Part shown: one piece after another, positions 1 through 51,108 of the stretch | How the letters are laid out: each line of letters begins with the position of its first letter | Numbering within the stretch: position 1 is the first letter of the stretch | IMG/VR virus record: IMGVR_UViG_3300046817_000867 | Location: 1 to 51,108 of that record | Direction: 5' to 3' (one strand) | Origin: a virus | DNA: 51,108 nucleotides | Position numbers and translations under genes: made by a program | The notes under the pieces: generated by a model | Told to the model about the DNA's origin: nothing | Seen by the model: the letters and a program-made list of their open reading frames with translations, nothing else | The model's database searches: none

Positions 1-520
1 CCCCCGTCGCGTCCCACGTCTCGGCCCTCGTCGCGGCCTCCGTCGCGGCCCTCGTCGCGGCCTCCGTCGCGGCCCTCGTCGCGGCCCACGTCGCGGCCCA
101 CGTCGCGGCCCACGTCGCGTCCCACGTCTCGGCCCCCGTCGCGGCCTCCGTCGCGGCCCACGTCTCGGCCCCCGTCGCGGCCCTCGTCGCGGCCTCCGTC
201 GCGGCCCACGTCGCGTCCCACGTCGCGTCCTCCGTCGCGGCCCACGTCGCGGCCCTTTGGCCTGTTGTCCTCAGATACCAAATGGCCGCCGCATACCCAG
301 CTGCAAACCGCCCCACGAACGGCGATGGCACGCGCACAATCCGCTGCCGCGGCGGAGGCGTGAGCTTCGCCGCGCGATACAGCGCCTCCACCGACTCAAC
401 CGTGCGCGCCCACTCCGCGTCATCCGTGGGTGCCGTGGACAGGGCGATCTTGATCCATTTCTCGGCCCACGGCGCCATCTGGGCGCGATGTTCTTCGGTG
501 AGGGCGTATTTTTTCGCCAT
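1..520 (-). CDS. Tetrapeptide-repeat protein, C-terminus cut by the window edge
   Basis: Partial gene that starts at the ATG at 520 and runs off the left edge without a stop (at least 173 codons). The first ~85 residues form a non-repetitive domain beginning MAKKYALTEEHRAQMAPWAE and containing a PPPRQRIVRVPSPFVGRF segment. After that the protein is a four-residue repeat, Ala-Thr-X-Ala/Asp with X = Trp, Arg, Glu or Gly (for example AATWAATEDATWDATWAATE), encoded by the 12-bp DNA repeat at 2-258. I recall proteins of this general layout (N-terminal domain plus AATW/AATR-type repeats) from phages and environmental bacteria, but no function is known to me. It lies five bases after the preceding gene, so it is the last visible cistron of the leftward run. 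The gene is certain as an open frame; the role is unknown. Confidence 0.8.
   Translation of the reverse strand, partial: MAKKYALTEEHRAQMAPWAEKWIKIALSTAPTDDAEWARTVESVEALYRAAKLTPPPRQRIVRVPSPFVGRFAAGYAAAIWYLRTTGQRAATWAATEDATWDATWAATEAATRAATGAETWAATEAATGAETWDATWAATWAATWAATRAATEAATRAATEAATRAETWDATG
2..258. repeat. 12-bp tandem repeat array, in-frame coding repeat
   Basis: About 21 head-to-tail copies of a 12-bp unit close to gtcgcggccNNc. Variants differ mainly at units 5 and 7 (gtcgcg/gtctcg, ggcc/gtcc) and at two or three wobble-like positions. The period is four codons and the array is open in the minus-strand frame used by the gene starting at 520. No spacers are present, so it is not a CRISPR. 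The array reaches the window edge and may be the reason the assembly stops there. Confidence 0.95.
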
Positions 521-525
521 GACGA

Positions 526-861
526 TCAGTCCGCCACCTGGCGCCACGCCTCAGGCGTGAACTCGGCTTGCCGCGTCACTTTCCATGCGCCGGCGCCCGC
601 TGGGGTGAGTAGCACATCCCCCTGCCGGACCTGCTCAGGCCGACGCGGATCAAGCACGACGAGGGCGTGCTCCTGATGCCGGAGCTGCACGGGAGTGTCC
701 CCCAAGACCAGCAGCATCCGCGTGCCGTCCGGTTCCTCGAAATACTGTGCCTGATCCAGATCAGGCACAGTCTCCGTCATGGTGAGCACTTCGTGGGCGT
801 GCCCCGTCACTTCGCCGTGCGCCAAAATAATTCGATTCGCTTCTCGAAGGTCTGTCCTCAT
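526..861 (-). CDS. Small conserved-type phage protein of unknown function
   Basis: 111 residues beginning MRTDLREANRIILAHGEVTGHAHEV. The HGEVTGHAHEV stretch has three His residues and could bind a metal or line a small catalytic pocket. The remainder is a beta-rich sequence with a DGTRMLLVLGDTPVQLRHQEH segment. The start is fixed by a perfect AGGAGG Shine-Dalgarno about 8 bases upstream. The stop lies five bases before the tetrapeptide-repeat gene, so the two are probably translated from one message. I recognise the His-rich motif from other phage hypothetical proteins but know no activity. Confidence 0.8.
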   Translation of the reverse strand: MRTDLREANRIILAHGEVTGHAHEVLTMTETVPDLDQAQYFEEPDGTRMLLVLGDTPVQLRHQEHALVVLDPRRPEQVRQGDVLLTPAGAGAWKVTRQAEFTPEAWRQVAD

Positions 862-887
862 GGGTTATTCCTCCTAATCTGTTCATC

Positions 888-920
888 TCACTGTGCGGCC
901 GTCAGTCTCGGATCGCTCAT
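888..920 (-). pseudogene. Ten-codon remnant of an MSDPRLTA coiled-coil gene
   Basis: Minus-strand ATG at 920 encodes MSDPRLTAAQ and then stops. The first nine residues match the start of the coiled-coil protein at 50164-50565, and the nucleotides around the start (ggccgtcagtctcggatcgc on the plus strand) are the same in both places. This looks like the 5' stub of a deleted copy of that family. It could instead be a short leader peptide, since it sits just upstream of the strong ribosome binding site of the gene starting at 861. Confidence 0.6.
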
Positions 921-989
921 CGCTCAATCTCCTTCGAGACCACCGACGGACCCAGCCGATCCTTCTCACCGACTGAGTCCGTCGGCCAC

Positions 990-1166
990 TTAACTCTTCG
1001 GGGCGTTGGCGGCTTCGATCTCGGCGACGATCGTCTTGACGAGCTCTGCGAACGCGATGAGCGTCGACATCGCTTCCGGATGGTCCTTCGAGAACTTCAC
1101 GACGGCGGCGACCAGGCTGAACACTTTGGTGAAATCAAACGCGGGCGGAGGCGTGGGATCAGACAT
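990..1166 (-). CDS. Small protein of unknown function (58 aa)
   Basis: ATG at 1166, TAA at 990-992, 58 residues: MSDPTPPPAFDFTKVFSLVA, then a largely helical, moderately hydrophobic stretch (VVKFSKDHPEAMSTLIAFAE) ending in PKS. A GGAG ribosome binding site precedes the start by about 7 bases. The helical body alternates charged and hydrophobic residues, so it is more likely an amphipathic helical protein than a membrane protein. It shares the opening MSDP with the coiled-coil family elsewhere in the window, but nothing beyond that. Confidence 0.6.
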   Translation of the reverse strand: MSDPTPPPAFDFTKVFSLVAAVVKFSKDHPEAMSTLIAFAELVKTIVAEIEAANAPKS

Positions 1167-1268
1167 GGGATGCTCCTCTCCATTTCATACAACACCGGGG
1201 GATACTCAACGTCTAAGAGACGACGGATTCGCAGAATCCGCAGAATCCGCAGATCGAACACGGTGCCG

Positions 1269-1883
1269 CTATCCTACACCCAGCCAGGCCGCGTGCGCGA
1301 TCCAGCGGGGGAAATTTTTTTCGTCCTCGACCAGGCCCGTGTGCCCGACCCCCGGAATACAGATGTTCGCATCGGCGACAACTGACGACCGCGACAGGTC
1401 GTCCGACCCGGCGAGTTGCCACGCGTCCGACGCGTCCGAGTACAGATGCGTCCACGTCCCGATGTTCGGGCGGGCGGTCTTGGTCGTCGCGGCCATGTCC
1501 TCGCGGATCGGACTGCACACACTCACGAGGTGGCCAATCGTCAGGCCGGCCGCCGCCGCGAAGAGCACGACTTGCAGGCCGTGACTGTGACACACCACGG
1601 TCGTCTCGACGGGCGGGATCCTCGCGTCTGGACAGAGCGACGGGACGAGGTACTCGTAGAGCGCCGCGCCGCCCGCCCGCCAGTCTACGTCAGGAGACCC
1701 CGGCACGCCGTCGACATCCGTCGACCACACGTACGGCCGTTCGCCGTCCCGGCGCCCCAGCACCCGGACGCCGAGCGTCTCGAGCATCGTGGCGAAGGGC
1801 GACCACGGATGCCACCAGGCCGTCACCGGGACGGACCCGCGGTACGCCCACGTGCCCGCGACCAGGACGGCCTTCGGCGTCAT
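1269..1883 (-). CDS. Alpha/beta hydrolase-fold protein (putative esterase/lipase)
   Basis: 204 residues from ATG 1883. The nucleophile elbow is visible as CHSHG (residues 98-102, Ser100) after a hydrophobic strand VETTVV and before a helix, as in alpha/beta hydrolases. Asp150 or Asp153 (YSDASD) and His181 (PGVGHTGLV) are in the right order to complete a Ser-Asp-His triad. N-terminal VLVAGTWAYRG resembles the oxyanion-hole strand. Substrate is unknown. A lysis-associated esterase, as LysB is in some actinobacterial phages, is possible but not supported by specific similarity. The start overlaps by one base the stop of a tiny membrane-peptide ORF (TGATG), indicating translational coupling. Confidence 0.7.
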   Translation of the reverse strand: MTPKAVLVAGTWAYRGSVPVTAWWHPWSPFATMLETLGVRVLGRRDGERPYVWSTDVDGVPGSPDVDWRAGGAALYEYLVPSLCPDARIPPVETTVVCHSHGLQVVLFAAAAGLTIGHLVSVCSPIREDMAATTKTARPNIGTWTHLYSDASDAWQLAGSDDLSRSSVVADANICIPGVGHTGLVEDEKNFPRWIAHAAWLGVG

Positions 1884-1963
1884 CACCGCACCCCCGGCGC
1901 GTAGAGCGTTACCGTCAGACAAAGCGCCACCAGGACCGCCGCGACGATCGGCCACCCTCTCAC
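1883..1963 (-). CDS. Tiny single-span membrane peptide (26 aa)
   Basis: GTG at 1963 encodes 26 residues, MRGWPIVAAVLVALCLTVTL then YAPGVR, which is essentially one transmembrane helix with a positively charged N-terminus. The start overlaps the upstream gene's stop by four bases (GTGA) and the stop overlaps the next ATG by one base (TGATG). That is the same coupling used throughout this genome and is the main evidence that it is real. It might be a small holin, pinholin-like or regulatory membrane peptide. Such a short ORF could still be chance. Confidence 0.45.
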   Translation of the reverse strand: MRGWPIVAAVLVALCLTVTLYAPGVR

Positions 1964-2250
1964 ATACCCTCCGTCAGTTCGGCTAAACGTACCCGCCCCT
2001 TGGCCGTCAACACAAAATCGCCGCGACACCCGCAGTTACACCCGTCAATATAGCCCTTGCGCGTCAAACTGCTGAGCTTCGCCCGCAGGACTTTCTCGGG
2101 CCACCGTGGAACATAGGCCGAGAAGTCTGTGTCTCGATTCCAACCATCGATCATCCTGACCGATGCGCCAATATGCCAGTTTCGCGCTGGGTCTTCCCAG
2201 AACGCCACGCGCGCCAAGACTTCCGCGGTGGGAATGTCGGCCGCTCTCAT
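1960..2250 (-). CDS. Winged-helix-like small protein
   Basis: 96 residues. The second half, KVLRAKLSSLTRKGYIDGCN followed by GDFVLTAKGRVRLAELTEGM, fits the recognition helix, beta-wing and LTxKG ending of winged helix-turn-helix proteins (the L.RKGYI...FVLTAKGR pattern is common in MarR/PadR-like folds). The first half includes WEDPARNWHIG. It could be a small DNA-binding regulator of the leftward operon, but the fold call rests on pattern only. Start overlaps the preceding ORF stop (ATGA). Confidence 0.6.
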   Translation of the reverse strand: MRAADIPTAEVLARVAFWEDPARNWHIGASVRMIDGWNRDTDFSAYVPRWPEKVLRAKLSSLTRKGYIDGCNCGCRGDFVLTAKGRVRLAELTEGM

Positions 2251-2408
2251 GCCGTCCTCACTTTCGCCAAGTCTCGAAGCGTCGGATGCAACGCCCGGCG
2301 CTTCAACCAGGCCAGCCGCGCCGCCGCCCGCAGTGTCTCACGGATCGCTGTGTCGCGGGCGACAATCTGCGCGTGGCGCTCGCGAAAAGTTGCGGATGTG
2401 TCCGCCAT
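2247..2408 (-). CDS. Small basic helical protein (53 aa)
   Basis: ATG at 2408, stop at 2247, 53 residues: MADTSATFRERHAQIVARDT, then an Arg/Ala-rich helical segment with RAAARLAWLKRRALHPTLRD. A GGGAGGATAAG ribosome binding site lies directly upstream, and the stop overlaps the next start (ATGA). Highly basic, so possibly nucleic-acid binding. No family recognised. Confidence 0.55.
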   Translation of the reverse strand: MADTSATFRERHAQIVARDTAIRETLRAAARLAWLKRRALHPTLRDLAKVRTA

Positions 2409-2409
2409 C

Positions 2410-2781
2410 TTATCCTCCCGTCCCATACAGGCGCCACGCGGCGCGCACCAGCCAGTTCACGGCGTAGACCTGCCGCCGCGATCGAAAACTCGTCAGCGGG
2501 CGCCCCGTGTACGTCGGCGCGAGCTCGCGCGCCAAGGCCAGCAGGTGATCGATCGGCGCCGTCCGCCGCGGCGGGACGACGTACCACGCCGCCGCCTCCG
2601 GACACCCCCACTCATGCGCCGGCACGCCGTACCACTCGCCCGGCTGACAGCCCGGACATCGGACCGACGCACGAGCGTTCCAGCGCTCGTGCGCCAAGGT
2701 CAGCGCTGGGCGGCTCATGTGGCCTCCGTCTGTCGCGCCGCGGCAATCCACAGACGACAGGCGAGCTGGAGCAGCACTCAT
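2410..2781 (-). CDS. Hypothetical protein with CPGC motif
   Basis: 123 residues from ATG 2781, which overlaps the previous stop by four bases and has a GGAGGA site 5 bases upstream. An internal ATG at 2718 also has a GGAGG site and would give a 102-residue protein starting MSRPALTLAHERW. Visible features are RCPGCQPGEWYGVPAHEWGC, a Cys/His-containing stretch that could hold zinc, and a C-terminal helix NWLVRAAWRLYG. No function recognised. Confidence 0.6.
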   Translation of the reverse strand: MSAAPARLSSVDCRGATDGGHMSRPALTLAHERWNARASVRCPGCQPGEWYGVPAHEWGCPEAAAWYVVPPRRTAPIDHLLALARELAPTYTGRPLTSFRSRRQVYAVNWLVRAAWRLYGTGG

Positions 2782-3038
2782 GATGGTCCTCCGTGTTTCT
2801 CCAACCGTGCCACGCGACGCGCCACGCGCGCCACGTCCTCCGCCGTCGCCAGCGGATACTCTGCCGATGGCGCAATGTTCTCGGAGCGGCCGTACGCCTG
2901 AAACGTCCGCGTGTCGCCGCCTGGTGTCGTCAGCGTCACCGCATGCCCCTCGAGCGGGTCGAGCCGCATCCGGCAACTATTCAGTAACCCGACGCGCCAC
3001 AGTCGGCCGTCGCGGAGAATGATGTCGCCGGCGGTCAT
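2778..3038 (-). CDS. Small hypothetical protein (86 aa)
   Basis: Starts at ATG 3038 (MTAGDIILRDGRLWRVGLLN), overlapping the upstream stop by one base (TGATG). The N-terminal two thirds is beta-rich with a DTRTFQAYGR segment. The last third, LATAEDVARVARRVARLEKH, is an amphipathic helix. The longer in-frame upstream extension lies inside the neighbouring gene and lacks a ribosome binding site, so I reject it. Function unknown. Confidence 0.6.
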   Translation of the reverse strand: MTAGDIILRDGRLWRVGLLNSCRMRLDPLEGHAVTLTTPGGDTRTFQAYGRSENIAPSAEYPLATAEDVARVARRVARLEKHGGPS

Positions 3039-3451
3039 CACAGCCACCGCTGACTGAGCGCATAGCCGCCGTCGGCATGATGCGTATTGTCTCGGTCGCC
3101 GTGGTTGCTGTGATCGTTCGACGGACATTTCTCAGGTTTGATGCAATCGAATCCGCTCGGGTAGAGCGTCCGCGACAAGTTATAGACCAGCGAGAAACCC
3201 ATATCCATGCCGCAGCCGCCCATCCGGATGCCATCGCGCTTGCCGAGCGTTTCCCCGAGTGCCTTCGCGGCATATCCCGTTAGCCAGACAGGTTCCTTCT
3301 CGGAAATCGCATAGACCTTGATCTCTCGCATCATCCCGGAGCGGCTGACATGCTCCAAGACGGTATACAGCGTGTCGCCAGGCTTCACGAACTTGTGGAG
3401 CTGCGCGATTGCCTCTTGCCGGTCCGTCTCTTGCTGCTTCGTGCGTTTCAT
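3038..3451 (-). CDS. Phage hypothetical protein with VSRSGMMREI motif
   Basis: 137 residues from ATG 3451, preceded by GGAGGG. It contains GDTLYTVLEHVSRSGMMREI followed by IKVYAI, a signature I recognise from many small phage proteins of unknown function, then an LTGYAAKALGE helix and a Gly-rich MGGCGMDMGFSLVYNLS segment. Its 5' leader carries one copy of the 43-bp hairpin repeat (3470-3512). Confidence 0.75.
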   Translation of the reverse strand: MKRTKQQETDRQEAIAQLHKFVKPGDTLYTVLEHVSRSGMMREIKVYAISEKEPVWLTGYAAKALGETLGKRDGIRMGGCGMDMGFSLVYNLSRTLYPSGFDCIKPEKCPSNDHSNHGDRDNTHHADGGYALSQRWL

Positions 3452-3469
3452 GATTAGGTGCCCTCCGCT

Positions 3470-3512
3470 CGGCGCCTGAACCCTCTGGCTCAGGCGCCAA
3501 CGCAAGGCGCCG
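3470..3512. repeat. 43-bp intercistronic hairpin repeat, copy 1
   Basis: Identical to 3775-3817. It contains a perfect 9-bp stem (ggcgcctga / tcaggcgcc) around a 10-base loop and a second potential GGCGCC/GGCGCC stem around a 7-base loop that shares the middle arm, so the two hairpins are mutually exclusive. Read on the minus strand it lies 11 bases after a stop codon and upstream of the ribosome binding site for the gene starting at 3451. There is no U-tract, so it is not a standard terminator. Confidence 0.85.
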
Positions 3513-3522
3513 ATCGCTAGGC

Positions 3523-3705
3523 CTAGCCGCGCAAATACCACACGTCTTCGGTCATACTTGGAAGGTAGACGCGAACAAACTGCTCGGCCTCTTCCTTTGA
3601 CATAAACGTATGCGCTCGATTGAAATCCGATACCCACAGCCAGCCAAGATCGGCAAATCCGATATAATGTGCCGCCTGCGCTGACGTAATGACCGTTTTC
3701 CTCAT
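3523..3705 (-). CDS. Small hypothetical protein (60 aa)
   Basis: Starts at ATG 3705 (MRKTVITSAQAAHYIGFADL) after a GGGGAGGGG site. The middle holds WLWVSDFNRAHTF and the end MSKEEAEQFVRVYLPSMTED. No known family. Its leader is a near-copy of the sequence upstream of the gene starting at 4147, so its translation signal was apparently acquired by duplication. Confidence 0.6.
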   Translation of the reverse strand: MRKTVITSAQAAHYIGFADLGWLWVSDFNRAHTFMSKEEAEQFVRVYLPSMTEDVWYLRG

Positions 3706-3708
3706 GTC

Positions 3709-3774
3709 GTTACCCCTCCCCGTGTTCGATTCCGAAAATTTCCAGACGCACAATCCGAAAGTTCGCCAGGGACG
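3709..3774 (-). pseudogene. Remnant of the 3' end of the 4152-4706 gene, now a leader
   Basis: Read on the minus strand, these bases encode SLANFRIVRLEIFGIEHGEG and a stop, almost identical to the C-terminus of the protein at 4152-4706 (SLANFRIVRLEIFGLDHEER). No upstream part of that gene is present here. The piece carries the GGGGAGGGG site used by the gene starting at 3705, as the parental copy carries the site for the gene at 4147. This is a duplicated cistron boundary. Confidence 0.7.
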
Positions 3775-3817
3775 CGGCGCCTGAACCCTCTGGCTCAGGC
3801 GCCAACGCAAGGCGCCG
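3775..3817. repeat. 43-bp intercistronic hairpin repeat, copy 2
   Basis: Identical over 43 bp to 3470-3512, including the 9-bp ggcgcctga/tcaggcgcc stem. On the minus strand it begins directly after the stop codon of the gene at 3818-4147 and is followed by the duplicated leader segment. Confidence 0.85.
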
Positions 3818-4147
3818 TTACCGGCATCCGAGTAGCCGACGCACGCGCCGATAGCTCGCGGGCGTGATGGTTGTGGCCGGATGGATCGCGTACGAGGTCT
3901 CCTCGCCCGTCCGATAATCCTGATCGCGATCGGCCGCACGGAATCCCCAGCCGCCGTCCTCGAACGCACCACGCGCCACCCGCCCGTGGTAGCCACAGAC
4001 CCCGAGCGCTTCTCTGAGCGTCACAGGTTCCGGCCGATCGTCATGCTTCCAGCCGCCGGGAGATGCGAACCCCGACTCCGCCGCGCCCCCCTGCTCGGCA
4101 CTCTCCGGAGTCACAATGTCGTACGTCACGAAAAAATGTCCCGCCAT
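3818..4147 (-). CDS. Hypothetical protein (109 aa)
   Basis: Starts at ATG 4147 (MAGHFFVTYDIVTPESAEQG). The ribosome binding site lies inside the 3' end of the upstream gene. The middle, PVTLREALGVCGYHGRVARG, and the acidic GWGFRAADRDQDYRTGEETS suggest a small soluble alpha/beta protein. The end is rich in Arg and Thr. Not recognised. Confidence 0.65.
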   Translation of the reverse strand: MAGHFFVTYDIVTPESAEQGGAAESGFASPGGWKHDDRPEPVTLREALGVCGYHGRVARGAFEDGGWGFRAADRDQDYRTGEETSYAIHPATTITPASYRRVRRLLGCR

Positions 4148-4151
4148 GTCG

Positions 4152-4706
4152 TTACCGCTCCTCGTGGTCAAGTCCGAAGATTTCCAAGCGCACAATCCGA
4201 AAGTTCGCCAGGGACGCCACGTGGAGCTCGCCGCACATCTCGCGCGCCCACCGTATCGCCTCCTCGAGTGTCCCGAACGTCGCATCTGGCAAGGTCAGGA
4301 CGGACTCATGTCCGGGCTGGCCGAGCAGGTCTTCCCGGACAGCCGGCTCCCAGTCGTCGGTGTGCGGATCCTCGCGGTACTGCACGATGTATGGCGCGCG
4401 ACAAGGCGTGGCGGCCCGATGGTCGGCGCCGGATGGTGGCTGAATACGGGTGCGCAGGTTCATGACGCTTCCTGACCTTGGCTCACCGTGGCCAAAGGCG
4501 CGGTCGACGGAGACGATCGCCGGGCCGTTGCGATCCGCCCGTGACGGACAGACCGTCTCCCACTGGCCGCCGCGGTCACGTTCAATCGAGGACCGGTACT
4601 GTACGATGGCCGCGCGGCCCCAAATGGCCAACTTGGCATCCCGAATATCCTGATAGGCCCTCGTCCAGGTGCCGTCTCCGAAATTGGCGCGATACCTGAT
4701 GGTCAT
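4152..4706 (-). CDS. Hypothetical protein with an internal repeat (184 aa)
   Basis: One open frame from ATG 4706, overlapping the upstream stop (ATGA). Two halves share a motif: AAIVQYRSSIERDRGGQWET in the first and PYIVQYREDPHTDDWEPAV in the second, suggesting a duplicated domain. An internal ATG at 4461 is preceded by AGGAAG, so the second half might also be made separately, or this could be a fusion of two once-separate genes. Its last 20 codons are duplicated at 3709-3774. Function unknown. Confidence 0.65.
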   Translation of the reverse strand: MTIRYRANFGDGTWTRAYQDIRDAKLAIWGRAAIVQYRSSIERDRGGQWETVCPSRADRNGPAIVSVDRAFGHGEPRSGSVMNLRTRIQPPSGADHRAATPCRAPYIVQYREDPHTDDWEPAVREDLLGQPGHESVLTLPDATFGTLEEAIRWAREMCGELHVASLANFRIVRLEIFGLDHEER

Positions 4707-4960
4707 ACGGCCTCCTTGATCAACAAAAACGCCGGACCCCCACCACGCGTGGCCGGACGGATCGTCGTGCGATCGTAGGCGTGGGGGGAATTGTGGCCCA
4801 TGAGGACGACGGACTGCGACGTCGCACGTCTCGCCGGATACGCGTCCAGGAGCCGCTGCGCCTCGTCACTCGTCAGCGGATAGGTGTGCCCACTGCTGTG
4901 GAATGTGAGAAGGTACGGTCGTGCCACGGTGTGAATCTTCACGCTTCGTGTCTGCTTCAT
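4703..4960 (-). CDS. Small hypothetical protein (85 aa)
   Basis: Starts at ATG 4960 (MKQTRSVKIHTVARPYLLTF). It has a YPLTSDEAQRLLDAYPARRA helix in the middle and ends with GGGPAFLLIKEAV. Overlaps the next gene by four bases (ATGA). No recognised family. Confidence 0.6.
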   Translation of the reverse strand: MKQTRSVKIHTVARPYLLTFHSSGHTYPLTSDEAQRLLDAYPARRATSQSVVLMGHNSPHAYDRTTIRPATRGGGPAFLLIKEAV

Positions 4961-5013
4961 ACGTCCAGCCCTCCATGCGCGGCCCGACAATGGTCGGGCC
5001 GCGGTAGCAAGGC

Positions 5014-5352
5014 TCACGCGCGGTCAGCGTGGAGAGCCTTCAGGCTGCTGGCGCTCATGATGTGTCGGTACGTCTGGACGATCTTCCCGGCCGCCGGCCA
5101 CAGGTCTGGCGCTTCTACCGGAGCCTTTGGGCCCGTGACGTACTCCCAGCCCTTCAAGGCCGCGAGCGAACGCAAGGCCGCTAGGCCGACGACGTACAGG
5201 TGGTACGTTCCGGCGGAGAACCCCGTCGGGATGTGCGTGATCACCCACATTTCTCCGCGAGGACTGCGATGCAACGCCAACAGACCGATGATTTTCTTCG
5301 CTTCTGGCGTCCCGACGGTTTCGCCGTTATGGCCCTTGAGTGTGATGGTCAT
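5014..5352 (-). CDS. Hypothetical protein (112 aa)
   Basis: Starts at ATG 5352 (MTITLKGHNGETVGTPEAKK) with GGAGG about 8 bases upstream. A TTG 16 codons earlier is possible but has no good ribosome binding site. The sequence GEMWVITHIPTGFSAGTYHL is beta-like and the C-terminus SASSLKALHADRA is helical. It is the first substantial gene of the leftward run and so probably among the earliest expressed. Function unknown. Confidence 0.6.
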   Translation of the reverse strand: MTITLKGHNGETVGTPEAKKIIGLLALHRSPRGEMWVITHIPTGFSAGTYHLYVVGLAALRSLAALKGWEYVTGPKAPVEAPDLWPAAGKIVQTYRHIMSASSLKALHADRA

Positions 5353-5458
5353 GGTCTCTGCCTCCGCACGCAGTATCTGCGCGGGCCGGCCGGCTGTCAA
5401 GCGCTGGCGCGAGCATTCACGGGCGGATTCGACGGCGAAGCTGTTGAGCGCGTGGATG

Positions 5459-5530
5459 TTATAAATTATTTTCGTGCTCGCCGGGCCAGCGCCTCTTCGC
5501 GGTCGGTCGCCGCACAGACGGGATTGGCAT
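5459..5530 (-). CDS. Possible leader peptide (23 aa)
   Basis: ATG at 5530 with a strong AAGGAG site 8 bases upstream encodes MPIPSVRRPTAKRRWPGEHE and three more residues before TAA. It is basic and too short to classify. The good ribosome binding site at the head of the leftward transcript suggests a leader or regulatory peptide. It may also be chance. Confidence 0.35.
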   Translation of the reverse strand: MPIPSVRRPTAKRRWPGEHENNL

Positions 5531-5825
5531 ATAGTTACTCCTTGAACACGATAAGTCCTTGTGTGTCAACAGTTTCGCGGTGAAATGTCGCGAAAATTCG
5601 CCGACTCTGACAAAACCCACAATTGACTCGGCCGTAAGTCCTGACGTATCAACGCGTTCCAGCAGGATGTCAGAAAAACACCCCGAAATGACCGATGTCT
5701 AAGTCCGCATCATCACAGGACTTAGAGCGACGACAACAATTGTCACAATGAACATGAGTTCTCCAGCGCTACGACTTAGGCGGGGGGCGGGCCCCCCCGG
5801 GGGGCAATGTGTGTAATATATAGAG

Positions 5826-5854
5826 AGTATTCTTATCTTTCTAGAGAGGGTCAA
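5826..5854 (-). promoter_or_regulatory. Candidate leftward promoter
   Basis: On the minus strand TTGACC (5849-5854) is followed by 17 bases and AATACT (5826-5831), a reasonable sigma-70-like pair in the most AT-rich part of the region, pointing at the leftward genes. Pattern match only. Confidence 0.4.
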
Positions 5855-5998
5855 AGAATAAGTAATGTAGAATCAACAGCTTACAGCAGGATGTCAGAAT
5901 GTTGACGGAATAAAGAACGGCGGGCGCTTTCTATCGGCCTCATGGAATCAACGAGTTAGCCCGGAGAAATGTCCAAATTTACGCTTTTCGTAAATCGC

Positions 5999-6077
5999 TG
6001 TCAAAATATTGACACCTGGCTAGGTAAAGTGTCAAAATATTGACACCTTGACGGGGAATTGTCAAAATATTGACACC
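5999..6077. promoter_or_regulatory. Three phased palindromic operator/iteron sites with TTGACA boxes
   Basis: The core tgtcaaaatattgaca occurs three times, beginning near 6000, 6031 and 6061, so spaced 31 and 30 bp apart (about three helical turns each). Each has TGTCAA and TTGACA arms around AATA. Each copy supplies a TTGACA -35 hexamer, and the next copy supplies CAAAAT as a -10 with 18- and 17-bp spacers, so promoters and repressor sites would coincide. The sites could be operators for a dimeric repressor or origin iterons. Confidence 0.75.
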
Positions 6078-6080
6078 TTG

Positions 6081-6101
6081 GTGTAGTCAACTTGACTACA
6101 C
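6081..6101. promoter_or_regulatory. Perfect 21-bp palindromic operator
   Basis: Arms gtgtagtcaa and ttgactacac around a single central c, perfectly complementary over 10 bp. It contains a TTGACT that could act as a -35 box, with TAGAAT at 6118-6123 as a loosely spaced (20 bp) -10 on the plus strand. It lies just right of the three repeated sites and differs from them, so it may bind a second regulator. Confidence 0.7.
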
Positions 6102-6661
6102 TTATTGATTAGTGTGGTAGAATTGACACACCGACCGACCGTCGGACCGTAGCACAATCCTGGATATTGCCCGACGCAATACCAGGTCCGCCCGTCGACG
6201 AGCTCGTCCTCGCGCCGGGCCGCTTCGAGCGCCGGCCTGCTCGCCGAGTGTTGCTCTGTCTGGACTTCCCAACCTTTCGCTGAATTTTCGGTAGATTTTC
6301 CTGGCGTTATAGCCTAGGTCTGATAAGCGCCGTTATGGTTGTCTCGGCCGCACGTTTTGCCCTAATTCCCTAGACATTCCTCGCGTCCTTTGTCTCACAA
6401 AGCCTGCCATCCCAACAGGCCGCCGGACCGCTGGCCGGATTTTCTCGGCCTCCGCCAGTTTCGGCGGCTGAGGTTTTCGGAGGCTCCGCCCCCGGCCGCC
6501 TCCGCATGTCCCGTCGGGATATCTGTCCGACGGTCTGTGCGTCCGACGGTCCATGCGCCGGAGCGTCCGCGATCTGGGTCCGTATCCGCCGTAGCGCCTC
6601 AGATGAGGGGCGGTACGGTCCTGGCATGACCCCTGCATGGCGCGTCGGACGTCTAAGGGAT

Positions 6662-7084
6662 ATGCATCTGATTCCGGGCCGACATCCGGCGATTCATGCG
6701 GAGAATGTGCGGACACTCCGCCAGCACGGCCATCCCGAACATGTGGCGCATGCGATGGCGCACGCGCATGCGAAGGCGACGGCGGGGTTGGTGAGTGGGC
6801 CGGACGGCGAGACGCCGGCGGGCCACATGACGACCGAGCCGAACGCGCCGCCGCACGGCGGCAGTGACGCGACGGAGAGCGGCGAGGTGGACCCGAAGGG
6901 CCGTCCGCCGATGATTCAGCCGTCGCACAAGGGCCGCCTGCACAAGGCGTTGGGCGTGCCGGAGGGCGAACCGATCCCGGCGGCCACGTTGGAACAGGCG
7001 GAAAATTCCAAGAATCCGCACGTTCGGCAGATGGCGAACTTCGCGGAGAAGGCGAAGGGGTTCGCGCATCCGGCCAAAAAGTAA
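6662..7084 (+). CDS. Small virion-module protein, paralogue of the next gene
   Basis: 140 residues from ATG 6662 (MHLIPGRHPAIHAENVRTLR). I prefer this start because the opening matches the neighbouring paralogue MPLIPGNHPSVISQNIRELR; earlier starts at 6626 or 6506 are possible. The N-terminal pattern (lip G.hp.v...N...L...G.p...A.AiA) is a short motif I know from phage proteins located near terminase genes. The C-terminus KGRLHKALGVPEGEPIPAAT, followed by HVRQMANFAEKAKG, is another recurrent phage motif. Function unknown. First gene of the rightward block. Confidence 0.7.
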   Translation: MHLIPGRHPAIHAENVRTLRQHGHPEHVAHAMAHAHAKATAGLVSGPDGETPAGHMTTEPNAPPHGGSDATESGEVDPKGRPPMIQPSHKGRLHKALGVPEGEPIPAATLEQAENSKNPHVRQMANFAEKAKGFAHPAKK

Positions 7085-7087
7085 AAT

Positions 7088-7155
7088 GGCCGCTTGATTT
7101 GAGGTGTCGGCGGACATGGATGTCCACCAACTCGGGCGTCACTAGGCAAGCGGCC
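7088..7155. other. Structured intergenic element
   Basis: Outer inverted repeat ggccgcttg (7088-7096) / caagcggcc (7147-7155) encloses an inner ggacat/atgtcc hairpin. It begins three bases after the stop of the preceding gene and lies about 80 bases before the next start. The size resembles a tRNA, but the anticodon and T arms do not form. It may be an RNA processing or regulatory structure. Confidence 0.45.
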
Positions 7156-7234
7156 GAACCCCGACGCCTTGCAGCTACATAGATCGGCGAAGCCGTCCAG
7201 TAGTCTTGGCCCAGAGGGAGTATAACACCATTTT

Positions 7235-7516
7235 ATGCCGCTCATTCCTGGCAACCATCCGTCGGTGATTTCTCAGAACATCCGCGAGCTCCGAAACGCG
7301 GGCCATCCAGAAAACCAGGCGATCGCGATTGCGATGCACACGGCCCATCACGGCAGTCCGCCGGCGATGCACACGCCGAAGCACAAGAAGGCGGGCGGCG
7401 CGCCGCACGGGGCGGAGGAGCCGATGCAGCCGATCAAGGGGAAAGCGCCACGCCCGGCGGTGGCGCCGCCACTCCCGGCGCCGATCGGCCCGACGGCCTC
7501 ACTCCTCGGTCGTTAA
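7235..7516 (+). CDS. Small phage protein of the LIPG..NIREL family
   Basis: 93 residues. The N-terminal 40, MPLIPGNHPSVISQNIREL followed by RNAGHPENQAIAIAMHTAHH, are clearly related to the gene before it. The remainder is Pro/Ala/Lys-rich and probably disordered (APRPAVAPPLPAPIGPTASL). It ends three bases before the terminase start, so it might take part in packaging, but no small-terminase fold is evident. Confidence 0.7.
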   Translation: MPLIPGNHPSVISQNIRELRNAGHPENQAIAIAMHTAHHGSPPAMHTPKHKKAGGAPHGAEEPMQPIKGKAPRPAVAPPLPAPIGPTASLLGR

Positions 7517-7519
7517 GGC

Positions 7520-8974
7520 GTGGCCGGGCTCGTCATTGAGCGGGACGGGCGGCTGGACGAGGTCTACACGCCGCTGGAGCATCAGGCGAGGTTTCACGCG
7601 TCGGTCTCGCCCAACTGCCTGATGGAGGGGGGCGCCGGGTCGGGCAAGTCGAAAGCGATCCGGTTTGATGCGTACATGCGGTGCCTGATGGTGCCGCGGT
7701 TCAAGGCGTTGATCTTGCGGCGGTCGATGCCCGAGCTGCGTCTCAGCCATCTGGATGAGGTGCCGTTCGATGCGGAGCGGCTGGGGCTCAGCCGAGACGC
7801 GTGGCATGCGACGAATTTCACGCTCCGGTTTCCGAACGGCTCGACGGTCGTCTTCGCGCATGTCGAGGACGACGCGACGATCGCCCGGTATTTGTCGTCG
7901 CAGTTTGACGCGATCTACTTTGACGAGTTGGCGACGTTCTCGCTCCGGCAGTTTTTGTTCATCAGCAGTCGCGCCCGAACCGACAAGCCGGGGTTGATCC
8001 CGATTGTGCGGGGCGGCACGAACCCGGTGGGGGCGGGGGCGGCGTGGGTTCGGCGGTACTTCATCGCGAAAGATGTCTCGGCGGACGAACTGCCGGGGTA
8101 TGTGGCCAGTGAGTACGAGACGATCCACTCGACGATTGACGACAACCCGCACGTCGACAAGGCGATGTATGAGAAGCGCCTGAATCAGTTGCCGAGCGAG
8201 GCGCTGAGACGCGCGCTCCGGCATGGCGAGTGGGTGATCGAGGGGCAGGCGTTCAGTGAGTGGCGGGAGGCGACCGGCGACGGGCGTCCGTGGCATGTCG
8301 TCGACGTCATGCCGACGTATCGGGGCCGCCCGATCCAGGAGGCCGAGCATATTGAGATTGTGCGGGTGATCGACTGGGGGTACGCCAGTGCGGGCAACCC
8401 CGGGATGTGTCAGTGGTACGCGTGTCTGACGGACGGGTCGGCGATCGGGTTCATGGAGTACGTGTTCAAGGAGACGCTGCCGAGAGACGTGGCGAGAATG
8501 CTCACGGAGATGAGTGCCGGGCTCCGGGTGCGGTACACCGTCGGCGACACGGCGATGTGGCAGGAGCATGAGGGGCCATCGATCGCGGAGCACTTCTCGG
8601 AGGCGGGCGTCGGGATGGTCGAGGCGGACAAGGCGCGGATTCCCGGCTGGGTGCAGTTGCACATTTGGCTCAGGGAAACGGTGAACGATGGACTGGTGGA
8701 ACGGCCGCGGCTGGCGTACCTCAGACACGGGTGCCCGACGACGATCCGGACGCTGCCGCAGATGGTGGTCGATCCGGCCAATCCCGCGGACATTGTGACC
8801 CGAGGGGTCGAGGACGAGGGCGCCGACTGTGGGCGGTACTTCGTGATGAGCCGGCCTGGACGGTCGCACGAGAAGACGACCGATCCGGCGCTCGCGTGGA
8901 TGTTCAAAGAGATTGCGAAGCGCAAGCGGATCGGGACGCGGCTGGGGTCGGAAGCGACGCGGAGAGTGATGTAA
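7520..8974 (+). CDS. terL: Terminase large subunit
   Basis: 484 residues. The packaging motor ATPase and headful or site-specific nuclease. N-terminal ATPase: adenine/Q-type segment EHQARFHASVSP, Walker A GGAGSGKS (37-44), Walker B AIYFDE (131-136, Asp135/Glu136). C-terminal RNase H-like nuclease: VRVIDWGYA with Asp285, then YTVGDTAMW with Asp343 as a second likely metal ligand. Length fits the family. The GTG start at 7520 lies three bases after the upstream stop; the next in-frame Met would remove the region before Walker A. The portal follows with no gap. Confidence 0.95.
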   Translation: MAGLVIERDGRLDEVYTPLEHQARFHASVSPNCLMEGGAGSGKSKAIRFDAYMRCLMVPRFKALILRRSMPELRLSHLDEVPFDAERLGLSRDAWHATNFTLRFPNGSTVVFAHVEDDATIARYLSSQFDAIYFDELATFSLRQFLFISSRARTDKPGLIPIVRGGTNPVGAGAAWVRRYFIAKDVSADELPGYVASEYETIHSTIDDNPHVDKAMYEKRLNQLPSEALRRALRHGEWVIEGQAFSEWREATGDGRPWHVVDVMPTYRGRPIQEAEHIEIVRVIDWGYASAGNPGMCQWYACLTDGSAIGFMEYVFKETLPRDVARMLTEMSAGLRVRYTVGDTAMWQEHEGPSIAEHFSEAGVGMVEADKARIPGWVQLHIWLRETVNDGLVERPRLAYLRHGCPTTIRTLPQMVVDPANPADIVTRGVEDEGADCGRYFVMSRPGRSHEKTTDPALAWMFKEIAKRKRIGTRLGSEATRRVM

Positions 8975-11206
8975 ATGGCAGACGAGACGGTCGGGACGCT
9001 CCCCACGGAAGACGCCGCGTCGAACGCCTTGGATGATCCGGCGGACGAGACGTCAACCGATCAGGCGGCGCCCGTCAAGAAGAAAATCCCGTGGATGTCG
9101 TGGATCACGGCCGCGCGGCAGAACCGGGCGCGGCTGCTCGACTCGCACTGGCGGACCAACGTCGACTACCGGGTCCAGAAGCCGTTCGGAGGGATTGGCG
9201 ACTCGGACCAGACGCAGGATCGCATCGCGGTGCCGGAGGATTGGTCGCGGACCAAGCAGAAGACGGCGCAGCTCTCGTTCAATACGCCGAAGGTGGTGGC
9301 GGAGGCTACGCGGCCAGAATGGCAGGGTATTGAGGATGTCGTGACGACGGCCGTCAACGACGTGCTCACGAAGCAGTGCAAAGCGTCGTACATGCTGGAT
9401 GAAGTCTTAGCCGACGTCATCAACGCGTCGGGCTTGATGGCCTCAGTCATCGGGATTGAGGTCCGCACGGAGCAGTTTCCGGTGCCGGGGCCGCCGGTGC
9501 CGGGGCCGGCGATCCACGTGCCGCATCCGACGGTGCCCGGCCAGACGCTCGCCATGCCGGGTCCACCGGTGCCGGGGCCCGCGGTGCCGACCCAACGCAA
9601 GACGTATCAGCGGATCACGTGGGAGCGGATCTCGACCGCGTCGCTCCTCTGGCCCTCGGAGTTTACCGGGTCGAACTGGGAAGAGGCGTCGTGGCTCGCG
9701 TACGAGTCGTATCCGACGCTCGAGTCCGCGAAGAAGCGGTGGCCGGGGAAATTGGACGACGTCGAACCGAAGACGACGCGGCCCAAACTGCTCGCGGCCA
9801 ACGTCGACGATCAGACCCTCCAGAACAAAGAATCCTCCGAGACGGTCAAGGCGACGACCATCTGGTACTACACGGAGCGCTACGATCCGACGGTCCATCA
9901 TCCCGAGCACATCTCGAAATGCGTGTACGTCGAAGGCGTCGACGATCCGGTCGAAGATGGGCCGACGGACTGGCAGGAGTGGGTGCCGGAGATTCTGCCG
10001 ACGCCGGGGACGGCCGCCGTGCCGCCGACACCGCCGGGCGCCGATCCGGTCACGGGACAGCCGACGCCTGGAAATCCTGGCAGCCCCGCGGTGCCGCCCA
10101 AGCCCGGCGTGCCGGGCCACTTCATCGGCATCCGGTCGCTCCCGGTGCGCGTCGGGACGCTCGTGTACGTGAGCGACCTGGCGACGCCGCCTTCGGACTC
10201 GCAAGCCGCCCGCCCACAAGTCCGCGAACTCATCCGGTCCCGCAGTCAGATGCTTCGGCAGCGGGATCACTCGATCCCGATTCGGTGGTTTGACACGAAC
10301 CGGTTGGACCCGGAAGTCGCGGACAAGTTGCGACTGGGCGAATGGCAAGACATGATTCCGGTCAACGGCCCGGGCGATCGGGTCATTGGCGAGGTCGCCC
10401 GCGCCTCCTACCCGCGAGAAAACTTCCAGTTCCAGCAGACGATTTCGGAGGATTTGGACCGCACGTGGGCGCTCGCGTCCAATCAGATTGCGTCGCCGAC
10501 GGCGACGACGCGCTCGAAGTACGAGCTTCAGACGATCGAAACCGCCAGTCAGATTCGGCTCGAGTACGAGAAGGAGCGCGTCAACCGGTACGTGGCGGAG
10601 GGCGCGGCAGTCATCTGGGGCCTGATGCAGTTGTTCTTCGATCAGGCGATGTACGTCGAGATTGTGGGCGAGGACGGGGCCACAGAACTCGTCACGCTCG
10701 ACGCGGCGCACCGGGCCGCGGACTTTACGTTCTCGTACCTGACCGACTCCAGCGAACGGATCGACAAGAGCGCGCGGTTCCAGAACTTGCTCAAAATGTA
10801 CAATCTCATGGCGAACTCGCCGAACACGCGGCGCATTGAGATTGAGAAGGAATTGTGGCGGCTGAGCGGGTTCGACCCGCAACGGTTCGTCGTGCCGAAG
10901 CCGCCGTCGCCGATGCCCGACAAGCCGAACGTGTCGTACCGGTTCGGCGGGGCGGACCTCGTCAACCCGCTCGCGGTCGCGGTCATGCTGGCGACGGGCA
11001 TCCAGATCAGTCCGGACGAAATTACGGCCGCCGCGCTGATGATTCGAGACGCCACGCAAAAGATGAGCGGTGTGCAAGCGCTGCCCCCGCCGCCTGGCCC
11101 AGGCGCCGGTTCCAGTCTCCCGCCCCCACCGGGGACGGCTCCGGTCACGCCGCCTGAGATCCAGGAACCGATCTTGAAGCGGACGGTGAGCGGAGAGCAT
11201 CTGTGA
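8975..11206 (+). CDS. Portal protein
   Basis: 743 residues. Forms the dodecameric vertex ring through which DNA is packaged and ejected. Assigned from position directly after the terminase, length, and a sequence typical of podovirus portals (WMSWITAARQNRARLLDSHW near the N-terminus; QFQQTISEDLDRTWALASNQ and an ETASQIRLEYEKERVNRYVA helix towards the C-terminus). Two Pro/Gly-rich insertions are unusual: residues ~169-206 (PVPGPPVPGPAIHVPHPTVP and further copies) and ~344-383. The C-terminal ~60 residues are also Pro-rich (LPPPPGPGAGSSLPPPPGT). The gene overlaps the next by four bases (GTGA). Confidence 0.9.
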   Translation: MADETVGTLPTEDAASNALDDPADETSTDQAAPVKKKIPWMSWITAARQNRARLLDSHWRTNVDYRVQKPFGGIGDSDQTQDRIAVPEDWSRTKQKTAQLSFNTPKVVAEATRPEWQGIEDVVTTAVNDVLTKQCKASYMLDEVLADVINASGLMASVIGIEVRTEQFPVPGPPVPGPAIHVPHPTVPGQTLAMPGPPVPGPAVPTQRKTYQRITWERISTASLLWPSEFTGSNWEEASWLAYESYPTLESAKKRWPGKLDDVEPKTTRPKLLAANVDDQTLQNKESSETVKATTIWYYTERYDPTVHHPEHISKCVYVEGVDDPVEDGPTDWQEWVPEILPTPGTAAVPPTPPGADPVTGQPTPGNPGSPAVPPKPGVPGHFIGIRSLPVRVGTLVYVSDLATPPSDSQAARPQVRELIRSRSQMLRQRDHSIPIRWFDTNRLDPEVADKLRLGEWQDMIPVNGPGDRVIGEVARASYPRENFQFQQTISEDLDRTWALASNQIASPTATTRSKYELQTIETASQIRLEYEKERVNRYVAEGAAVIWGLMQLFFDQAMYVEIVGEDGATELVTLDAAHRAADFTFSYLTDSSERIDKSARFQNLLKMYNLMANSPNTRRIEIEKELWRLSGFDPQRFVVPKPPSPMPDKPNVSYRFGGADLVNPLAVAVMLATGIQISPDEITAAALMIRDATQKMSGVQALPPPPGPGAGSSLPPPPGTAPVTPPEIQEPILKRTVSGEHL

Positions 11207-11709
11207 CGAAGGCGAAACTCCCGCCAGGCTTCGCGCACAAGGCACTCTGCCATCCGTCGAAGCCGCACGCTGGGCAAGGGTTATGCCAGGCGTGCTTGGA
11301 GAAGGCCAACGCGGGCGAGGCGATGACGAAGACGACGGGGGCGAGGATCGCACGGGCCAGGCGGACGGAGATCCTTGAACTGCACAAGTCATCGGAGTAT
11401 GTCGAGAGCTTGGCGCTCCAAGCCAAGGCGATCCTCAGGGAGCGGTTGCCGGAGTACGCGGAACTCCACTGGCAGGCGGCGCAAGCGGCGGCCGAAAAAG
11501 GGGATGCGCGTCCGACCGAATGGGCGCTCTCGCAGGTGAAGACCGAGAAGGGGCCGGTCGTCGACCCGCCGGCCAAGACGCCTGAGAGCGGGGGCGTGAA
11601 GGTCTTCGTGGGGATTCAGATGGGCGGGGTGCCGTCGGCGGGGTTGCCGGCGGTCACGGTCGATGCACAATCCATGCCCGAGACCCCAAATCTCGTGGGG
11701 GACGTCTAA
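11203..11709 (+). CDS. Hypothetical protein with N-terminal Cys/His knuckle
   Basis: 168 residues from GTG 11203, coupled to the portal stop. C16-HPSKPHAGQGL-C28-QA-C31 looks like a small zinc knuckle of the C..H..GxCxxC type common in phage small proteins. Then comes a helical, Ala/Glu-rich middle (ESLALQAKAILRERLPEYAE), and a C-terminal GGVKVFVGIQMGGVPSAGLP. Its place between portal and scaffold suggests a structural or assembly role. A cryptic small terminase is possible but no helix-turn-helix is evident. Confidence 0.65.
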   Translation: MTKAKLPPGFAHKALCHPSKPHAGQGLCQACLEKANAGEAMTKTTGARIARARRTEILELHKSSEYVESLALQAKAILRERLPEYAELHWQAAQAAAEKGDARPTEWALSQVKTEKGPVVDPPAKTPESGGVKVFVGIQMGGVPSAGLPAVTVDAQSMPETPNLVGDV

Positions 11710-11723
11710 GGGAATGAGGGACA

Positions 11724-12062
11724 GTGGCGGTTACGCGGTACACGTATAAACGACGGACCCTGGTGTGCGCGACGTGCGGCACCCGGACGACACCGCTCTT
11801 GTGGGATTACGATCCTCTGCCGCCCTGTTCCGAGTGTTCTCAGCCGATGGTCGAGGATGGGGCATCACGTCACGCGACGGCCGCCGTTATTGGCGACGAG
11901 TGTGATGTGACCATCCGGCACGGGTTGTGTTTTGCCGACGGGACGCCGCGTCGGTTCCGGTCGAAGGCCGAGTTCCGAAAAGCGGCCAAAGAGGCGGGCT
12001 GGACACCTGGGGCCGAGTTTGGGCACCGTCAGGGCGAAGTGGCGAAGTGGAATGAGCAGTAG
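11724..12062 (+). CDS. FmdB-like zinc-ribbon protein
   Basis: 112 residues from GTG 11724. Opening YTYKRRTLVCATCGTRTTPL with C15xxC18 and a second pair C35xxC38 (PPCSECSQPM) matches the FmdB-type zinc ribbon often encoded near phage capsid genes. The C-terminal half (FRSKAEFRKAAKEAGWTPGA) is helical and basic. The function of such phage proteins is not established. Confidence 0.7.
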   Translation: MAVTRYTYKRRTLVCATCGTRTTPLLWDYDPLPPCSECSQPMVEDGASRHATAAVIGDECDVTIRHGLCFADGTPRRFRSKAEFRKAAKEAGWTPGAEFGHRQGEVAKWNEQ

Positions 12063-12095
12063 CGCGGAGACTCCCGCGACACCAAACGAGGCACT

Positions 12096-13187
12096 ATGAG
12101 CGTGGGTGATGTGATTGGCACGGCGGTCGAGGGCGCGATCGAAAGCATTGCGGAGCCCACCGACGAACAGGCGGCGATTGCGACCGAGAGCGAGACGCCT
12201 CCCGCGCAGGCGGATGATGGGGCGGTCAAGGCCGCCGAGCCGGCCGCGAACGTCGAGGACGACGAAGCGGAGATCAAGAAGATCGAAGCGGATCTCATCA
12301 CGAAGAACCCGATGATCCAGAAGGGCCGCATTCCGGTCCATCGGCATCAGGCGGTCGTGACGCGGACACGCAACAAGTTGCAGGCACAGCTCGACGCCAA
12401 ACAGGCCGAGCTCGACGCCAAGATCAAAGAGTTTGCCTCACCCGAGCATGAGCGTCGATACAAGATGCTTCAGGTGCTCGAGCACGATCCGGACCGCGGG
12501 TTCGCGGCGCTTATGACCAACCCGCGCTACCGGGCGTTGGTCGAAGCGGAGGCCAAGAAGATCGGCGCGACGGTGACGCCGGCTGGCGAGGTCAAGCCGA
12601 TCGCGGCGCCGGTCGTGACGGATGTGCCGGCCGACATGCCCAAGCCGGACTATCTGAATCCGGACGGCAGCGTGTCGTACACACCAGCGCAGGCGGCGAA
12701 ACTTGCGGCCTGGCAAGCGGATCAGTCGGTGACGAAAGTCTCGGCGCAGCACAAGGCGGAGATCGAGGCGCTCAGAAAAGACGTCGCGCCCATCGTCGAC
12801 CAGCGGCGCGCGATCGAGCAGTTGGAAGCGAAGAAGAACGAACTGCTGCCACGCCTCCGTCAGGCGATCGAGACGTGGCCGGGCATGAAGAAGTACTACC
12901 AAGCATTTCAGGAAGGGATTCGCCAACCGGAGAATTCTCAGGTCGGCCTCGAAGACGGCTATCGGATGTTTGTCGTGCCACTACTCGCGAAGGAGATGGC
13001 GGACGCCGAAGCCAGAGTGACCGCGGCGAAAGCGGAAGGCCACGCCGCGGCCCTCAAGGATGTGGAGCAGCGGATCCCGAAAGACTCGCTGCGCCCAGTT
13101 GCGACGGCGCGCGTTGGCGCGGACGCCACGAATGGCTCCTTCGATATGGAGTCGGTCATCCGCAATTCGCTCGCGGGCTTGCGTTAA
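12096..13187 (+). CDS. Capsid scaffolding protein (putative)
   Basis: 363 residues. Acidic and Ala/Glu-rich N-terminus (EPTDEQAAIATESETPPAQA), followed by long charged helices (RTRNKLQAQLDAKQAELDAK; VSAQHKAEIEALRKDVAPIV), and a basic C-terminus with no globular domain. This composition, the length, and the position immediately before the major capsid gene fit a scaffold that guides procapsid assembly and is then removed. No protease gene is seen nearby. Good GAGG site before ATG 12096. Confidence 0.75.
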   Translation: MSVGDVIGTAVEGAIESIAEPTDEQAAIATESETPPAQADDGAVKAAEPAANVEDDEAEIKKIEADLITKNPMIQKGRIPVHRHQAVVTRTRNKLQAQLDAKQAELDAKIKEFASPEHERRYKMLQVLEHDPDRGFAALMTNPRYRALVEAEAKKIGATVTPAGEVKPIAAPVVTDVPADMPKPDYLNPDGSVSYTPAQAAKLAAWQADQSVTKVSAQHKAEIEALRKDVAPIVDQRRAIEQLEAKKNELLPRLRQAIETWPGMKKYYQAFQEGIRQPENSQVGLEDGYRMFVVPLLAKEMADAEARVTAAKAEGHAAALKDVEQRIPKDSLRPVATARVGADATNGSFDMESVIRNSLAGLR

Positions 13188-13209
13188 CCGCCCGCCACGC
13201 ACATGAGCT

Positions 13210-13302
13210 GACGCTCGGCGAGACCAGAGCGTCTGACGACCCCGTCAACCCGCCGACGACACAGGCGCCCCAACGGATGTTGCGTTCTTGCCACTTGGCA
13301 AG
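13210..13302 (+). promoter_or_regulatory. Hairpins in the major capsid leader
   Basis: gacgctc (13210-13216) pairs with gagcgtc (13227-13233). A second, tight hairpin cttgcca/tggcaag (13287-13302) overlaps the first bases of the AAGGAGG ribosome binding site (13300-13306) of the capsid gene. This could modulate capsid translation or protect the mRNA end. Structure is seen; role is inferred. Confidence 0.45.
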
Positions 13303-13311
13303 GAGGGCTCT

Positions 13312-14244
13312 GTGAGTTTGTCCATTTCTCAGATTCTTGCCGTCTCGTATCCGGCTGTGGCCAACGAGATGAACAAGCCGATGAATCAGTTCGCGGAGAG
13401 CGCGTTTCTCCGCGAACTGGAAGCCCAGGGGGGCATCAAGCGGATCGGCATGGGGCCGACGATTGAACATACCCTGGACTACCAGCGTAACCCTGGCACG
13501 ACGTTCCTCGCGACGGACCTCGAATCGACGTCGCTCGCCAAGACGGACGTCCTGACGGCGGCCAGTTACACGCCCGGCCAGTGTTCCGTGCCGATCGTGT
13601 GGTCGAAGGGCGACGATGCCCAGAACCCGAGCGAGAATCAGAAGGTCGCGCTCGTCAAGTCGCTGCTCGAGAACGCGTTCACGTCGCACGACGATCTGAT
13701 CGAAGAGAACCTCTTCGGGACGTCGAACGACGGGTTCCTGGGTCTCCAGAACATCGTCCCTGATTCGGGCCAAGGCTCGCCGGGCGGCATCAACGCGGGG
13801 ACCGAGACGTGGTGGAGAAACTACGTCGGGACGTACCTGTCAAACGGGACGGACATCGAAGCGCAGCTCACGACCGCCTGGAATACCGCGGCGAAGGGGT
13901 CCGGTGGCGCGGCGCCGACGTTGCTCGTCTCGGGCTCAGCGGCCCAGGCGCTCTATGAAGGCGCGCTTCAGGTGTTCCAGCGGTTCATCGACACCAAGGA
14001 AGCCGACGGCGGCTTCAAAAAGCTGGCGTTCAAGACGTCGCGATACGTGTTCAGCCAGTACGGCGGGACGCGCATCTACGGGCTCAATCCGAAGTTCTAT
14101 CGCCTGAACGTGTCGAAGGACGCGTATCGGGAGAAGGGCGAAACGATCGAGATCCCGAACGCGAACGGCTACGTCTGCAAACTGTACTCGATGCTTCAGG
14201 CGACGACCAACAACAAGAGCCGTCTGTTTCTCATCCATCAGTAA
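13312..14244 (+). CDS. Major capsid protein
   Basis: 310 residues from GTG 13312, chosen because a perfect AAGGAGG lies 5 bases upstream; an ATG 24 bases earlier has none. Composition and motifs (LAVSYPAVANEMNKPMNQFA, GGIKRIGMGPTIEHTLDYQR, a QNPSENQKVALVKSLLENAF spine-like helix, and FSQYGGTRIYGLNPKFYRLN near the end) fit a compact HK97-fold capsid subunit. Position after the scaffold and before a decoration-type protein supports this. The fold is inferred, not demonstrated. An intrinsic terminator follows at once. Confidence 0.85.
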   Translation: MSLSISQILAVSYPAVANEMNKPMNQFAESAFLRELEAQGGIKRIGMGPTIEHTLDYQRNPGTTFLATDLESTSLAKTDVLTAASYTPGQCSVPIVWSKGDDAQNPSENQKVALVKSLLENAFTSHDDLIEENLFGTSNDGFLGLQNIVPDSGQGSPGGINAGTETWWRNYVGTYLSNGTDIEAQLTTAWNTAAKGSGGAAPTLLVSGSAAQALYEGALQVFQRFIDTKEADGGFKKLAFKTSRYVFSQYGGTRIYGLNPKFYRLNVSKDAYREKGETIEIPNANGYVCKLYSMLQATTNNKSRLFLIHQ

Positions 14245-14257
14245 ACCGGACTGGCAC

Positions 14258-14296
14258 CTCCCGATGGGCATGGGGCTCATCGGGAGTTTGATTTTT
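14258..14296 (+). terminator. Rho-independent terminator after the capsid gene
   Basis: A 12-bp stem with one G-U pair (ctcccgatgggc / gctcatcgggag) and a 5-base loop is followed directly by tttgattttt. It starts 13 bases after the capsid stop codon. Since structural genes continue on the same strand, it probably reduces rather than ends transcription, giving more capsid message than downstream message. Confidence 0.85.
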
Positions 14297-14315
14297 CTCG
14301 AAAGGATTCACTCTC

Positions 14316-14777
14316 ATGGCGAGACTCACTGGTCCGGTTATGGCGTACCCCGCGAAGGATTCGCTCACGCGAACCCCCGTCACGGCGGTGCCCGCCACGT
14401 TGGCCGCGATTGGTTCGCGGGCATTTGGCGAGTTCGGGGAATTCATCTACGTGACAGCGGCGGCGGCGATCGCGACGTCGGGGTTTGCCGTCTCGGCCAA
14501 CTCGACCCTCGATGCCGTGCAGCCGGGCGCCCTCGGCACGGGCGCGTTCATCGGCTGCGCGGAAGCGCCGTTCGCCTCGGGCGATTCGGGGTACATCCGC
14601 ATTCGTGGCACAGCCACGATGATTGTCGACTCGGGCGCGGTGGCGGGAGACAGTCTCCAACTCTCCGCGACGACCGGCCATCTCAAGAAGACGACCACGT
14701 CGGGCGATCAGGTGGCCATCGCGCTCGCGGCCTCAGACAACGCGTCGACCGCGGCGATTGCCGTCTTCCTCGTCTAG
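14316..14777 (+). CDS. Capsid decoration/stabilisation-like protein
   Basis: 153 residues, Ala/Gly/Ser/Thr-rich and beta-like, with IRIRGTATMIVDSGAVAGDS and LQLSATTGHLKKTTTSGDQV followed by AIALAASD. The pattern (a VAGD.L..s..tG.l....sGd.vaiAl segment) is typical of small head decoration or trimeric stabilisation proteins of the DUF2190 type. Location immediately after the major capsid gene fits. Ribosome binding site AAAGGA. Confidence 0.65.
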   Translation: MARLTGPVMAYPAKDSLTRTPVTAVPATLAAIGSRAFGEFGEFIYVTAAAAIATSGFAVSANSTLDAVQPGALGTGAFIGCAEAPFASGDSGYIRIRGTATMIVDSGAVAGDSLQLSATTGHLKKTTTSGDQVAIALAASDNASTAAIAVFLV

Positions 14778-14786
14778 GGTTCCACC

Positions 14787-14828
14787 GCGGAGCCTGACCG
14801 CCGGCCATCGCCGGCGGCAGGACTCCGC
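14787..14828 (+). other. Strong intergenic hairpin
   Basis: ccgccggc/gccggcgg forms an 8-bp stem around catc. It is extended outward by gcggagcctg pairing with caggactccgc with one bulge, giving a stem of about 18 bp between two structural genes. No U-tract follows, so it is more likely an mRNA stability or processing element than a terminator. Confidence 0.6.
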
Positions 14829-14883
14829 ATCCGCCGAAGATGTGACGCGGGCGGAGATCGGGCGCGTCACTGGAGGTCGGGCC

Positions 14884-15399
14884 ATGCCTGACGTCACGAA
14901 GACGGAGAAGCCCTCCGTCGATGAACGCTTGGTCGCCATCCTCGAGATGATGGCGAAGAAAGAGGCCGCGCCGAAAGACGATTCGACCGACTACGACGAG
15001 CGGTTACTCAAAGTCCTGGAGATGCTGGCGGCCAAGCAGGACGAAGGGCCGATCAAGCAGATCCCGATTTCCAAGGCGATTTACAAGACGCCATGGAATC
15101 CGACGGGCGATCCGAATCGGCCGGAGTTCGCGCGGGCCTCATTCATGAACGGGTTTCGGCTGAAAGAAGGTTTGCACTCGAACGAAGAGATCGAACTCTT
15201 CAATCAGATCAAGCCGGGCCGGTACATCGGGAACAAAGTCCTGGTCGTCGCGAAGAACGCCGACAAGGAGGGCACGGAAGTGATGCTGTTCGTGCCGAAC
15301 AAGACGGTCGAAGATCGGATTCTCCAAGCGCAGTACGCGCCGACCTTGTCGGTGCTGTTGAAGACGATCATCGCCGAACAGAATCAAGTCAAGGTCTAG
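14884..15399 (+). CDS. Structural-module protein of unknown function (171 aa)
   Basis: Starts at ATG 14884 with GGAGG upstream. Two similar helical segments near the N-terminus (DERLVAILEMMAKKEAAPKD; DERLLKVLEMLAAKQDEGPI) suggest a duplicated coiled-coil. The C-terminal domain (YKTPWNPTGDPNRPEFARAS ... GNKVLVVAKNADKEGTEVML) looks globular alpha/beta. Lies between decoration and adaptor genes, so a minor head or head-tail protein is likely. No family recognised. Confidence 0.6.
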   Translation: MPDVTKTEKPSVDERLVAILEMMAKKEAAPKDDSTDYDERLLKVLEMLAAKQDEGPIKQIPISKAIYKTPWNPTGDPNRPEFARASFMNGFRLKEGLHSNEEIELFNQIKPGRYIGNKVLVVAKNADKEGTEVMLFVPNKTVEDRILQAQYAPTLSVLLKTIIAEQNQVKV

Positions 15400-15411
15400 T
15401 CGACAGACGCG

Positions 15412-15452
15412 CGTGCCTCGTCCTGGTCTCGGATAACGCCAGGCGGGGCACG
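15412..15452 (+). other. Intergenic hairpin before the adaptor gene
   Basis: cgtgcctcgtcctgg (15412-15426) pairs with ccaggcggggcacg (15439-15452) with one G-U pair and one bulge around a 12-base loop. No U-tract. It is the third strong hairpin between head genes. Confidence 0.5.
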
Positions 15453-15473
15453 TGACATGAGAGAGGAGGCCCG

Positions 15474-16157
15474 ATGACGTTCAAAGAGATGCAGGACTTG
15501 GTCATGGGGCGCCTGAATCTCACGTCGACTGACGCACGCACACGCATCAAGGCGGAACTCAATCTCCGTTATCGGGAAGTCCAATCCTCCATCGGGCTCC
15601 AGCAAACCCGGCGTGGCATCGCGACATTTGCGACTGCCAGTGGCGTCCCGACGACCACGCAGTCGGGCATCGCGAAAATCTTTTCCGTCTACGACAACAC
15701 GTACCTGCTGCGCCCGTTGCGCGAGATCACCCTCAACCAACTGAGGATGATGGACTCGGCCGAGGTCACGGTCGGGACCGCGCAGCAGTATGTCGCTGAT
15801 CAGATCAATGACGACGTGATTCAGTTGCGACTGTATCCCGTGCCGACGGTGGCGTACAACCTGATGTCGGACGTGCTGCTGGCCGGCGTCGACATGGTGG
15901 CGGATAGCGATGAGCCGGCGTTCTCGAAAGATTTCCACGACGTGCTCGTGCATGGCGTGATCTACGACGAGCTGATGAAGCTCGAAAAATTCAATCCGCT
16001 GGCGGAAGTGGAAGAGGCGAAGTTCGAGAAGCGTCTCGCGGATTTACGGTTCTTTTTAGCCAAGAGTGCGTGGATCTCTGGACCGAAGCAGACCGACACG
16101 TTTTTGCGTTGGGGTTTATCAGCGCGCGTGTGGCCCTACAATTCGTTGGCTCCGTGA
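15474..16157 (+). CDS. Head-tail adaptor/connector protein (putative)
   Basis: 227 residues from ATG 15474 after GGAGG. N-terminal helices MTFKEMQDLVMGRLNLTSTD and RIKAELNLRYREVQSSIGLQ, then beta strands, then RPLREITLNQLRMMDSAEVT and VIQLRLYPVPTVAYNLMSDV, and a helical C-terminus with the HGVIYDELMKLEKFNPLAEV pattern. This order is that of podovirus gp4/gp10-type adaptor proteins binding under the portal. Stop overlaps the next start (TGATG). Confidence 0.75.
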   Translation: MTFKEMQDLVMGRLNLTSTDARTRIKAELNLRYREVQSSIGLQQTRRGIATFATASGVPTTTQSGIAKIFSVYDNTYLLRPLREITLNQLRMMDSAEVTVGTAQQYVADQINDDVIQLRLYPVPTVAYNLMSDVLLAGVDMVADSDEPAFSKDFHDVLVHGVIYDELMKLEKFNPLAEVEEAKFEKRLADLRFFLAKSAWISGPKQTDTFLRWGLSARVWPYNSLAP

Positions 16158-18100
16158 TGGCCAGTAGCGCGCCGCCGCCGCTCGTCATCAACACGCTCCG
16201 AGGGGGCCGAAACGACATCGATCCGCCCGCGTCGCTGCCCGATGATCAGTGCGTTCTCGTCGAGAACATCGACTATGAGCGCGCGACGATCGGCGGACGT
16301 CGGCGTGGACAGATCGCCGTCACGACCTCCGGCGCGACGATCAATACGGGCGCGTATTTTCTGCACCGGCATTTGCCGACGGGCGATGAGACCGAATCGC
16401 AGTTGTGGGTGACGAGCGTCAGCGGCACAACGGGGACGTTCAACTACAAGGACACGGCGTGGTATGCGGTGACGCCAACCGATCTGCTCGCGACGGCGAG
16501 CGGTCAGTACGCGATTCGCGGGCAAACGCTGCACGGGAAATTATTTCTCGCGTATCCGCTGCAAGGCTCAGTCGATCGGTTGATGGTGTGGGACGGATCG
16601 ACGTTGCGGCGAACCGGCTTGGCTGAGCCTAATGCGCCAGTCGTGACGACGAGCGGGAGCGGGGCGTTTGCGACGACACGGTATTATCGCGTGCGGTATT
16701 CAGTCGCGACGGGACCGTTCATTAGCCAGCGGTTATCTGAACCGTCAGAGACCACGACGTTTTCTCCGCCTGGATCTGGCGCCGGCGCGACGATTACCAA
16801 GCCAGCCGCCATCAACGAAGGCGAGACGCACTGGATTGTCGAGGAATCGATCAACAACGCTGATTTTTACTCGATCGGCGAAATCGCGGTCGGGACCACG
16901 ACATTCGTGGATACCAACGATCCAGGCACGGTGACAGGAGGCACCTTTCCGCTGGCGCCTCCAATTGGCACTTATACCTTGGAGTACTCTCCCAAGTTTC
17001 TCTTGGCTGATTCAGATCGCCTTGTGTTGGGCGGCGCGTGGCAACAGTCGCAACTGCAATCTCGAATCTCGTGGACGCCGGTGTACGCCTCAGTGCCACC
17101 GTACGGGAACGATGAACGGTTGGACGACAACAACGATCCGTTCATCGATCTGGACGGCTATGACGGCGGAGCCCTGACGGACATGGGTGGTCCGGTCGCG
17201 GGTTACATGTACGCGTTCAAGTGGCAGCGCATCTTCAAACTGATCCGGACGGGGAATGTCAAACAAGCCTACCAAGCAATTAAGGTCACGTCTGCGGTTG
17301 GCGCGTTTCCGCGAAGCGTGGTCCCCGGTGTGGACGAACAGGGACGGGAATGTCTGTACTTTCTGGACCCAGAGCAGGGGCCCAAGCGTATCGGGGCCAA
17401 CGGACTCGAGAGTTGCGGTGAAGATCTCGGCGGCACGTGGAAAACGCTGAACAAGAACGCGCTCCTGGTCTCACATGGCGTGTACTACCCGCTGCGCCGA
17501 CAAGTGCAGTGGTGGGTTGCGCTCACGGGCACGACGCCGGACACGCGGATTGTGGCGAACACGCGGGCGTTTACGCCGTCGACGCAAGGCGTGCGCCGCG
17601 GATGGTCGTTCTACACCGGGACGGGGAACGCGGCCCTGTCGTCCTGTCTCTACGCCGACAACATCAACACGAACGGCGCGCGGAGCCTGACACTCAAGCC
17701 GATCACGGGGCATTTGGATACGACGCTGCTGAGGATCAACGACAGCGGCACCACGGATGTGGGGACGCTCTATCAGGGCCGGATTCGGACCAAGCCGTTT
17801 GTCTTGGGCGGCATGCTCGAGCGTCCGGCGATCCGCGCCGGCGCACTCATGGCGACGGCCGCCTCTGGGGTGAGTGTATACGTGACGCTCATTCGCGATT
17901 TTGGCAAGGAAACCGGGACGCCGATCGCCGTGGATCTGACGCCGTCGGGGACTGAGACGACGGTGATGAAGCCGATTGACAATCTTGCGTTGTCGGACCT
18001 CTTGAGCGTGCAGGTTGAGCTCGGGGACGCCGCGCCCGTCGATGCGGACTGGGAACTGGCGATGGCGTCGTTTGTCGTGACGCCGGGAGAGTCGGCATGA
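16157..18100 (+). CDS. Tail nozzle / head-closure (stabilisation) protein, putative
   Basis: 647 residues from ATG 16157, coupled to the adaptor stop. Beta-rich throughout, with repeats resembling propeller blades (GGRNDIDPPASLPDDQCVLV and ENIDYERATIGGRRRG near the N-terminus; RYYRVRYSVATGPFISQRLS; SYAFKWQ-like YMYAFKWQRIFKLIRTG). The opening ..GGrNd.dpp..lp..qav..eN.dy..g....R.G.. is the hallmark of podovirus proteins of the P22 gp10 / nozzle type that sit below the adaptor. Position immediately after the adaptor agrees. Identification is by pattern and synteny. Confidence 0.7.
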   Translation: MASSAPPPLVINTLRGGRNDIDPPASLPDDQCVLVENIDYERATIGGRRRGQIAVTTSGATINTGAYFLHRHLPTGDETESQLWVTSVSGTTGTFNYKDTAWYAVTPTDLLATASGQYAIRGQTLHGKLFLAYPLQGSVDRLMVWDGSTLRRTGLAEPNAPVVTTSGSGAFATTRYYRVRYSVATGPFISQRLSEPSETTTFSPPGSGAGATITKPAAINEGETHWIVEESINNADFYSIGEIAVGTTTFVDTNDPGTVTGGTFPLAPPIGTYTLEYSPKFLLADSDRLVLGGAWQQSQLQSRISWTPVYASVPPYGNDERLDDNNDPFIDLDGYDGGALTDMGGPVAGYMYAFKWQRIFKLIRTGNVKQAYQAIKVTSAVGAFPRSVVPGVDEQGRECLYFLDPEQGPKRIGANGLESCGEDLGGTWKTLNKNALLVSHGVYYPLRRQVQWWVALTGTTPDTRIVANTRAFTPSTQGVRRGWSFYTGTGNAALSSCLYADNINTNGARSLTLKPITGHLDTTLLRINDSGTTDVGTLYQGRIRTKPFVLGGMLERPAIRAGALMATAASGVSVYVTLIRDFGKETGTPIAVDLTPSGTETTVMKPIDNLALSDLLSVQVELGDAAPVDADWELAMASFVVTPGESA

Positions 18101-19179
18101 TCGCGCTCGCGTATCGCGATTCGTTGCCGGAAGGCACCGCCAACGAGTTCGATCAGTTGGTGCAGGGTCTCACGGGCATGCTGTACCAACAGCACAATCC
18201 CGATGGCGGCCACACGAACATCACGGCGGACTCGCTCAGCATCAACCCGCCGAATCTGACCACGGGCGTGGATGGCACGATCACGTTTCAGGATCGGTTG
18301 GGCAAGAAGACCGTGTTCTCGCGGGATGACAGCGGGACGATCATCACGCTGAACAATGGGACCGATATTTTGATTCGCCGGACGGACGTGTCTGGCGCCA
18401 TCTTGAATCTTGTGCGTGTCGGGTTGATGCGAACGTCTGGTCCTGGGTTTGGTAATGGCATCACGCTGTTAGCGATTGATGCCGCGACGCCAACGGCCTT
18501 TCACGATTGGGGTCTTGCTAGCGGAAATACCAACGTGGCCCCAGGCGCGAGGATGCTGATCTCTGATTTAACGACATTGATTTCCCCCGTGTCTCTGCGC
18601 TACCGATCTAGCGCGACGACGTACGAGTGGATGAAGACGACCGGGTCTGAAGGTCCGACGACTGAACAAGTGACCCTCGGGTCTGGCTTCGACAGTTCAC
18701 AGCAGGGCTACTGGGACGCGGCGTACATCAAATCGCTCTCACTCGCTACGGGATCTGGAAGCGCGGAAGTCGCGGGCAAATGGAATGACGTGGCGTACAA
18801 CACGGCGAACTATTCCGGCAGCGGAAGTTTGACGTGGACACCTACGGGCAGCGGAGATCAGGTGTCGTACGCCTACATGGTGCTTGGCAACACGATGTGG
18901 CTGACGTTTGAAGTGCAGGGCAATCTCGGCGGATCGGATTCGTCGGAACTGCGCCTCGCGGTGCCTGGCGGCTACACCATTACCGGCCGTCGGTTCGGCG
19001 CCTCGTGTGCGTGGGCCGTGGACAACAACGACAGCACGTTGCCCATCGCCCCGATTCAGGCGGCGCCAGGACATCAATACATCTCGATTCAGAAGATCGT
19101 TTCCGGCGCGCTCGCGAACTGGATCGCTGGCGGAAATCTCGCGTACGTTAACGGACAAATCGCGTTTTCGATTGCCTAG
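18097..19179 (+). CDS. Tail-associated protein, possible fibre
   Basis: 360 residues, coupled by ATGA to the nozzle gene. The N-terminal ~70 residues are helical and polar (SLPEGTANEFDQLVQGLTGM), as in fibre attachment domains. The rest is Gly/Ser/Thr-rich beta sequence (ITFQDRLGKKTVFSRDDSGT; NYSGSGSLTWTPTGSGDQVS). This is the usual look of a short tail fibre or its base. Receptor unknown. Confidence 0.6.
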   Translation: MIALAYRDSLPEGTANEFDQLVQGLTGMLYQQHNPDGGHTNITADSLSINPPNLTTGVDGTITFQDRLGKKTVFSRDDSGTIITLNNGTDILIRRTDVSGAILNLVRVGLMRTSGPGFGNGITLLAIDAATPTAFHDWGLASGNTNVAPGARMLISDLTTLISPVSLRYRSSATTYEWMKTTGSEGPTTEQVTLGSGFDSSQQGYWDAAYIKSLSLATGSGSAEVAGKWNDVAYNTANYSGSGSLTWTPTGSGDQVSYAYMVLGNTMWLTFEVQGNLGGSDSSELRLAVPGGYTITGRRFGASCAWAVDNNDSTLPIAPIQAAPGHQYISIQKIVSGALANWIAGGNLAYVNGQIAFSIA

Positions 19180-19188
19180 AGGAGCATC

Positions 19189-19476
19189 ATGGCCACCGCA
19201 ATTCCCGTAGCAATTCAGTTGGCGAATGGGCGGACGCTCCCGACGCCGGACCCGGCGACCGATGGCGTCCAAACGATTCAGAACGACGGCACGAACGAAC
19301 CACGATGGGTCGCGGCGGGCGCGTCCACGGGGATTCAGGTGCTCACTGGTGATCCGTTTCCGCCCGTCGACGGGACGGCCTGGGTGGTGGTGACGGGCGT
19401 CTCGCCCGCGGCGTCGATGGCGCTCAAAGCTCGAACCTCTGGTACGACGCACGTGATCGCCAGCATTACGTTCTAG
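19189..19476 (+). CDS. Small beta-rich tail-region protein (95 aa)
   Basis: Starts at ATG 19189 after GAGGAGC. Sequence MATAIPVAIQLANGRTLPTP with later VLTGDPFPPVDGTAWVVVTG, beta-like, no Cys. Lies between two fibre-type genes with short gaps. Likely a small virion accessory protein. No family recognised. Confidence 0.55.
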   Translation: MATAIPVAIQLANGRTLPTPDPATDGVQTIQNDGTNEPRWVAAGASTGIQVLTGDPFPPVDGTAWVVVTGVSPAASMALKARTSGTTHVIASITF

Positions 19477-19495
19477 TTCAAAAGGAACCTTGCCC

Positions 19496-21370
19496 ATGAC
19501 TCGACTGTGTTGGTTGCGTAGTGCGTTAGTGGCGGCGATCGTGAGTCTGCCGGTGTCGGGGTTCGCGCAGGACCGACAGAACATTCCGAGCGGGGCGTCG
19601 TTGCCGGCTAACTGCACGGTCGGCGACATCTTCATGAAGACCGGCACGACGCCCGGCCTCTACAGTTGTCTCACGACGGACACCTGGACGATCTCGGGGA
19701 GCGGCGGAAGTCCCGCCGGATCAAACGGAAACGTCCAGATCAACAACAACGGCTCATTTGGCGCCTACGCGGGCTCAAGCGCGGCAGCCAACCAAGTCGT
19801 CACGGGGTTCGACGCCAGTGGGAATGTCACCTCGACGTCGCTCACGATTAGTTTCTTGCCTGGATCGATTCCGGCGTCGAAGCTCGTCGGCACGGACATC
19901 GCGACCGTCGGCACGATTACGACGGGCGTCTGGAACGGCACGGCGATTGGCGTGACCAAGGGTGGCACAGGCCTCGCGTCTGGCACGTCTGGAGGCGTAC
20001 TGACGTTCACGGGATCGGGCACGCTCGCGTCTAGCGCGGCGCTGACGGCGAATCTGCCGGTGATTGGCGGGGGCGCCGGCGCGGTCGTGAGCGTGGGCAG
20101 CGTCTCAGGGAACACGACGAAGTTCGTGACCGAGAGCGGCAGCGTGACCTCGGGGAACTGCTTCAAGGCGGATGCCAGCGGCAACGCGGTCGACTTCGGG
20201 GCGGGCTGCGGCGGCACGGCGTCCCCAGGTGGCGCGGACACGAACGTGCAGTTCAACGACTCGTCCAGCTTCGGAGGCTCAAGCGGATTTCTCTACAACA
20301 AGACGACCCACGATGCGACGCTGACGGGTCTCATCAAGTCCGCCGGCCAGAACTGCACGTACGTGACCAAGACGACGACGTATACGGTTGGCGTGACGGA
20401 CTGCATTGTCGAAGCGCTGACGAACGCGTTCACGATCAATCTGCCGACGGCCGTCGGGATTCAGGGTCGGTTGTACACGTTCAAGAATCTCCAAACGGCC
20501 AATGCGCTCACGATTGACGCGAATGGTTCGGAAACGATTGATGGGGCGCTCACGGCGTCGGTCATCAACGGAGCGATCACGATTCAGTCGGACAACGCGA
20601 ACTGGCGGATCGTCGGGTCCGGCTCAGCACCATTCACAGACCCAGGCACGGACGCGGTATTGTACTGGCACAATTCGGTGAAGTCCCCGGCGGCCGTGAC
20701 CTTGGGGGCCTCCCTCTCGCTCTCTAGTGGCACGTTGGATGTGGCCGCCAACGGCATCTCGTTGGCCAAGATGGCGACGCAGGCGGACAAGACGATTTTG
20801 TCGAACGTGTCGGGCGGCACGGCGGTGCCGGTGGCCAACACGTCGATCCCACTCAACACGCCGCTCGTGTTCTTGGCGGGCGTCTGCCAGAACGCCACGG
20901 CGTCGATTGGGGTCTCGACGCCCACATCAAACGCGGCGACGGCGCTCTGCAAGGCTGGATCGAACACGCTGTTTGGCGTCGCGCAGTACACGGCGACCGG
21001 GCAGTCGATCCAGGGGCTTGTGCCGATTCTGGAAACGCTGACCTCGACGACCGTCACCGTCTCGATTCAATACTTCCAAGAGACCACCCAGACGGGCGCC
21101 CCGACCTTCACGTTCTCGTGGGCGCGTGTTGGCGCGGCCGGAACGCTCGATCCAGCGTTCTCAGATTGCGATAGTACCGGCACGACGGCGGCCACAGCGA
21201 ATCAGCTCCACGTGAACGCGTGGACCTGCACCGTGACCTCACTCGCAAAAGGGGACGTATTCTTCTGGAAGTTCTCCTATAAGACCGCCCCATCGGGCGG
21301 CGCGTCAAATCAGGACTTGATTACGCTGACCGTGATGCCGGTCGCCAGCAAGCCGATTGGAGGAGGCTAA
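19496..21370 (+). CDS. Fibre-like protein with an N-terminal signal peptide
   Basis: 624 residues from ATG 19496 (TTG at 19490 is possible; AAAGGA site favours the ATG). Residues 1-24, MTRLCWLRSALVAAIVSLPV then SGFA, look like a Sec signal peptide: basic start, hydrophobic core, small residues before the cut. The remainder is Gly/Ser/Thr-rich fibre sequence with the GVTKGGTGLASGTSGGVLTF type of repeat that occurs in phage tail fibres, and PGGADTNVQFNDSSSFGGSS. Several Cys residues (NCTVGDIF, SCLTTD, GNCFK, AGCGG) could form disulfides outside the cytoplasm. An export signal on a virion fibre is odd. Confidence 0.7.
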   Translation: MTRLCWLRSALVAAIVSLPVSGFAQDRQNIPSGASLPANCTVGDIFMKTGTTPGLYSCLTTDTWTISGSGGSPAGSNGNVQINNNGSFGAYAGSSAAANQVVTGFDASGNVTSTSLTISFLPGSIPASKLVGTDIATVGTITTGVWNGTAIGVTKGGTGLASGTSGGVLTFTGSGTLASSAALTANLPVIGGGAGAVVSVGSVSGNTTKFVTESGSVTSGNCFKADASGNAVDFGAGCGGTASPGGADTNVQFNDSSSFGGSSGFLYNKTTHDATLTGLIKSAGQNCTYVTKTTTYTVGVTDCIVEALTNAFTINLPTAVGIQGRLYTFKNLQTANALTIDANGSETIDGALTASVINGAITIQSDNANWRIVGSGSAPFTDPGTDAVLYWHNSVKSPAAVTLGASLSLSSGTLDVAANGISLAKMATQADKTILSNVSGGTAVPVANTSIPLNTPLVFLAGVCQNATASIGVSTPTSNAATALCKAGSNTLFGVAQYTATGQSIQGLVPILETLTSTTVTVSIQYFQETTQTGAPTFTFSWARVGAAGTLDPAFSDCDSTGTTAATANQLHVNAWTCTVTSLAKGDVFFWKFSYKTAPSGGASNQDLITLTVMPVASKPIGGG

Positions 21371-22071
21371 TGCGTCAACTTCTCGCGGCGGGTCTGCTCG
21401 CGATTGGGCTATTGCCGGCCCCGCCGATGTTCACGACGGCCTCGGACAACTTCCCGGGCCCCGATAACACCACGCTCGGCACGGACTGGATCGATCCCGA
21501 AGCGGAGTTTGGCATCGTCAGTCACGCGGCCACCCAGAGGAACGCCGGCGTGAATACGCGTGCCACGGCGTGGTGGAACCCGTCCACCAACAGCTTCACC
21601 GGCAACCAGTTCAGCCAGGTGACCTGCGGCACAGTTGGGGCCAATACGCCGCCCTACGGCAGCCAGTGGTGCGGCGTCGGCGTGAACATGTCAGGATCGA
21701 GTTTCGCCACGACTACCGGCTACCTCATCTACGCCGGTCCCTCCAACGATTGGGAGATCGCCCGTCGTGACGCGGGCGGTGCGGAGGCAAATCTCGCGAG
21801 CGGATCGTACTCGCCCGCAGACGGCGATGTCTTATATCTGGAGCACAACGGGTCACTCCTCACGTTTAAACTGAATGGCACCTCCGTGGGCACGGCCTCC
21901 GACAGCACCTACGTCGGTGGACAACCAGGGCTGAACGTCGATGCCATTCTCTTGATAGATGCCGTGGCATTGACCAGTTGGAGCGGCGGCGATCTCGGCG
22001 GTGGCGCCGTGTTCCCAGCGGCCATTATTAATGGCGCGCCCGTGCGCGGCGGAGGGAGGAACCGCCGATGA
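21370..22071 (+). CDS. Lectin/jelly-roll-like protein with a possible signal peptide
   Basis: 233 residues, start overlaps the preceding stop (TAATG). Residues 1-24, MRQLLAAGLLAIGLLPAPPM then FTTA, resemble a signal peptide. The body begins SDNFPGPDNTTLGTDWI, the DNF..-dgtlgt.W pattern of concanavalin-like carbohydrate-binding domains, followed by strands such as NDWEIARRDAGGAEANLASG and YLEHNGSLLTFKLNGTSVGT. It would suit glycan binding. The Gly/Arg-rich C-terminus GAPVRGGGRNRR is probably disordered. Confidence 0.65.
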   Translation: MRQLLAAGLLAIGLLPAPPMFTTASDNFPGPDNTTLGTDWIDPEAEFGIVSHAATQRNAGVNTRATAWWNPSTNSFTGNQFSQVTCGTVGANTPPYGSQWCGVGVNMSGSSFATTTGYLIYAGPSNDWEIARRDAGGAEANLASGSYSPADGDVLYLEHNGSLLTFKLNGTSVGTASDSTYVGGQPGLNVDAILLIDAVALTSWSGGDLGGGAVFPAAIINGAPVRGGGRNRR

Positions 22072-24146
22072 AGGGTCTGACCATTGCGACCATCGTGATC
22101 CTGGCATTCCAAGTGCGTCTCCCCTTGCGTCTCGTCGGTGGTAGTGGTGGCGGGAGCGCGGTGCTCGACGCGGCGCATATCCAATATGTGGGGTCCAAAC
22201 AGGTGGCCTTCGCTTCAGAGTCCACGTGGGGCTCCGGCCAAGTCTCTGGTTATCGCTCTGGCGGGGTGCTCCATTTTTTGGTCATCGGTGATCAGCGCAA
22301 TCTGAGAAATGTCGATTCAACGGTTGTCTCCGGAGCCTCAACAACGCAGTTTACCGTCGCGTCTGGCGTTGGCGCCCAGTTAACCAACAATGCGTGGATT
22401 GACATCTGTCGCAAAGCGGCCGGGGTCAGTGGGGTGGGATGCAAAGAAGTCTACCCAGAGGACACGAAGATTACGAACATTAGCGGTGATGTGATCACGG
22501 TGAGTCCAGCGCTCGGGGGCATCCCCGCCAGCGGCGACGAGGTCTATCAGGAGTTCATGGCCCCGATTCTTGATATTGCTGACGACGGATCGAGTTGGGT
22601 GCAGGATCCAGCGAGCGTCAACACCTTGGCCATTACGAACATTATCGAGCAGCCCTATCATGGGAGGCGTGGCGGCTTTGATGCGGGTAATAATAATGTG
22701 TGGTCGGCCCTTGGGTATATCACGTCCTCTGGGATTTATGTCCACAACGGCCTGTGGTATTTGTCGTGGTATTGGAGTTACGTCTCGAACACCACGTCGA
22801 GTAATTTCGGCATGTATGATCCCGTCCACGACATTATGTATGGACCGTGGGTGTTGAAAACGTGGGATGGCGATGGAGTGTCTCACCAAGGACAGCAGGG
22901 GTGTGCGATGCTGTTGGCTGACCCGGTGGACAGCACAAAATTTGGATGCACTACGCTCCTCAGTAGCGGCATCACGCAGTTTCCTTGGGGTCCCAACTTG
23001 ACCGTGGGATTACCCTGGCCAACGTCGAGCACCTCAAACGCCTTCGGCTCGAACATCCTCGACTTTGGCACGTCCCTCGGGGGTGGATCGCCACGTTACA
23101 TTTATCAATATTACATGGGGGACCCGGGGACGGCGAACTACTTCAATCAAGACGGCACGGTCCACGGATTTATTCGCTCGTTTCGCTATCCCACCAGTTA
23201 TAACTATATGGACGAGCCGAGAACGCATACCGCAGATGGCACACGTCGCCTCAGTGCGGACCCTGCCCAGAACGGCGGCGTCAACACCTTTAACGAGATT
23301 GACCGCATTCAGGGCGCCATGTATTTTCGCGGAACGAACCGACAGGGGGTGATTTTTGCGACGAACCTGCTCGGGCGGAACGCCGGCTATAGCAACACGA
23401 GTTGCACGGTCACGCAGCACGAGTTTTACGCAAACGCCGGTCAGGGTTATGTGCTGACCTCAAGCGGAGACTTTTCCACGGACACCGTCATTACGGGGCT
23501 CACGACCGGATATTCACACAACCTGAGTCACTGGGATAACACGCTGCATCTCGGCGGTTGGAACGATTGTGGTGCTGGGTGTATCGGACAAGAGTTCAAC
23601 GTGGGCGAGACGATTCAGGGGAACATCAGTGGACACACTGGCACGGTCGTCCAAGACCACCGCAATCTGACATGCGATCATGGCTGTGATGCATCACCTC
23701 CCTATGGATATGCAACAACTGGTCCATCGTGGAGAAATCGTCCCCGTCATGTGGAGTTTCTGGTCTATGACGCAGATACCCTAGACTCCGTGCGCGCCGG
23801 GTCCACGACGGATTGGACTCCAGACCCCACGAATTACATCGACTTCGATGATACCTACGGATATCACCTGCTGGGCACGGGCACATCGGGAGACGGGACC
23901 GATGCGGAAGCCTATAGCTTGGGATTTTTCCAAGACCCAGATGATCCGACCTCTTTCTACATCGTGACTCAGCGTTCGTGGGGCGGGGGGACGATGGGCC
24001 TCTCGAAGTTCCACATCCTCGACACAGCCGAGCCCGAGCCGACGCTGTTGGGGTGGCTATGGCAGTGGTTCAACGAGATCGTGCCGAGATTGACGAAGAC
24101 GCATCCGGCGCTGATCCCGAGTCTGTTGAGGGCGACTCCGCGATAG
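22068..24146 (+). CDS. Large putative receptor-binding or glycan-active protein
   Basis: 692 residues, ATGA-coupled to the previous gene. Hydrophobic N-terminus MKGLTIATIVILAFQVRLPL could be a signal or anchor. The body is rich in Trp, Tyr, Gly and Asp with propeller-like strands (SGIYVHNGLWYLSWYWSYVS; NFGMYDPVHDIMYGPWVLKT; RHVEFLVYDADTLDSVRAGS), reminiscent of five-bladed glycosidase or sialidase folds, but I cannot identify catalytic residues. The third consecutive fibre-region gene with a hydrophobic N-terminus. A tailspike or depolymerase is the best guess. Confidence 0.55.
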   Translation: MKGLTIATIVILAFQVRLPLRLVGGSGGGSAVLDAAHIQYVGSKQVAFASESTWGSGQVSGYRSGGVLHFLVIGDQRNLRNVDSTVVSGASTTQFTVASGVGAQLTNNAWIDICRKAAGVSGVGCKEVYPEDTKITNISGDVITVSPALGGIPASGDEVYQEFMAPILDIADDGSSWVQDPASVNTLAITNIIEQPYHGRRGGFDAGNNNVWSALGYITSSGIYVHNGLWYLSWYWSYVSNTTSSNFGMYDPVHDIMYGPWVLKTWDGDGVSHQGQQGCAMLLADPVDSTKFGCTTLLSSGITQFPWGPNLTVGLPWPTSSTSNAFGSNILDFGTSLGGGSPRYIYQYYMGDPGTANYFNQDGTVHGFIRSFRYPTSYNYMDEPRTHTADGTRRLSADPAQNGGVNTFNEIDRIQGAMYFRGTNRQGVIFATNLLGRNAGYSNTSCTVTQHEFYANAGQGYVLTSSGDFSTDTVITGLTTGYSHNLSHWDNTLHLGGWNDCGAGCIGQEFNVGETIQGNISGHTGTVVQDHRNLTCDHGCDASPPYGYATTGPSWRNRPRHVEFLVYDADTLDSVRAGSTTDWTPDPTNYIDFDDTYGYHLLGTGTSGDGTDAEAYSLGFFQDPDDPTSFYIVTQRSWGGGTMGLSKFHILDTAEPEPTLLGWLWQWFNEIVPRLTKTHPALIPSLLRATPR

Positions 24147-24148
24147 CA

Positions 24149-24223
24149 ATGGGCGCGATCTATCTCATGAGCCTGTCCGGCTGGGCGCGATTGACGCGCA
24201 AGGGATCACGGAGGACCGTATGA
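24149..24223 (+). CDS. Possible 24-aa peptide
   Basis: ATG 24149 encodes MGAIYLMSLSGWARLTRKGS and RRTV. Its stop overlaps the next start by four bases (ATGA), the coupling used elsewhere. No good ribosome binding site is visible, so it may be chance. Confidence 0.3.
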   Translation: MGAIYLMSLSGWARLTRKGSRRTV

Positions 24224-24507
24224 CGGACGAAGAGCGGGTGTCGATCGGAGAGTTTTCCCGCACGCTCGACGCCATGAATAACCGGATTGATGCGGGATTT
24301 GCCGAAGTGCGTCGCAGCGCCGAGATTAATACCAAGACGCTCGATCGCATTGAAGACATGGTGCTGTCGCACGACAAAAAGTTCGCGGTGCTTGAGTCGC
24401 AGACGCAAGACACCAAGATGATCGCGCGTAAGTGGGGTGCCGGAATTGCGACTCTGGCGACCGCGGCGGCGGAACTGGCGCGCGTATTTTTCCACAAAGG
24501 AAGCTAA
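24220..24507 (+). CDS. Coiled-coil protein with C-terminal membrane-like segment (XhlA/holin-like)
   Basis: 95 residues from ATG 24220 with GGAGGA upstream. Residues ~10-70 are a charged coiled coil (DAMNNRIDAGFAEVRRSAEI; DRIEDMVLSHDKKFAVLESQ), and residues ~73-91, WGAGIATLATAAAELARVFF, form a weak membrane-like segment. Coiled coil followed by one C-terminal hydrophobic stretch is the layout of XhlA-type proteins that act with holins. It could equally be a small virion protein. Stop overlaps the next start (TAATG). Confidence 0.5.
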   Translation: MTDEERVSIGEFSRTLDAMNNRIDAGFAEVRRSAEINTKTLDRIEDMVLSHDKKFAVLESQTQDTKMIARKWGAGIATLATAAAELARVFFHKGS

Positions 24508-25715
24508 TGGCGACCACGATGCCCGTTCATCCGCCCGTGACCTCGGCGCCGATCCCGCCCGCGGGCGTGAGCACGAACCCCAGCGATCCGAACTACAACC
24601 CGATCTACGATCCGGCCAGTCCGTACTACGGACAGGTGTCAGGGCCGGTCGGGTCGACGCAGCACGCCGCCACCTCGGCGAGCGTGACGCCGCCGACCGC
24701 CGCGACGCCAAGCGGCGCGCTCACATGGACGGGGGATTTTAACATTCCGGCGATGCTCGCTGCCGCCGGGCCGATTCGTGGCGGTCTTCCCAATGACGAT
24801 CCGGCCTATTGGGAAAATCTCAAGAACGATTTCACGCAACGCTATGGCAGTGGCGCGGCGAATGAAATGTATCAGCGGATGCTCGGCAAGGAAGCCGGCG
24901 GCTCCGATGCCGCGCAACAGGGACCGTACTCGGCCGCTAACGGATACACGTATACGCCATCGACGTCAACCTCAACAGGTGGATCTAGCCTGTCCCTGAC
25001 GAACGGCCTCCAGAACGCCTCGGCGCTCTCGGGAATGAATCTGGGTGTGGGGCCGTCACTCGTCCCGACCGACACGAATGCGTATCAGACGCTCTTGGGG
25101 CGGATCAAGAGTCTGCTCGGCGGCGATGCGTCGTTCGAGCGTGAGGCGCTCTTGGATCTGGGCTCGAGTGCGCCGTCGTCGACCATCGGGACGACACCGA
25201 CCAGTGTCACCCCCACGACCGGGACGCCATCGGCGTCGTCAAGTACGCCCGCCGTCCAACCGGTCGCCGCGACGCCACCCACGCCACCCGTGACGGATAC
25301 GGGCGCCGCTCAACCTCCGGAGACCTCCGCACCGCCGTCGACGCCGAGCAAACTCTACGGCAGCGGCGGCCCCTCGGAAAGCGATGCGCTCAGAAGTCTC
25401 GCCGGCTCGGGCGCGGGCCAGCAGGAACAGATCTGGAGCCGGGCCCCGTGGCAGGGGCCGGAGAACGCGACCGCGATTCCCGACTGGCTTGGCAACGCCA
25501 TCTTGGCGCCGTTCCCTGGCGTGGCGATGGCCGCCAAGGCGGGCACGTGGCTGAACGGTAAACTGAACCAGCCGGGCGAGATGCCGGTCAATCCGGACCA
25601 GGGGCCAACCGATCCGAACCTGACGCCAGAGCGATTTGACTCGGCGCTTCAGGCGAGAAACGCGGCCATCGCCCAGCAAGCCTTGAATCAAAACGAAGTG
25701 AACGGGGGCATCTAA
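24507..25715 (+). CDS. Internal virion/ejection-type protein 1
   Basis: 402 residues from ATG 24507. Pro/Ser/Thr/Ala-rich and largely disordered, with PPVTSAPIPPAGVSTNPSDP near the start and repeated TPT/TPP segments around residues 230-290. Two more ordered parts are RGGLPNDDPAYWENLKNDFT and LGNAILAPFPGVAMAAKAGT. It heads a run of five long genes lacking fibre, tube or tape-measure features, as expected for podovirus ejection proteins. Exact role unknown. Confidence 0.5.
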   Translation: MATTMPVHPPVTSAPIPPAGVSTNPSDPNYNPIYDPASPYYGQVSGPVGSTQHAATSASVTPPTAATPSGALTWTGDFNIPAMLAAAGPIRGGLPNDDPAYWENLKNDFTQRYGSGAANEMYQRMLGKEAGGSDAAQQGPYSAANGYTYTPSTSTSTGGSSLSLTNGLQNASALSGMNLGVGPSLVPTDTNAYQTLLGRIKSLLGGDASFEREALLDLGSSAPSSTIGTTPTSVTPTTGTPSASSSTPAVQPVAATPPTPPVTDTGAAQPPETSAPPSTPSKLYGSGGPSESDALRSLAGSGAGQQEQIWSRAPWQGPENATAIPDWLGNAILAPFPGVAMAAKAGTWLNGKLNQPGEMPVNPDQGPTDPNLTPERFDSALQARNAAIAQQALNQNEVNGGI

Positions 25716-25716
25716 C

Positions 25717-26550
25717 GTGGCGACCGATCTCAGTAACGGTCCCGATCCGTTTGCCGCACAGGGCGGGGGCCAGTTCGTCCAAGGCGTCGGCTGGGTCGAC
25801 AAGAACAACCCGGCGTACACCGGTCCCGCGGGCGGCACGAATGCGGCCAATAGCGGGACGGCCAGTCCGAACGGCGATCCGAACCAGACGCCCTCCACTG
25901 TGCCGGGCCAGCCGGCCGCGACGACATCGTCGACGCCAGGGGCAGCCCCCACGGGGCCGACGACCAATCAGGGGACACAGGACACGGTCCGCAATACGTA
26001 CCTCGCGCAGGCGTCCCAGCCAGAAGTTGTGACGCCGAACGATCCGAACGTCAAGGCGCAGACCGACGCGTACCGGGCGGAAGCGACACGCGGCGTTAAC
26101 AACTACCTGGACCAGCAAGCCGAGTCGGCTGGTCCGTACGCCACGGGCGCCCTCCGCGGACAGGCGCGGATGGCGAACGAACAAGCGGGCCAGGCCACGG
26201 GGGCATTCGAGACGCAACTGATGGCGAACGAGCTCGCGGCCCGTCGGCAAGAGATTCAGAACGCGTTGTCTGGTCTGGGCGGTCTCGTCACCTCCGACCA
26301 ACAGCAGGCCTTGCAGAAAGAATTGGCGGACATCGACGCGCAGACGAAAGTGCTCGGAATCAACACGGCGGCGTCGACCGCGGCCAATCAGTTGGGCGTG
26401 CAGCAGGAACTCGGCGTTGGTGGCCTAAACCTCGGACTCATCCAGGCGCTCTTGGGAAATCAGCAGTTCGGCAACAACCTGGCGCTTCAGGCCGCCATTG
26501 CTGAGATGGGCGGCAATACCACCGCCGGCAACGCCGTCAGCGGCGCGTAG
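25717..26550 (+). CDS. Internal virion/ejection-type protein 2
   Basis: 277 residues from GTG 25717, one base after the previous stop. Disordered Gly/Pro/Thr-rich N-terminal third, then Gln/Ala-rich helices (ARMANEQAGQATGAFETQLM; ELAARRQEIQNALSGLGGLV; QQQALQKELADIDAQTKVLG). Long Gln/Ala-rich amphipathic helices are typical of podovirus proteins ejected with the DNA to build a trans-envelope conduit. Assignment is by composition and place. Confidence 0.5.
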   Translation: MATDLSNGPDPFAAQGGGQFVQGVGWVDKNNPAYTGPAGGTNAANSGTASPNGDPNQTPSTVPGQPAATTSSTPGAAPTGPTTNQGTQDTVRNTYLAQASQPEVVTPNDPNVKAQTDAYRAEATRGVNNYLDQQAESAGPYATGALRGQARMANEQAGQATGAFETQLMANELAARRQEIQNALSGLGGLVTSDQQQALQKELADIDAQTKVLGINTAASTAANQLGVQQELGVGGLNLGLIQALLGNQQFGNNLALQAAIAEMGGNTTAGNAVSGA

Positions 26551-26560
26551 GAGAGATCAC

Positions 26561-27406
26561 ATGGGCTTCTGGAGTTCGCTCGGGGAAGATCTGCTCAATG
26601 GCGCCGCGAATTCCGCGACGGGCGGGACGGCGGGCACACTGTTGAATATCGCGAAAACGGCTGCGCCGATCGTCAACGATCTGGTGCAGCAGAACAAAAA
26701 CAATAACCAGCTCCAGTACGCGCAGACGGTGGCGTCAGCGCCGGTCCAAACGTCGAAGGATCAACTGGCGCTGAACGCGAAGGCGGAACTGGCGAAGGAA
26801 CAGGCTGAAGCCGCCTCAACCGCGATTGACGAAGAGGCTGCCAGAGAGAAGCAACAGGCCGACGCGTACGCGAAGGCGCGCAAGTCAGCGCTGGCGGAGA
26901 ACGTCAAGGACGTCAACATCGACCTGTCGAGTCTGCCGGGCAATGTGCCAACCCTGCACTTCACAGGCGGACTGCGCCCGTCCGCCTACGGCCCGGAGGG
27001 CCTGGCGGCGGCCCAGACGTTGAACAATCAGGCGATGCAGCAGCTCACGAATCCGACGACGTTTCCGGCCGTCCCGACGCCGTCACTCTATGAGCAGACG
27101 CAGCCGACCATCCCCGCCCCGCCGACGGAGAACTTCTGGGAAAAACTCGCGGGGCCGCTCGGCTTTGGACTGACGGCGCTCTCGACGGGTCATCCTGGGG
27201 CTGCCACGGGCACGGCGGGCACACCCGCCGACACGGGCGTCCTCCGCCCACCGGCCGACACGCACGTCGGGGCGACGCCCGTGCCGACGCTTCCGGGGAC
27301 GGCCGCCCCGACGGCTCCGATTCTGCCGGGCATTCCGTCGCAGATGTTCCAAGGGCCGCCGGTGACGATCCCGCCGCCCGTCTTCGATCCGTACGGAGGA
27401 GGCTAA
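26561..27406 (+). CDS. Internal virion/ejection-type protein 3
   Basis: 281 residues from ATG 26561 (TAGGAGAGA site upstream). It opens with an amphipathic MGFWSSLGEDLLNGAANSAT and GGTAGTLLNIAKTAAPIVND, followed by a long Ala/Glu/Lys helix (LNAKAELAKEQAEAASTAID; EEAAREKQQADAYAKARKSA), and a Pro-rich tail. The amphipathic N-terminus plus coiled coil resembles small ejection proteins that contact membranes. The ORF could start further upstream only inside the previous gene. Confidence 0.5.
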   Translation: MGFWSSLGEDLLNGAANSATGGTAGTLLNIAKTAAPIVNDLVQQNKNNNQLQYAQTVASAPVQTSKDQLALNAKAELAKEQAEAASTAIDEEAAREKQQADAYAKARKSALAENVKDVNIDLSSLPGNVPTLHFTGGLRPSAYGPEGLAAAQTLNNQAMQQLTNPTTFPAVPTPSLYEQTQPTIPAPPTENFWEKLAGPLGFGLTALSTGHPGAATGTAGTPADTGVLRPPADTHVGATPVPTLPGTAAPTAPILPGIPSQMFQGPPVTIPPPVFDPYGGG

Positions 27407-27407
27407 G

Positions 27408-28592
27408 ATGGCGGAGTTTGATCTGCCAGAACTCGACCCGATCGATCCGCCGCTCCTCTCGCGGCCCGCAGGCCAGGGGCAGGAGGTGCCGCTGCTCGCG
27501 ATGGCCCCGCAAAATCTCTGGGGCCGCGCGTCGAATGACATCACTACGCTGCTGGCCCAGCGGGCGCTCGCCAAACAGCAGGCGATGCTCAACAATCTGA
27601 AGTTGGGGATGGCGGTCCGCGCGTCCAACGATACCAGTGACGTCCAGCAGTCGACCGCGGCGAAAAATGCCGCCGAGACGACCGCGCAGAACGCGGCGGC
27701 CGGCAAGACCACGCAGGAAACGACGGATCTCCAGTCGAAAGCGAAAGAAGACGATCTCCGTCGTCAGCATCTCCAACAGGCGCTTGACGGGTTCAAAGCG
27801 GCGACCGATCCTGAGACGAAGAAGAATTACGCCCTCGATATCATGAACGCCGGCGGCAAACTGCCAACCGAAGGGGAGATGCAGGGCGTCGCGATGAACC
27901 CGGCCCAAATCGGGGCCCTCCTCGATCAGTTGGAGGCCGAGACTGATCCGCAGAAGCGCAAGAGCATTGAAGCGCGGATCCTCAACGCCGGTGGCAAAGT
28001 CCCGACGGAGGCCGCACCGCGCTATACGGGCACCGAAGGCGGGGTCCTCGACACGCGCACCGGCAAATTCACGCCGACCCCGAACTATGTGCCACCGGGC
28101 GCGCACAAAGACGATCCAGAACTGCCTGACGAACTCAAGGCGTACCTGAACACGCTGCCGGCGTCGACCAATCCGGCGACCGGCAAACCGTACACGCTTG
28201 AGGATGCCATCGCGAAAGTGCAGCACGGGATTAGCGGCGCGGGTGGCGGTCCCGGCGGTCTGTCGCTCATGCAGAAGTATCCGAAACTGGACCTCGCCAA
28301 AGTCGGCACGTATCTCCGGCAGGCGTACGGCAACCCGATGCAGGCGGGCTTCACCCAAGGCGCGCCTCCGGAAACACCGGGCGCGCAAGCGCCCGTCGCG
28401 GCGCCGGCGCCCAGTCCCACGCCGACCGGCACGGCCGCGGCCCCGCCGCCCGCGCAGGCTCCGCTCAAGATCGGCGTTATCAAGTTGCCCAGTGGGCCCT
28501 ACGAGGTCAACCTGAACCCGGACGGCACCTACAACGGGGCGCACGGGGACGTGTGGAAACTCGAAGGCGGTCAGTGGACCCGGATCAAGTAG
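27408..28592 (+). CDS. Internal virion/ejection-type protein 4
   Basis: 394 residues. Gln/Ala-rich helices (NDITTLLAQRALAKQQAMLN; NAAETTAQNAAAGKTTQETT) in the first third. An imperfect internal duplication follows: YALDIMNAGGKLPTEGE and IEARILNAGGKVPTEAA. The C-terminal ~130 residues include a Pro/Ala linker and end GDVWKLEGGQWTRIK. Two bases separate it from the preceding gene, and the next starts immediately. Role inferred from neighbours only. Confidence 0.5.
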   Translation: MAEFDLPELDPIDPPLLSRPAGQGQEVPLLAMAPQNLWGRASNDITTLLAQRALAKQQAMLNNLKLGMAVRASNDTSDVQQSTAAKNAAETTAQNAAAGKTTQETTDLQSKAKEDDLRRQHLQQALDGFKAATDPETKKNYALDIMNAGGKLPTEGEMQGVAMNPAQIGALLDQLEAETDPQKRKSIEARILNAGGKVPTEAAPRYTGTEGGVLDTRTGKFTPTPNYVPPGAHKDDPELPDELKAYLNTLPASTNPATGKPYTLEDAIAKVQHGISGAGGGPGGLSLMQKYPKLDLAKVGTYLRQAYGNPMQAGFTQGAPPETPGAQAPVAAPAPSPTPTGTAAAPPPAQAPLKIGVIKLPSGPYEVNLNPDGTYNGAHGDVWKLEGGQWTRIK

Positions 28593-31547
28593 ATGGCGGC
28601 CCCGCAAGATCTCCCGCCGGTCGGGACGTCATTGCCGGCGGTCGGGACGAGTATCCCGGCGGCTGGTGTGGCCTCAGCGGCCGACTTGCCCCCCGTGGGC
28701 CACACCATCCCGGCCGCCAATCCGGCGGAGTTGTCCGGCTGGCAGCAGGCGGTCGTCCGTTCCATTACCAGCCCCATCATTGAGGGGGCCCAAGGACTCG
28801 CCCGACTGAAGTCGACGGCGGAGAGTATCGCCGACCAAGCCCTCGGTCCCTTGGCCAAGACGTACGATCCGATGAAGGCGAAAGCCGAAGGGGAGGCGCT
28901 GCTCGCTCATCCCGCCTCATCGGTCCTGAACACGTTCGTCCCCGTCAACTCGACCATTGAAGACCTCCAGCACAAGAACTACGGCGGGGCCCTCGCCAAC
29001 GTCGGACTGACCGCGCTGGGCGCGGCGGGACTCCACGAGGCGCTGACGCGGCCCACGCTGCCCGTCGGCGAGCCGGTCGAAGGCCCTCCGTCGGCACGCC
29101 CTGCCGAGATGCCCGCGCCCGCCACGGAGACCCCTGCCGCCGTGCCGCCCGTCGGCACGTCCATCGCGGCCGACGTCCCCGCCGAACCGTCGGTCCGCTC
29201 GGCGCCCGTGATGCCTGACGTGGGCACCACTTTACCCAAAGTGGGCACGTCCATTCCGGCGCTCGAGGCGCAGGCCGACGCGAGAGGCACACCCGTTCCA
29301 GAGGCGAAGGCGATCGCCCCGGCGGATCTGGTCCGGGAGGACACGTTCCTGACACGCTTTCCGGAAGAGCAGCGGCCGCAGATGCAGCAGATTCTTGAAG
29401 AGAACGGTGGGTTTGAGACCCAGCGGCGCGGCGTGCAGCCGATGGCCCGGACTGAAGCGTTGGCCAAGGAACTGCAAACGCCCCCGACGACGACCCCGCT
29501 TGCGCCTGGAACCATCCTGAACGACGTGGAAGCGACGTCGCTCGCGAATGCCGTGTCGACGGCGTTTGATAAGGTCACGGCGTTGGCGAAGAAGGTCAAC
29601 GCCGACGACGCCACGGATGCCGACCGCGTGGCGCTTCGGAAGGCGCAACTCGAGGCCACGGTCCTGCTCCAGTCGGCCCGCGGGGTCACGGCTGAGACCG
29701 GCCGCGCGCTCAACGCGCACAAGATTCTGGCGCAGGTGGTCGAGGCCAACCCCGACGCCAAGCTCTTGCAGATGGCCCTCAAGAAACCCGAACTGCGGGA
29801 ATTGGATAACTTTGCCGAACAGTGGGCGAATCTGCCCGACGACGAAGCTCGCGTCCAGTTCATGCGCCAGGCCCAGCCGATGTCGAAGTTCGACATGGCG
29901 CTGTCGGTCTTCTATTCCGGCTTGCTCTCGGCCCCCAAGACGCTCGTCCGGGCGTTCACAGGGACCGGGGCGAACGCCGTCTTCCGCAAGGCGAGTCTCT
30001 TTCCGGCGGCCGCGATTGACGCGGTGCAGTCAGCGATCACGGGCGACCCCCGCACGATTCGCCCGCTCACGGAGCTCGGTGCGCAACTCGGCGCGATTCC
30101 CCAGGCGGCCAAGGCCGCCGCAGCGACGGCGGCGGACACGCTTCGCACGGGCCACGGGCCGATCGACGAGATGTCGTTCATCCCGCGTCGTGAACTGCCC
30201 GGCGGGGCCGCGAACCCCCTCAACTGGCCCGGTCGGGCGTTTGAAGCGAAGTTTCAGGGCATGAGTCAGTTCTACGGTCTGCCAGAACTGGCCGGTCGGT
30301 TGTCGTCTGAGGCCGCGCGGCAAGCCGATGCGGCGGGACTGGCCCCCGGCCCCGATCGCGATGCGTTCCTCGCCAACAAAGCCGACGAGTTCGCGCTGGA
30401 CCCGCCAGCGAACATTGTCAAGGCGGCTACCGACGAGGCGAAGTCGATCCTGTTTCGAGAACCCTCTGGCGCGTTTTTGAAGCGGCTGGAGGATGTCTCG
30501 AACCGCGGCGGCACGATGGGCAAAGCGCTCAAGTTTGTCGTGCCGTTCGCGCAGATTGCCGGCAAGATCACCAAACAGGGGATCGAGAATTCACCGCTCG
30601 CGTTCATGTCTGGGCAATTTCAAGAGGCCATGCACGCCGGCGGCCGCGTCCGCGCCGAGGCGTTAGGCCGGACGGCCACAGGGACGGGGCTCATCGGGAC
30701 GGCCGGCGCCCTCGCCGTCGCGGGGTATCTCACGGGCCCAGGGCCCTCAGACCCACGTGAGTTGGCTGCGATGCGCCAGACGGGCTGGCAACCGTACTCG
30801 ATCAAGATTGGGCATACGTACTACGGGTACGACCAGTTCGCCCAGCCGATTGCGCTGGGGTTGCGGACGATTTCCGACGCCGCCGATCAGTTCACACGCA
30901 CGGGAGCCGTCGATGTGAAACAGACGCTCCTCGGCATTGGCCGCAGCATCTTCGATACGTCATTTCTGTCGGGACTGAGTTCCGCCGTGAATGCCGTCAC
31001 CGACCCAGGCCGCTACGGAGAACGCTTCGTCCAGGGGTTTGCTCAGGATGCCGTGCCGTTCTCGAGCGGCATGCGCAGCCTGACCACAACGCTCGATCCG
31101 ACGGTACGCGCCCCCGAGACGGTCGGGCAGGCGATGGCGTCTATTGTGCCGGGACTGTCCACGACCGTGCCGCCCAAACTGGACATGTTCGGTCAGCCGA
31201 TCGTGCGGACCGCGGGGACGTTGGCGCGCGCGCTCAGTCCGGCCCTCACGTCCGCCGCCACGACTGATCCGATCGTCCTAGCGTTAGCCACACACGGGAT
31301 CACGGACATCAGCGTGCCAGAGAAAACGCTGAACAAGACCACCTATCAGCCCGCGATCACGCTGTCGGAGGCCGAACGCGCCAGACTCGGTCACGCGACC
31401 CGTCAGGCCGTCGAGATGGTCGTCACCAATCCCGGCTGGGCGAGCCTTGACCACCAAGCGGCCGAGGAGTACATCCATCGCGCCATCGACCTAGCACACC
31501 GCAACGTCATTCTCCAAATCCGATCGGAGCACGCCCTTGGCCGCTGA
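28593..31547 (+). CDS. Very large internal virion protein (984 aa)
   Basis: The longest gene. The N-terminal ~230 residues carry repeated VGTS motifs (LPPVGTSLPAVGTSIPA, PPVGTSIAADVP, DVGTTLPKVGTSIPA) in Pro-rich sequence. The middle is helical (residues ~290-420). The C-terminal half has FVVPFAQIAGKITKQGIENS, a Gly/Ala hydrophobic stretch at ~695-715 (TGLIGTAGALAVAGYLTG), then GWQPYSIKIGHTYYGYDQFA and a DTSFLSGLSSAVNAVTDPGR segment. That last block recalls the large-polyvalent-protein-associated domains found in giant phage ejection proteins. Likely ejected with DNA to cross the envelope; no lytic transglycosylase motif is seen. Confidence 0.6.
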   Translation: MAAPQDLPPVGTSLPAVGTSIPAAGVASAADLPPVGHTIPAANPAELSGWQQAVVRSITSPIIEGAQGLARLKSTAESIADQALGPLAKTYDPMKAKAEGEALLAHPASSVLNTFVPVNSTIEDLQHKNYGGALANVGLTALGAAGLHEALTRPTLPVGEPVEGPPSARPAEMPAPATETPAAVPPVGTSIAADVPAEPSVRSAPVMPDVGTTLPKVGTSIPALEAQADARGTPVPEAKAIAPADLVREDTFLTRFPEEQRPQMQQILEENGGFETQRRGVQPMARTEALAKELQTPPTTTPLAPGTILNDVEATSLANAVSTAFDKVTALAKKVNADDATDADRVALRKAQLEATVLLQSARGVTAETGRALNAHKILAQVVEANPDAKLLQMALKKPELRELDNFAEQWANLPDDEARVQFMRQAQPMSKFDMALSVFYSGLLSAPKTLVRAFTGTGANAVFRKASLFPAAAIDAVQSAITGDPRTIRPLTELGAQLGAIPQAAKAAAATAADTLRTGHGPIDEMSFIPRRELPGGAANPLNWPGRAFEAKFQGMSQFYGLPELAGRLSSEAARQADAAGLAPGPDRDAFLANKADEFALDPPANIVKAATDEAKSILFREPSGAFLKRLEDVSNRGGTMGKALKFVVPFAQIAGKITKQGIENSPLAFMSGQFQEAMHAGGRVRAEALGRTATGTGLIGTAGALAVAGYLTGPGPSDPRELAAMRQTGWQPYSIKIGHTYYGYDQFAQPIALGLRTISDAADQFTRTGAVDVKQTLLGIGRSIFDTSFLSGLSSAVNAVTDPGRYGERFVQGFAQDAVPFSSGMRSLTTTLDPTVRAPETVGQAMASIVPGLSTTVPPKLDMFGQPIVRTAGTLARALSPALTSAATTDPIVLALATHGITDISVPEKTLNKTTYQPAITLSEAERARLGHATRQAVEMVVTNPGWASLDHQAAEEYIHRAIDLAHRNVILQIRSEHALGR

Positions 31548-31764
31548 TCCCCAGTTCACGCTGACCCCGACCGCCGTGACCGCCATCGAGACCCTCAGCG
31601 GCGGCGGGACGATGTACTTTCAGGCCCGCACGTACGGCGTCATCGCGTCCACCTTGGACGACGCCTTGGCCGGCGGGACGTTCATCCTCCGCGTGCAACA
31701 GCGCCTCAAGAATCTCACGCGTGTTGTCGGCGTGGCCGACACAGACGCCTTCGCCGACGCCTAG
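31537..31764 (+). CDS. Small protein ending the rightward block (75 aa)
   Basis: TTG start at 31537, overlapping the end of the 984-residue gene by 11 bases. MAADPQFTLTPTAVTAIETL with later YFQARTYGVIASTLDDALAG, alpha/beta mixed, no recognised family. Its stop overlaps the stop of the convergent gene by four bases, so the two transcription units meet exactly here and no terminator fits between them. Confidence 0.55.
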   Translation: MAADPQFTLTPTAVTAIETLSGGGTMYFQARTYGVIASTLDDALAGGTFILRVQQRLKNLTRVVGVADTDAFADA

Positions 31765-32030
31765 TCGCTTGAGCGGATGATCGTCGGTTTGGCGACGAAC
31801 TTCTTGATCTCGCGAGTTGTGTCAGTCATCCACAGCCACTTCTCGGCCACGAGCACACGCTCCCCACTCGCTTTCGCGATTTCATACGTGCCATCCTCGT
31901 GGCGTTCCACGGTATCCCCTACTTCCGGTTCCACTTCAAACCCTTCACCGTAGGCGCCATGTCGGCCATCGGCGCGGTGGTCCGGATAGAAGAACACGAG
32001 CTCGCGCACGGTCTTGGTGTCATCGGCCAT
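31761..32030 (-). CDS. Small acidic hypothetical protein (89 aa)
   Basis: Starts at ATG 32030 (MADDTKTVRELVFFYPDHRA). It has a basic/acidic mid-section with GFEVEPEVGDTVERHEDGTY, suggestive of a small beta-barrel, and ends FVAKPTIIRSSD. It is the last gene of the leftward late arm, overlapping the glycosyltransferase by 11 bases. Function unknown. Confidence 0.6.
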   Translation of the reverse strand: MADDTKTVRELVFFYPDHRADGRHGAYGEGFEVEPEVGDTVERHEDGTYEIAKASGERVLVAEKWLWMTDTTREIKKFVAKPTIIRSSD

Positions 32031-33213
32031 CGATCGTCTCCTGACAATACGTGTGAAATTGATCGGCAATCGCGTCCCACTGGAAGTCCGGGAGGGTGGC
32101 CAGTTCGTACGCCTTGACGGCGAGATCGCGCCGGAGGTCGGCGTGATCGTAGACGTCAGACAGCGCGGCGGCCGCCGCGTCGTACCCGACGACCTCGCCC
32201 ACGGTGTTCGCCCCGCAGGGCACGACATGCGACATCGACGTCGGCATGAGCCGCGCCGTCCCCCGGAAGAGATCGCCGTAGGCCGCCGTGTCCGGGAGGA
32301 TCTGCGGAATTCCGCAGGCGGCACTCTCCATTGCGACGAGGCCGAATCCCTCGCCATGCGTCAGGGACCAGTGGACGTCCCACGACCGGTACACGTTCGG
32401 CAGTTTCTCGCGGGGCCACAAGACGCCGGGATCGAGGTCCATGTCGGTGAACATGAGCCGCTGTTTGGGAAAGCCGAAGTGATACGCGAGTTGGTTCAAG
32501 TCCCAGCCGTACGGATCCGCTAGCGCACAGTGGAGCATCAGCCGGACGTTCTCGGGCTTGCCGGTGTCACTCCACCAGCGGGCGAAGTACTGGAGCGTCA
32601 GATCGTAGCGCTTGCGGGCGGCGTTCCGGTCCGCGCGGCCGATGATGAAGTCGTCGAGCCACGGGTCGTGAAAGTGGAGCGCCTGACGGGCCTCGCGGGC
32701 GTTGCCAGGCGTAAAAAAATTCGTGTCGATGCCATACGGCAAGACCCCCGTCGGGCCGCGGAAGCCGCCGTCGATGAGCGCCTGCACCCCAAAGTCGGTC
32801 GGGGCCAAGAGCCGTGCGATCCGACCGTTCATCTCCCTCGCGGCCCACTGGTTCTTGGCGTCCGCCGGACACCACGCGAGAATGGGCGGCTGCTTGGCGG
32901 CGTCGAGCCGTGCGAGTTGCTGCAAATACAGGAGCACGTTCCACGAGTCCTGATGCAGCACGACGAGCTGGGGTTCGATGGCGTTCACGAGGTGCGCGAA
33001 CCGGTTGACGCCGAACACATCGCTCCCGTGCAGCGACGCCGGGTAGATCATAAACTCCCGCTGAAGCGGGTGCGGATCGCCGTGCGTGTTGATGCCCAGG
33101 ACGTAAATCGTGTAGGCGTCCTTGGCTTTCAGACGCGTGAGGATCGCCTCGTTGACGGTGCCGAACCCTGTCGCACAGGCGAAGTCGCCGACGAAGAGCA
33201 GTTTCGGTTTCAG
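32020..33213 (-). CDS. GT-B glycosyltransferase, probably starting at CTG
   Basis: 397 residues if translated from the CTG at 33213. The mature-looking N-terminus KPKLLFVGDFACATGFGTVN is the first strand and Gly loop of a GT4-like Rossmann fold, and GTHGEGF-type HWSLTHGEGFGLVAMESAAC with GIPQIL near the end is the E..G......EA.acG donor-binding motif. No ATG, GTG or TTG exists upstream in frame close to this strand, and the first internal ATG would delete about 65 residues. The CTG overlaps the previous stop by four bases (CTGA) and has GGGAG eight bases upstream. Probably transfers a sugar to a glycan or DNA base; acceptor unknown. Confidence 0.75.
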   Translation of the reverse strand: MKPKLLFVGDFACATGFGTVNEAILTRLKAKDAYTIYVLGINTHGDPHPLQREFMIYPASLHGSDVFGVNRFAHLVNAIEPQLVVLHQDSWNVLLYLQQLARLDAAKQPPILAWCPADAKNQWAAREMNGRIARLLAPTDFGVQALIDGGFRGPTGVLPYGIDTNFFTPGNAREARQALHFHDPWLDDFIIGRADRNAARKRYDLTLQYFARWWSDTGKPENVRLMLHCALADPYGWDLNQLAYHFGFPKQRLMFTDMDLDPGVLWPREKLPNVYRSWDVHWSLTHGEGFGLVAMESAACGIPQILPDTAAYGDLFRGTARLMPTSMSHVVPCGANTVGEVVGYDAAAAALSDVYDHADLRRDLAVKAYELATLPDFQWDAIADQFHTYCQETIDGR

Positions 33214-34073
33214 AGCGCACGCTCCCAGAAGTCGCGACCGATGGTCGCCCAGTTGAACCGATCTTCGAGCCAGAGTTTTTCCGAGCGACTCACCGGCGTC
33301 GGCGGAGAGCCGGTAAAGATAGCCCGCAAGGACGCCGTGACGTCGGCCGGGGAGGCTTCCGGAATGTAGATCGCGTGGTCCTCGAGCCAGTGCCGGTAGT
33401 GCGGTCGGTCGAACACGATGGGCCGCGCGCCGCAGGCGAGTCCTTCGTAGACGGGGAGCTCGAAGCCCTCGACCCGTCGGAGGCCGGTCACGTACTGGCA
33501 ATCGGCCCACGCCACCAGGACATCGACGTCCTGAATGTCGAGCTTCCAATCGACGTGATCGCCAAGTTTCAGATTGTGCCCCAAGTGAAAGACGAACCCC
33601 AGGCCCTTGGCCGCCTCGACCACTTCGTGCAAACATTCCGCGTCGGCGACATACCCGGAACAGCCCACCAGATATTTCGGAGCCCCGTCTTTGACAAACC
33701 CACGGAGAAAGAGGTCGTCCACGCCAAGCGGGGCGTAGTAGAAGTTCGGTATCCCCACCGACCACAATGTCTGGAGGTCATAATAGCTCCAGACGACGGC
33801 CGCGCCGAGCCACAGATTGAGCCAGGGCCAGAGATGCGGCTCTTGCGTCGACATCAGGCAGTACTGAATCATGGCGTACCGCTGGCCGCGCGCACGGCAG
33901 CGGGCGACGGCCTCAACCGTCTCGGGATAGCCGATGACGTGGAGCACGACGAGATCGGCGGACGCCTCGTCCGGAACGATCGTGACCGTCCGTGGGGCCG
34001 ATCGCATGAGCGCCGTCGCCACGCGGCCCATCGCGCGGGAGAGGCCCGGTTGCGGCGCGAGGTACACGGTCAT
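33210..34073 (-). CDS. Glycosyltransferase family 1/4-like protein
   Basis: 287 residues from ATG 34073. N-terminal PGLSRAMGRVATALMRSAPR followed by strands, then NFYYAPLGVDD (acceptor-side loop), GCSGYVADAECLHEVVEAAK, DVDVLVAWADCQYVTGLRRV and the donor-site motif EGFELPVYEGLACGARPIVF. This is a short GT-B protein, missing part of the usual N-terminal domain. It pairs with the GT downstream (overlap 4 bases), suggesting sequential sugar addition. Cytoplasmic; no membrane segment. Confidence 0.75.
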   Translation of the reverse strand: MTVYLAPQPGLSRAMGRVATALMRSAPRTVTIVPDEASADLVVLHVIGYPETVEAVARCRARGQRYAMIQYCLMSTQEPHLWPWLNLWLGAAVVWSYYDLQTLWSVGIPNFYYAPLGVDDLFLRGFVKDGAPKYLVGCSGYVADAECLHEVVEAAKGLGFVFHLGHNLKLGDHVDWKLDIQDVDVLVAWADCQYVTGLRRVEGFELPVYEGLACGARPIVFDRPHYRHWLEDHAIYIPEASPADVTASLRAIFTGSPPTPVSRSEKLWLEDRFNWATIGRDFWERAL

Positions 34074-34856
34074 TCAGCGTCCCGCGCTCGCGTCGAGCCA
34101 CTTGGCTGGGTCACGCTCTTCTCGCCACACGAGAGGTAGAGCGGTATCACGTCCAGCACACACCGTACAGGCGCCGAGCGGTGCAGTGCGGTCAAGATAG
34201 GCCCGGAGTGCTGACTCAGTAAGTCCAGCAATCGCGATTCCATCTGTGCCAAATCGCTGGCCTTGAATGAGTGACGGGATGTGGGGCCCGCAACAACACG
34301 TAAATACAAAGCCACGGGTGGCACTTCGTGAAAAATGTCGGAAGAAACAAGTCTGAAATTTGGCAGCCGTGGCCGCGGCGTCCGTCGGGACCGGCTCGAG
34401 CATCGTGCGGAAGTTCGGGACGCGCCGTTCGTCTTTCGGGACATAGGTGACTCCGTTGGCGGCACAGGCATCGACAATCCACTGAATCTCGGCCTCGGTC
34501 TGTTTGCCTGGGTAGAGCGAATGCACAAGGTGGTCAAATGACCGCCAGAAGCGGTCGGGCATCTTCGCGACGAGAAGACCGTTCGTCCAGACTTCGATCG
34601 CGTCAGCGATCTTGGAGGCCCGCGCGATGTCAAGGATCGTGCAGAGGTCTTTGTGGAGGAGGGGTTCGCCGCCGAGCGCCCCCCACTTCTCCGCGTGGAG
34701 GAATGGCGCGAGGTGCGTCAGATCGTGTTCGACATCTGCCGGCACCGAGAACCACGGGCCGGCCTTCCGCCAGAGCGGCACACTGTGATTGCAGGCAACA
34801 CACGAGAGCTGGCAGGCCGTCGTCAGATCGGTCTCCAAATGCGGAATCTGGATCAT
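34074..34856 (-). CDS. Radical SAM protein
   Basis: 260 residues from ATG 34856, which overlaps the methyltransferase stop by four bases. TTACQLSCVACNHS holds the CX3CX2C cluster motif (C15, C19, C22) for the 4Fe-4S/SAM centre, followed by ALGGEPLLHKD (GGEP at 62-65), the second radical SAM motif. Additional Cys at 170, 187-189, 230 and 233 (CFFRHF, CCCGP, CTVCAGRD) could hold an auxiliary cluster as in SPASM/Twitch proteins. It could modify a peptide, a sugar or a nucleobase. The flanking glycosyltransferases and methyltransferase point to a glycan or hypermodified-base pathway but do not decide between them. Confidence 0.85.
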   Translation of the reverse strand: MIQIPHLETDLTTACQLSCVACNHSVPLWRKAGPWFSVPADVEHDLTHLAPFLHAEKWGALGGEPLLHKDLCTILDIARASKIADAIEVWTNGLLVAKMPDRFWRSFDHLVHSLYPGKQTEAEIQWIVDACAANGVTYVPKDERRVPNFRTMLEPVPTDAAATAAKFQTCFFRHFSRSATRGFVFTCCCGPHIPSLIQGQRFGTDGIAIAGLTESALRAYLDRTAPLGACTVCAGRDTALPLVWREERDPAKWLDASAGR

Positions 34857-35389
34857 ACCCGGATCGCCCCAATGCCGCCCCACGTGCCGCCCGGCACGAG
34901 AAACGCCGTCTTCTCGCCTGGGAGTTCCTTCCAGAAGCGCGGCGTGCCATGACCGACCTGACGCAGAAAGTCAGAATCGACGATGTCATGAAACGCGATG
35001 ACGCCGCCCGGCTTGACGAGCGGACGATACCACTGATAGTCCTGCGTGACGCCTTCGTAGGAGTGGTCGCCATCGATGAAGAGCAGGTCGACTTGGGCGG
35101 AGCAGTAGTACACGACGTCTCGGAACGTGCCAAAGTCGTGCGAATTTCCAATGATCGATTTGAACCGCGTCTCTTGCCAGAGCGCCCGATGCGCCTCCAG
35201 CGTCCCCGCTGGGCCGAGGCTGTCTGTTCCGTGGTAGTCCACACCGATAATCGTCGTCGCGCCGAGCCGATGCCAGTGGCGGATCGTCCCGCCCATCGCC
35301 ACCCCGATCTCGACGACGGCATCAATCGGCCCAAGCCACGCCGTGAAGTCGGCCAACTCGGACGGGTGCTGTTCAAGCGGCGGTCTCAT
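34853..35389 (-). CDS. Class I SAM-dependent methyltransferase (TylF/CmcI/MTase-24-like)
   Basis: 178 residues from ATG 35389. VVEIGVAMGGTIRHW (residues 25-39) is the SAM-binding glycine loop, IIGVDYHG the acidic strand-2 end, and DLLFIDGDHSYEGVTQDYQW (101-120) the FIDGDHSYE signature of small sugar/antibiotic O-methyltransferases with Asp106/Asp108 as likely metal ligands. KPGGVIAFHD follows. The start overlaps a 36-residue ORF stop by ATGA. An earlier in-frame start is not needed for the fold. Likely methylates a hydroxyl of a sugar or small molecule. Confidence 0.8.
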   Translation of the reverse strand: MRPPLEQHPSELADFTAWLGPIDAVVEIGVAMGGTIRHWHRLGATTIIGVDYHGTDSLGPAGTLEAHRALWQETRFKSIIGNSHDFGTFRDVVYYCSAQVDLLFIDGDHSYEGVTQDYQWYRPLVKPGGVIAFHDIVDSDFLRQVGHGTPRFWKELPGEKTAFLVPGGTWGGIGAIRV

Positions 35390-35496
35390 TCGCAGCCTCC
35401 GCCACGAAAGACGTGGCGCCAATGGTGGCATAGGTAATCAGAAAAATGTCCCGCAGGAAAGCGCTTCACGTCGCGAGGCGGTAAGCGTCCCATCAT
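35386..35496 (-). CDS. Small Cys/His peptide (36 aa)
   Basis: ATG 35496 encodes MMGRLPPRDVKRFPAGHFSD then YLCHHWRHVFRGGGCE. Start overlaps the GT2 stop and stop overlaps the methyltransferase start, each by four bases, so it is tightly coupled on both sides. C-H-H...H...C could form a small zinc site. No function known. Confidence 0.55.
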   Translation of the reverse strand: MMGRLPPRDVKRFPAGHFSDYLCHHWRHVFRGGGCE

Positions 35497-36164
35497 CGCC
35501 AGCCCTCCCCGAGTTCCGCCAATTTCAGATCGAGCGGTGCGATGACGTCTTCCGGGGCCGAGAACGCCAGCATGGGTGTCCCGGCGCCCGGCTGGAGCTG
35601 CTCGTAGCGGGCCGCGATGGCCCGTCGGGCATCGAGCGGCTTCACCAGGAATTTGTGATGCTCAATGAGGCCAGGGGCTAAGGCGCCGCCGCCGTGCGGG
35701 CAGCCCGCATGAATGGTCGTCCGACCGCCAGCCAAGAGTTTCGTCGTGAGCCGCGTCTGATGATCGGGCCACAGCGGCGCGTTGGTAATGTATTGGTTCG
35801 GCACGCCGAAGAGATTGGCCCGCGGAAACTTCCAGACTGGATACCCGTTCTGAAAGTCCTTCGCCAGCCACCGGAGCATCGCGGGCGACATCACTTCGTC
35901 ATCGTCGATCCGGAGCACCCAGTCTCGTCCACACATCGTCACGGCCTCATCCAATACGCTCTCGAGGAACCCTCGGCTCTGCACGATGCGGGTCGGCGAC
36001 TCGCGGACGGACGCCGAGATGGCTTCCAGCCGTCCGAGCGCCTCATGGCCATCGGCCACGAGCACGCACTCGGCACCCAGCGCCCGCGCCGCGCCTTCCA
36101 GGTGGCCCAGGAAGTAGGGCGTGTACGATTCGGCCTTGGTGACGCAGAGGAGGGAGAGATTCAT
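35493..36164 (-). CDS. Glycosyltransferase family 2-like (GT-A) protein
   Basis: 223 residues from ATG 36164, coupled by ATGA to the upstream gene. N-terminal MNLSLLCVTKAESYTPYFLG starts a GT-A Rossmann fold. Residues ~80-90, WVLRIDDDEVMSP, hold the DXD-type metal site at the end of a strand, followed by WKFPRANLFGVPNQYITNAP and DHQTRLTTKL. The sequence is somewhat shorter than typical GT2 enzymes. It extends the glycosyl/radical SAM cassette to five consecutive genes, counting the small peptide. Confidence 0.75.
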   Translation of the reverse strand: MNLSLLCVTKAESYTPYFLGHLEGAARALGAECVLVADGHEALGRLEAISASVRESPTRIVQSRGFLESVLDEAVTMCGRDWVLRIDDDEVMSPAMLRWLAKDFQNGYPVWKFPRANLFGVPNQYITNAPLWPDHQTRLTTKLLAGGRTTIHAGCPHGGGALAPGLIEHHKFLVKPLDARRAIAARYEQLQPGAGTPMLAFSAPEDVIAPLDLKLAELGEGWR

Positions 36165-36550
36165 GGACGCCACATCGGTTCCCACAAGGGATCCCCGTGT
36201 TTGGTTAACACGGTGGGGGCCGCCGTCGGTGTCACGATCTTTGCTGTGACGTATTCGTAGCCGTTGAGGTTGAACATCACGGCCGCGGCATGATCTTCGT
36301 CGGTGTCGCCGCGCATCCACTGGGCAAAGTGCCGGGCGGCGGAGGCTTTGAACCGGGCGCGCTCTTCACCATCGCACGCCTGCATCCAGTTGCGGGCGGC
36401 GTATTTCTTCGCGCCCTTCGTCAGATGCACGGCCCACCGCTCCAGCATCGGCCCATCAAAAACCAGTGAATAGTCGGTCTTGTCGTCGGCCGTGTCGCGT
36501 ACCATGCCGCTCGCGAACGTCTGCCGCGTGCCGGAATCTTTCACGTCCAT
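36161..36550 (-). CDS. dATP/dGTP diphosphohydrolase-like protein (DUF5664)
   Basis: 129 residues. GTRQTFASGMVRDTADDKTD followed by GPMLERWAVHLTKGAKKYAA and RNW is the conserved core of this MazG-like all-alpha family, with acidic residues in RDTADDKTDY and later FAQWMRGDTDEDHAAAVMFN (DEDHAAA) as likely metal ligands. Family members hydrolyse (d)ATP and dGTP to the monophosphate. One of them (MazZ) clears dATP in phages with 2-aminoadenine DNA, but no PurZ-like gene is seen here. It may tune nucleotide pools for replication. Confidence 0.75.
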   Translation of the reverse strand: MDVKDSGTRQTFASGMVRDTADDKTDYSLVFDGPMLERWAVHLTKGAKKYAARNWMQACDGEERARFKASAARHFAQWMRGDTDEDHAAAVMFNLNGYEYVTAKIVTPTAAPTVLTKHGDPLWEPMWRP

Positions 36551-36553
36551 CAG

Positions 36554-36685
36554 TCACCACCACTTCGAGACAAAATGCACGACGACCCAGACGGCCGCGA
36601 TGAAGAGCGCTGCATAGATGACCGGAATCAACAGAATCAGTCCCGCCACGCCGAGCGCCGCGCAGGTTTTGAGGAATTCTTTCAT
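36554..36685 (-). CDS. Small membrane protein (43 aa)
   Basis: ATG 36685 overlaps the nucleotidase stop by one base. MKEFLKTCAALGVAGLILLI then PVIYAALFIAAVWVVVHFVS and KWW: one long or two short hydrophobic helices with positive charges at both ends. Holin or small membrane regulator possible. The N-terminal extension of the open frame is out of place and lacks a ribosome binding site. Confidence 0.6.
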   Translation of the reverse strand: MKEFLKTCAALGVAGLILLIPVIYAALFIAAVWVVVHFVSKWW

Positions 36686-37317
36686 CACAACTCCCCGGCG
36701 ATCTTCGCCTGAAAATCCGCGAGTGAGTCTAGCACCGAAATGTCCGCGAATCGCAACGATTCGTGGGCGTGGGCGTTGTAGGTGGCCGAGAGCAGACACA
36801 CGTCGCACGTCGGGACGTGCCGTTTGACGTCACGGACGTGATCGACATTGTCGTCCAGAAAGTGCGTCAAGTGGAGCGCCTTGGCCAGCCGCCCCTTGCC
36901 TCCACGCGCCATCAGCACGGTCGGGACCATGCCCGCGAACCCGTGATTTTTCAGCCAGAGCTCGCTCTGGTCCTTGGCCCGCGTCCCCGCGCGGGCCGTC
37001 AGGAAGTAAATCTCATGGGACGCCGTCGCCGTCCAGTTGGCGAGCGAGACTGACCGCCAGAGCCAGTCCAGAAAGCGCACCGCGCCGGGCGCCGGCGGCA
37101 GGGTCGCCCAGAACGCCTTGTCGGCGTGCATCTGTCGATACGCCTCGGCCTGATGCTCCGCCGTGTAGCCGAGGGTCTCGGCGTAGTCCCAGCCGGCGGG
37201 CGACTCATGGGTGGGGACGAGATTTTCGCGTCCGGCCACCTTCGCCAACAGCTCTCGGTTGGCGTGATTCCAGTTGACGAGCGGACCGTCGAGGTCGAGG
37301 CCGAGGCGCAGTGTCAT
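36685..37317 (-). CDS. HAD-family 5'(3')-deoxyribonucleotidase-like protein
   Basis: 210 residues from ATG 37317, ATGA-coupled. GLDLDGPLVNWN carries nucleophile Asp8 and acid/base Asp10 (DxD motif I). YFLTARAG gives motif II Thr107, GGKGRLAKAL Lys141 or Lys146 motif III, and HFLDDNVDHV Asp155/Asp156 motif IV. The arrangement matches NT5C-type nucleotidases, which dephosphorylate deoxynucleoside monophosphates. With the DUF5664 protein next to it the phage could route dATP/dGTP to nucleosides. Confidence 0.8.
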   Translation of the reverse strand: MTLRLGLDLDGPLVNWNHANRELLAKVAGRENLVPTHESPAGWDYAETLGYTAEHQAEAYRQMHADKAFWATLPPAPGAVRFLDWLWRSVSLANWTATASHEIYFLTARAGTRAKDQSELWLKNHGFAGMVPTVLMARGGKGRLAKALHLTHFLDDNVDHVRDVKRHVPTCDVCLLSATYNAHAHESLRFADISVLDSLADFQAKIAGEL

Positions 37318-37784
37318 GCGCGTCTCGCTTCCACCACGCATGGCACATCGGGCAGAGGCACAGCACCGCGTCCACCTCGAGCCGCTCGTCGTCGTTGATC
37401 ATAGAGATTCTTCGCCTTCTCCCGAGACTTTTCCAGGCAGGCAAGACACCGCGACGATGAGGGGTACCGTTTATTGCCGCACATGATACAGAGATGTTTC
37501 AGGGCACGAAGTTCCCGGCGGGCCTGCTGATGCGCCAGACAGGTCTCGCAATATTTCCGCCCCACCGTCGTCACGCCAGCACATTTCCGACATTGTCCCT
37601 TCGGCGTGTGTGCGTACGTTTCGGCGTACTTCCTCCGTTTTTGCGCGCACTGCTTTGCTCGGCAGACACGGCATGTCGCAAACGTGCGCTCGGTATGCGG
37701 ATTGATCTCGGCCACGGCCTTCCCGCACGAAGTGCATTCTTCTCTGGCCCGACGATATTCTTGCCACTCGGATTGTCGGCTCAT
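37314..37784 (-). CDS. Multi-zinc-ribbon protein
   Basis: 156 residues. Six CxxC pairs (C17/20, C38/41, C65/68, C79/82, C99/102, C113/116) predict three zinc-binding units in tandem, with Arg/Lys-rich helices between them (KQCAQKRRKYAETYAHTPKG; REKAKNLYDQRRRAARGGRG). Probably nucleic-acid binding. The start at ATG 37784 overlaps the phosphoesterase stop and the stop overlaps the nucleotidase start, each by ATGA. Confidence 0.7.
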   Translation of the reverse strand: MSRQSEWQEYRRAREECTSCGKAVAEINPHTERTFATCRVCRAKQCAQKRRKYAETYAHTPKGQCRKCAGVTTVGRKYCETCLAHQQARRELRALKHLCIMCGNKRYPSSSRCLACLEKSREKAKNLYDQRRRAARGGRGAVPLPDVPCVVEARRA

Positions 37785-39022
37785 CGGTCCTCCACGGGCG
37801 TAAAGTGCGCCACGGCGATCAGGCCCTCGGTTTTGTCGTAGACGTACGCTTCCGCCCCGCGGAGGTTGCCCACGAACTGATTATCGCTATGCCAGGAGTC
37901 CGGCGCACAGAGCGCCGGAGAGATTCTGACGCGGACACCGTGAAACTCTTGAAGCCGCGTCTGGTGCAAGTGGCCCGTATGGACCTCGCGGAAGGTCGAC
38001 GAGCCGAACATCTTCGGCTGTTCCGTCGCGAAAAGCAACGGCCAGTCGGCGGCCTTCCCTTTGTCGCCGTGCGTGTACATCAGCGCGACGTTCCCGTACT
38101 GGACATACTTTCGTAGCGTCGGGTCGCCGAGAATCTCCACGTCCGGCGTGGCGTGATAGAGACACGACAGCGAGTCACTCAAGTGGTAGGTCGACAGTTG
38201 ATCGTGATTGCCTGGCACACAGACGACCGTCACGGGCGCGATCTGGCGCAGCCGGTCGATGGCCCGCGAGATCAGTCGACGCGCGATCCCGAACGCCTTG
38301 CAGTAGCGCGTGTCGGTATCGAGCGGCGTCCCGCGCGTGGTCGTCCCTTGCTTCGTGTCCGAATGCAGCAGATCGTTGCCCACCGGAAACACGATCCGAT
38401 CGAACGTGAAGGTCTTCGTGCGCTCGATCAGGGCGTGGACCGCCTGGTCGAAGAGCTTTTCCGCGATCTTGACGTCGTAGTCCGTGTACCCGGTTTCCGG
38501 CTTCCACGCGAGCTTACCGAGATGGAGGTCGGGAATGGCGAGTTCAAGGAGAACAGATCCGCGATCACTCGCTCTTTTGTTTTCGCTTGCCACTCTCGGA
38601 GGAGCAACATGAGCGTCGACAAGTTGCCTCTTGGCGTCGGCGAGCAGACTGGCGAGTTCTGCTTTGACCGCTTGGATCGGCGCGTTGCGGCGGAGCCACG
38701 CTTTGACTTGGAAGAGTGGCTGACTGGTGAGGTTCCCTGCGGCATCTTTGGCTCCCATCTCCCACTTGTTGCAGACCCAGCGTTCCACGATCCACTCGTG
38801 CACATCGATCTCGCAGACCCGGAGGAGGTCCGCCAACGTCTTGACGCGCTCCGTGGTCGTCTTGGCCATCGTCGCCGTCGGCCCGTCGGTCTCGAAGGAC
38901 TCCGTCGCCTCGGGCTGATTTTTCTTGGCGCGCGCGAGCGTGCAGCGGCGGCACAGGCCAGTGACGTTGTCCGATCGCAGCGGCGTCTTCTCGCAGGCCG
39001 TACAGAAGCGCTTGACGCTCAT
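37781..39022 (-). CDS. Calcineurin-like metallophosphoesterase
   Basis: 413 residues. Motifs in order: DLHLGK (165-170), GND (215-217), GNHD (271-274), HGD (318-320) and HTGHLH (348-353), the full two-metal phosphoesterase set. N-terminal C7xxC10 and C24xxC27 form a zinc ribbon, followed by a helical DNA-binding-like region (residues ~55-140). Members next to phage replication genes usually act as nucleases or phosphatases in DNA processing. Substrate unknown. Overlaps the L,D-transpeptidase-like gene by ATGA. Confidence 0.85.
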   Translation of the reverse strand: MSVKRFCTACEKTPLRSDNVTGLCRRCTLARAKKNQPEATESFETDGPTATMAKTTTERVKTLADLLRVCEIDVHEWIVERWVCNKWEMGAKDAAGNLTSQPLFQVKAWLRRNAPIQAVKAELASLLADAKRQLVDAHVAPPRVASENKRASDRGSVLLELAIPDLHLGKLAWKPETGYTDYDVKIAEKLFDQAVHALIERTKTFTFDRIVFPVGNDLLHSDTKQGTTTRGTPLDTDTRYCKAFGIARRLISRAIDRLRQIAPVTVVCVPGNHDQLSTYHLSDSLSCLYHATPDVEILGDPTLRKYVQYGNVALMYTHGDKGKAADWPLLFATEQPKMFGSSTFREVHTGHLHQTRLQEFHGVRVRISPALCAPDSWHSDNQFVGNLRGAEAYVYDKTEGLIAVAHFTPVEDR

Positions 39023-39408
39023 GCCGGCTTCTCATAGTGGGCCACCACGAACAGGTCACGTTCGCCACTCGTCCAGATTTTCTCGCGCACGTCGCGCGGC
39101 AGAATCACGCAGCCTTCGGACGCCTGGCCGGGGGTGACGACGCTATCGCCATGAATCAGAAAGCCTGACCGCCCGTACATCTGATTGGCGGGATCGGGAT
39201 TTAAGCCGAGCACGTACGGCCCGTGCGTCATCGTGTCGACCGGCGGCCCTTCGATGGTGTAGTGCCCGACCGGAATCGGCCCGACGTGCTTTTGGGCCTC
39301 GGCGGCCGGGTTGTTCTTGCCGTCCGGCTCAGCCCCGCTGTAGCCGACGCCCTTAAAGACCCCGTTTCGGGTCAAGTAGCCTTCCGCTTGCGTGTACGTC
39401 CAACTCAT
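39019..39408 (-). CDS. Tlde1/DUF2778-like L,D-transpeptidase-fold protein
   Basis: 129 residues from ATG 39408, coupled to the helicase stop. GVGYSGAEPDGKNNP and GPIPVGHYTIEGPPVDTMTH, then NQMYGRSGFLIHGDSVVTPG and QASEGCVILP: His86 and Cys100 in the HGxxxx...S.GC pattern are the catalytic pair of YkuD-like enzymes. Tlde1 effectors cut or exchange peptidoglycan stem peptides. In a phage this may be the lysis enzyme, because no other endolysin is seen. No signal peptide is present, so a holin would be needed. Confidence 0.8.
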   Translation of the reverse strand: MSWTYTQAEGYLTRNGVFKGVGYSGAEPDGKNNPAAEAQKHVGPIPVGHYTIEGPPVDTMTHGPYVLGLNPDPANQMYGRSGFLIHGDSVVTPGQASEGCVILPRDVREKIWTSGERDLFVVAHYEKPA

Positions 39409-40778
39409 AACGCCTCGCTTCCTAACAATTCCGGATGGACGTCTACCACGTTCGGCCACGCGTGCCGCGATCCTGTAATCTCGTCGTAGGCGGCCCGTGC
39501 CACGTCCAAGGTGGGCAGAATCAGGCACGGCGTCGGCTGGGTCACAAACGTCGGGTTTCGTCCAGGCGTCGAGTCAATCGTCGCGCGCATCCGCTCGATC
39601 GTTGCCGAGGGCATCATGGCCTGGATCGCCTTCGAGAACACACTCTTGGTCGCACGATGTGACTGGCCGGGGCCGCGCGTCGAGCCCATGTCTTCGATGA
39701 ACCGTTGGTAGAGCGTCGCGACCGGCGCGATGGTCGGCCAGTCGAACTTCGGTCCCCAGCCGCCCTCCTCGAGCACTTGTTTCCACCACTGCTGCGTCAC
39801 TGAGGCGGTCAGTTCCTTCTGTTGGCGGAGGCCCTCGGTGTCCAGCCCCAACCGCAGCCGCGCGTAGTCGATCTTGCGGGCCTGGAGAAACGCGAGGAGC
39901 GCCGGACCGAACTGCGGCGCCTCCACTTCCGCCCAGAGTGCCTCGAAGTACGCCGGCGGCATCCGACGGTGGAGATCGAGAATCACGCCGCGGCGCTCTT
40001 CGTTGCCCGCCGGCCAGGCCCAGTCCTCGTTGGTGGCCAGAAATAGATGCGCGTAGTTCGGTTGGAACATAATGTCGATCCCCTTGTACTGAATCGGGAT
40101 GGTGCGCTGCGTGACGAAGTGTTTCAGCACGCCGATGTCCTGTCGGTTGCCGCCCCAGATGGCCTCGTCGGCGAAGACCACAATCTTGCCGGACAGATGC
40201 CCGTTGAACGCGCCGGTGAGCTGCGCCCGTGACGACAGACTCACGAAGTGCGATCCGAAGAGTTTCCCGAACGCTTCGATAAACACACTCTTGCCGAGCC
40301 CCTGCGCCGACCGGAGCGCCAGCGCCTTGCCGACGGGCCGCCCCGGCGTCTGCACGGCCGCGGCCATCAGGTCCAAGACGTACTCGGCATGATGCGGCTC
40401 CCCGTTGGCGATGATCTCGTACGTGTGGTACAGATACCGCTGGAGATACGGGCGCGGGTCGCCACGCATCGCCTCGACCGCGAACCCCCGCCAGAGGTTG
40501 AAGTACGTCAGCCGCTTGGGCGGCGTTGGTGCCCCAGGCGGGCACAGCCGCACTTCGTCAAACGTCCGTCGATCGGGATGGCCGAGCCAGACATGGCCCA
40601 GCCGGGCCTTCCCGACGTACCGGTTGTAGTACGACTTCTCGAAGTCCGAGAACGTCTGGAAGAACACTTCTTCCGCCGCCTCGGTGCCCACGACCACGTT
40701 CTTCCCGATCCGCACCACGAAGTGCTTCGTGTTCAGCTCAGCGATCGGGTCGTGGGCCTCCTCAGGATCAGCCGCCAT
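39405..40778 (-). CDS. SF3-type helicase (DUF5906/D5-like, primase-associated)
   Basis: 457 residues. Walker A SAQGLGKS (157-164), Walker B VVFADEA (201-207, Asp204/Glu205), sensor 1 FLATNEDW (Asn250), and Arg-finger region GNEERRGVILDLHRR. The order and spacing fit superfamily 3 helicases of phage primase-helicases, but I do not see an N-terminal primase catalytic domain. Likely the replicative helicase; with no phage polymerase visible, host polymerase is presumably recruited. Confidence 0.85.
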   Translation of the reverse strand: MAADPEEAHDPIAELNTKHFVVRIGKNVVVGTEAAEEVFFQTFSDFEKSYYNRYVGKARLGHVWLGHPDRRTFDEVRLCPPGAPTPPKRLTYFNLWRGFAVEAMRGDPRPYLQRYLYHTYEIIANGEPHHAEYVLDLMAAAVQTPGRPVGKALALRSAQGLGKSVFIEAFGKLFGSHFVSLSSRAQLTGAFNGHLSGKIVVFADEAIWGGNRQDIGVLKHFVTQRTIPIQYKGIDIMFQPNYAHLFLATNEDWAWPAGNEERRGVILDLHRRMPPAYFEALWAEVEAPQFGPALLAFLQARKIDYARLRLGLDTEGLRQQKELTASVTQQWWKQVLEEGGWGPKFDWPTIAPVATLYQRFIEDMGSTRGPGQSHRATKSVFSKAIQAMMPSATIERMRATIDSTPGRNPTFVTQPTPCLILPTLDVARAAYDEITGSRHAWPNVVDVHPELLGSEAL

Positions 40779-40787
40779 GCGCCACGA

Positions 40788-41576
40788 CTAGAACGGGACC
40801 GTGTCGTCGTCAGGCACATCCTCAGCGTGGCCCTCAGGGTCGACCACGACCGTGACTTTGGCGTACTGGTCAAACAGACTCGCCGCCGCCGCACGCAAAT
40901 CCGGGGCGGTCGTCCCCGCGAGGTTGACCTTCGGGATCGTCCACGTATTGCCGGCGCCAGACTTCGTCCCGGTCGTCAGATGGTACGTGCGGGCCCACGC
41001 CGGCGGCTGGGTCAGGATCATCGCCCCGACCTTCATCGGATACGCGAGAAACGAGTCCAACTGTCGCGCCGAGGCGAGCGCCGTCGACTTGAACGAAAGC
41101 GTCATGACCTCGCCCGTGTTCGGGAGGAGAATCAGGTAGTTATCGAACTGCGTGGCCACCGGTTTGGCCGCCCACTTGCCGTCAGGCCCGAGGGTGGGCC
41201 GCGTCCGCGGGTCGCCTTCCGGGATGTCGTAGTCCAGCACCTTGCCGAGCTCGCCAGGCGTGAACAGCATGTAGTTGGTCTTGAGCTTCTGGATCACAAT
41301 GATCGGCAGTGGCCCGCGCCCGTAGATTTCCTGGGACAGCGAGTTGAAGTACATCCCGTCTTCCAAGCCCTCGATGTACTTCGGGTTCCCACGCTTGCGC
41401 TGCGGTGTGCCGTCCTGACAGAGACTCAGGCGGGGAGGCCGCACGTCGGACGGCCGGATGAGGTCTGTGCCGGCGCCGGCGTAGGCCAGCAAGTCATCGT
41501 CTGGACTGACCGGGACGAGCGCGGTCGGCTGTTCGTTGACGGCCGTCGCGAGGGCCGTCTCTCTCGGTTTCGCCAT
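40788..41576 (-). CDS. Putative single-stranded DNA-binding protein with SSB-like acidic tip
   Basis: 262 residues. The extreme C-terminus DVPDDDTVPF copies the acidic -Pro-Phe tip through which bacterial SSB docks partner proteins (DDDIPF in E. coli). The body is beta-rich (ANYMLFTPGELGKVLDYDIP-like segments, LPIIVIQKLKTNYMLFTPGE) without a recognised OB-fold pattern. It lies just upstream of the helicase gene in the transcript. The SSB role is inferred from the tail and context. Confidence 0.6.
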   Translation of the reverse strand: MAKPRETALATAVNEQPTALVPVSPDDDLLAYAGAGTDLIRPSDVRPPRLSLCQDGTPQRKRGNPKYIEGLEDGMYFNSLSQEIYGRGPLPIIVIQKLKTNYMLFTPGELGKVLDYDIPEGDPRTRPTLGPDGKWAAKPVATQFDNYLILLPNTGEVMTLSFKSTALASARQLDSFLAYPMKVGAMILTQPPAWARTYHLTTGTKSGAGNTWTIPKVNLAGTTAPDLRAAAASLFDQYAKVTVVVDPEGHAEDVPDDDTVPF

Positions 41577-41588
41577 GTTCGAATGCTC

Positions 41589-42053
41589 CTACACAGATTT
41601 GGTGCGGGTGAACGACTTTTTCAGGAACACATCCACGCCCTCGGGCATCGGCCCGCTTCCCTCGAGCGCCGCCTTGACGTTGGACGTGAGTGTTTGAAAC
41701 GGGAGCGTGAGCGCTTCGGGCATCGTGCGGTCGACCCAGGCCCGGAGCGCCGCGCGGTCGGTAATCTGCGGGTATGGCTCGATCTTCGGCGTCCACTTGT
41801 AGCCGTTCGCCACGACCGACTCCAGATGGTCTCTCGCCATGACCATCAAGAGCGCCCGCGACTGAATCTCCAACTCCGCGGTCGTCGCCTTCAGACTGGC
41901 TTCAATCTCGTCTTTGGCTGTGCGCGTTTCGTTGATCAACTCGGTCAGGTCGCTGACCGTGGCGGACGCCGCCAGGCCCTCGGCGTGCCGCTGCAGCACC
42001 TCATCGTACGGCAGTTCCGGAAACTTCTCCGCCAGTGCGCTCCACTTGCCCAT
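41589..42053 (-). CDS. Helical protein beside the SSB-like gene (154 aa)
   Basis: Starts at ATG 42053 with GAGGGGGG upstream. MGKWSALAEKFPELPYDEVL, a coiled segment DLTELINETRTAKDEIEASL, and a C-terminal part with EPYPQITDRAALRAWVDRTM. Similar small proteins accompany SSB-like genes in other phages, in my recollection, but have no known activity. Overlaps the upstream exported protein's end by 53 bases. Confidence 0.6.
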   Translation of the reverse strand: MGKWSALAEKFPELPYDEVLQRHAEGLAASATVSDLTELINETRTAKDEIEASLKATTAELEIQSRALLMVMARDHLESVVANGYKWTPKIEPYPQITDRAALRAWVDRTMPEALTLPFQTLTSNVKAALEGSGPMPEGVDVFLKKSFTRTKSV

Positions 42054-42366
42054 GCTGCCCCCCTCGCTGCGCGGTGTCGCAGACCACCGGACACAGACAA
42101 TGCTCTTCTGAACACCACTGCTGACAGATCGGATCGTGCGACGGATTGGTCGCTTCGCCGGCCTGACACATTTTCTTCGCCTCCGGATCGTTGCCATCTG
42201 GCGTGTCGTGCCGTCGGCACGTGCACGGATGCGCCGACGTTTGCGTGCCGTGGACCACGTCGCCCTTCGGACTACAGAACTGGCCAGGCGGGTACGGCTT
42301 GGGCTCGGCCGCTTGTGTGGCGGCGAGCATGACCACCGAGAGTGTCAGCATCGTGAGTCTCCCCAT
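42001..42366 (-). CDS. Exported cysteine-rich protein
   Basis: 121 residues from ATG 42366, coupled by TGATG to a membrane-protein gene. MGRLTMLTLSVVMLAATQAA is a convincing Sec signal peptide with cleavage near residue 20. The mature part has nine Cys in about 70 residues (PCTCRRH, KMCQ, DPICQQWCSEEHCLCPVVCD), consistent with disulfides or a periplasmic metal site. It may act outside the cytoplasm, for example in superinfection exclusion or lysis control. The last ~30 residues overlap the start of the next gene in another frame. Confidence 0.65.
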   Translation of the reverse strand: MGRLTMLTLSVVMLAATQAAEPKPYPPGQFCSPKGDVVHGTQTSAHPCTCRRHDTPDGNDPEAKKMCQAGEATNPSHDPICQQWCSEEHCLCPVVCDTAQRGGQHGQVERTGGEVSGTAVR

Positions 42367-42602
42367 CAGTACCCTTCGTAGTCCGCCGACGGCGCCGGCG
42401 ACGGCCGATGATGATGGCGATTGAACCACCCGAAGATCACATGACCCGCGATGGCGATGACCACCACAAAGATGATCGTCGCCTTGATCGGATGCCCCTT
42501 GAGCGACGTCGAAATCAGGACGCTCCACGTCGCGCCACCCGTGAGGAGCGCCCAGAGTTCATACGCACCGATCGCCGCCAGGGCCACCCAGACGACCGTC
42601 AT
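42366..42602 (-). CDS. Two-span small membrane protein, holin candidate
   Basis: 78 residues from ATG 42602, ATGA-coupled to the SNF2-like helicase. Hydrophobic helices MTVVWVALAAIGAYELWALL and KATIIFVVVIAIAGHVIFGW, then a His/Arg-rich tail FNRHHHRPSPAPSADYEGY. Size, two spans and a charged tail fit class II holins. The next gene encodes an exported Cys-rich protein, so an envelope-related pair is possible. Confidence 0.6.
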   Translation of the reverse strand: MTVVWVALAAIGAYELWALLTGGATWSVLISTSLKGHPIKATIIFVVVIAIAGHVIFGWFNRHHHRPSPAPSADYEGY

Positions 42603-44071
42603 GCCCCCTCCAAGCTTCGCCGCCACCGGTCCGCCGTCCAGGTCGCCAAGTCGTCGGCCTTCCGAAGCGCCCGCACGATCGTGTGGTCGATCGTCGGTTC
42701 GCCTTCTGGCCCAGTCGCGAGAAAATCCACGTACGTCACCCGTGCCCGCTGATTCGGGCCCTTGACGCGCGCCTCGGCTTGCTGGCGGTTCTTGAGGCTG
42801 AAGTCGTTGGCCGCGAAGAGCACCGTCGACGCGCCCGAGAAGTCCAAGCCGATGCCGCCCGACTGGGCGTTGGCCACCACAAACGCCGACTCAAGGGCGT
42901 TCGGCCGAAGCAGCGCCTTCGACTTCATGCGCGTCTCGCCGTCTTGGCCCCCGTAAATCTTCGCGTGCTCATGGCCGTCAAATGTCGCGGCCAACGTCTC
43001 GTCCAAGTGTTCAATGTCTGCCCGGAAGCGTGAGAAGACGAGGAACCGCGGAGGGAGGTGGTCCTGGTCTCGGAGCCAGCGCACCACGGCCAACGATTTC
43101 TCGTCGCCCACACGGCGCACCGACCCGGCCCCAGGCATCGCAGCGTCCCCGCCTTCCACGCCGCCGAGCAACCCACTCGTGAGCTGCGCCAACCGCAGCA
43201 GCTTGACGCCCGCCGAGGCGGCGTTCGACGCCTCGCTCGACGAGAGCCACACGATTAAATCTTTTTCCATCGCATTGTAGTGCCGCCAGGTCTGGGCCGT
43301 GAGCGGCACATCGACCGTCGTATAGACGGCCGTCTCGCCCATGTCGAAGCAGTCGACCGTCTTCCGCGTGATGGCGTACGGCTGGGTCAACTGGGCAAAC
43401 TCCTCCATACGCTGATAGCCGACGATCTCTTTCTGCTGCCAGCCGCCCATCACGCAATAGCGCGCCTTCCAGTGATGCCAGTTCAGCGTGGGAAACAGAT
43501 GCTTGTTGAGAATCATGAACTGCGCGTACGTCTGACGCGGCTCGCCCGGCGTGCCGTTGAGGAGCACCCGGCGTGGGCAGACCTCGCGCAACTTGAACAT
43601 GGCCTTGGTCTGGAGGGCCGTCGGGCTGCTCCACTGCCAGCTTTCGTCGCCCACCAACAGCACGCGCCGATCACGGCACCACGCGAGGAGCGGTTCGAGC
43701 CTCCGGCCGCGCCGCAAGAACTCCGGATTGGTCACGAGCACTTGGAGGCCTATGGTCCCATTGACGAGATGTTTGTCCGCGCGGTATTCTCGGATCGTGA
43801 TGGGCAGATCCTCCGGCCACCACTTCGCGATCTCGCCCACCGACGGGTCCGGGTCCGCCCAGACCGACCGCACATTGGGCGGGCAGACCACCAGCATCGC
43901 GTCGATGACGCCGCTCGCGAAGAGCTCGGCCGCGGCGTCGACGACGATGCGCGTCTTGCCGAGGCGCATCTCCAGGAAGAGCGCGTACGCCGGACGTTCG
44001 AGGAGCGTCTGGACGTCCGCCTCCTGGTGGGCGAACCGCGGTTTAGATCCCGTGGCCGTAGCCGTCGTCAT
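42599..44071 (-). CDS. SNF2-family (SF2) helicase/ATPase
   Basis: 490 residues from ATG 44071. Motif I FLEMRLGKT (32-40), motif II VGDESW (140-145; DESW in place of DEAH), RRVLLNGTP (motif III region), and C-terminal motifs V and VI NAQSGGIGLDFSGASTVLFA ... QQAEARVKGPNQ. The order is that of small phage SNF2-like translocases implicated in DNA recombination or repair. No extra nuclease domain. An upstream in-frame ATG four codons earlier is possible. Confidence 0.85.
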   Translation of the reverse strand: MTTATATGSKPRFAHQEADVQTLLERPAYALFLEMRLGKTRIVVDAAAELFASGVIDAMLVVCPPNVRSVWADPDPSVGEIAKWWPEDLPITIREYRADKHLVNGTIGLQVLVTNPEFLRRGRRLEPLLAWCRDRRVLLVGDESWQWSSPTALQTKAMFKLREVCPRRVLLNGTPGEPRQTYAQFMILNKHLFPTLNWHHWKARYCVMGGWQQKEIVGYQRMEEFAQLTQPYAITRKTVDCFDMGETAVYTTVDVPLTAQTWRHYNAMEKDLIVWLSSSEASNAASAGVKLLRLAQLTSGLLGGVEGGDAAMPGAGSVRRVGDEKSLAVVRWLRDQDHLPPRFLVFSRFRADIEHLDETLAATFDGHEHAKIYGGQDGETRMKSKALLRPNALESAFVVANAQSGGIGLDFSGASTVLFAANDFSLKNRQQAEARVKGPNQRARVTYVDFLATGPEGEPTIDHTIVRALRKADDLATWTADRWRRSLEGA

Positions 44072-44252
44072 CGAAGTCCTCACTGTCGAGCTCGTCGTCG
44101 TCTGGCGCTGCGCCGTTCACTTCCGGGACAATGCTCACGATCTTGGCGTCAGGCTCCTGGCTTTGGAGGCGTTCGGCGGCCTCGAGCGTGTTCCTGGCGG
44201 CAATCGCCTCCGTCGCTTCGATCAGGTACGTCACCAGAAATCGCTGCCCCAT
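44043..44252 (-). CDS. Small acidic protein overlapping the sigma factor gene
   Basis: 69 residues from ATG 44252 with AAGGAG six bases upstream. MGQRFLVTYLIEATEAIAAR followed by a helix, then a very acidic tail (DDDELDSEDFDDDGYGHGI). It overlaps the 3' end of the sigma-like gene by 104 bases in another frame and the start of the helicase gene by 29. An acidic tail of this kind is seen in proteins that mimic DNA or bind basic partners. Confidence 0.6.
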   Translation of the reverse strand: MGQRFLVTYLIEATEAIAARNTLEAAERLQSQEPDAKIVSIVPEVNGAAPDDDELDSEDFDDDGYGHGI

Positions 44253-44730
44253 CGCCGACTCCTTCTTCGAGCAAGAGTTTCAAGAGCGCCCGCACTCGTC
44301 GCAGTTTGCTGCGGTACGCCTGGTAGTGCATGGACACTGACGCCGCCGCTTCGGCCACCGTCGGATGGAGAATCCTGGCTTCGACGACCGCCCATTCGCC
44401 CGGGGTCAGGTCGTCGATCGCGCGAACTAAGTCCACCATCAGTCCGGCCCCGGGACGATACCCTACCGAGAGGAGATTGGCAAGATCAATCGGCGTGGAG
44501 AGCGGATCGCGGTGCCGCGCACGCAGATGATCCAGGGCGGTATGTTTGGCCACGGCGAAGATCCACGTCCGCCACGTACTCCGCCGCTCGAAGACCGCCG
44601 AGGACGTCAGCAGTTTCACGACGACATCTTGCGCCACATCTTCCGCGTCTTGCACGCCCACGATTTTCGCCACGAAATCGACGACGGCCTCGCGGGGAAA
44701 CTCCGTTACGTCCACAGGCTGTATCATCAT
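44149..44730 (-). CDS. ECF-like RNA polymerase sigma factor
   Basis: 193 residues from ATG 44730 (a TTG at 44751 would overlap the upstream stop as TTGA). Region 2: VQDAEDVAQDVVVKLLTSSA followed by RRSTWRTWIFAVAKHTALDH and LRARHR, the standard helix set with the aromatic -10-binding face. Region 4: LTPGEWAVVEARILHPTVAE and AAASVSMHYQAYRSKLRRVR, a helix-turn-helix for the -35. No region 1 or 3, as in extracytoplasmic-function sigmas. It likely redirects host RNA polymerase to phage promoters, perhaps the virion operon. The C-terminal ~35 residues past region 4 overlap another ORF. Confidence 0.8.
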   Translation of the reverse strand: MMIQPVDVTEFPREAVVDFVAKIVGVQDAEDVAQDVVVKLLTSSAVFERRSTWRTWIFAVAKHTALDHLRARHRDPLSTPIDLANLLSVGYRPGAGLMVDLVRAIDDLTPGEWAVVEARILHPTVAEAAASVSMHYQAYRSKLRRVRALLKLLLEEGVGDGAAISGDVPDRSDGGDCRQEHARGRRTPPKPGA

Positions 44731-44747
44731 GACGATTAACGGGGTCG

Positions 44748-45092
44748 TCAAGCGAGGATGTCCAGAAAATCAGCGGCCGAGATCGGTCCGTACGTCCACG
44801 TTTGCCCGAGCGGACCGTACTGATGACTCGTGATCGTGCCGTGCGGCCCAAGCCACACCACGAAGACGCGATGATTCGTGCGGGCGAGTGCATGCAGTTC
44901 GTAGGCCTGGCCAGGGGTCACGTCGTTGCCAAATAGTTTGAACTCGACCAACGTCGTGCGGCCCTGACGAAAGAACACGGCGTCCGGACGGCTCCGGGCG
45001 ATCCGATCATTGATCTTCCACGCGACGCCGTCAGGATACTTCAGTCGCCACGCCTTAAGGAACGCCGCCGTGCGTGTCGATTCACTCGCCAC
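44748..45092 (-). CDS. VRR-NUC/PD-(D/E)XK-like nuclease
   Basis: 114 residues from GTG 45092 (AGAGGA site eight bases upstream); an ATG at 45122 would add ten residues but lacks a site. WKINDRIARSRPDAVFFRQG followed by TTLVEFKLFGNDVTPGQAYE gives the PD...(D/E)XK core: Asp in RPDAVFF, Glu and Lys in VEFKLF. It is the size of stand-alone VRR-NUC Holliday-junction or flap nucleases found in phages. Probably processes replication or recombination intermediates. Confidence 0.75.
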   Translation of the reverse strand: MASESTRTAAFLKAWRLKYPDGVAWKINDRIARSRPDAVFFRQGRTTLVEFKLFGNDVTPGQAYELHALARTNHRVFVVWLGPHGTITSHQYGPLGQTWTYGPISAADFLDILA

Positions 45093-45231
45093 CGAACTCG
45101 TCCTCTTCCAGGCAGTCGCCATCGTACGGCGTTAGCCACGCCTCGCGCCACTTTGCCAACTCGTCAGCGACCCGGCCAATCGTCCAGGCCATCACCATCA
45201 GTCCCGCCAGGATCAACACGCCATCCGTCAC
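45082..45231 (-). CDS. Small single-span membrane protein (49 aa)
   Basis: GTG 45231 overlaps the previous stop (GTGA). MTDGVLILAGLMVMAWTIGR then VADELAKWREAWLTPYDGDC and an acidic end LEEDEFGGE. One transmembrane helix with a cytoplasmic or periplasmic acidic tail. Coupled to the nuclease by an 11-base overlap. Confidence 0.5.
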   Translation of the reverse strand: MTDGVLILAGLMVMAWTIGRVADELAKWREAWLTPYDGDCLEEDEFGGE

Positions 45232-45374
45232 TTGGCCCCTCGTTTCTTGGAAGCTTTGATCTGCTTCGCCAACGCCGCCACCCGCTTCGCTTCGAGCGCC
45301 GCGGCCACGCGTGCAGCCGCCTCCGTCCGTCCCGGCGGCTGCGGCACGTCGGCCCACCAGTCAGGCGTCGCCAC
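45228..45374 (-). CDS. Small basic helical protein (48 aa)
   Basis: GTG 45374 with GGAGGAGT six bases upstream encodes MATPDWWADVPQPPGRTEAA and an Ala/Lys/Arg helix ending QIKASKKRGAK. Stop overlaps the next start (GTGA). No function known; the ribosome binding site and tight packing support it. Confidence 0.5.
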   Translation of the reverse strand: MATPDWWADVPQPPGRTEAAARVAAALEAKRVAALAKQIKASKKRGAK

Positions 45375-45627
45375 GGTCCCACTCCTCCTGCCGTCGCTGG
45401 CCCAGTTTGGCCACGTAGCCCTTGAGCGTCACAATCTCCGCCAGCGCCACCGCGAGCGCCTCGCGGTACCACTGGGCCGTCGTCACCGCGTGCTCGATCG
45501 CCGTCGGCCACGGCTCGGCCAACGCATCCGTCGGGAGCACCCGTGGCAGCTCCGACACAAACGCCAACTCCACGCGCTCGACGTCCCACGATTCGGCCGG
45601 CGGTCTACGCCCCACCCAATCCCCCAA
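45361..45627 (-). CDS. Small hypothetical protein (88 aa)
   Basis: Starts at ATG 45627. MGDWVGRRPPAESWDVERVE, then an amphipathic helix EHAVTTAQWYREALAVALAE continuing into IVTLKGYVAKLGQRRQEEWD. Overlaps the end of the preceding 345-residue gene by 23 bases and the start of the next by 14. Function unknown. Confidence 0.55.
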   Translation of the reverse strand: MGDWVGRRPPAESWDVERVELAFVSELPRVLPTDALAEPWPTAIEHAVTTAQWYREALAVALAEIVTLKGYVAKLGQRRQEEWDRGDA

Positions 45628-46642
45628 ACATCGTCGTTCCGGCGTGCCGGTAGAGCGCCGTCACGCGCGCCACGCGCTCGTCGGACACGAGGCCACGCGC
45701 GAACTCGTAATGCACGTTCTCATACGCTACACAGACCGGTCGCCCACGCTTCCGAGGACGGCTGAACCAGTCCGGCGCCACATGCGTCCCCGGATCGTTC
45801 GGATCGTCAAACGGCATCACCTGCGTCCGGACCACGTTCCCGAAGTAGTTGACGCTCCCTGGGGCCGCGAACCGCTCGATCCCTTCGATCCAGCGGCCGA
45901 GCCAGGTCGGGCGGTTCGTCGGATCGTAGGGCTGATTGACCATCGGATCGTCCGAGTAACTGGGCCCGTTCGCTCCGTGACGCGTCTCTTGGAAAACGCC
46001 ATCACACTCGAGGCCCGCCGGCGTGTCCCACCAGCCCTGTTCGTCTTCGTCCTGACGGGCTGCCGTGAAGTGGCCATCCGACCCGTCATCGTCGGTCGGG
46101 CGCGTGTGAATCAGAATCTTCGCCGCGTCCCCGAGGGAGTCGCGCATCGTGAGGATCGCCGCGTCGATGTCCGGACGGTCCCGGCCGCCGCCGAGCACAT
46201 CTTCCCAGTCGTCGTGCACCCAGAGGAACGGCGCGTACGACTGGAGGGCCTGGCACCCGTCTCGGAGCCGTCCGTCATAGATGGCCGAGGTCGGCAGATC
46301 CGCGATGATCGGCACGATCGGGAAGAGGCCCGCGTTCAAGACTTCCTCGAGATACGCCGTGAATTGGAACCACGTCAGATCGCGCGGCCCGAGCTCCGGC
46401 CGGACCTGGGTGATCGCGTCGTACTGATAGCGCGGCGCCAGCGTGACATGCGTCAGACCGTGCGCCTGTTTCCACTGGAGGAGCGCCCGCCGTTCGCCCG
46501 CGTCCGGCACGGAGCAGTAGAACACATCGAACCACGGCACGCCCTGCCAGCGGTGCGAGCAGAAGCCGGCGCGGACGATATCGCGTGAACCCTGCACCGG
46601 CCCACTCCCGCCGCCGAGCGCCAAGCGCGTCAGCGCGTCCAT
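45605..46642 (-). CDS. Putative glycoside-hydrolase-like (TIM-barrel) protein
   Basis: 345 residues. Rich in Trp, Asp and His with barrel-like strands (HGLTHVTLAPRYQYDAITQV; AGLFPIVPIIADLPTSAIYD; YAPFLWVHDDWEDVLGGGRD; AAKILIHTRPTDDDGSDGHF; RPVCVAYENVHYEFARGL). Acidic residues at the ends of these strands (HDDWED, YENVHYE) are the places where glycosidase catalytic carboxylates would be. No signal peptide. I cannot name a GH family. Together with the neighbour at 47417 it may be a cell-surface-degrading or host-binding factor. Confidence 0.45.
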   Translation of the reverse strand: MDALTRLALGGGSGPVQGSRDIVRAGFCSHRWQGVPWFDVFYCSVPDAGERRALLQWKQAHGLTHVTLAPRYQYDAITQVRPELGPRDLTWFQFTAYLEEVLNAGLFPIVPIIADLPTSAIYDGRLRDGCQALQSYAPFLWVHDDWEDVLGGGRDRPDIDAAILTMRDSLGDAAKILIHTRPTDDDGSDGHFTAARQDEDEQGWWDTPAGLECDGVFQETRHGANGPSYSDDPMVNQPYDPTNRPTWLGRWIEGIERFAAPGSVNYFGNVVRTQVMPFDDPNDPGTHVAPDWFSRPRKRGRPVCVAYENVHYEFARGLVSDERVARVTALYRHAGTTMFGGLGGA

Positions 46643-46873
46643 CTACTTCACTCCATCGCGCCAGAGATGAACCACTGGCGTCTTATTCGTGCAAACCGCA
46701 TATAGCCAAAGGAGGCTCTCGTGGTATTTGCGTCTCGGAGCGATGCGACCGTTGACTAAATCTTCAGCGCATAGACACAATTGCGCGTTGTCGCCCACGA
46801 ATACTCGCGCGTGGCATGGCTGCGGCCCAATGATCCGAGAAATCATGAACATTGAGAATGCGAGGCTCCCCAT
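46643..46873 (-). CDS. Small hypothetical protein (76-77 aa)
   Basis: ATG at 46873 (a GTG three bases earlier would give a GTGA overlap). MGSLAFSMFMISRIIGPQPC, then RVFVGDNAQLCLCAEDLVNG, ending HLWRDGVK. Base composition is noticeably more A/T-rich than its neighbours, hinting at a recent acquisition. The stop directly precedes the next start. Unknown function. Confidence 0.5.
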   Translation of the reverse strand: MGSLAFSMFMISRIIGPQPCHARVFVGDNAQLCLCAEDLVNGRIAPRRKYHESLLWLYAVCTNKTPVVHLWRDGVK

Positions 46874-47223
46874 CACTTTGCCTGCTCATAGACAAACGCC
46901 CAGCTTGAATCCTGCTCCGATCTCGGACACACAAACAGCACGCCGTTCTGCTTGCGGAAGAAGCCGTAGATGCCGAGCTGCGCGACCGGACGTTCCGAGA
47001 CGGCCAAGACGCTGGCGTTGCCGTGCGGGTCTACGATTAACCAATACGCGCCCGGACTAGGCTGACCGCCGCCATTGTAGAGCGGCAAGTTCTGCCCCGC
47101 CGCGACCAGCACGGTATTCTGCGGGCCGAGATAACTGACCGGCGCGGGCATCGTGAGTTGCAGGCCGAAGTCGATCCCGTTGCCGGAATCGACCAACATG
47201 TGCTCGTGAAAGGTCGCGGTCAT
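46873..47223 (-). CDS. Beta-rich hypothetical protein (116 aa)
   Basis: Starts at ATG 47223, overlapping the upstream stop by four bases. MTATFHEHMLVDSGNGIDFG, then LGPQNTVLVAAGQNLPLYNG and AYWLIVDPHGNASVLAVSER, ending in SSWAFVYEQAK. All-beta look, perhaps a carbohydrate-binding or virion accessory protein. Not recognised. Confidence 0.5.
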   Translation of the reverse strand: MTATFHEHMLVDSGNGIDFGLQLTMPAPVSYLGPQNTVLVAAGQNLPLYNGGGQPSPGAYWLIVDPHGNASVLAVSERPVAQLGIYGFFRKQNGVLFVCPRSEQDSSWAFVYEQAK

Positions 47224-47420
47224 TTGGACTCCTTGATCTGGTCGAGAACAATAGCGCCGATACCGAATACGGCTCCAAAGAACGAGAACACCGCCGATGC
47301 AGCGAGCGTTGCGGACATGCCTGGAAGCCCTGCTGAATATACTGCTCCGGCCGCACTCAGACCGCTAGCTATCGCAAAGACAAACACCCCTACCACCTGG
47401 TTTTCTCGGCTTGGACTCAT
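47220..47420 (-). CDS. Two-span small membrane protein, holin candidate
   Basis: 66 residues from ATG 47420, ATGA-coupled on both sides. MSPSRENQVVGVFVFAIASG followed by a second hydrophobic helix ATLAASAVFSFFGAVFGIGA and a charged end VLDQIKESK. Small, two spans, polar C-terminus: typical of holins, but also of superinfection-exclusion proteins. Confidence 0.6.
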   Translation of the reverse strand: MSPSRENQVVGVFVFAIASGLSAAGAVYSAGLPGMSATLAASAVFSFFGAVFGIGAIVLDQIKESK

Positions 47421-48685
47421 AGCAGCAGCTTTCTCGCCGCGAGTCCCGGCGGCGTCGGGGGAATCGGAGGCTTGACGGGAAACGCGGGGCGGCCTTGGGG
47501 CGACGAAAAGAGATCGGCGCATTGCTGGTAGAGCGGCTTGAACTGGCCAATACTCGTGCCTCTATCGAGGCCGAACAGCGCGACCCCGAGGCATTCGGTC
47601 TCATCAATCGTGCTAGTCACCCACTCGTAGACCGCATTCATCCCGGCCAGCACTTGAGCATCCGTCAACGTGCCGCGATTCCAACAACCAGCGACTAGGA
47701 GGAATTGTAGGCCATGTTCCTCAGCCTGACCAATCGCCTCGTCGATCCGGCCATCGAATTGATCGAGGGTTTCGTGTGGGTCCACGTAGCAGTTCCACGC
47801 GATCACTTGCCACGGCTTGAGCCACGGCGCAATCGTCCCGACCTGCGAGATGTCGCAATAGACCACGCATTCATACTCCGGAATCGGGTCGCCGTGCTCG
47901 GCGTCGATCCACTGGCGGATGGACGTGCCCTCGGGATGCGTCACGAGTCCCGCCGTGCTGAAAAGGATGCGACTGTTCATGCCTGTCGTGTAGGTGCTCG
48001 GCTCGCCGTTTGCCATCGGATACGGCGCGATGATCTTGGGCTGAGTAAAGGGTCGAATGTCCGGGAGCGGAGGCGTCAGCGGTTCTACGGTCCACTCGGC
48101 CGGCGTCGAGAAGATCGTCGGGTCGCCCGAAATGGCCGCCGTGCCATCGTCGCTCAGCCGTGGCGGAATCTGGTAGTCGCCCGTGAAGACACGCCAGAGC
48201 TGCTGCGTGGGCGCGTGGTAGCAGACGACGCCTGGGGCGCCTGCGGTCGCCTGCCCAATCGTCCAGTCGCCGCGCGTCATCCAGAGCGGCAAGAGATACG
48301 TCGAGCCGTCGGCCAGCGTCACGGCCTTCGTGCGGGTCGCCCCGCCGCACATGACGATCTCGTTCATCGGCGTGATGTCGAGCATGCCCTCGCTGTAGTA
48401 GGTCCACCCTGGCACGGGCAGCACTGGGCCGCCTTCAATCGGGCGGGCATAGCCTTGCCCGTCCGTCTGCTGCCAAACAACGTAGCCCTGCCAGTCGAAC
48501 GCCACGTCCCAGTGACCAGGCGTCGGCCCGAGCGTCTCAAGCGTTCCGTCGTCATGCTGCAACACCGCGTTCCCGGCCGCGTCGTGGCCGCAGACCCAGA
48601 CACGATTCGCCCAGACGCAGACGCGGGCATAGGTGAGCGATGAGGTCAGGCGTTGGCCTTGGCGGGCGTCAGCGAAGAGATACAT
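47417..48685 (-). CDS. Large propeller/TIM-barrel-like protein of unknown function
   Basis: 422 residues. N-terminal ~250: Trp-rich blades with repeated strands (VCVWANRVWVCGHDAAGNAV; HWDVAFDWQGYVVWQQTDGQ; YYSEGMLDITPMNEIVMCGG), propeller-like. C-terminal ~170: PEYECVVYCDISQVGTIAPW, WQVIAWNCYVDPHETLDQFD and FLLVAGCWNRGTL, like strands of a TIM barrel, then a Pro-rich end PVKPPIPPTPPG. Two-domain architecture of this sort occurs in carbohydrate-active proteins. No catalytic motif identified. Confidence 0.45.
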   Translation of the reverse strand: MYLFADARQGQRLTSSLTYARVCVWANRVWVCGHDAAGNAVLQHDDGTLETLGPTPGHWDVAFDWQGYVVWQQTDGQGYARPIEGGPVLPVPGWTYYSEGMLDITPMNEIVMCGGATRTKAVTLADGSTYLLPLWMTRGDWTIGQATAGAPGVVCYHAPTQQLWRVFTGDYQIPPRLSDDGTAAISGDPTIFSTPAEWTVEPLTPPLPDIRPFTQPKIIAPYPMANGEPSTYTTGMNSRILFSTAGLVTHPEGTSIRQWIDAEHGDPIPEYECVVYCDISQVGTIAPWLKPWQVIAWNCYVDPHETLDQFDGRIDEAIGQAEEHGLQFLLVAGCWNRGTLTDAQVLAGMNAVYEWVTSTIDETECLGVALFGLDRGTSIGQFKPLYQQCADLFSSPQGRPAFPVKPPIPPTPPGLAARKLLL

Positions 48686-49090
48686 CTAGCGCGGCTCCTT
48701 CGTCTCGGCGGGCGGGGCGGGCAGCGCCGCGATCTGTTCCAGCACAAAGCGCATCGTCTGTCCCGGCGTCCAGTTCGGCAAGAGCGGCATCCCCTCCAGC
48801 ATCGACTTGACGTTCCAGTGTTCCTGCGCTCGGCCGATCTCGATGCCCTCAGCCTTGGCCTTCTCTGCGACTGTTTCGACGTTCCCTGCCATTGCATCAC
48901 ACACATTTTCAAGCCGTGCGATCTCGGCGCGGGCCTCGGCTAACTCGCGCTCCAGCCGCGTGGTGATGCGCTGATGCGTCGAGACAACATCGGCCAGCGT
49001 AGAGGACCAGCCTTTATCGGTCTCAATCACGCCCGCGAGCGCATCCTGAAACTCACCGATAATCTCCGCCGTCAGTCTCGGGTCACTCAT
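48686..49090 (-). CDS. MSDPRLTA-family coiled-coil protein, copy 1
   Basis: 134 residues beginning MSDPRLTAEIIGEFQDALAG. A central coiled coil (ERELAEARAEIARLENVCDA) is followed by a C-terminal helix NWTPGQTMRFVLEQIAALPA. The start and the DPRLTA motif are shared with the proteins at 50164-50565 and the stub at 888-920. Function unknown; the conserved N-terminus on otherwise divergent coiled coils suggests a common partner. Confidence 0.65.
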   Translation of the reverse strand: MSDPRLTAEIIGEFQDALAGVIETDKGWSSTLADVVSTHQRITTRLERELAEARAEIARLENVCDAMAGNVETVAEKAKAEGIEIGRAQEHWNVKSMLEGMPLLPNWTPGQTMRFVLEQIAALPAPPAETKEPR

Positions 49091-49277
49091 CGCGGCCTAC
49101 TTTGGCAAATGTGATACGCGCTTTGACCGCACGATACCCGGCTGCCTTCGGATCGATGCCGCGCATCAGTCGGGCTTTGAACAAGTCCTTACGCCGGTAA
49201 GTCATCCCGAGAAACGGCGCGAGATGGCCTCGCGAACTCACTGCCACATACACGGTTTCTGTCTTGGCGTCCGTCAT
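49083..49277 (-). CDS. Small hypothetical protein (64 aa)
   Basis: Starts at ATG 49277, overlapping the upstream stop by ATGA. MTDAKTETVYVAVSSRGHLA, then a basic MTYRRKDLFKARLMRGIDPK, ending ITFAKVGRDE. Mixed alpha/beta; not recognised. Confidence 0.5.
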   Translation of the reverse strand: MTDAKTETVYVAVSSRGHLAPFLGMTYRRKDLFKARLMRGIDPKAAGYRAVKARITFAKVGRDE

Positions 49278-49558
49278 CGGCTTACGTCTCCTGTCTCGGC
49301 GAGCGGTCGCGGCCCTCGTTCCCACCACGATCGTTTCCGCCAATAGTCGTAGTGCCGTTTGTAGGCCGCGCGATACCCGCGCTCGTAGCCGAGAATGAAC
49401 GCGCGCGAACGTGAGCCGGTCTTGCCCTCGACCTCTCGGGCGATCTTCCGCAACCGCTCCTGCGCTGATCGACGGCCTGCTTTCTTTCCGCGCTCACGAA
49501 GCCAGGCTTCGCCCTTGTGGCGGCATGATTGGCGAACTTTCAATTCGGCGGCGGTCAT
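49274..49558 (-). CDS. Small basic protein (94 aa)
   Basis: Starts at ATG 49558, ATGA-coupled to the transglycosylase-like gene. MTAAELKVRQSCRHKGEAWL, with Arg/Lys-rich helices (RGKKAGRRSAQERLRKIARE) and a C-terminal YKRHYDYWRKRSWWERG. Strongly basic, likely nucleic-acid binding. No family recognised. Confidence 0.55.
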   Translation of the reverse strand: MTAAELKVRQSCRHKGEAWLRERGKKAGRRSAQERLRKIAREVEGKTGSRSRAFILGYERGYRAAYKRHYDYWRKRSWWERGPRPLAETGDVSR

Positions 49559-50160
49559 TGGAACAGCGGGCCTCCCTGATAACGCTCCAGTGATTTCGCG
49601 TACGTCGGAATCCATCGCTGCGACCAGCGCGACCATTTTGTGCCGTCAATCGAATCGCAGCCGATCGTCTTCGCATAGACGATGCGCTTATGGCTGTTCA
49701 CCCGGCCCATGTGCGCCCACTTCCCGCGCGCCTTCGCATAGGCCACGAGATCGCGCGCCGTGCGCCCTAACTTCCATATTGTCGTCCCGCCGACAAAGAT
49801 CGCCTCACAGGAGTCCCAAGGCACGTCCGCGAGGTTCAGGCCATCCTGCCCAACAAAGGCGACAGGGAAGCCCTTCAGGTGGATGAGCGGCTCCCAATCC
49901 TTGAACATCTCGGCCGTCTCAGTCGCGTTGCCAACGACATCGGGAGCTGTCACAAACTTGCAGCCTTCGCGTCCAGAAAACCGTCGCAACATCCGAAGAA
50001 ACATCGGCACGTCCAATCCAGAGAACGCCCCGTTGTCCATCGCCCAGACCCGATCAAGCGGTAACGCATCTGGATCATTGCCAGCGCGAGGCACGACGAG
50101 CACGCCGACATTTGGGTGCGCCTTCACGACGGTCGTGGCCCCTGACACCATCAGAATCAC
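49555..50160 (-). CDS. Queuine-transglycosylase-like (DpdA/DUF7221-type) protein
   Basis: 201 residues. Pattern MVSGATTVVKAHPNVGVLVV PR, WAMDNGAFSGLD (Asp42, Asn43), FVTAPDVVGNATETAEMF (Asp74), HLKGFPVAFVGQDGLNL, GGTTIWKLGRTARDLVAYAK and RGKWAHMGRVNSHKRI fits phage tRNA-guanine transglycosylase-like TIM-barrel proteins, which in other phages insert 7-deazaguanine bases into DNA. Asp42 or Asp74 would be the catalytic/recognition carboxylates. No preQ0 synthesis genes occur in this window, so a precursor would come from the host, or the protein has another role. GTG start at 50160; ATG at 50151 is an alternative. Confidence 0.75.
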   Translation of the reverse strand: MILMVSGATTVVKAHPNVGVLVVPRAGNDPDALPLDRVWAMDNGAFSGLDVPMFLRMLRRFSGREGCKFVTAPDVVGNATETAEMFKDWEPLIHLKGFPVAFVGQDGLNLADVPWDSCEAIFVGGTTIWKLGRTARDLVAYAKARGKWAHMGRVNSHKRIVYAKTIGCDSIDGTKWSRWSQRWIPTYAKSLERYQGGPLFQ

Positions 50161-50163
50161 CGC

Positions 50164-50565
50164 CTACTTCGTCTCCTTGCGCCCATCGTCATTCGCGCCG
50201 CGCCAGTCCTCAAAAGGCTGGCAGTGTATTGCTCGCAAATCGCCAATCGTCACAATGGCACGACGTTCAGCCTTGAGACGTTCAATCTCCGCACGGACCT
50301 CGGCTAACTCGCGCGACTTCTGCTCGTCGGCTGCCAGCACGGATGAGAGGTTTAGTTTCAACGCATGCACCGCCCACAGTTCCGCCTTCGCCGCGTCCCG
50401 TTCCTCTCGCAGCGCCGCGTTCTCGGCCGTCAGCCGCTCCACGTCGGCGCGGAGGGCTTCGTGCGAGTCAACAAATCGCATCGCGGTCTGGCCGTCCCAT
50501 CGCTCGTCGTTCAGCCATTCCGCATACATGGCAACGTCTGCGGCCGTCAGTCTCGGATCGCTCAT
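50164..50565 (-). CDS. MSDPRLTA-family coiled-coil protein, copy 2
   Basis: 133 residues: MSDPRLTAADVAMYAEWLND, then long coiled coils (EALRADVERLTAENAALREE; RDAAKAELWAVHALKLNLSS; RAEIERLKAERRAIVTIGDL). Overlaps the upstream gene by ATGA. Shares RADVERLTAE..AAL with the partial protein at the right edge. Function unknown. Confidence 0.65.
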   Translation of the reverse strand: MSDPRLTAADVAMYAEWLNDERWDGQTAMRFVDSHEALRADVERLTAENAALREERDAAKAELWAVHALKLNLSSVLAADEQKSRELAEVRAEIERLKAERRAIVTIGDLRAIHCQPFEDWRGANDDGRKETK

Positions 50566-50693
50566 CGCGTCACCTTCAACAGTGCGTGGATCGCGTCAAT
50601 ACTTGCGGCCTTGTCCTCGGCTGGTATGGGCATCGCGCGCAGCGCCGATTCCATGCCTTCAAGTTCCTCGCGTGTGGGTCTGGTCTTCGTCAT
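50562..50693 (-). CDS. Small hypothetical protein (43 aa)
   Basis: ATG 50693 encodes MTKTRPTREELEGMESALRA followed by MPIPAEDKAASIDAIHALLK and VTR. Helical, acidic then basic. Coupled to the next gene by ATGA and overlapping the upstream partial gene by 35 bases. Unknown. Confidence 0.5.
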   Translation of the reverse strand: MTKTRPTREELEGMESALRAMPIPAEDKAASIDAIHALLKVTR

Positions 50694-51108
50694 GGCACCA
50701 CCGAACAATCGCATCCTGAGCCTTCGCCAGTTCCTCTCGCAGCGCGTCCCGCTCGGCCCGAGTCTCTTGAAGTTGTTGCCAGACTTTCTCTGCGTCGGCA
50801 CGCTCATTCCAGCACGCTCGGTGGATGACAAGCGCCTTCTCAGAGTTGGCGCAATCGCCACCGCAGAGATCGCATGGACCCTTCCAGTTCTCAATTTCCT
50901 CTCGCAGCGCCGCGTGCTCGGCCCGCAAGTGGTCCCGCTCGTCCTTCAGGTCTATCACCTGACGAACGGGAGGAAATGATTCCTCGAAATCGCTCACCTC
51001 GTTACCGAGAAGAACCGTGTCGATGGCGCTAAGCAGCATTTCCAGAATGACGCGCTGAGAATCGCTGGTTTTCAGCGCCGCGTGCTCGGCCGTCAGCCGC
51101 TCCACGTC
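50659..51108 (-). CDS. Coiled-coil protein with Cys motif, N-terminus beyond the window
   Basis: At least 149 residues, open to the right edge. It begins in-window with DVERLTAEHAALKTSDSQ, matching the DVERLTAENAAL part of the protein at 50164-50565. It continues with coiled coils (LKDERDHLRAEHAALREEIE; QQLQETRAERDALREELAKA) and a C..C...C insert, GPCDLCGGDCANSEKALVIH, that may bind zinc. Its missing N-terminus probably starts MSDPRLTA. The edge falls at a sequence that also occurs near 50425-50450, so the assembly may have stopped at this repeat. Confidence 0.7.
   Translation of the reverse strand, partial: DVERLTAEHAALKTSDSQRVILEMLLSAIDTVLLGNEVSDFEESFPPVRQVIDLKDERDHLRAEHAALREEIENWKGPCDLCGGDCANSEKALVIHRACWNERADAEKVWQQLQETRAERDALREELAKAQDAIVRWCHDEDQTHTRGT

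Follow-up and report, generated by a model that had tools for sequence, protein, structure and literature searches.

The five genes at positions 32020-36164 of the viral DNA analysed here (IMG/VR virus record, 51,108 bases; hereafter the window, meaning the whole stretch) form a genuine conserved module that can be explained in part, and its new element is a phage-specific radical SAM enzyme of the SpeY/HygY type that probably acts in a virion-glycan pathway. With moderate confidence, we read the module as a phage cassette for the assembly and tailoring of a glycan with a methylated sugar, most likely carried on a virion protein. To our knowledge, virion glycosylation in phages is established for a few mycobacteriophages, with simple sets of glycosyltransferases and methyltransferases, and no earlier description of a SpeY/HygY-like radical SAM enzyme in a phage was found. 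If our reading is true, radical sugar chemistry of the antibiotic type occurs in virion operons, where it is swapped with amino-sugar genes, and phage glycobiology reaches to rare sugars.

All five genes are present on the minus strand at the coordinates given in an earlier note on this sequence and are tightly coupled; the families named there (two GT-B glycosyltransferases, a radical SAM protein, a TylF-like methyltransferase and a GT-A glycosyltransferase) were correct. In the direction of transcription, the locus contains:

36161..36550, minus strand: upstream coupled gene, dATP/dGTP diphosphohydrolase N-terminal-like (PF18909, 6.2e-14)
35493..36164, minus strand: GTA, GT-A (GT2-like) glycosyltransferase, 223 aa, LRIDDDE motif
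35386..35496, minus strand: 36-aa frame between GTA and MT, probably no gene
34853..35389, minus strand: MT, class I SAM O-methyltransferase of the Methyltransf_24/CmcI-TylF type, DGDH and HD motifs
34074..34856, minus strand: rSAM, twitch-domain radical SAM enzyme, SpeY/HygY-like
33210..34073, minus strand: GTB2, GT-B glycosyltransferase domain, 287 aa
32020..33213, minus strand: GTB1, GT4-type GT-B glycosyltransferase, 397 aa, probable CTG start
31761..32030, minus strand: 89-aa protein after GTB1, 11-base overlap

The genes had been described as joined by 4-base overlaps throughout. Such overlaps exist at 36161-36164 (between the upstream gene and GTA), 35493-35496, 35386-35389, 34853-34856 and 33210-33213, but not between rSAM and GTB2, where TGA and ATG follow each other end to end. 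The conserved N-terminus of GTB1 is retained only with translation from a CTG codon (CTGA overlap, with GGGAG upstream) or by translational coupling. In the nearest relative, L009, a homologue of the 89-aa gene likewise comes after GTB1 (iterated profile 1.9e-31; gene order). The upstream gene at 36161..36550 had no counterpart in the cassette loci in a profile search and is a neighbour outside the conserved cassette. The 36-aa frame, earlier counted as a member, exists in the sequence; since the gene caller did not pick it, a profile search gave no homologue among 169 loci, and GTA and MT have no such frame between them in the relatives, it is probably not a gene and was removed from the cassette.

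Viral contigs were searched with GTB1 and rSAM alignments as well as by profile searches. The order GTA-MT-rSAM-GTB2-GTB1 was found, whole or in subsets, in dozens of contigs, with the full order in L089/L090/L097 and L093. GTA and MT are encoded by a single ORF in L098 and L091, GTB2 and GTB1 by a single ORF of about 700 aa in L089, L092, L094, L098, L027 and L014, and there are variants without rSAM (L056/L058) or without MT (L092). An independent search, with the GTA alignment, yielded 60 viral loci; among these, the 45 distinct loci besides the window were accompanied by GTB1 in 37, by a cassette rSAM in 26 and by MT in 17 cases. As this gene order is found again in contigs with rSAM proteins just 42-63% identical to that of the window, it lies far beyond chance, and the deep divergence of the cassette proteins argues for selection for the unit rather than recent copying. 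The conserved synteny, for which the earlier note had proposed to search and whose absence it had named as counter-evidence, and the GTB2-GTB1 and GTA-MT fusions both back its suggestion that the genes serve one pathway. A DNA-level search of the phage collection gave no match to the window.

In Pfam, the rSAM protein scores under the cut-off. As a single query it found no close relatives, and the family opened up upon addition of one distant homologue; similarly, a first scan of bacterial genomes was empty, and relatives in antibiotic clusters were then found with a 15-member alignment, the second scan including Streptomyces hygroscopicus NBRC 13472 and Streptoalloteichus tenebrarius. The 15-member profile matches SpeY over its full length with an E-value of 2.5e-50. 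Foldseek with the AF2 model (pLDDT 95) likewise retrieved SpeY (E 3.4e-22, TM 0.85/0.74, rmsd 2.2), followed by BtrN (E 1.1e-7), and the best viral protein in BFVD reached a TM of 0.70 at most. In the 15 homologues, both the CX3CX2C motif (C15/C19/C22) and four auxiliary cysteines (C170, C187, C230 and C233), which align with those of SpeY and HygY, are invariant; these four constitute a twitch auxiliary-cluster site, which accounts for the extra Cys clusters reported earlier. One further cysteine, Cys188, is likewise invariant across the cassette family ('CC' in 33/33). In a phylogenetic tree with some long branches, the cassette rSAMs form one clade (100/100), and a 99/91 branch unites them with SpeY, HygY and a second group of phage proteins (L099, L103, L105-L107; phage group 2). 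Judged from sequence and model, rSAM thus belongs to the SpeY/HygY-type twitch enzyme family, in which the cassette proteins form a phage clade of their own next to HygY and SpeY. The HygY-like rSAM genes of phage group 2 occur with many glycosyltransferase and methyltransferase genes, seemingly directly upstream of a portal-like gene.

SpeY (PDB 7wzv/7wzx/7x0b), the twitch radical SAM dehydrogenase of spectinomycin biosynthesis, resembles the window rSAM in profile, fold and CX3CX2C motif, and both have four auxiliary cysteines and a serine at the position of HygY Cys183. The two differ in that they share about 28% identity, and that the phage protein falls into a separate clade, carries the additional invariant Cys188, and is encoded in a gene coupled to glycosyltransferases and an O-methyltransferase. 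With HygY, the epimerase of hygromycin B, the window rSAM has the superclade and the cluster cysteines in common, and L179, a protein of a hygromycin-type strain, aligns with it over the domain. The S. hygroscopicus protein, numbered from its MSYG start, has a cysteine at 183, which we take to be the catalytic, hydrogen-donating residue of the HygY epimerase. By alignment this residue is absent from the window rSAM and kept in phage group 2. At that position, all ten cassette proteins from the first set have Ser or Thr; in the wider set, Ser/Thr predominates, and some proteins have Cys, Arg or Asn. A single residue position splits one clade into epimerase-like phage proteins (Cys) and dehydrogenase-like ones (Ser/Thr). 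The extra cysteine of the 'CC' pair was also considered as the equivalent of the HygY epimerase cysteine and ruled out, as the L179 alignment places Cys183 elsewhere.

According to its title as cited in PMC10991966, the study of Besandre et al. (2021) describes HygY as a twitch epimerase with latent dehydrogenase activity upon a single-cysteine change. BtrN (PDB 4m7t, butirosin), which likewise combines the twitch fold with a four-cysteine auxiliary cluster, carries out the two-electron oxidation of a cyclitol alcohol (PMC9012708), but is a much weaker match to the window rSAM than SpeY (E 1e-7, TM 0.54). On the basis of the residue at the Cys183 position, the tree and the parallel with BtrN, rSAM is predicted to oxidise a hydroxyl group of a sugar; alternatively, it would epimerise the centre through Cys188. 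Cys188 could be an alternative hydrogen donor and, because it is invariant, the rule that serine means dehydrogenase may not hold for the cassette rSAMs. A bolder and less probable reading is that many phages possess this dedicated SpeY/HygY-like clade to place an unusual sugar, keto- or epimerised and O-methylated, on proteins of their virions, with Cys188, next to the auxiliary cluster, as a new catalytic residue.

Among the glycosyltransferases, GTA is weak by sequence (Pfam PF00535, 0.015; family profile to chondroitin synthase, 0.0013), and its AF2 model (pLDDT 84) matches GT2-type GT-A enzymes in Foldseek with an E-value of 2e-7. GTB2 matches PF00534 at 1.1e-4, under the curated cut-off. 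For GTB1, phrog_2170 matches over the full length (2.9e-28), and PF20706 matches at 2.2e-7; homologues occur in phages S-EIV1, S-CBS4, TJE1, phiPsal1 and Mae-JY09, and the search returned at least 572 candidate viral stretches. Neither GTB2 nor GTA had a match among the named phages. MT matches PF13578 (1.7e-16) and, reflecting its similarity to CmcI, PF04989 (1.5e-4); its motifs D106-G-D-H109 and H134-D135 are invariant in 7 homologues, and a profile search of the PDB gave matches to O-methyltransferases.

The plus strand of the window encodes a terminase, a weak portal match, a major head protein, an internal virion protein and an SU10-type adaptor, a structural gene set by which the phage looks like a podovirus. 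Primase, helicase and exonuclease genes form a minus-strand block of replication type, at the distal end of which the cassette is located, facing the structural block and not inside the structural operon. In many siphovirus-like relatives, the cassette is situated inside the head-to-tail operon between the head-closure and neck/tail genes, preceded by portal, protease, cement, capsid, connector and head closure, and followed by neck, tail completion, major tail protein, tail assembly chaperone and tape measure; some of these structural labels were set by position, and PHROGs served to verify the families of the connector, major tail, neck, adaptor and head proteins. Recognisable head or tail genes lie within 8 kb in 20 of the 45 distinct GTA loci, a count obtained with profiles that miss the structural genes of some phage types. 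The neighbourhoods of GTB1 homologues contain a major tail protein in 38/80 loci, a connector also in 38/80, a DegT aminotransferase in 12/80 and a hexapeptide transferase in 11/80.

The nearest relative, L009, has structural genes in common with the window (internal virion protein 36-37% identical); used as a query, the internal virion protein of the window had an already known relative as its sole match. Between a HAD-like gene and GTB1, L009 encodes a DegT aminotransferase (7.4e-97) and a hexapeptide transferase (3e-10), alongside one further ORF. Where the window has the cassette set, L009 thus carries an acyltransferase and other glycosyltransferases besides the sugar aminotransferase. 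As the same place is filled in this way, the cassette site is, by its gene content, a variable sugar-tailoring slot.

Of the three roles left open earlier, glycan modification is the best supported, and nucleobase hypermodification is without a supporting gene in the window. We favour the former because the relatives of rSAM act on glycosides, the L009 slot carries sugar-amine enzymes, and the cassette is sited in virion operons in relatives. In the order of steps that we infer, the GTA, GTB2 and GTB1 domains would assemble a short glycan from nucleotide-sugars of the host; the window yielded no sugar-nucleotide enzyme. rSAM would split SAM to generate a 5'-deoxyadenosyl radical, which would take the carbinol hydrogen of a glycoside, and the second electron would pass to the auxiliary cluster to yield a keto-sugar; alternatively, Cys188 would return a hydrogen atom, such that the centre is epimerised. 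The CmcI/TylF-type MT would then O-methylate the sugar. The putative acceptor is a head or tail protein of the virion, the decoration of which would change surface recognition or stability.

A parallel that supports this reading by analogy, in the sense of working alike and not of membership, is found in cluster O mycobacteriophages (Corndog type), in which an O-methyltransferase gene and three glycosyltransferase genes, overlapping one another, lie between the portal gene and the protease and capsid genes. Passages in PMC11600133 (citing Freeman et al., 2023) and PMC12363180 report that these enzymes modify the capsid and tail tube. The cluster O methyltransferase, of the TylF/Methyltransf_24 group, is distantly related to the window MT (hmmsearch 4e-5, hhalign 90%), and no significant profile match was obtained between the glycosyltransferases of the two systems. 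Unlike the window cassette, the cluster O system is without a radical SAM enzyme, and it is the window copy that lies outside the head operon. Synechococcus phage S-CBS4 and Pontimonas phage phiPsal1 encode, next to portal or capsid genes, a GT2 and a methyltransferase together with a homologue of GTB1; these clusters, known from their genes, are without a radical SAM gene, and their methyltransferases show no recognisable homology to the window MT.

The main weakness of the virion reading is that the window cassette lies outside the structural operon, beside a nucleotide-hydrolase-like gene. Host-surface and base modification are nevertheless less likely. In the first case, the same chemistry would modify LPS, teichoic acid or capsule during infection, for instance to block superinfection or to aid progeny release. 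The separation of the module from the structural genes in the window would fit, as would the TarS and GtrB-type surface glycan enzymes among the fold matches of GTA, and surface polysaccharide pathways typically contain GT4 and CmcI-type enzymes. However, the head-tail operon siting in relatives is a late position, at which an altered surface of a doomed host is of little use, and no flippase, polymerase or membrane-anchored glycosyltransferase was seen in the window; we consider this explanation rather unlikely.

Improbable, in our estimate, is DNA hypermodification, in which sugars would be placed on a modified phage base and then tailored as protection against restriction. It would agree with the replication and nucleotide genes adjoining the window cassette, and with the thymidylate-synthase-family genes on two other cassette-bearing contigs (G005 (L095), 22952-23452; G007 (L098), 65122-65601). 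This family also includes base hydroxymethylases, so the two could, by sequence, be ordinary or base-hydroxymethylating enzymes. PF00303 is absent from the window (search control positive), although the record may be incomplete, and a Pfam scan of 50 other window proteins revealed no base-modifying family. A TET/JBP dioxygenase was found neither in that scan nor in a window search whose control also gave none. Moreover, MT and rSAM match families of sugar and antibiotic tailoring, and the L009 slot carries amino-sugar enzymes.

A diffusible product, such as an aminoglycoside-like or nucleotide-sugar small molecule, is suggested by the rSAM homologues in the spectinomycin and hygromycin pathways and by the cyanophage S-SCSM2R, where a related rSAM is encoded beside DegT and a gene annotated as inosamine amidinotransferase. 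As no aminocyclitol, export or resistance genes were seen in the window, and the siting in virion operons is repeated in relatives, we assign it a very low probability. A RiPP system, with the 36-aa peptide encoded near rSAM as its precursor, was rejected as extremely unlikely: the peptide was neither called as a gene nor conserved in the relatives, the twitch site of rSAM holds one cluster, and the structure closest to rSAM is that of the sugar enzyme SpeY rather than of a peptide maturase.

Several further observations were made in passing. In the window, the gene at 36685-37317, upstream of the cassette beside 36161-36550 (dGTP_diPhyd_N), has a weak deoxyribonucleotidase match and is nucleotide-hydrolase-like. 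The large proteins encoded at 16157-18100, 19529-21370, 22068-24146, 45605-46642 and 47417-48685 have no PHROG match at 0.01. A small gene between exonuclease and primase (39019-39408) is probably the source of a Tlde1-domain Pfam match (1.2e-13), and two adjacent small proteins with alike N-termini (IPGxHP...NxRxLRxxGHPE) are encoded directly before the terminase (6662-7084 and 7235-7516). In S-SCSM2R (L237, PQ898602, 3134-9887), which is a cultured phage, the cluster mentioned above also comprises several glycosyltransferases and 2OG oxygenases and represents aminoglycoside-like tailoring genes in a phage; its rSAM has, as judged by eye, a cysteine at the HygY Cys183 position.
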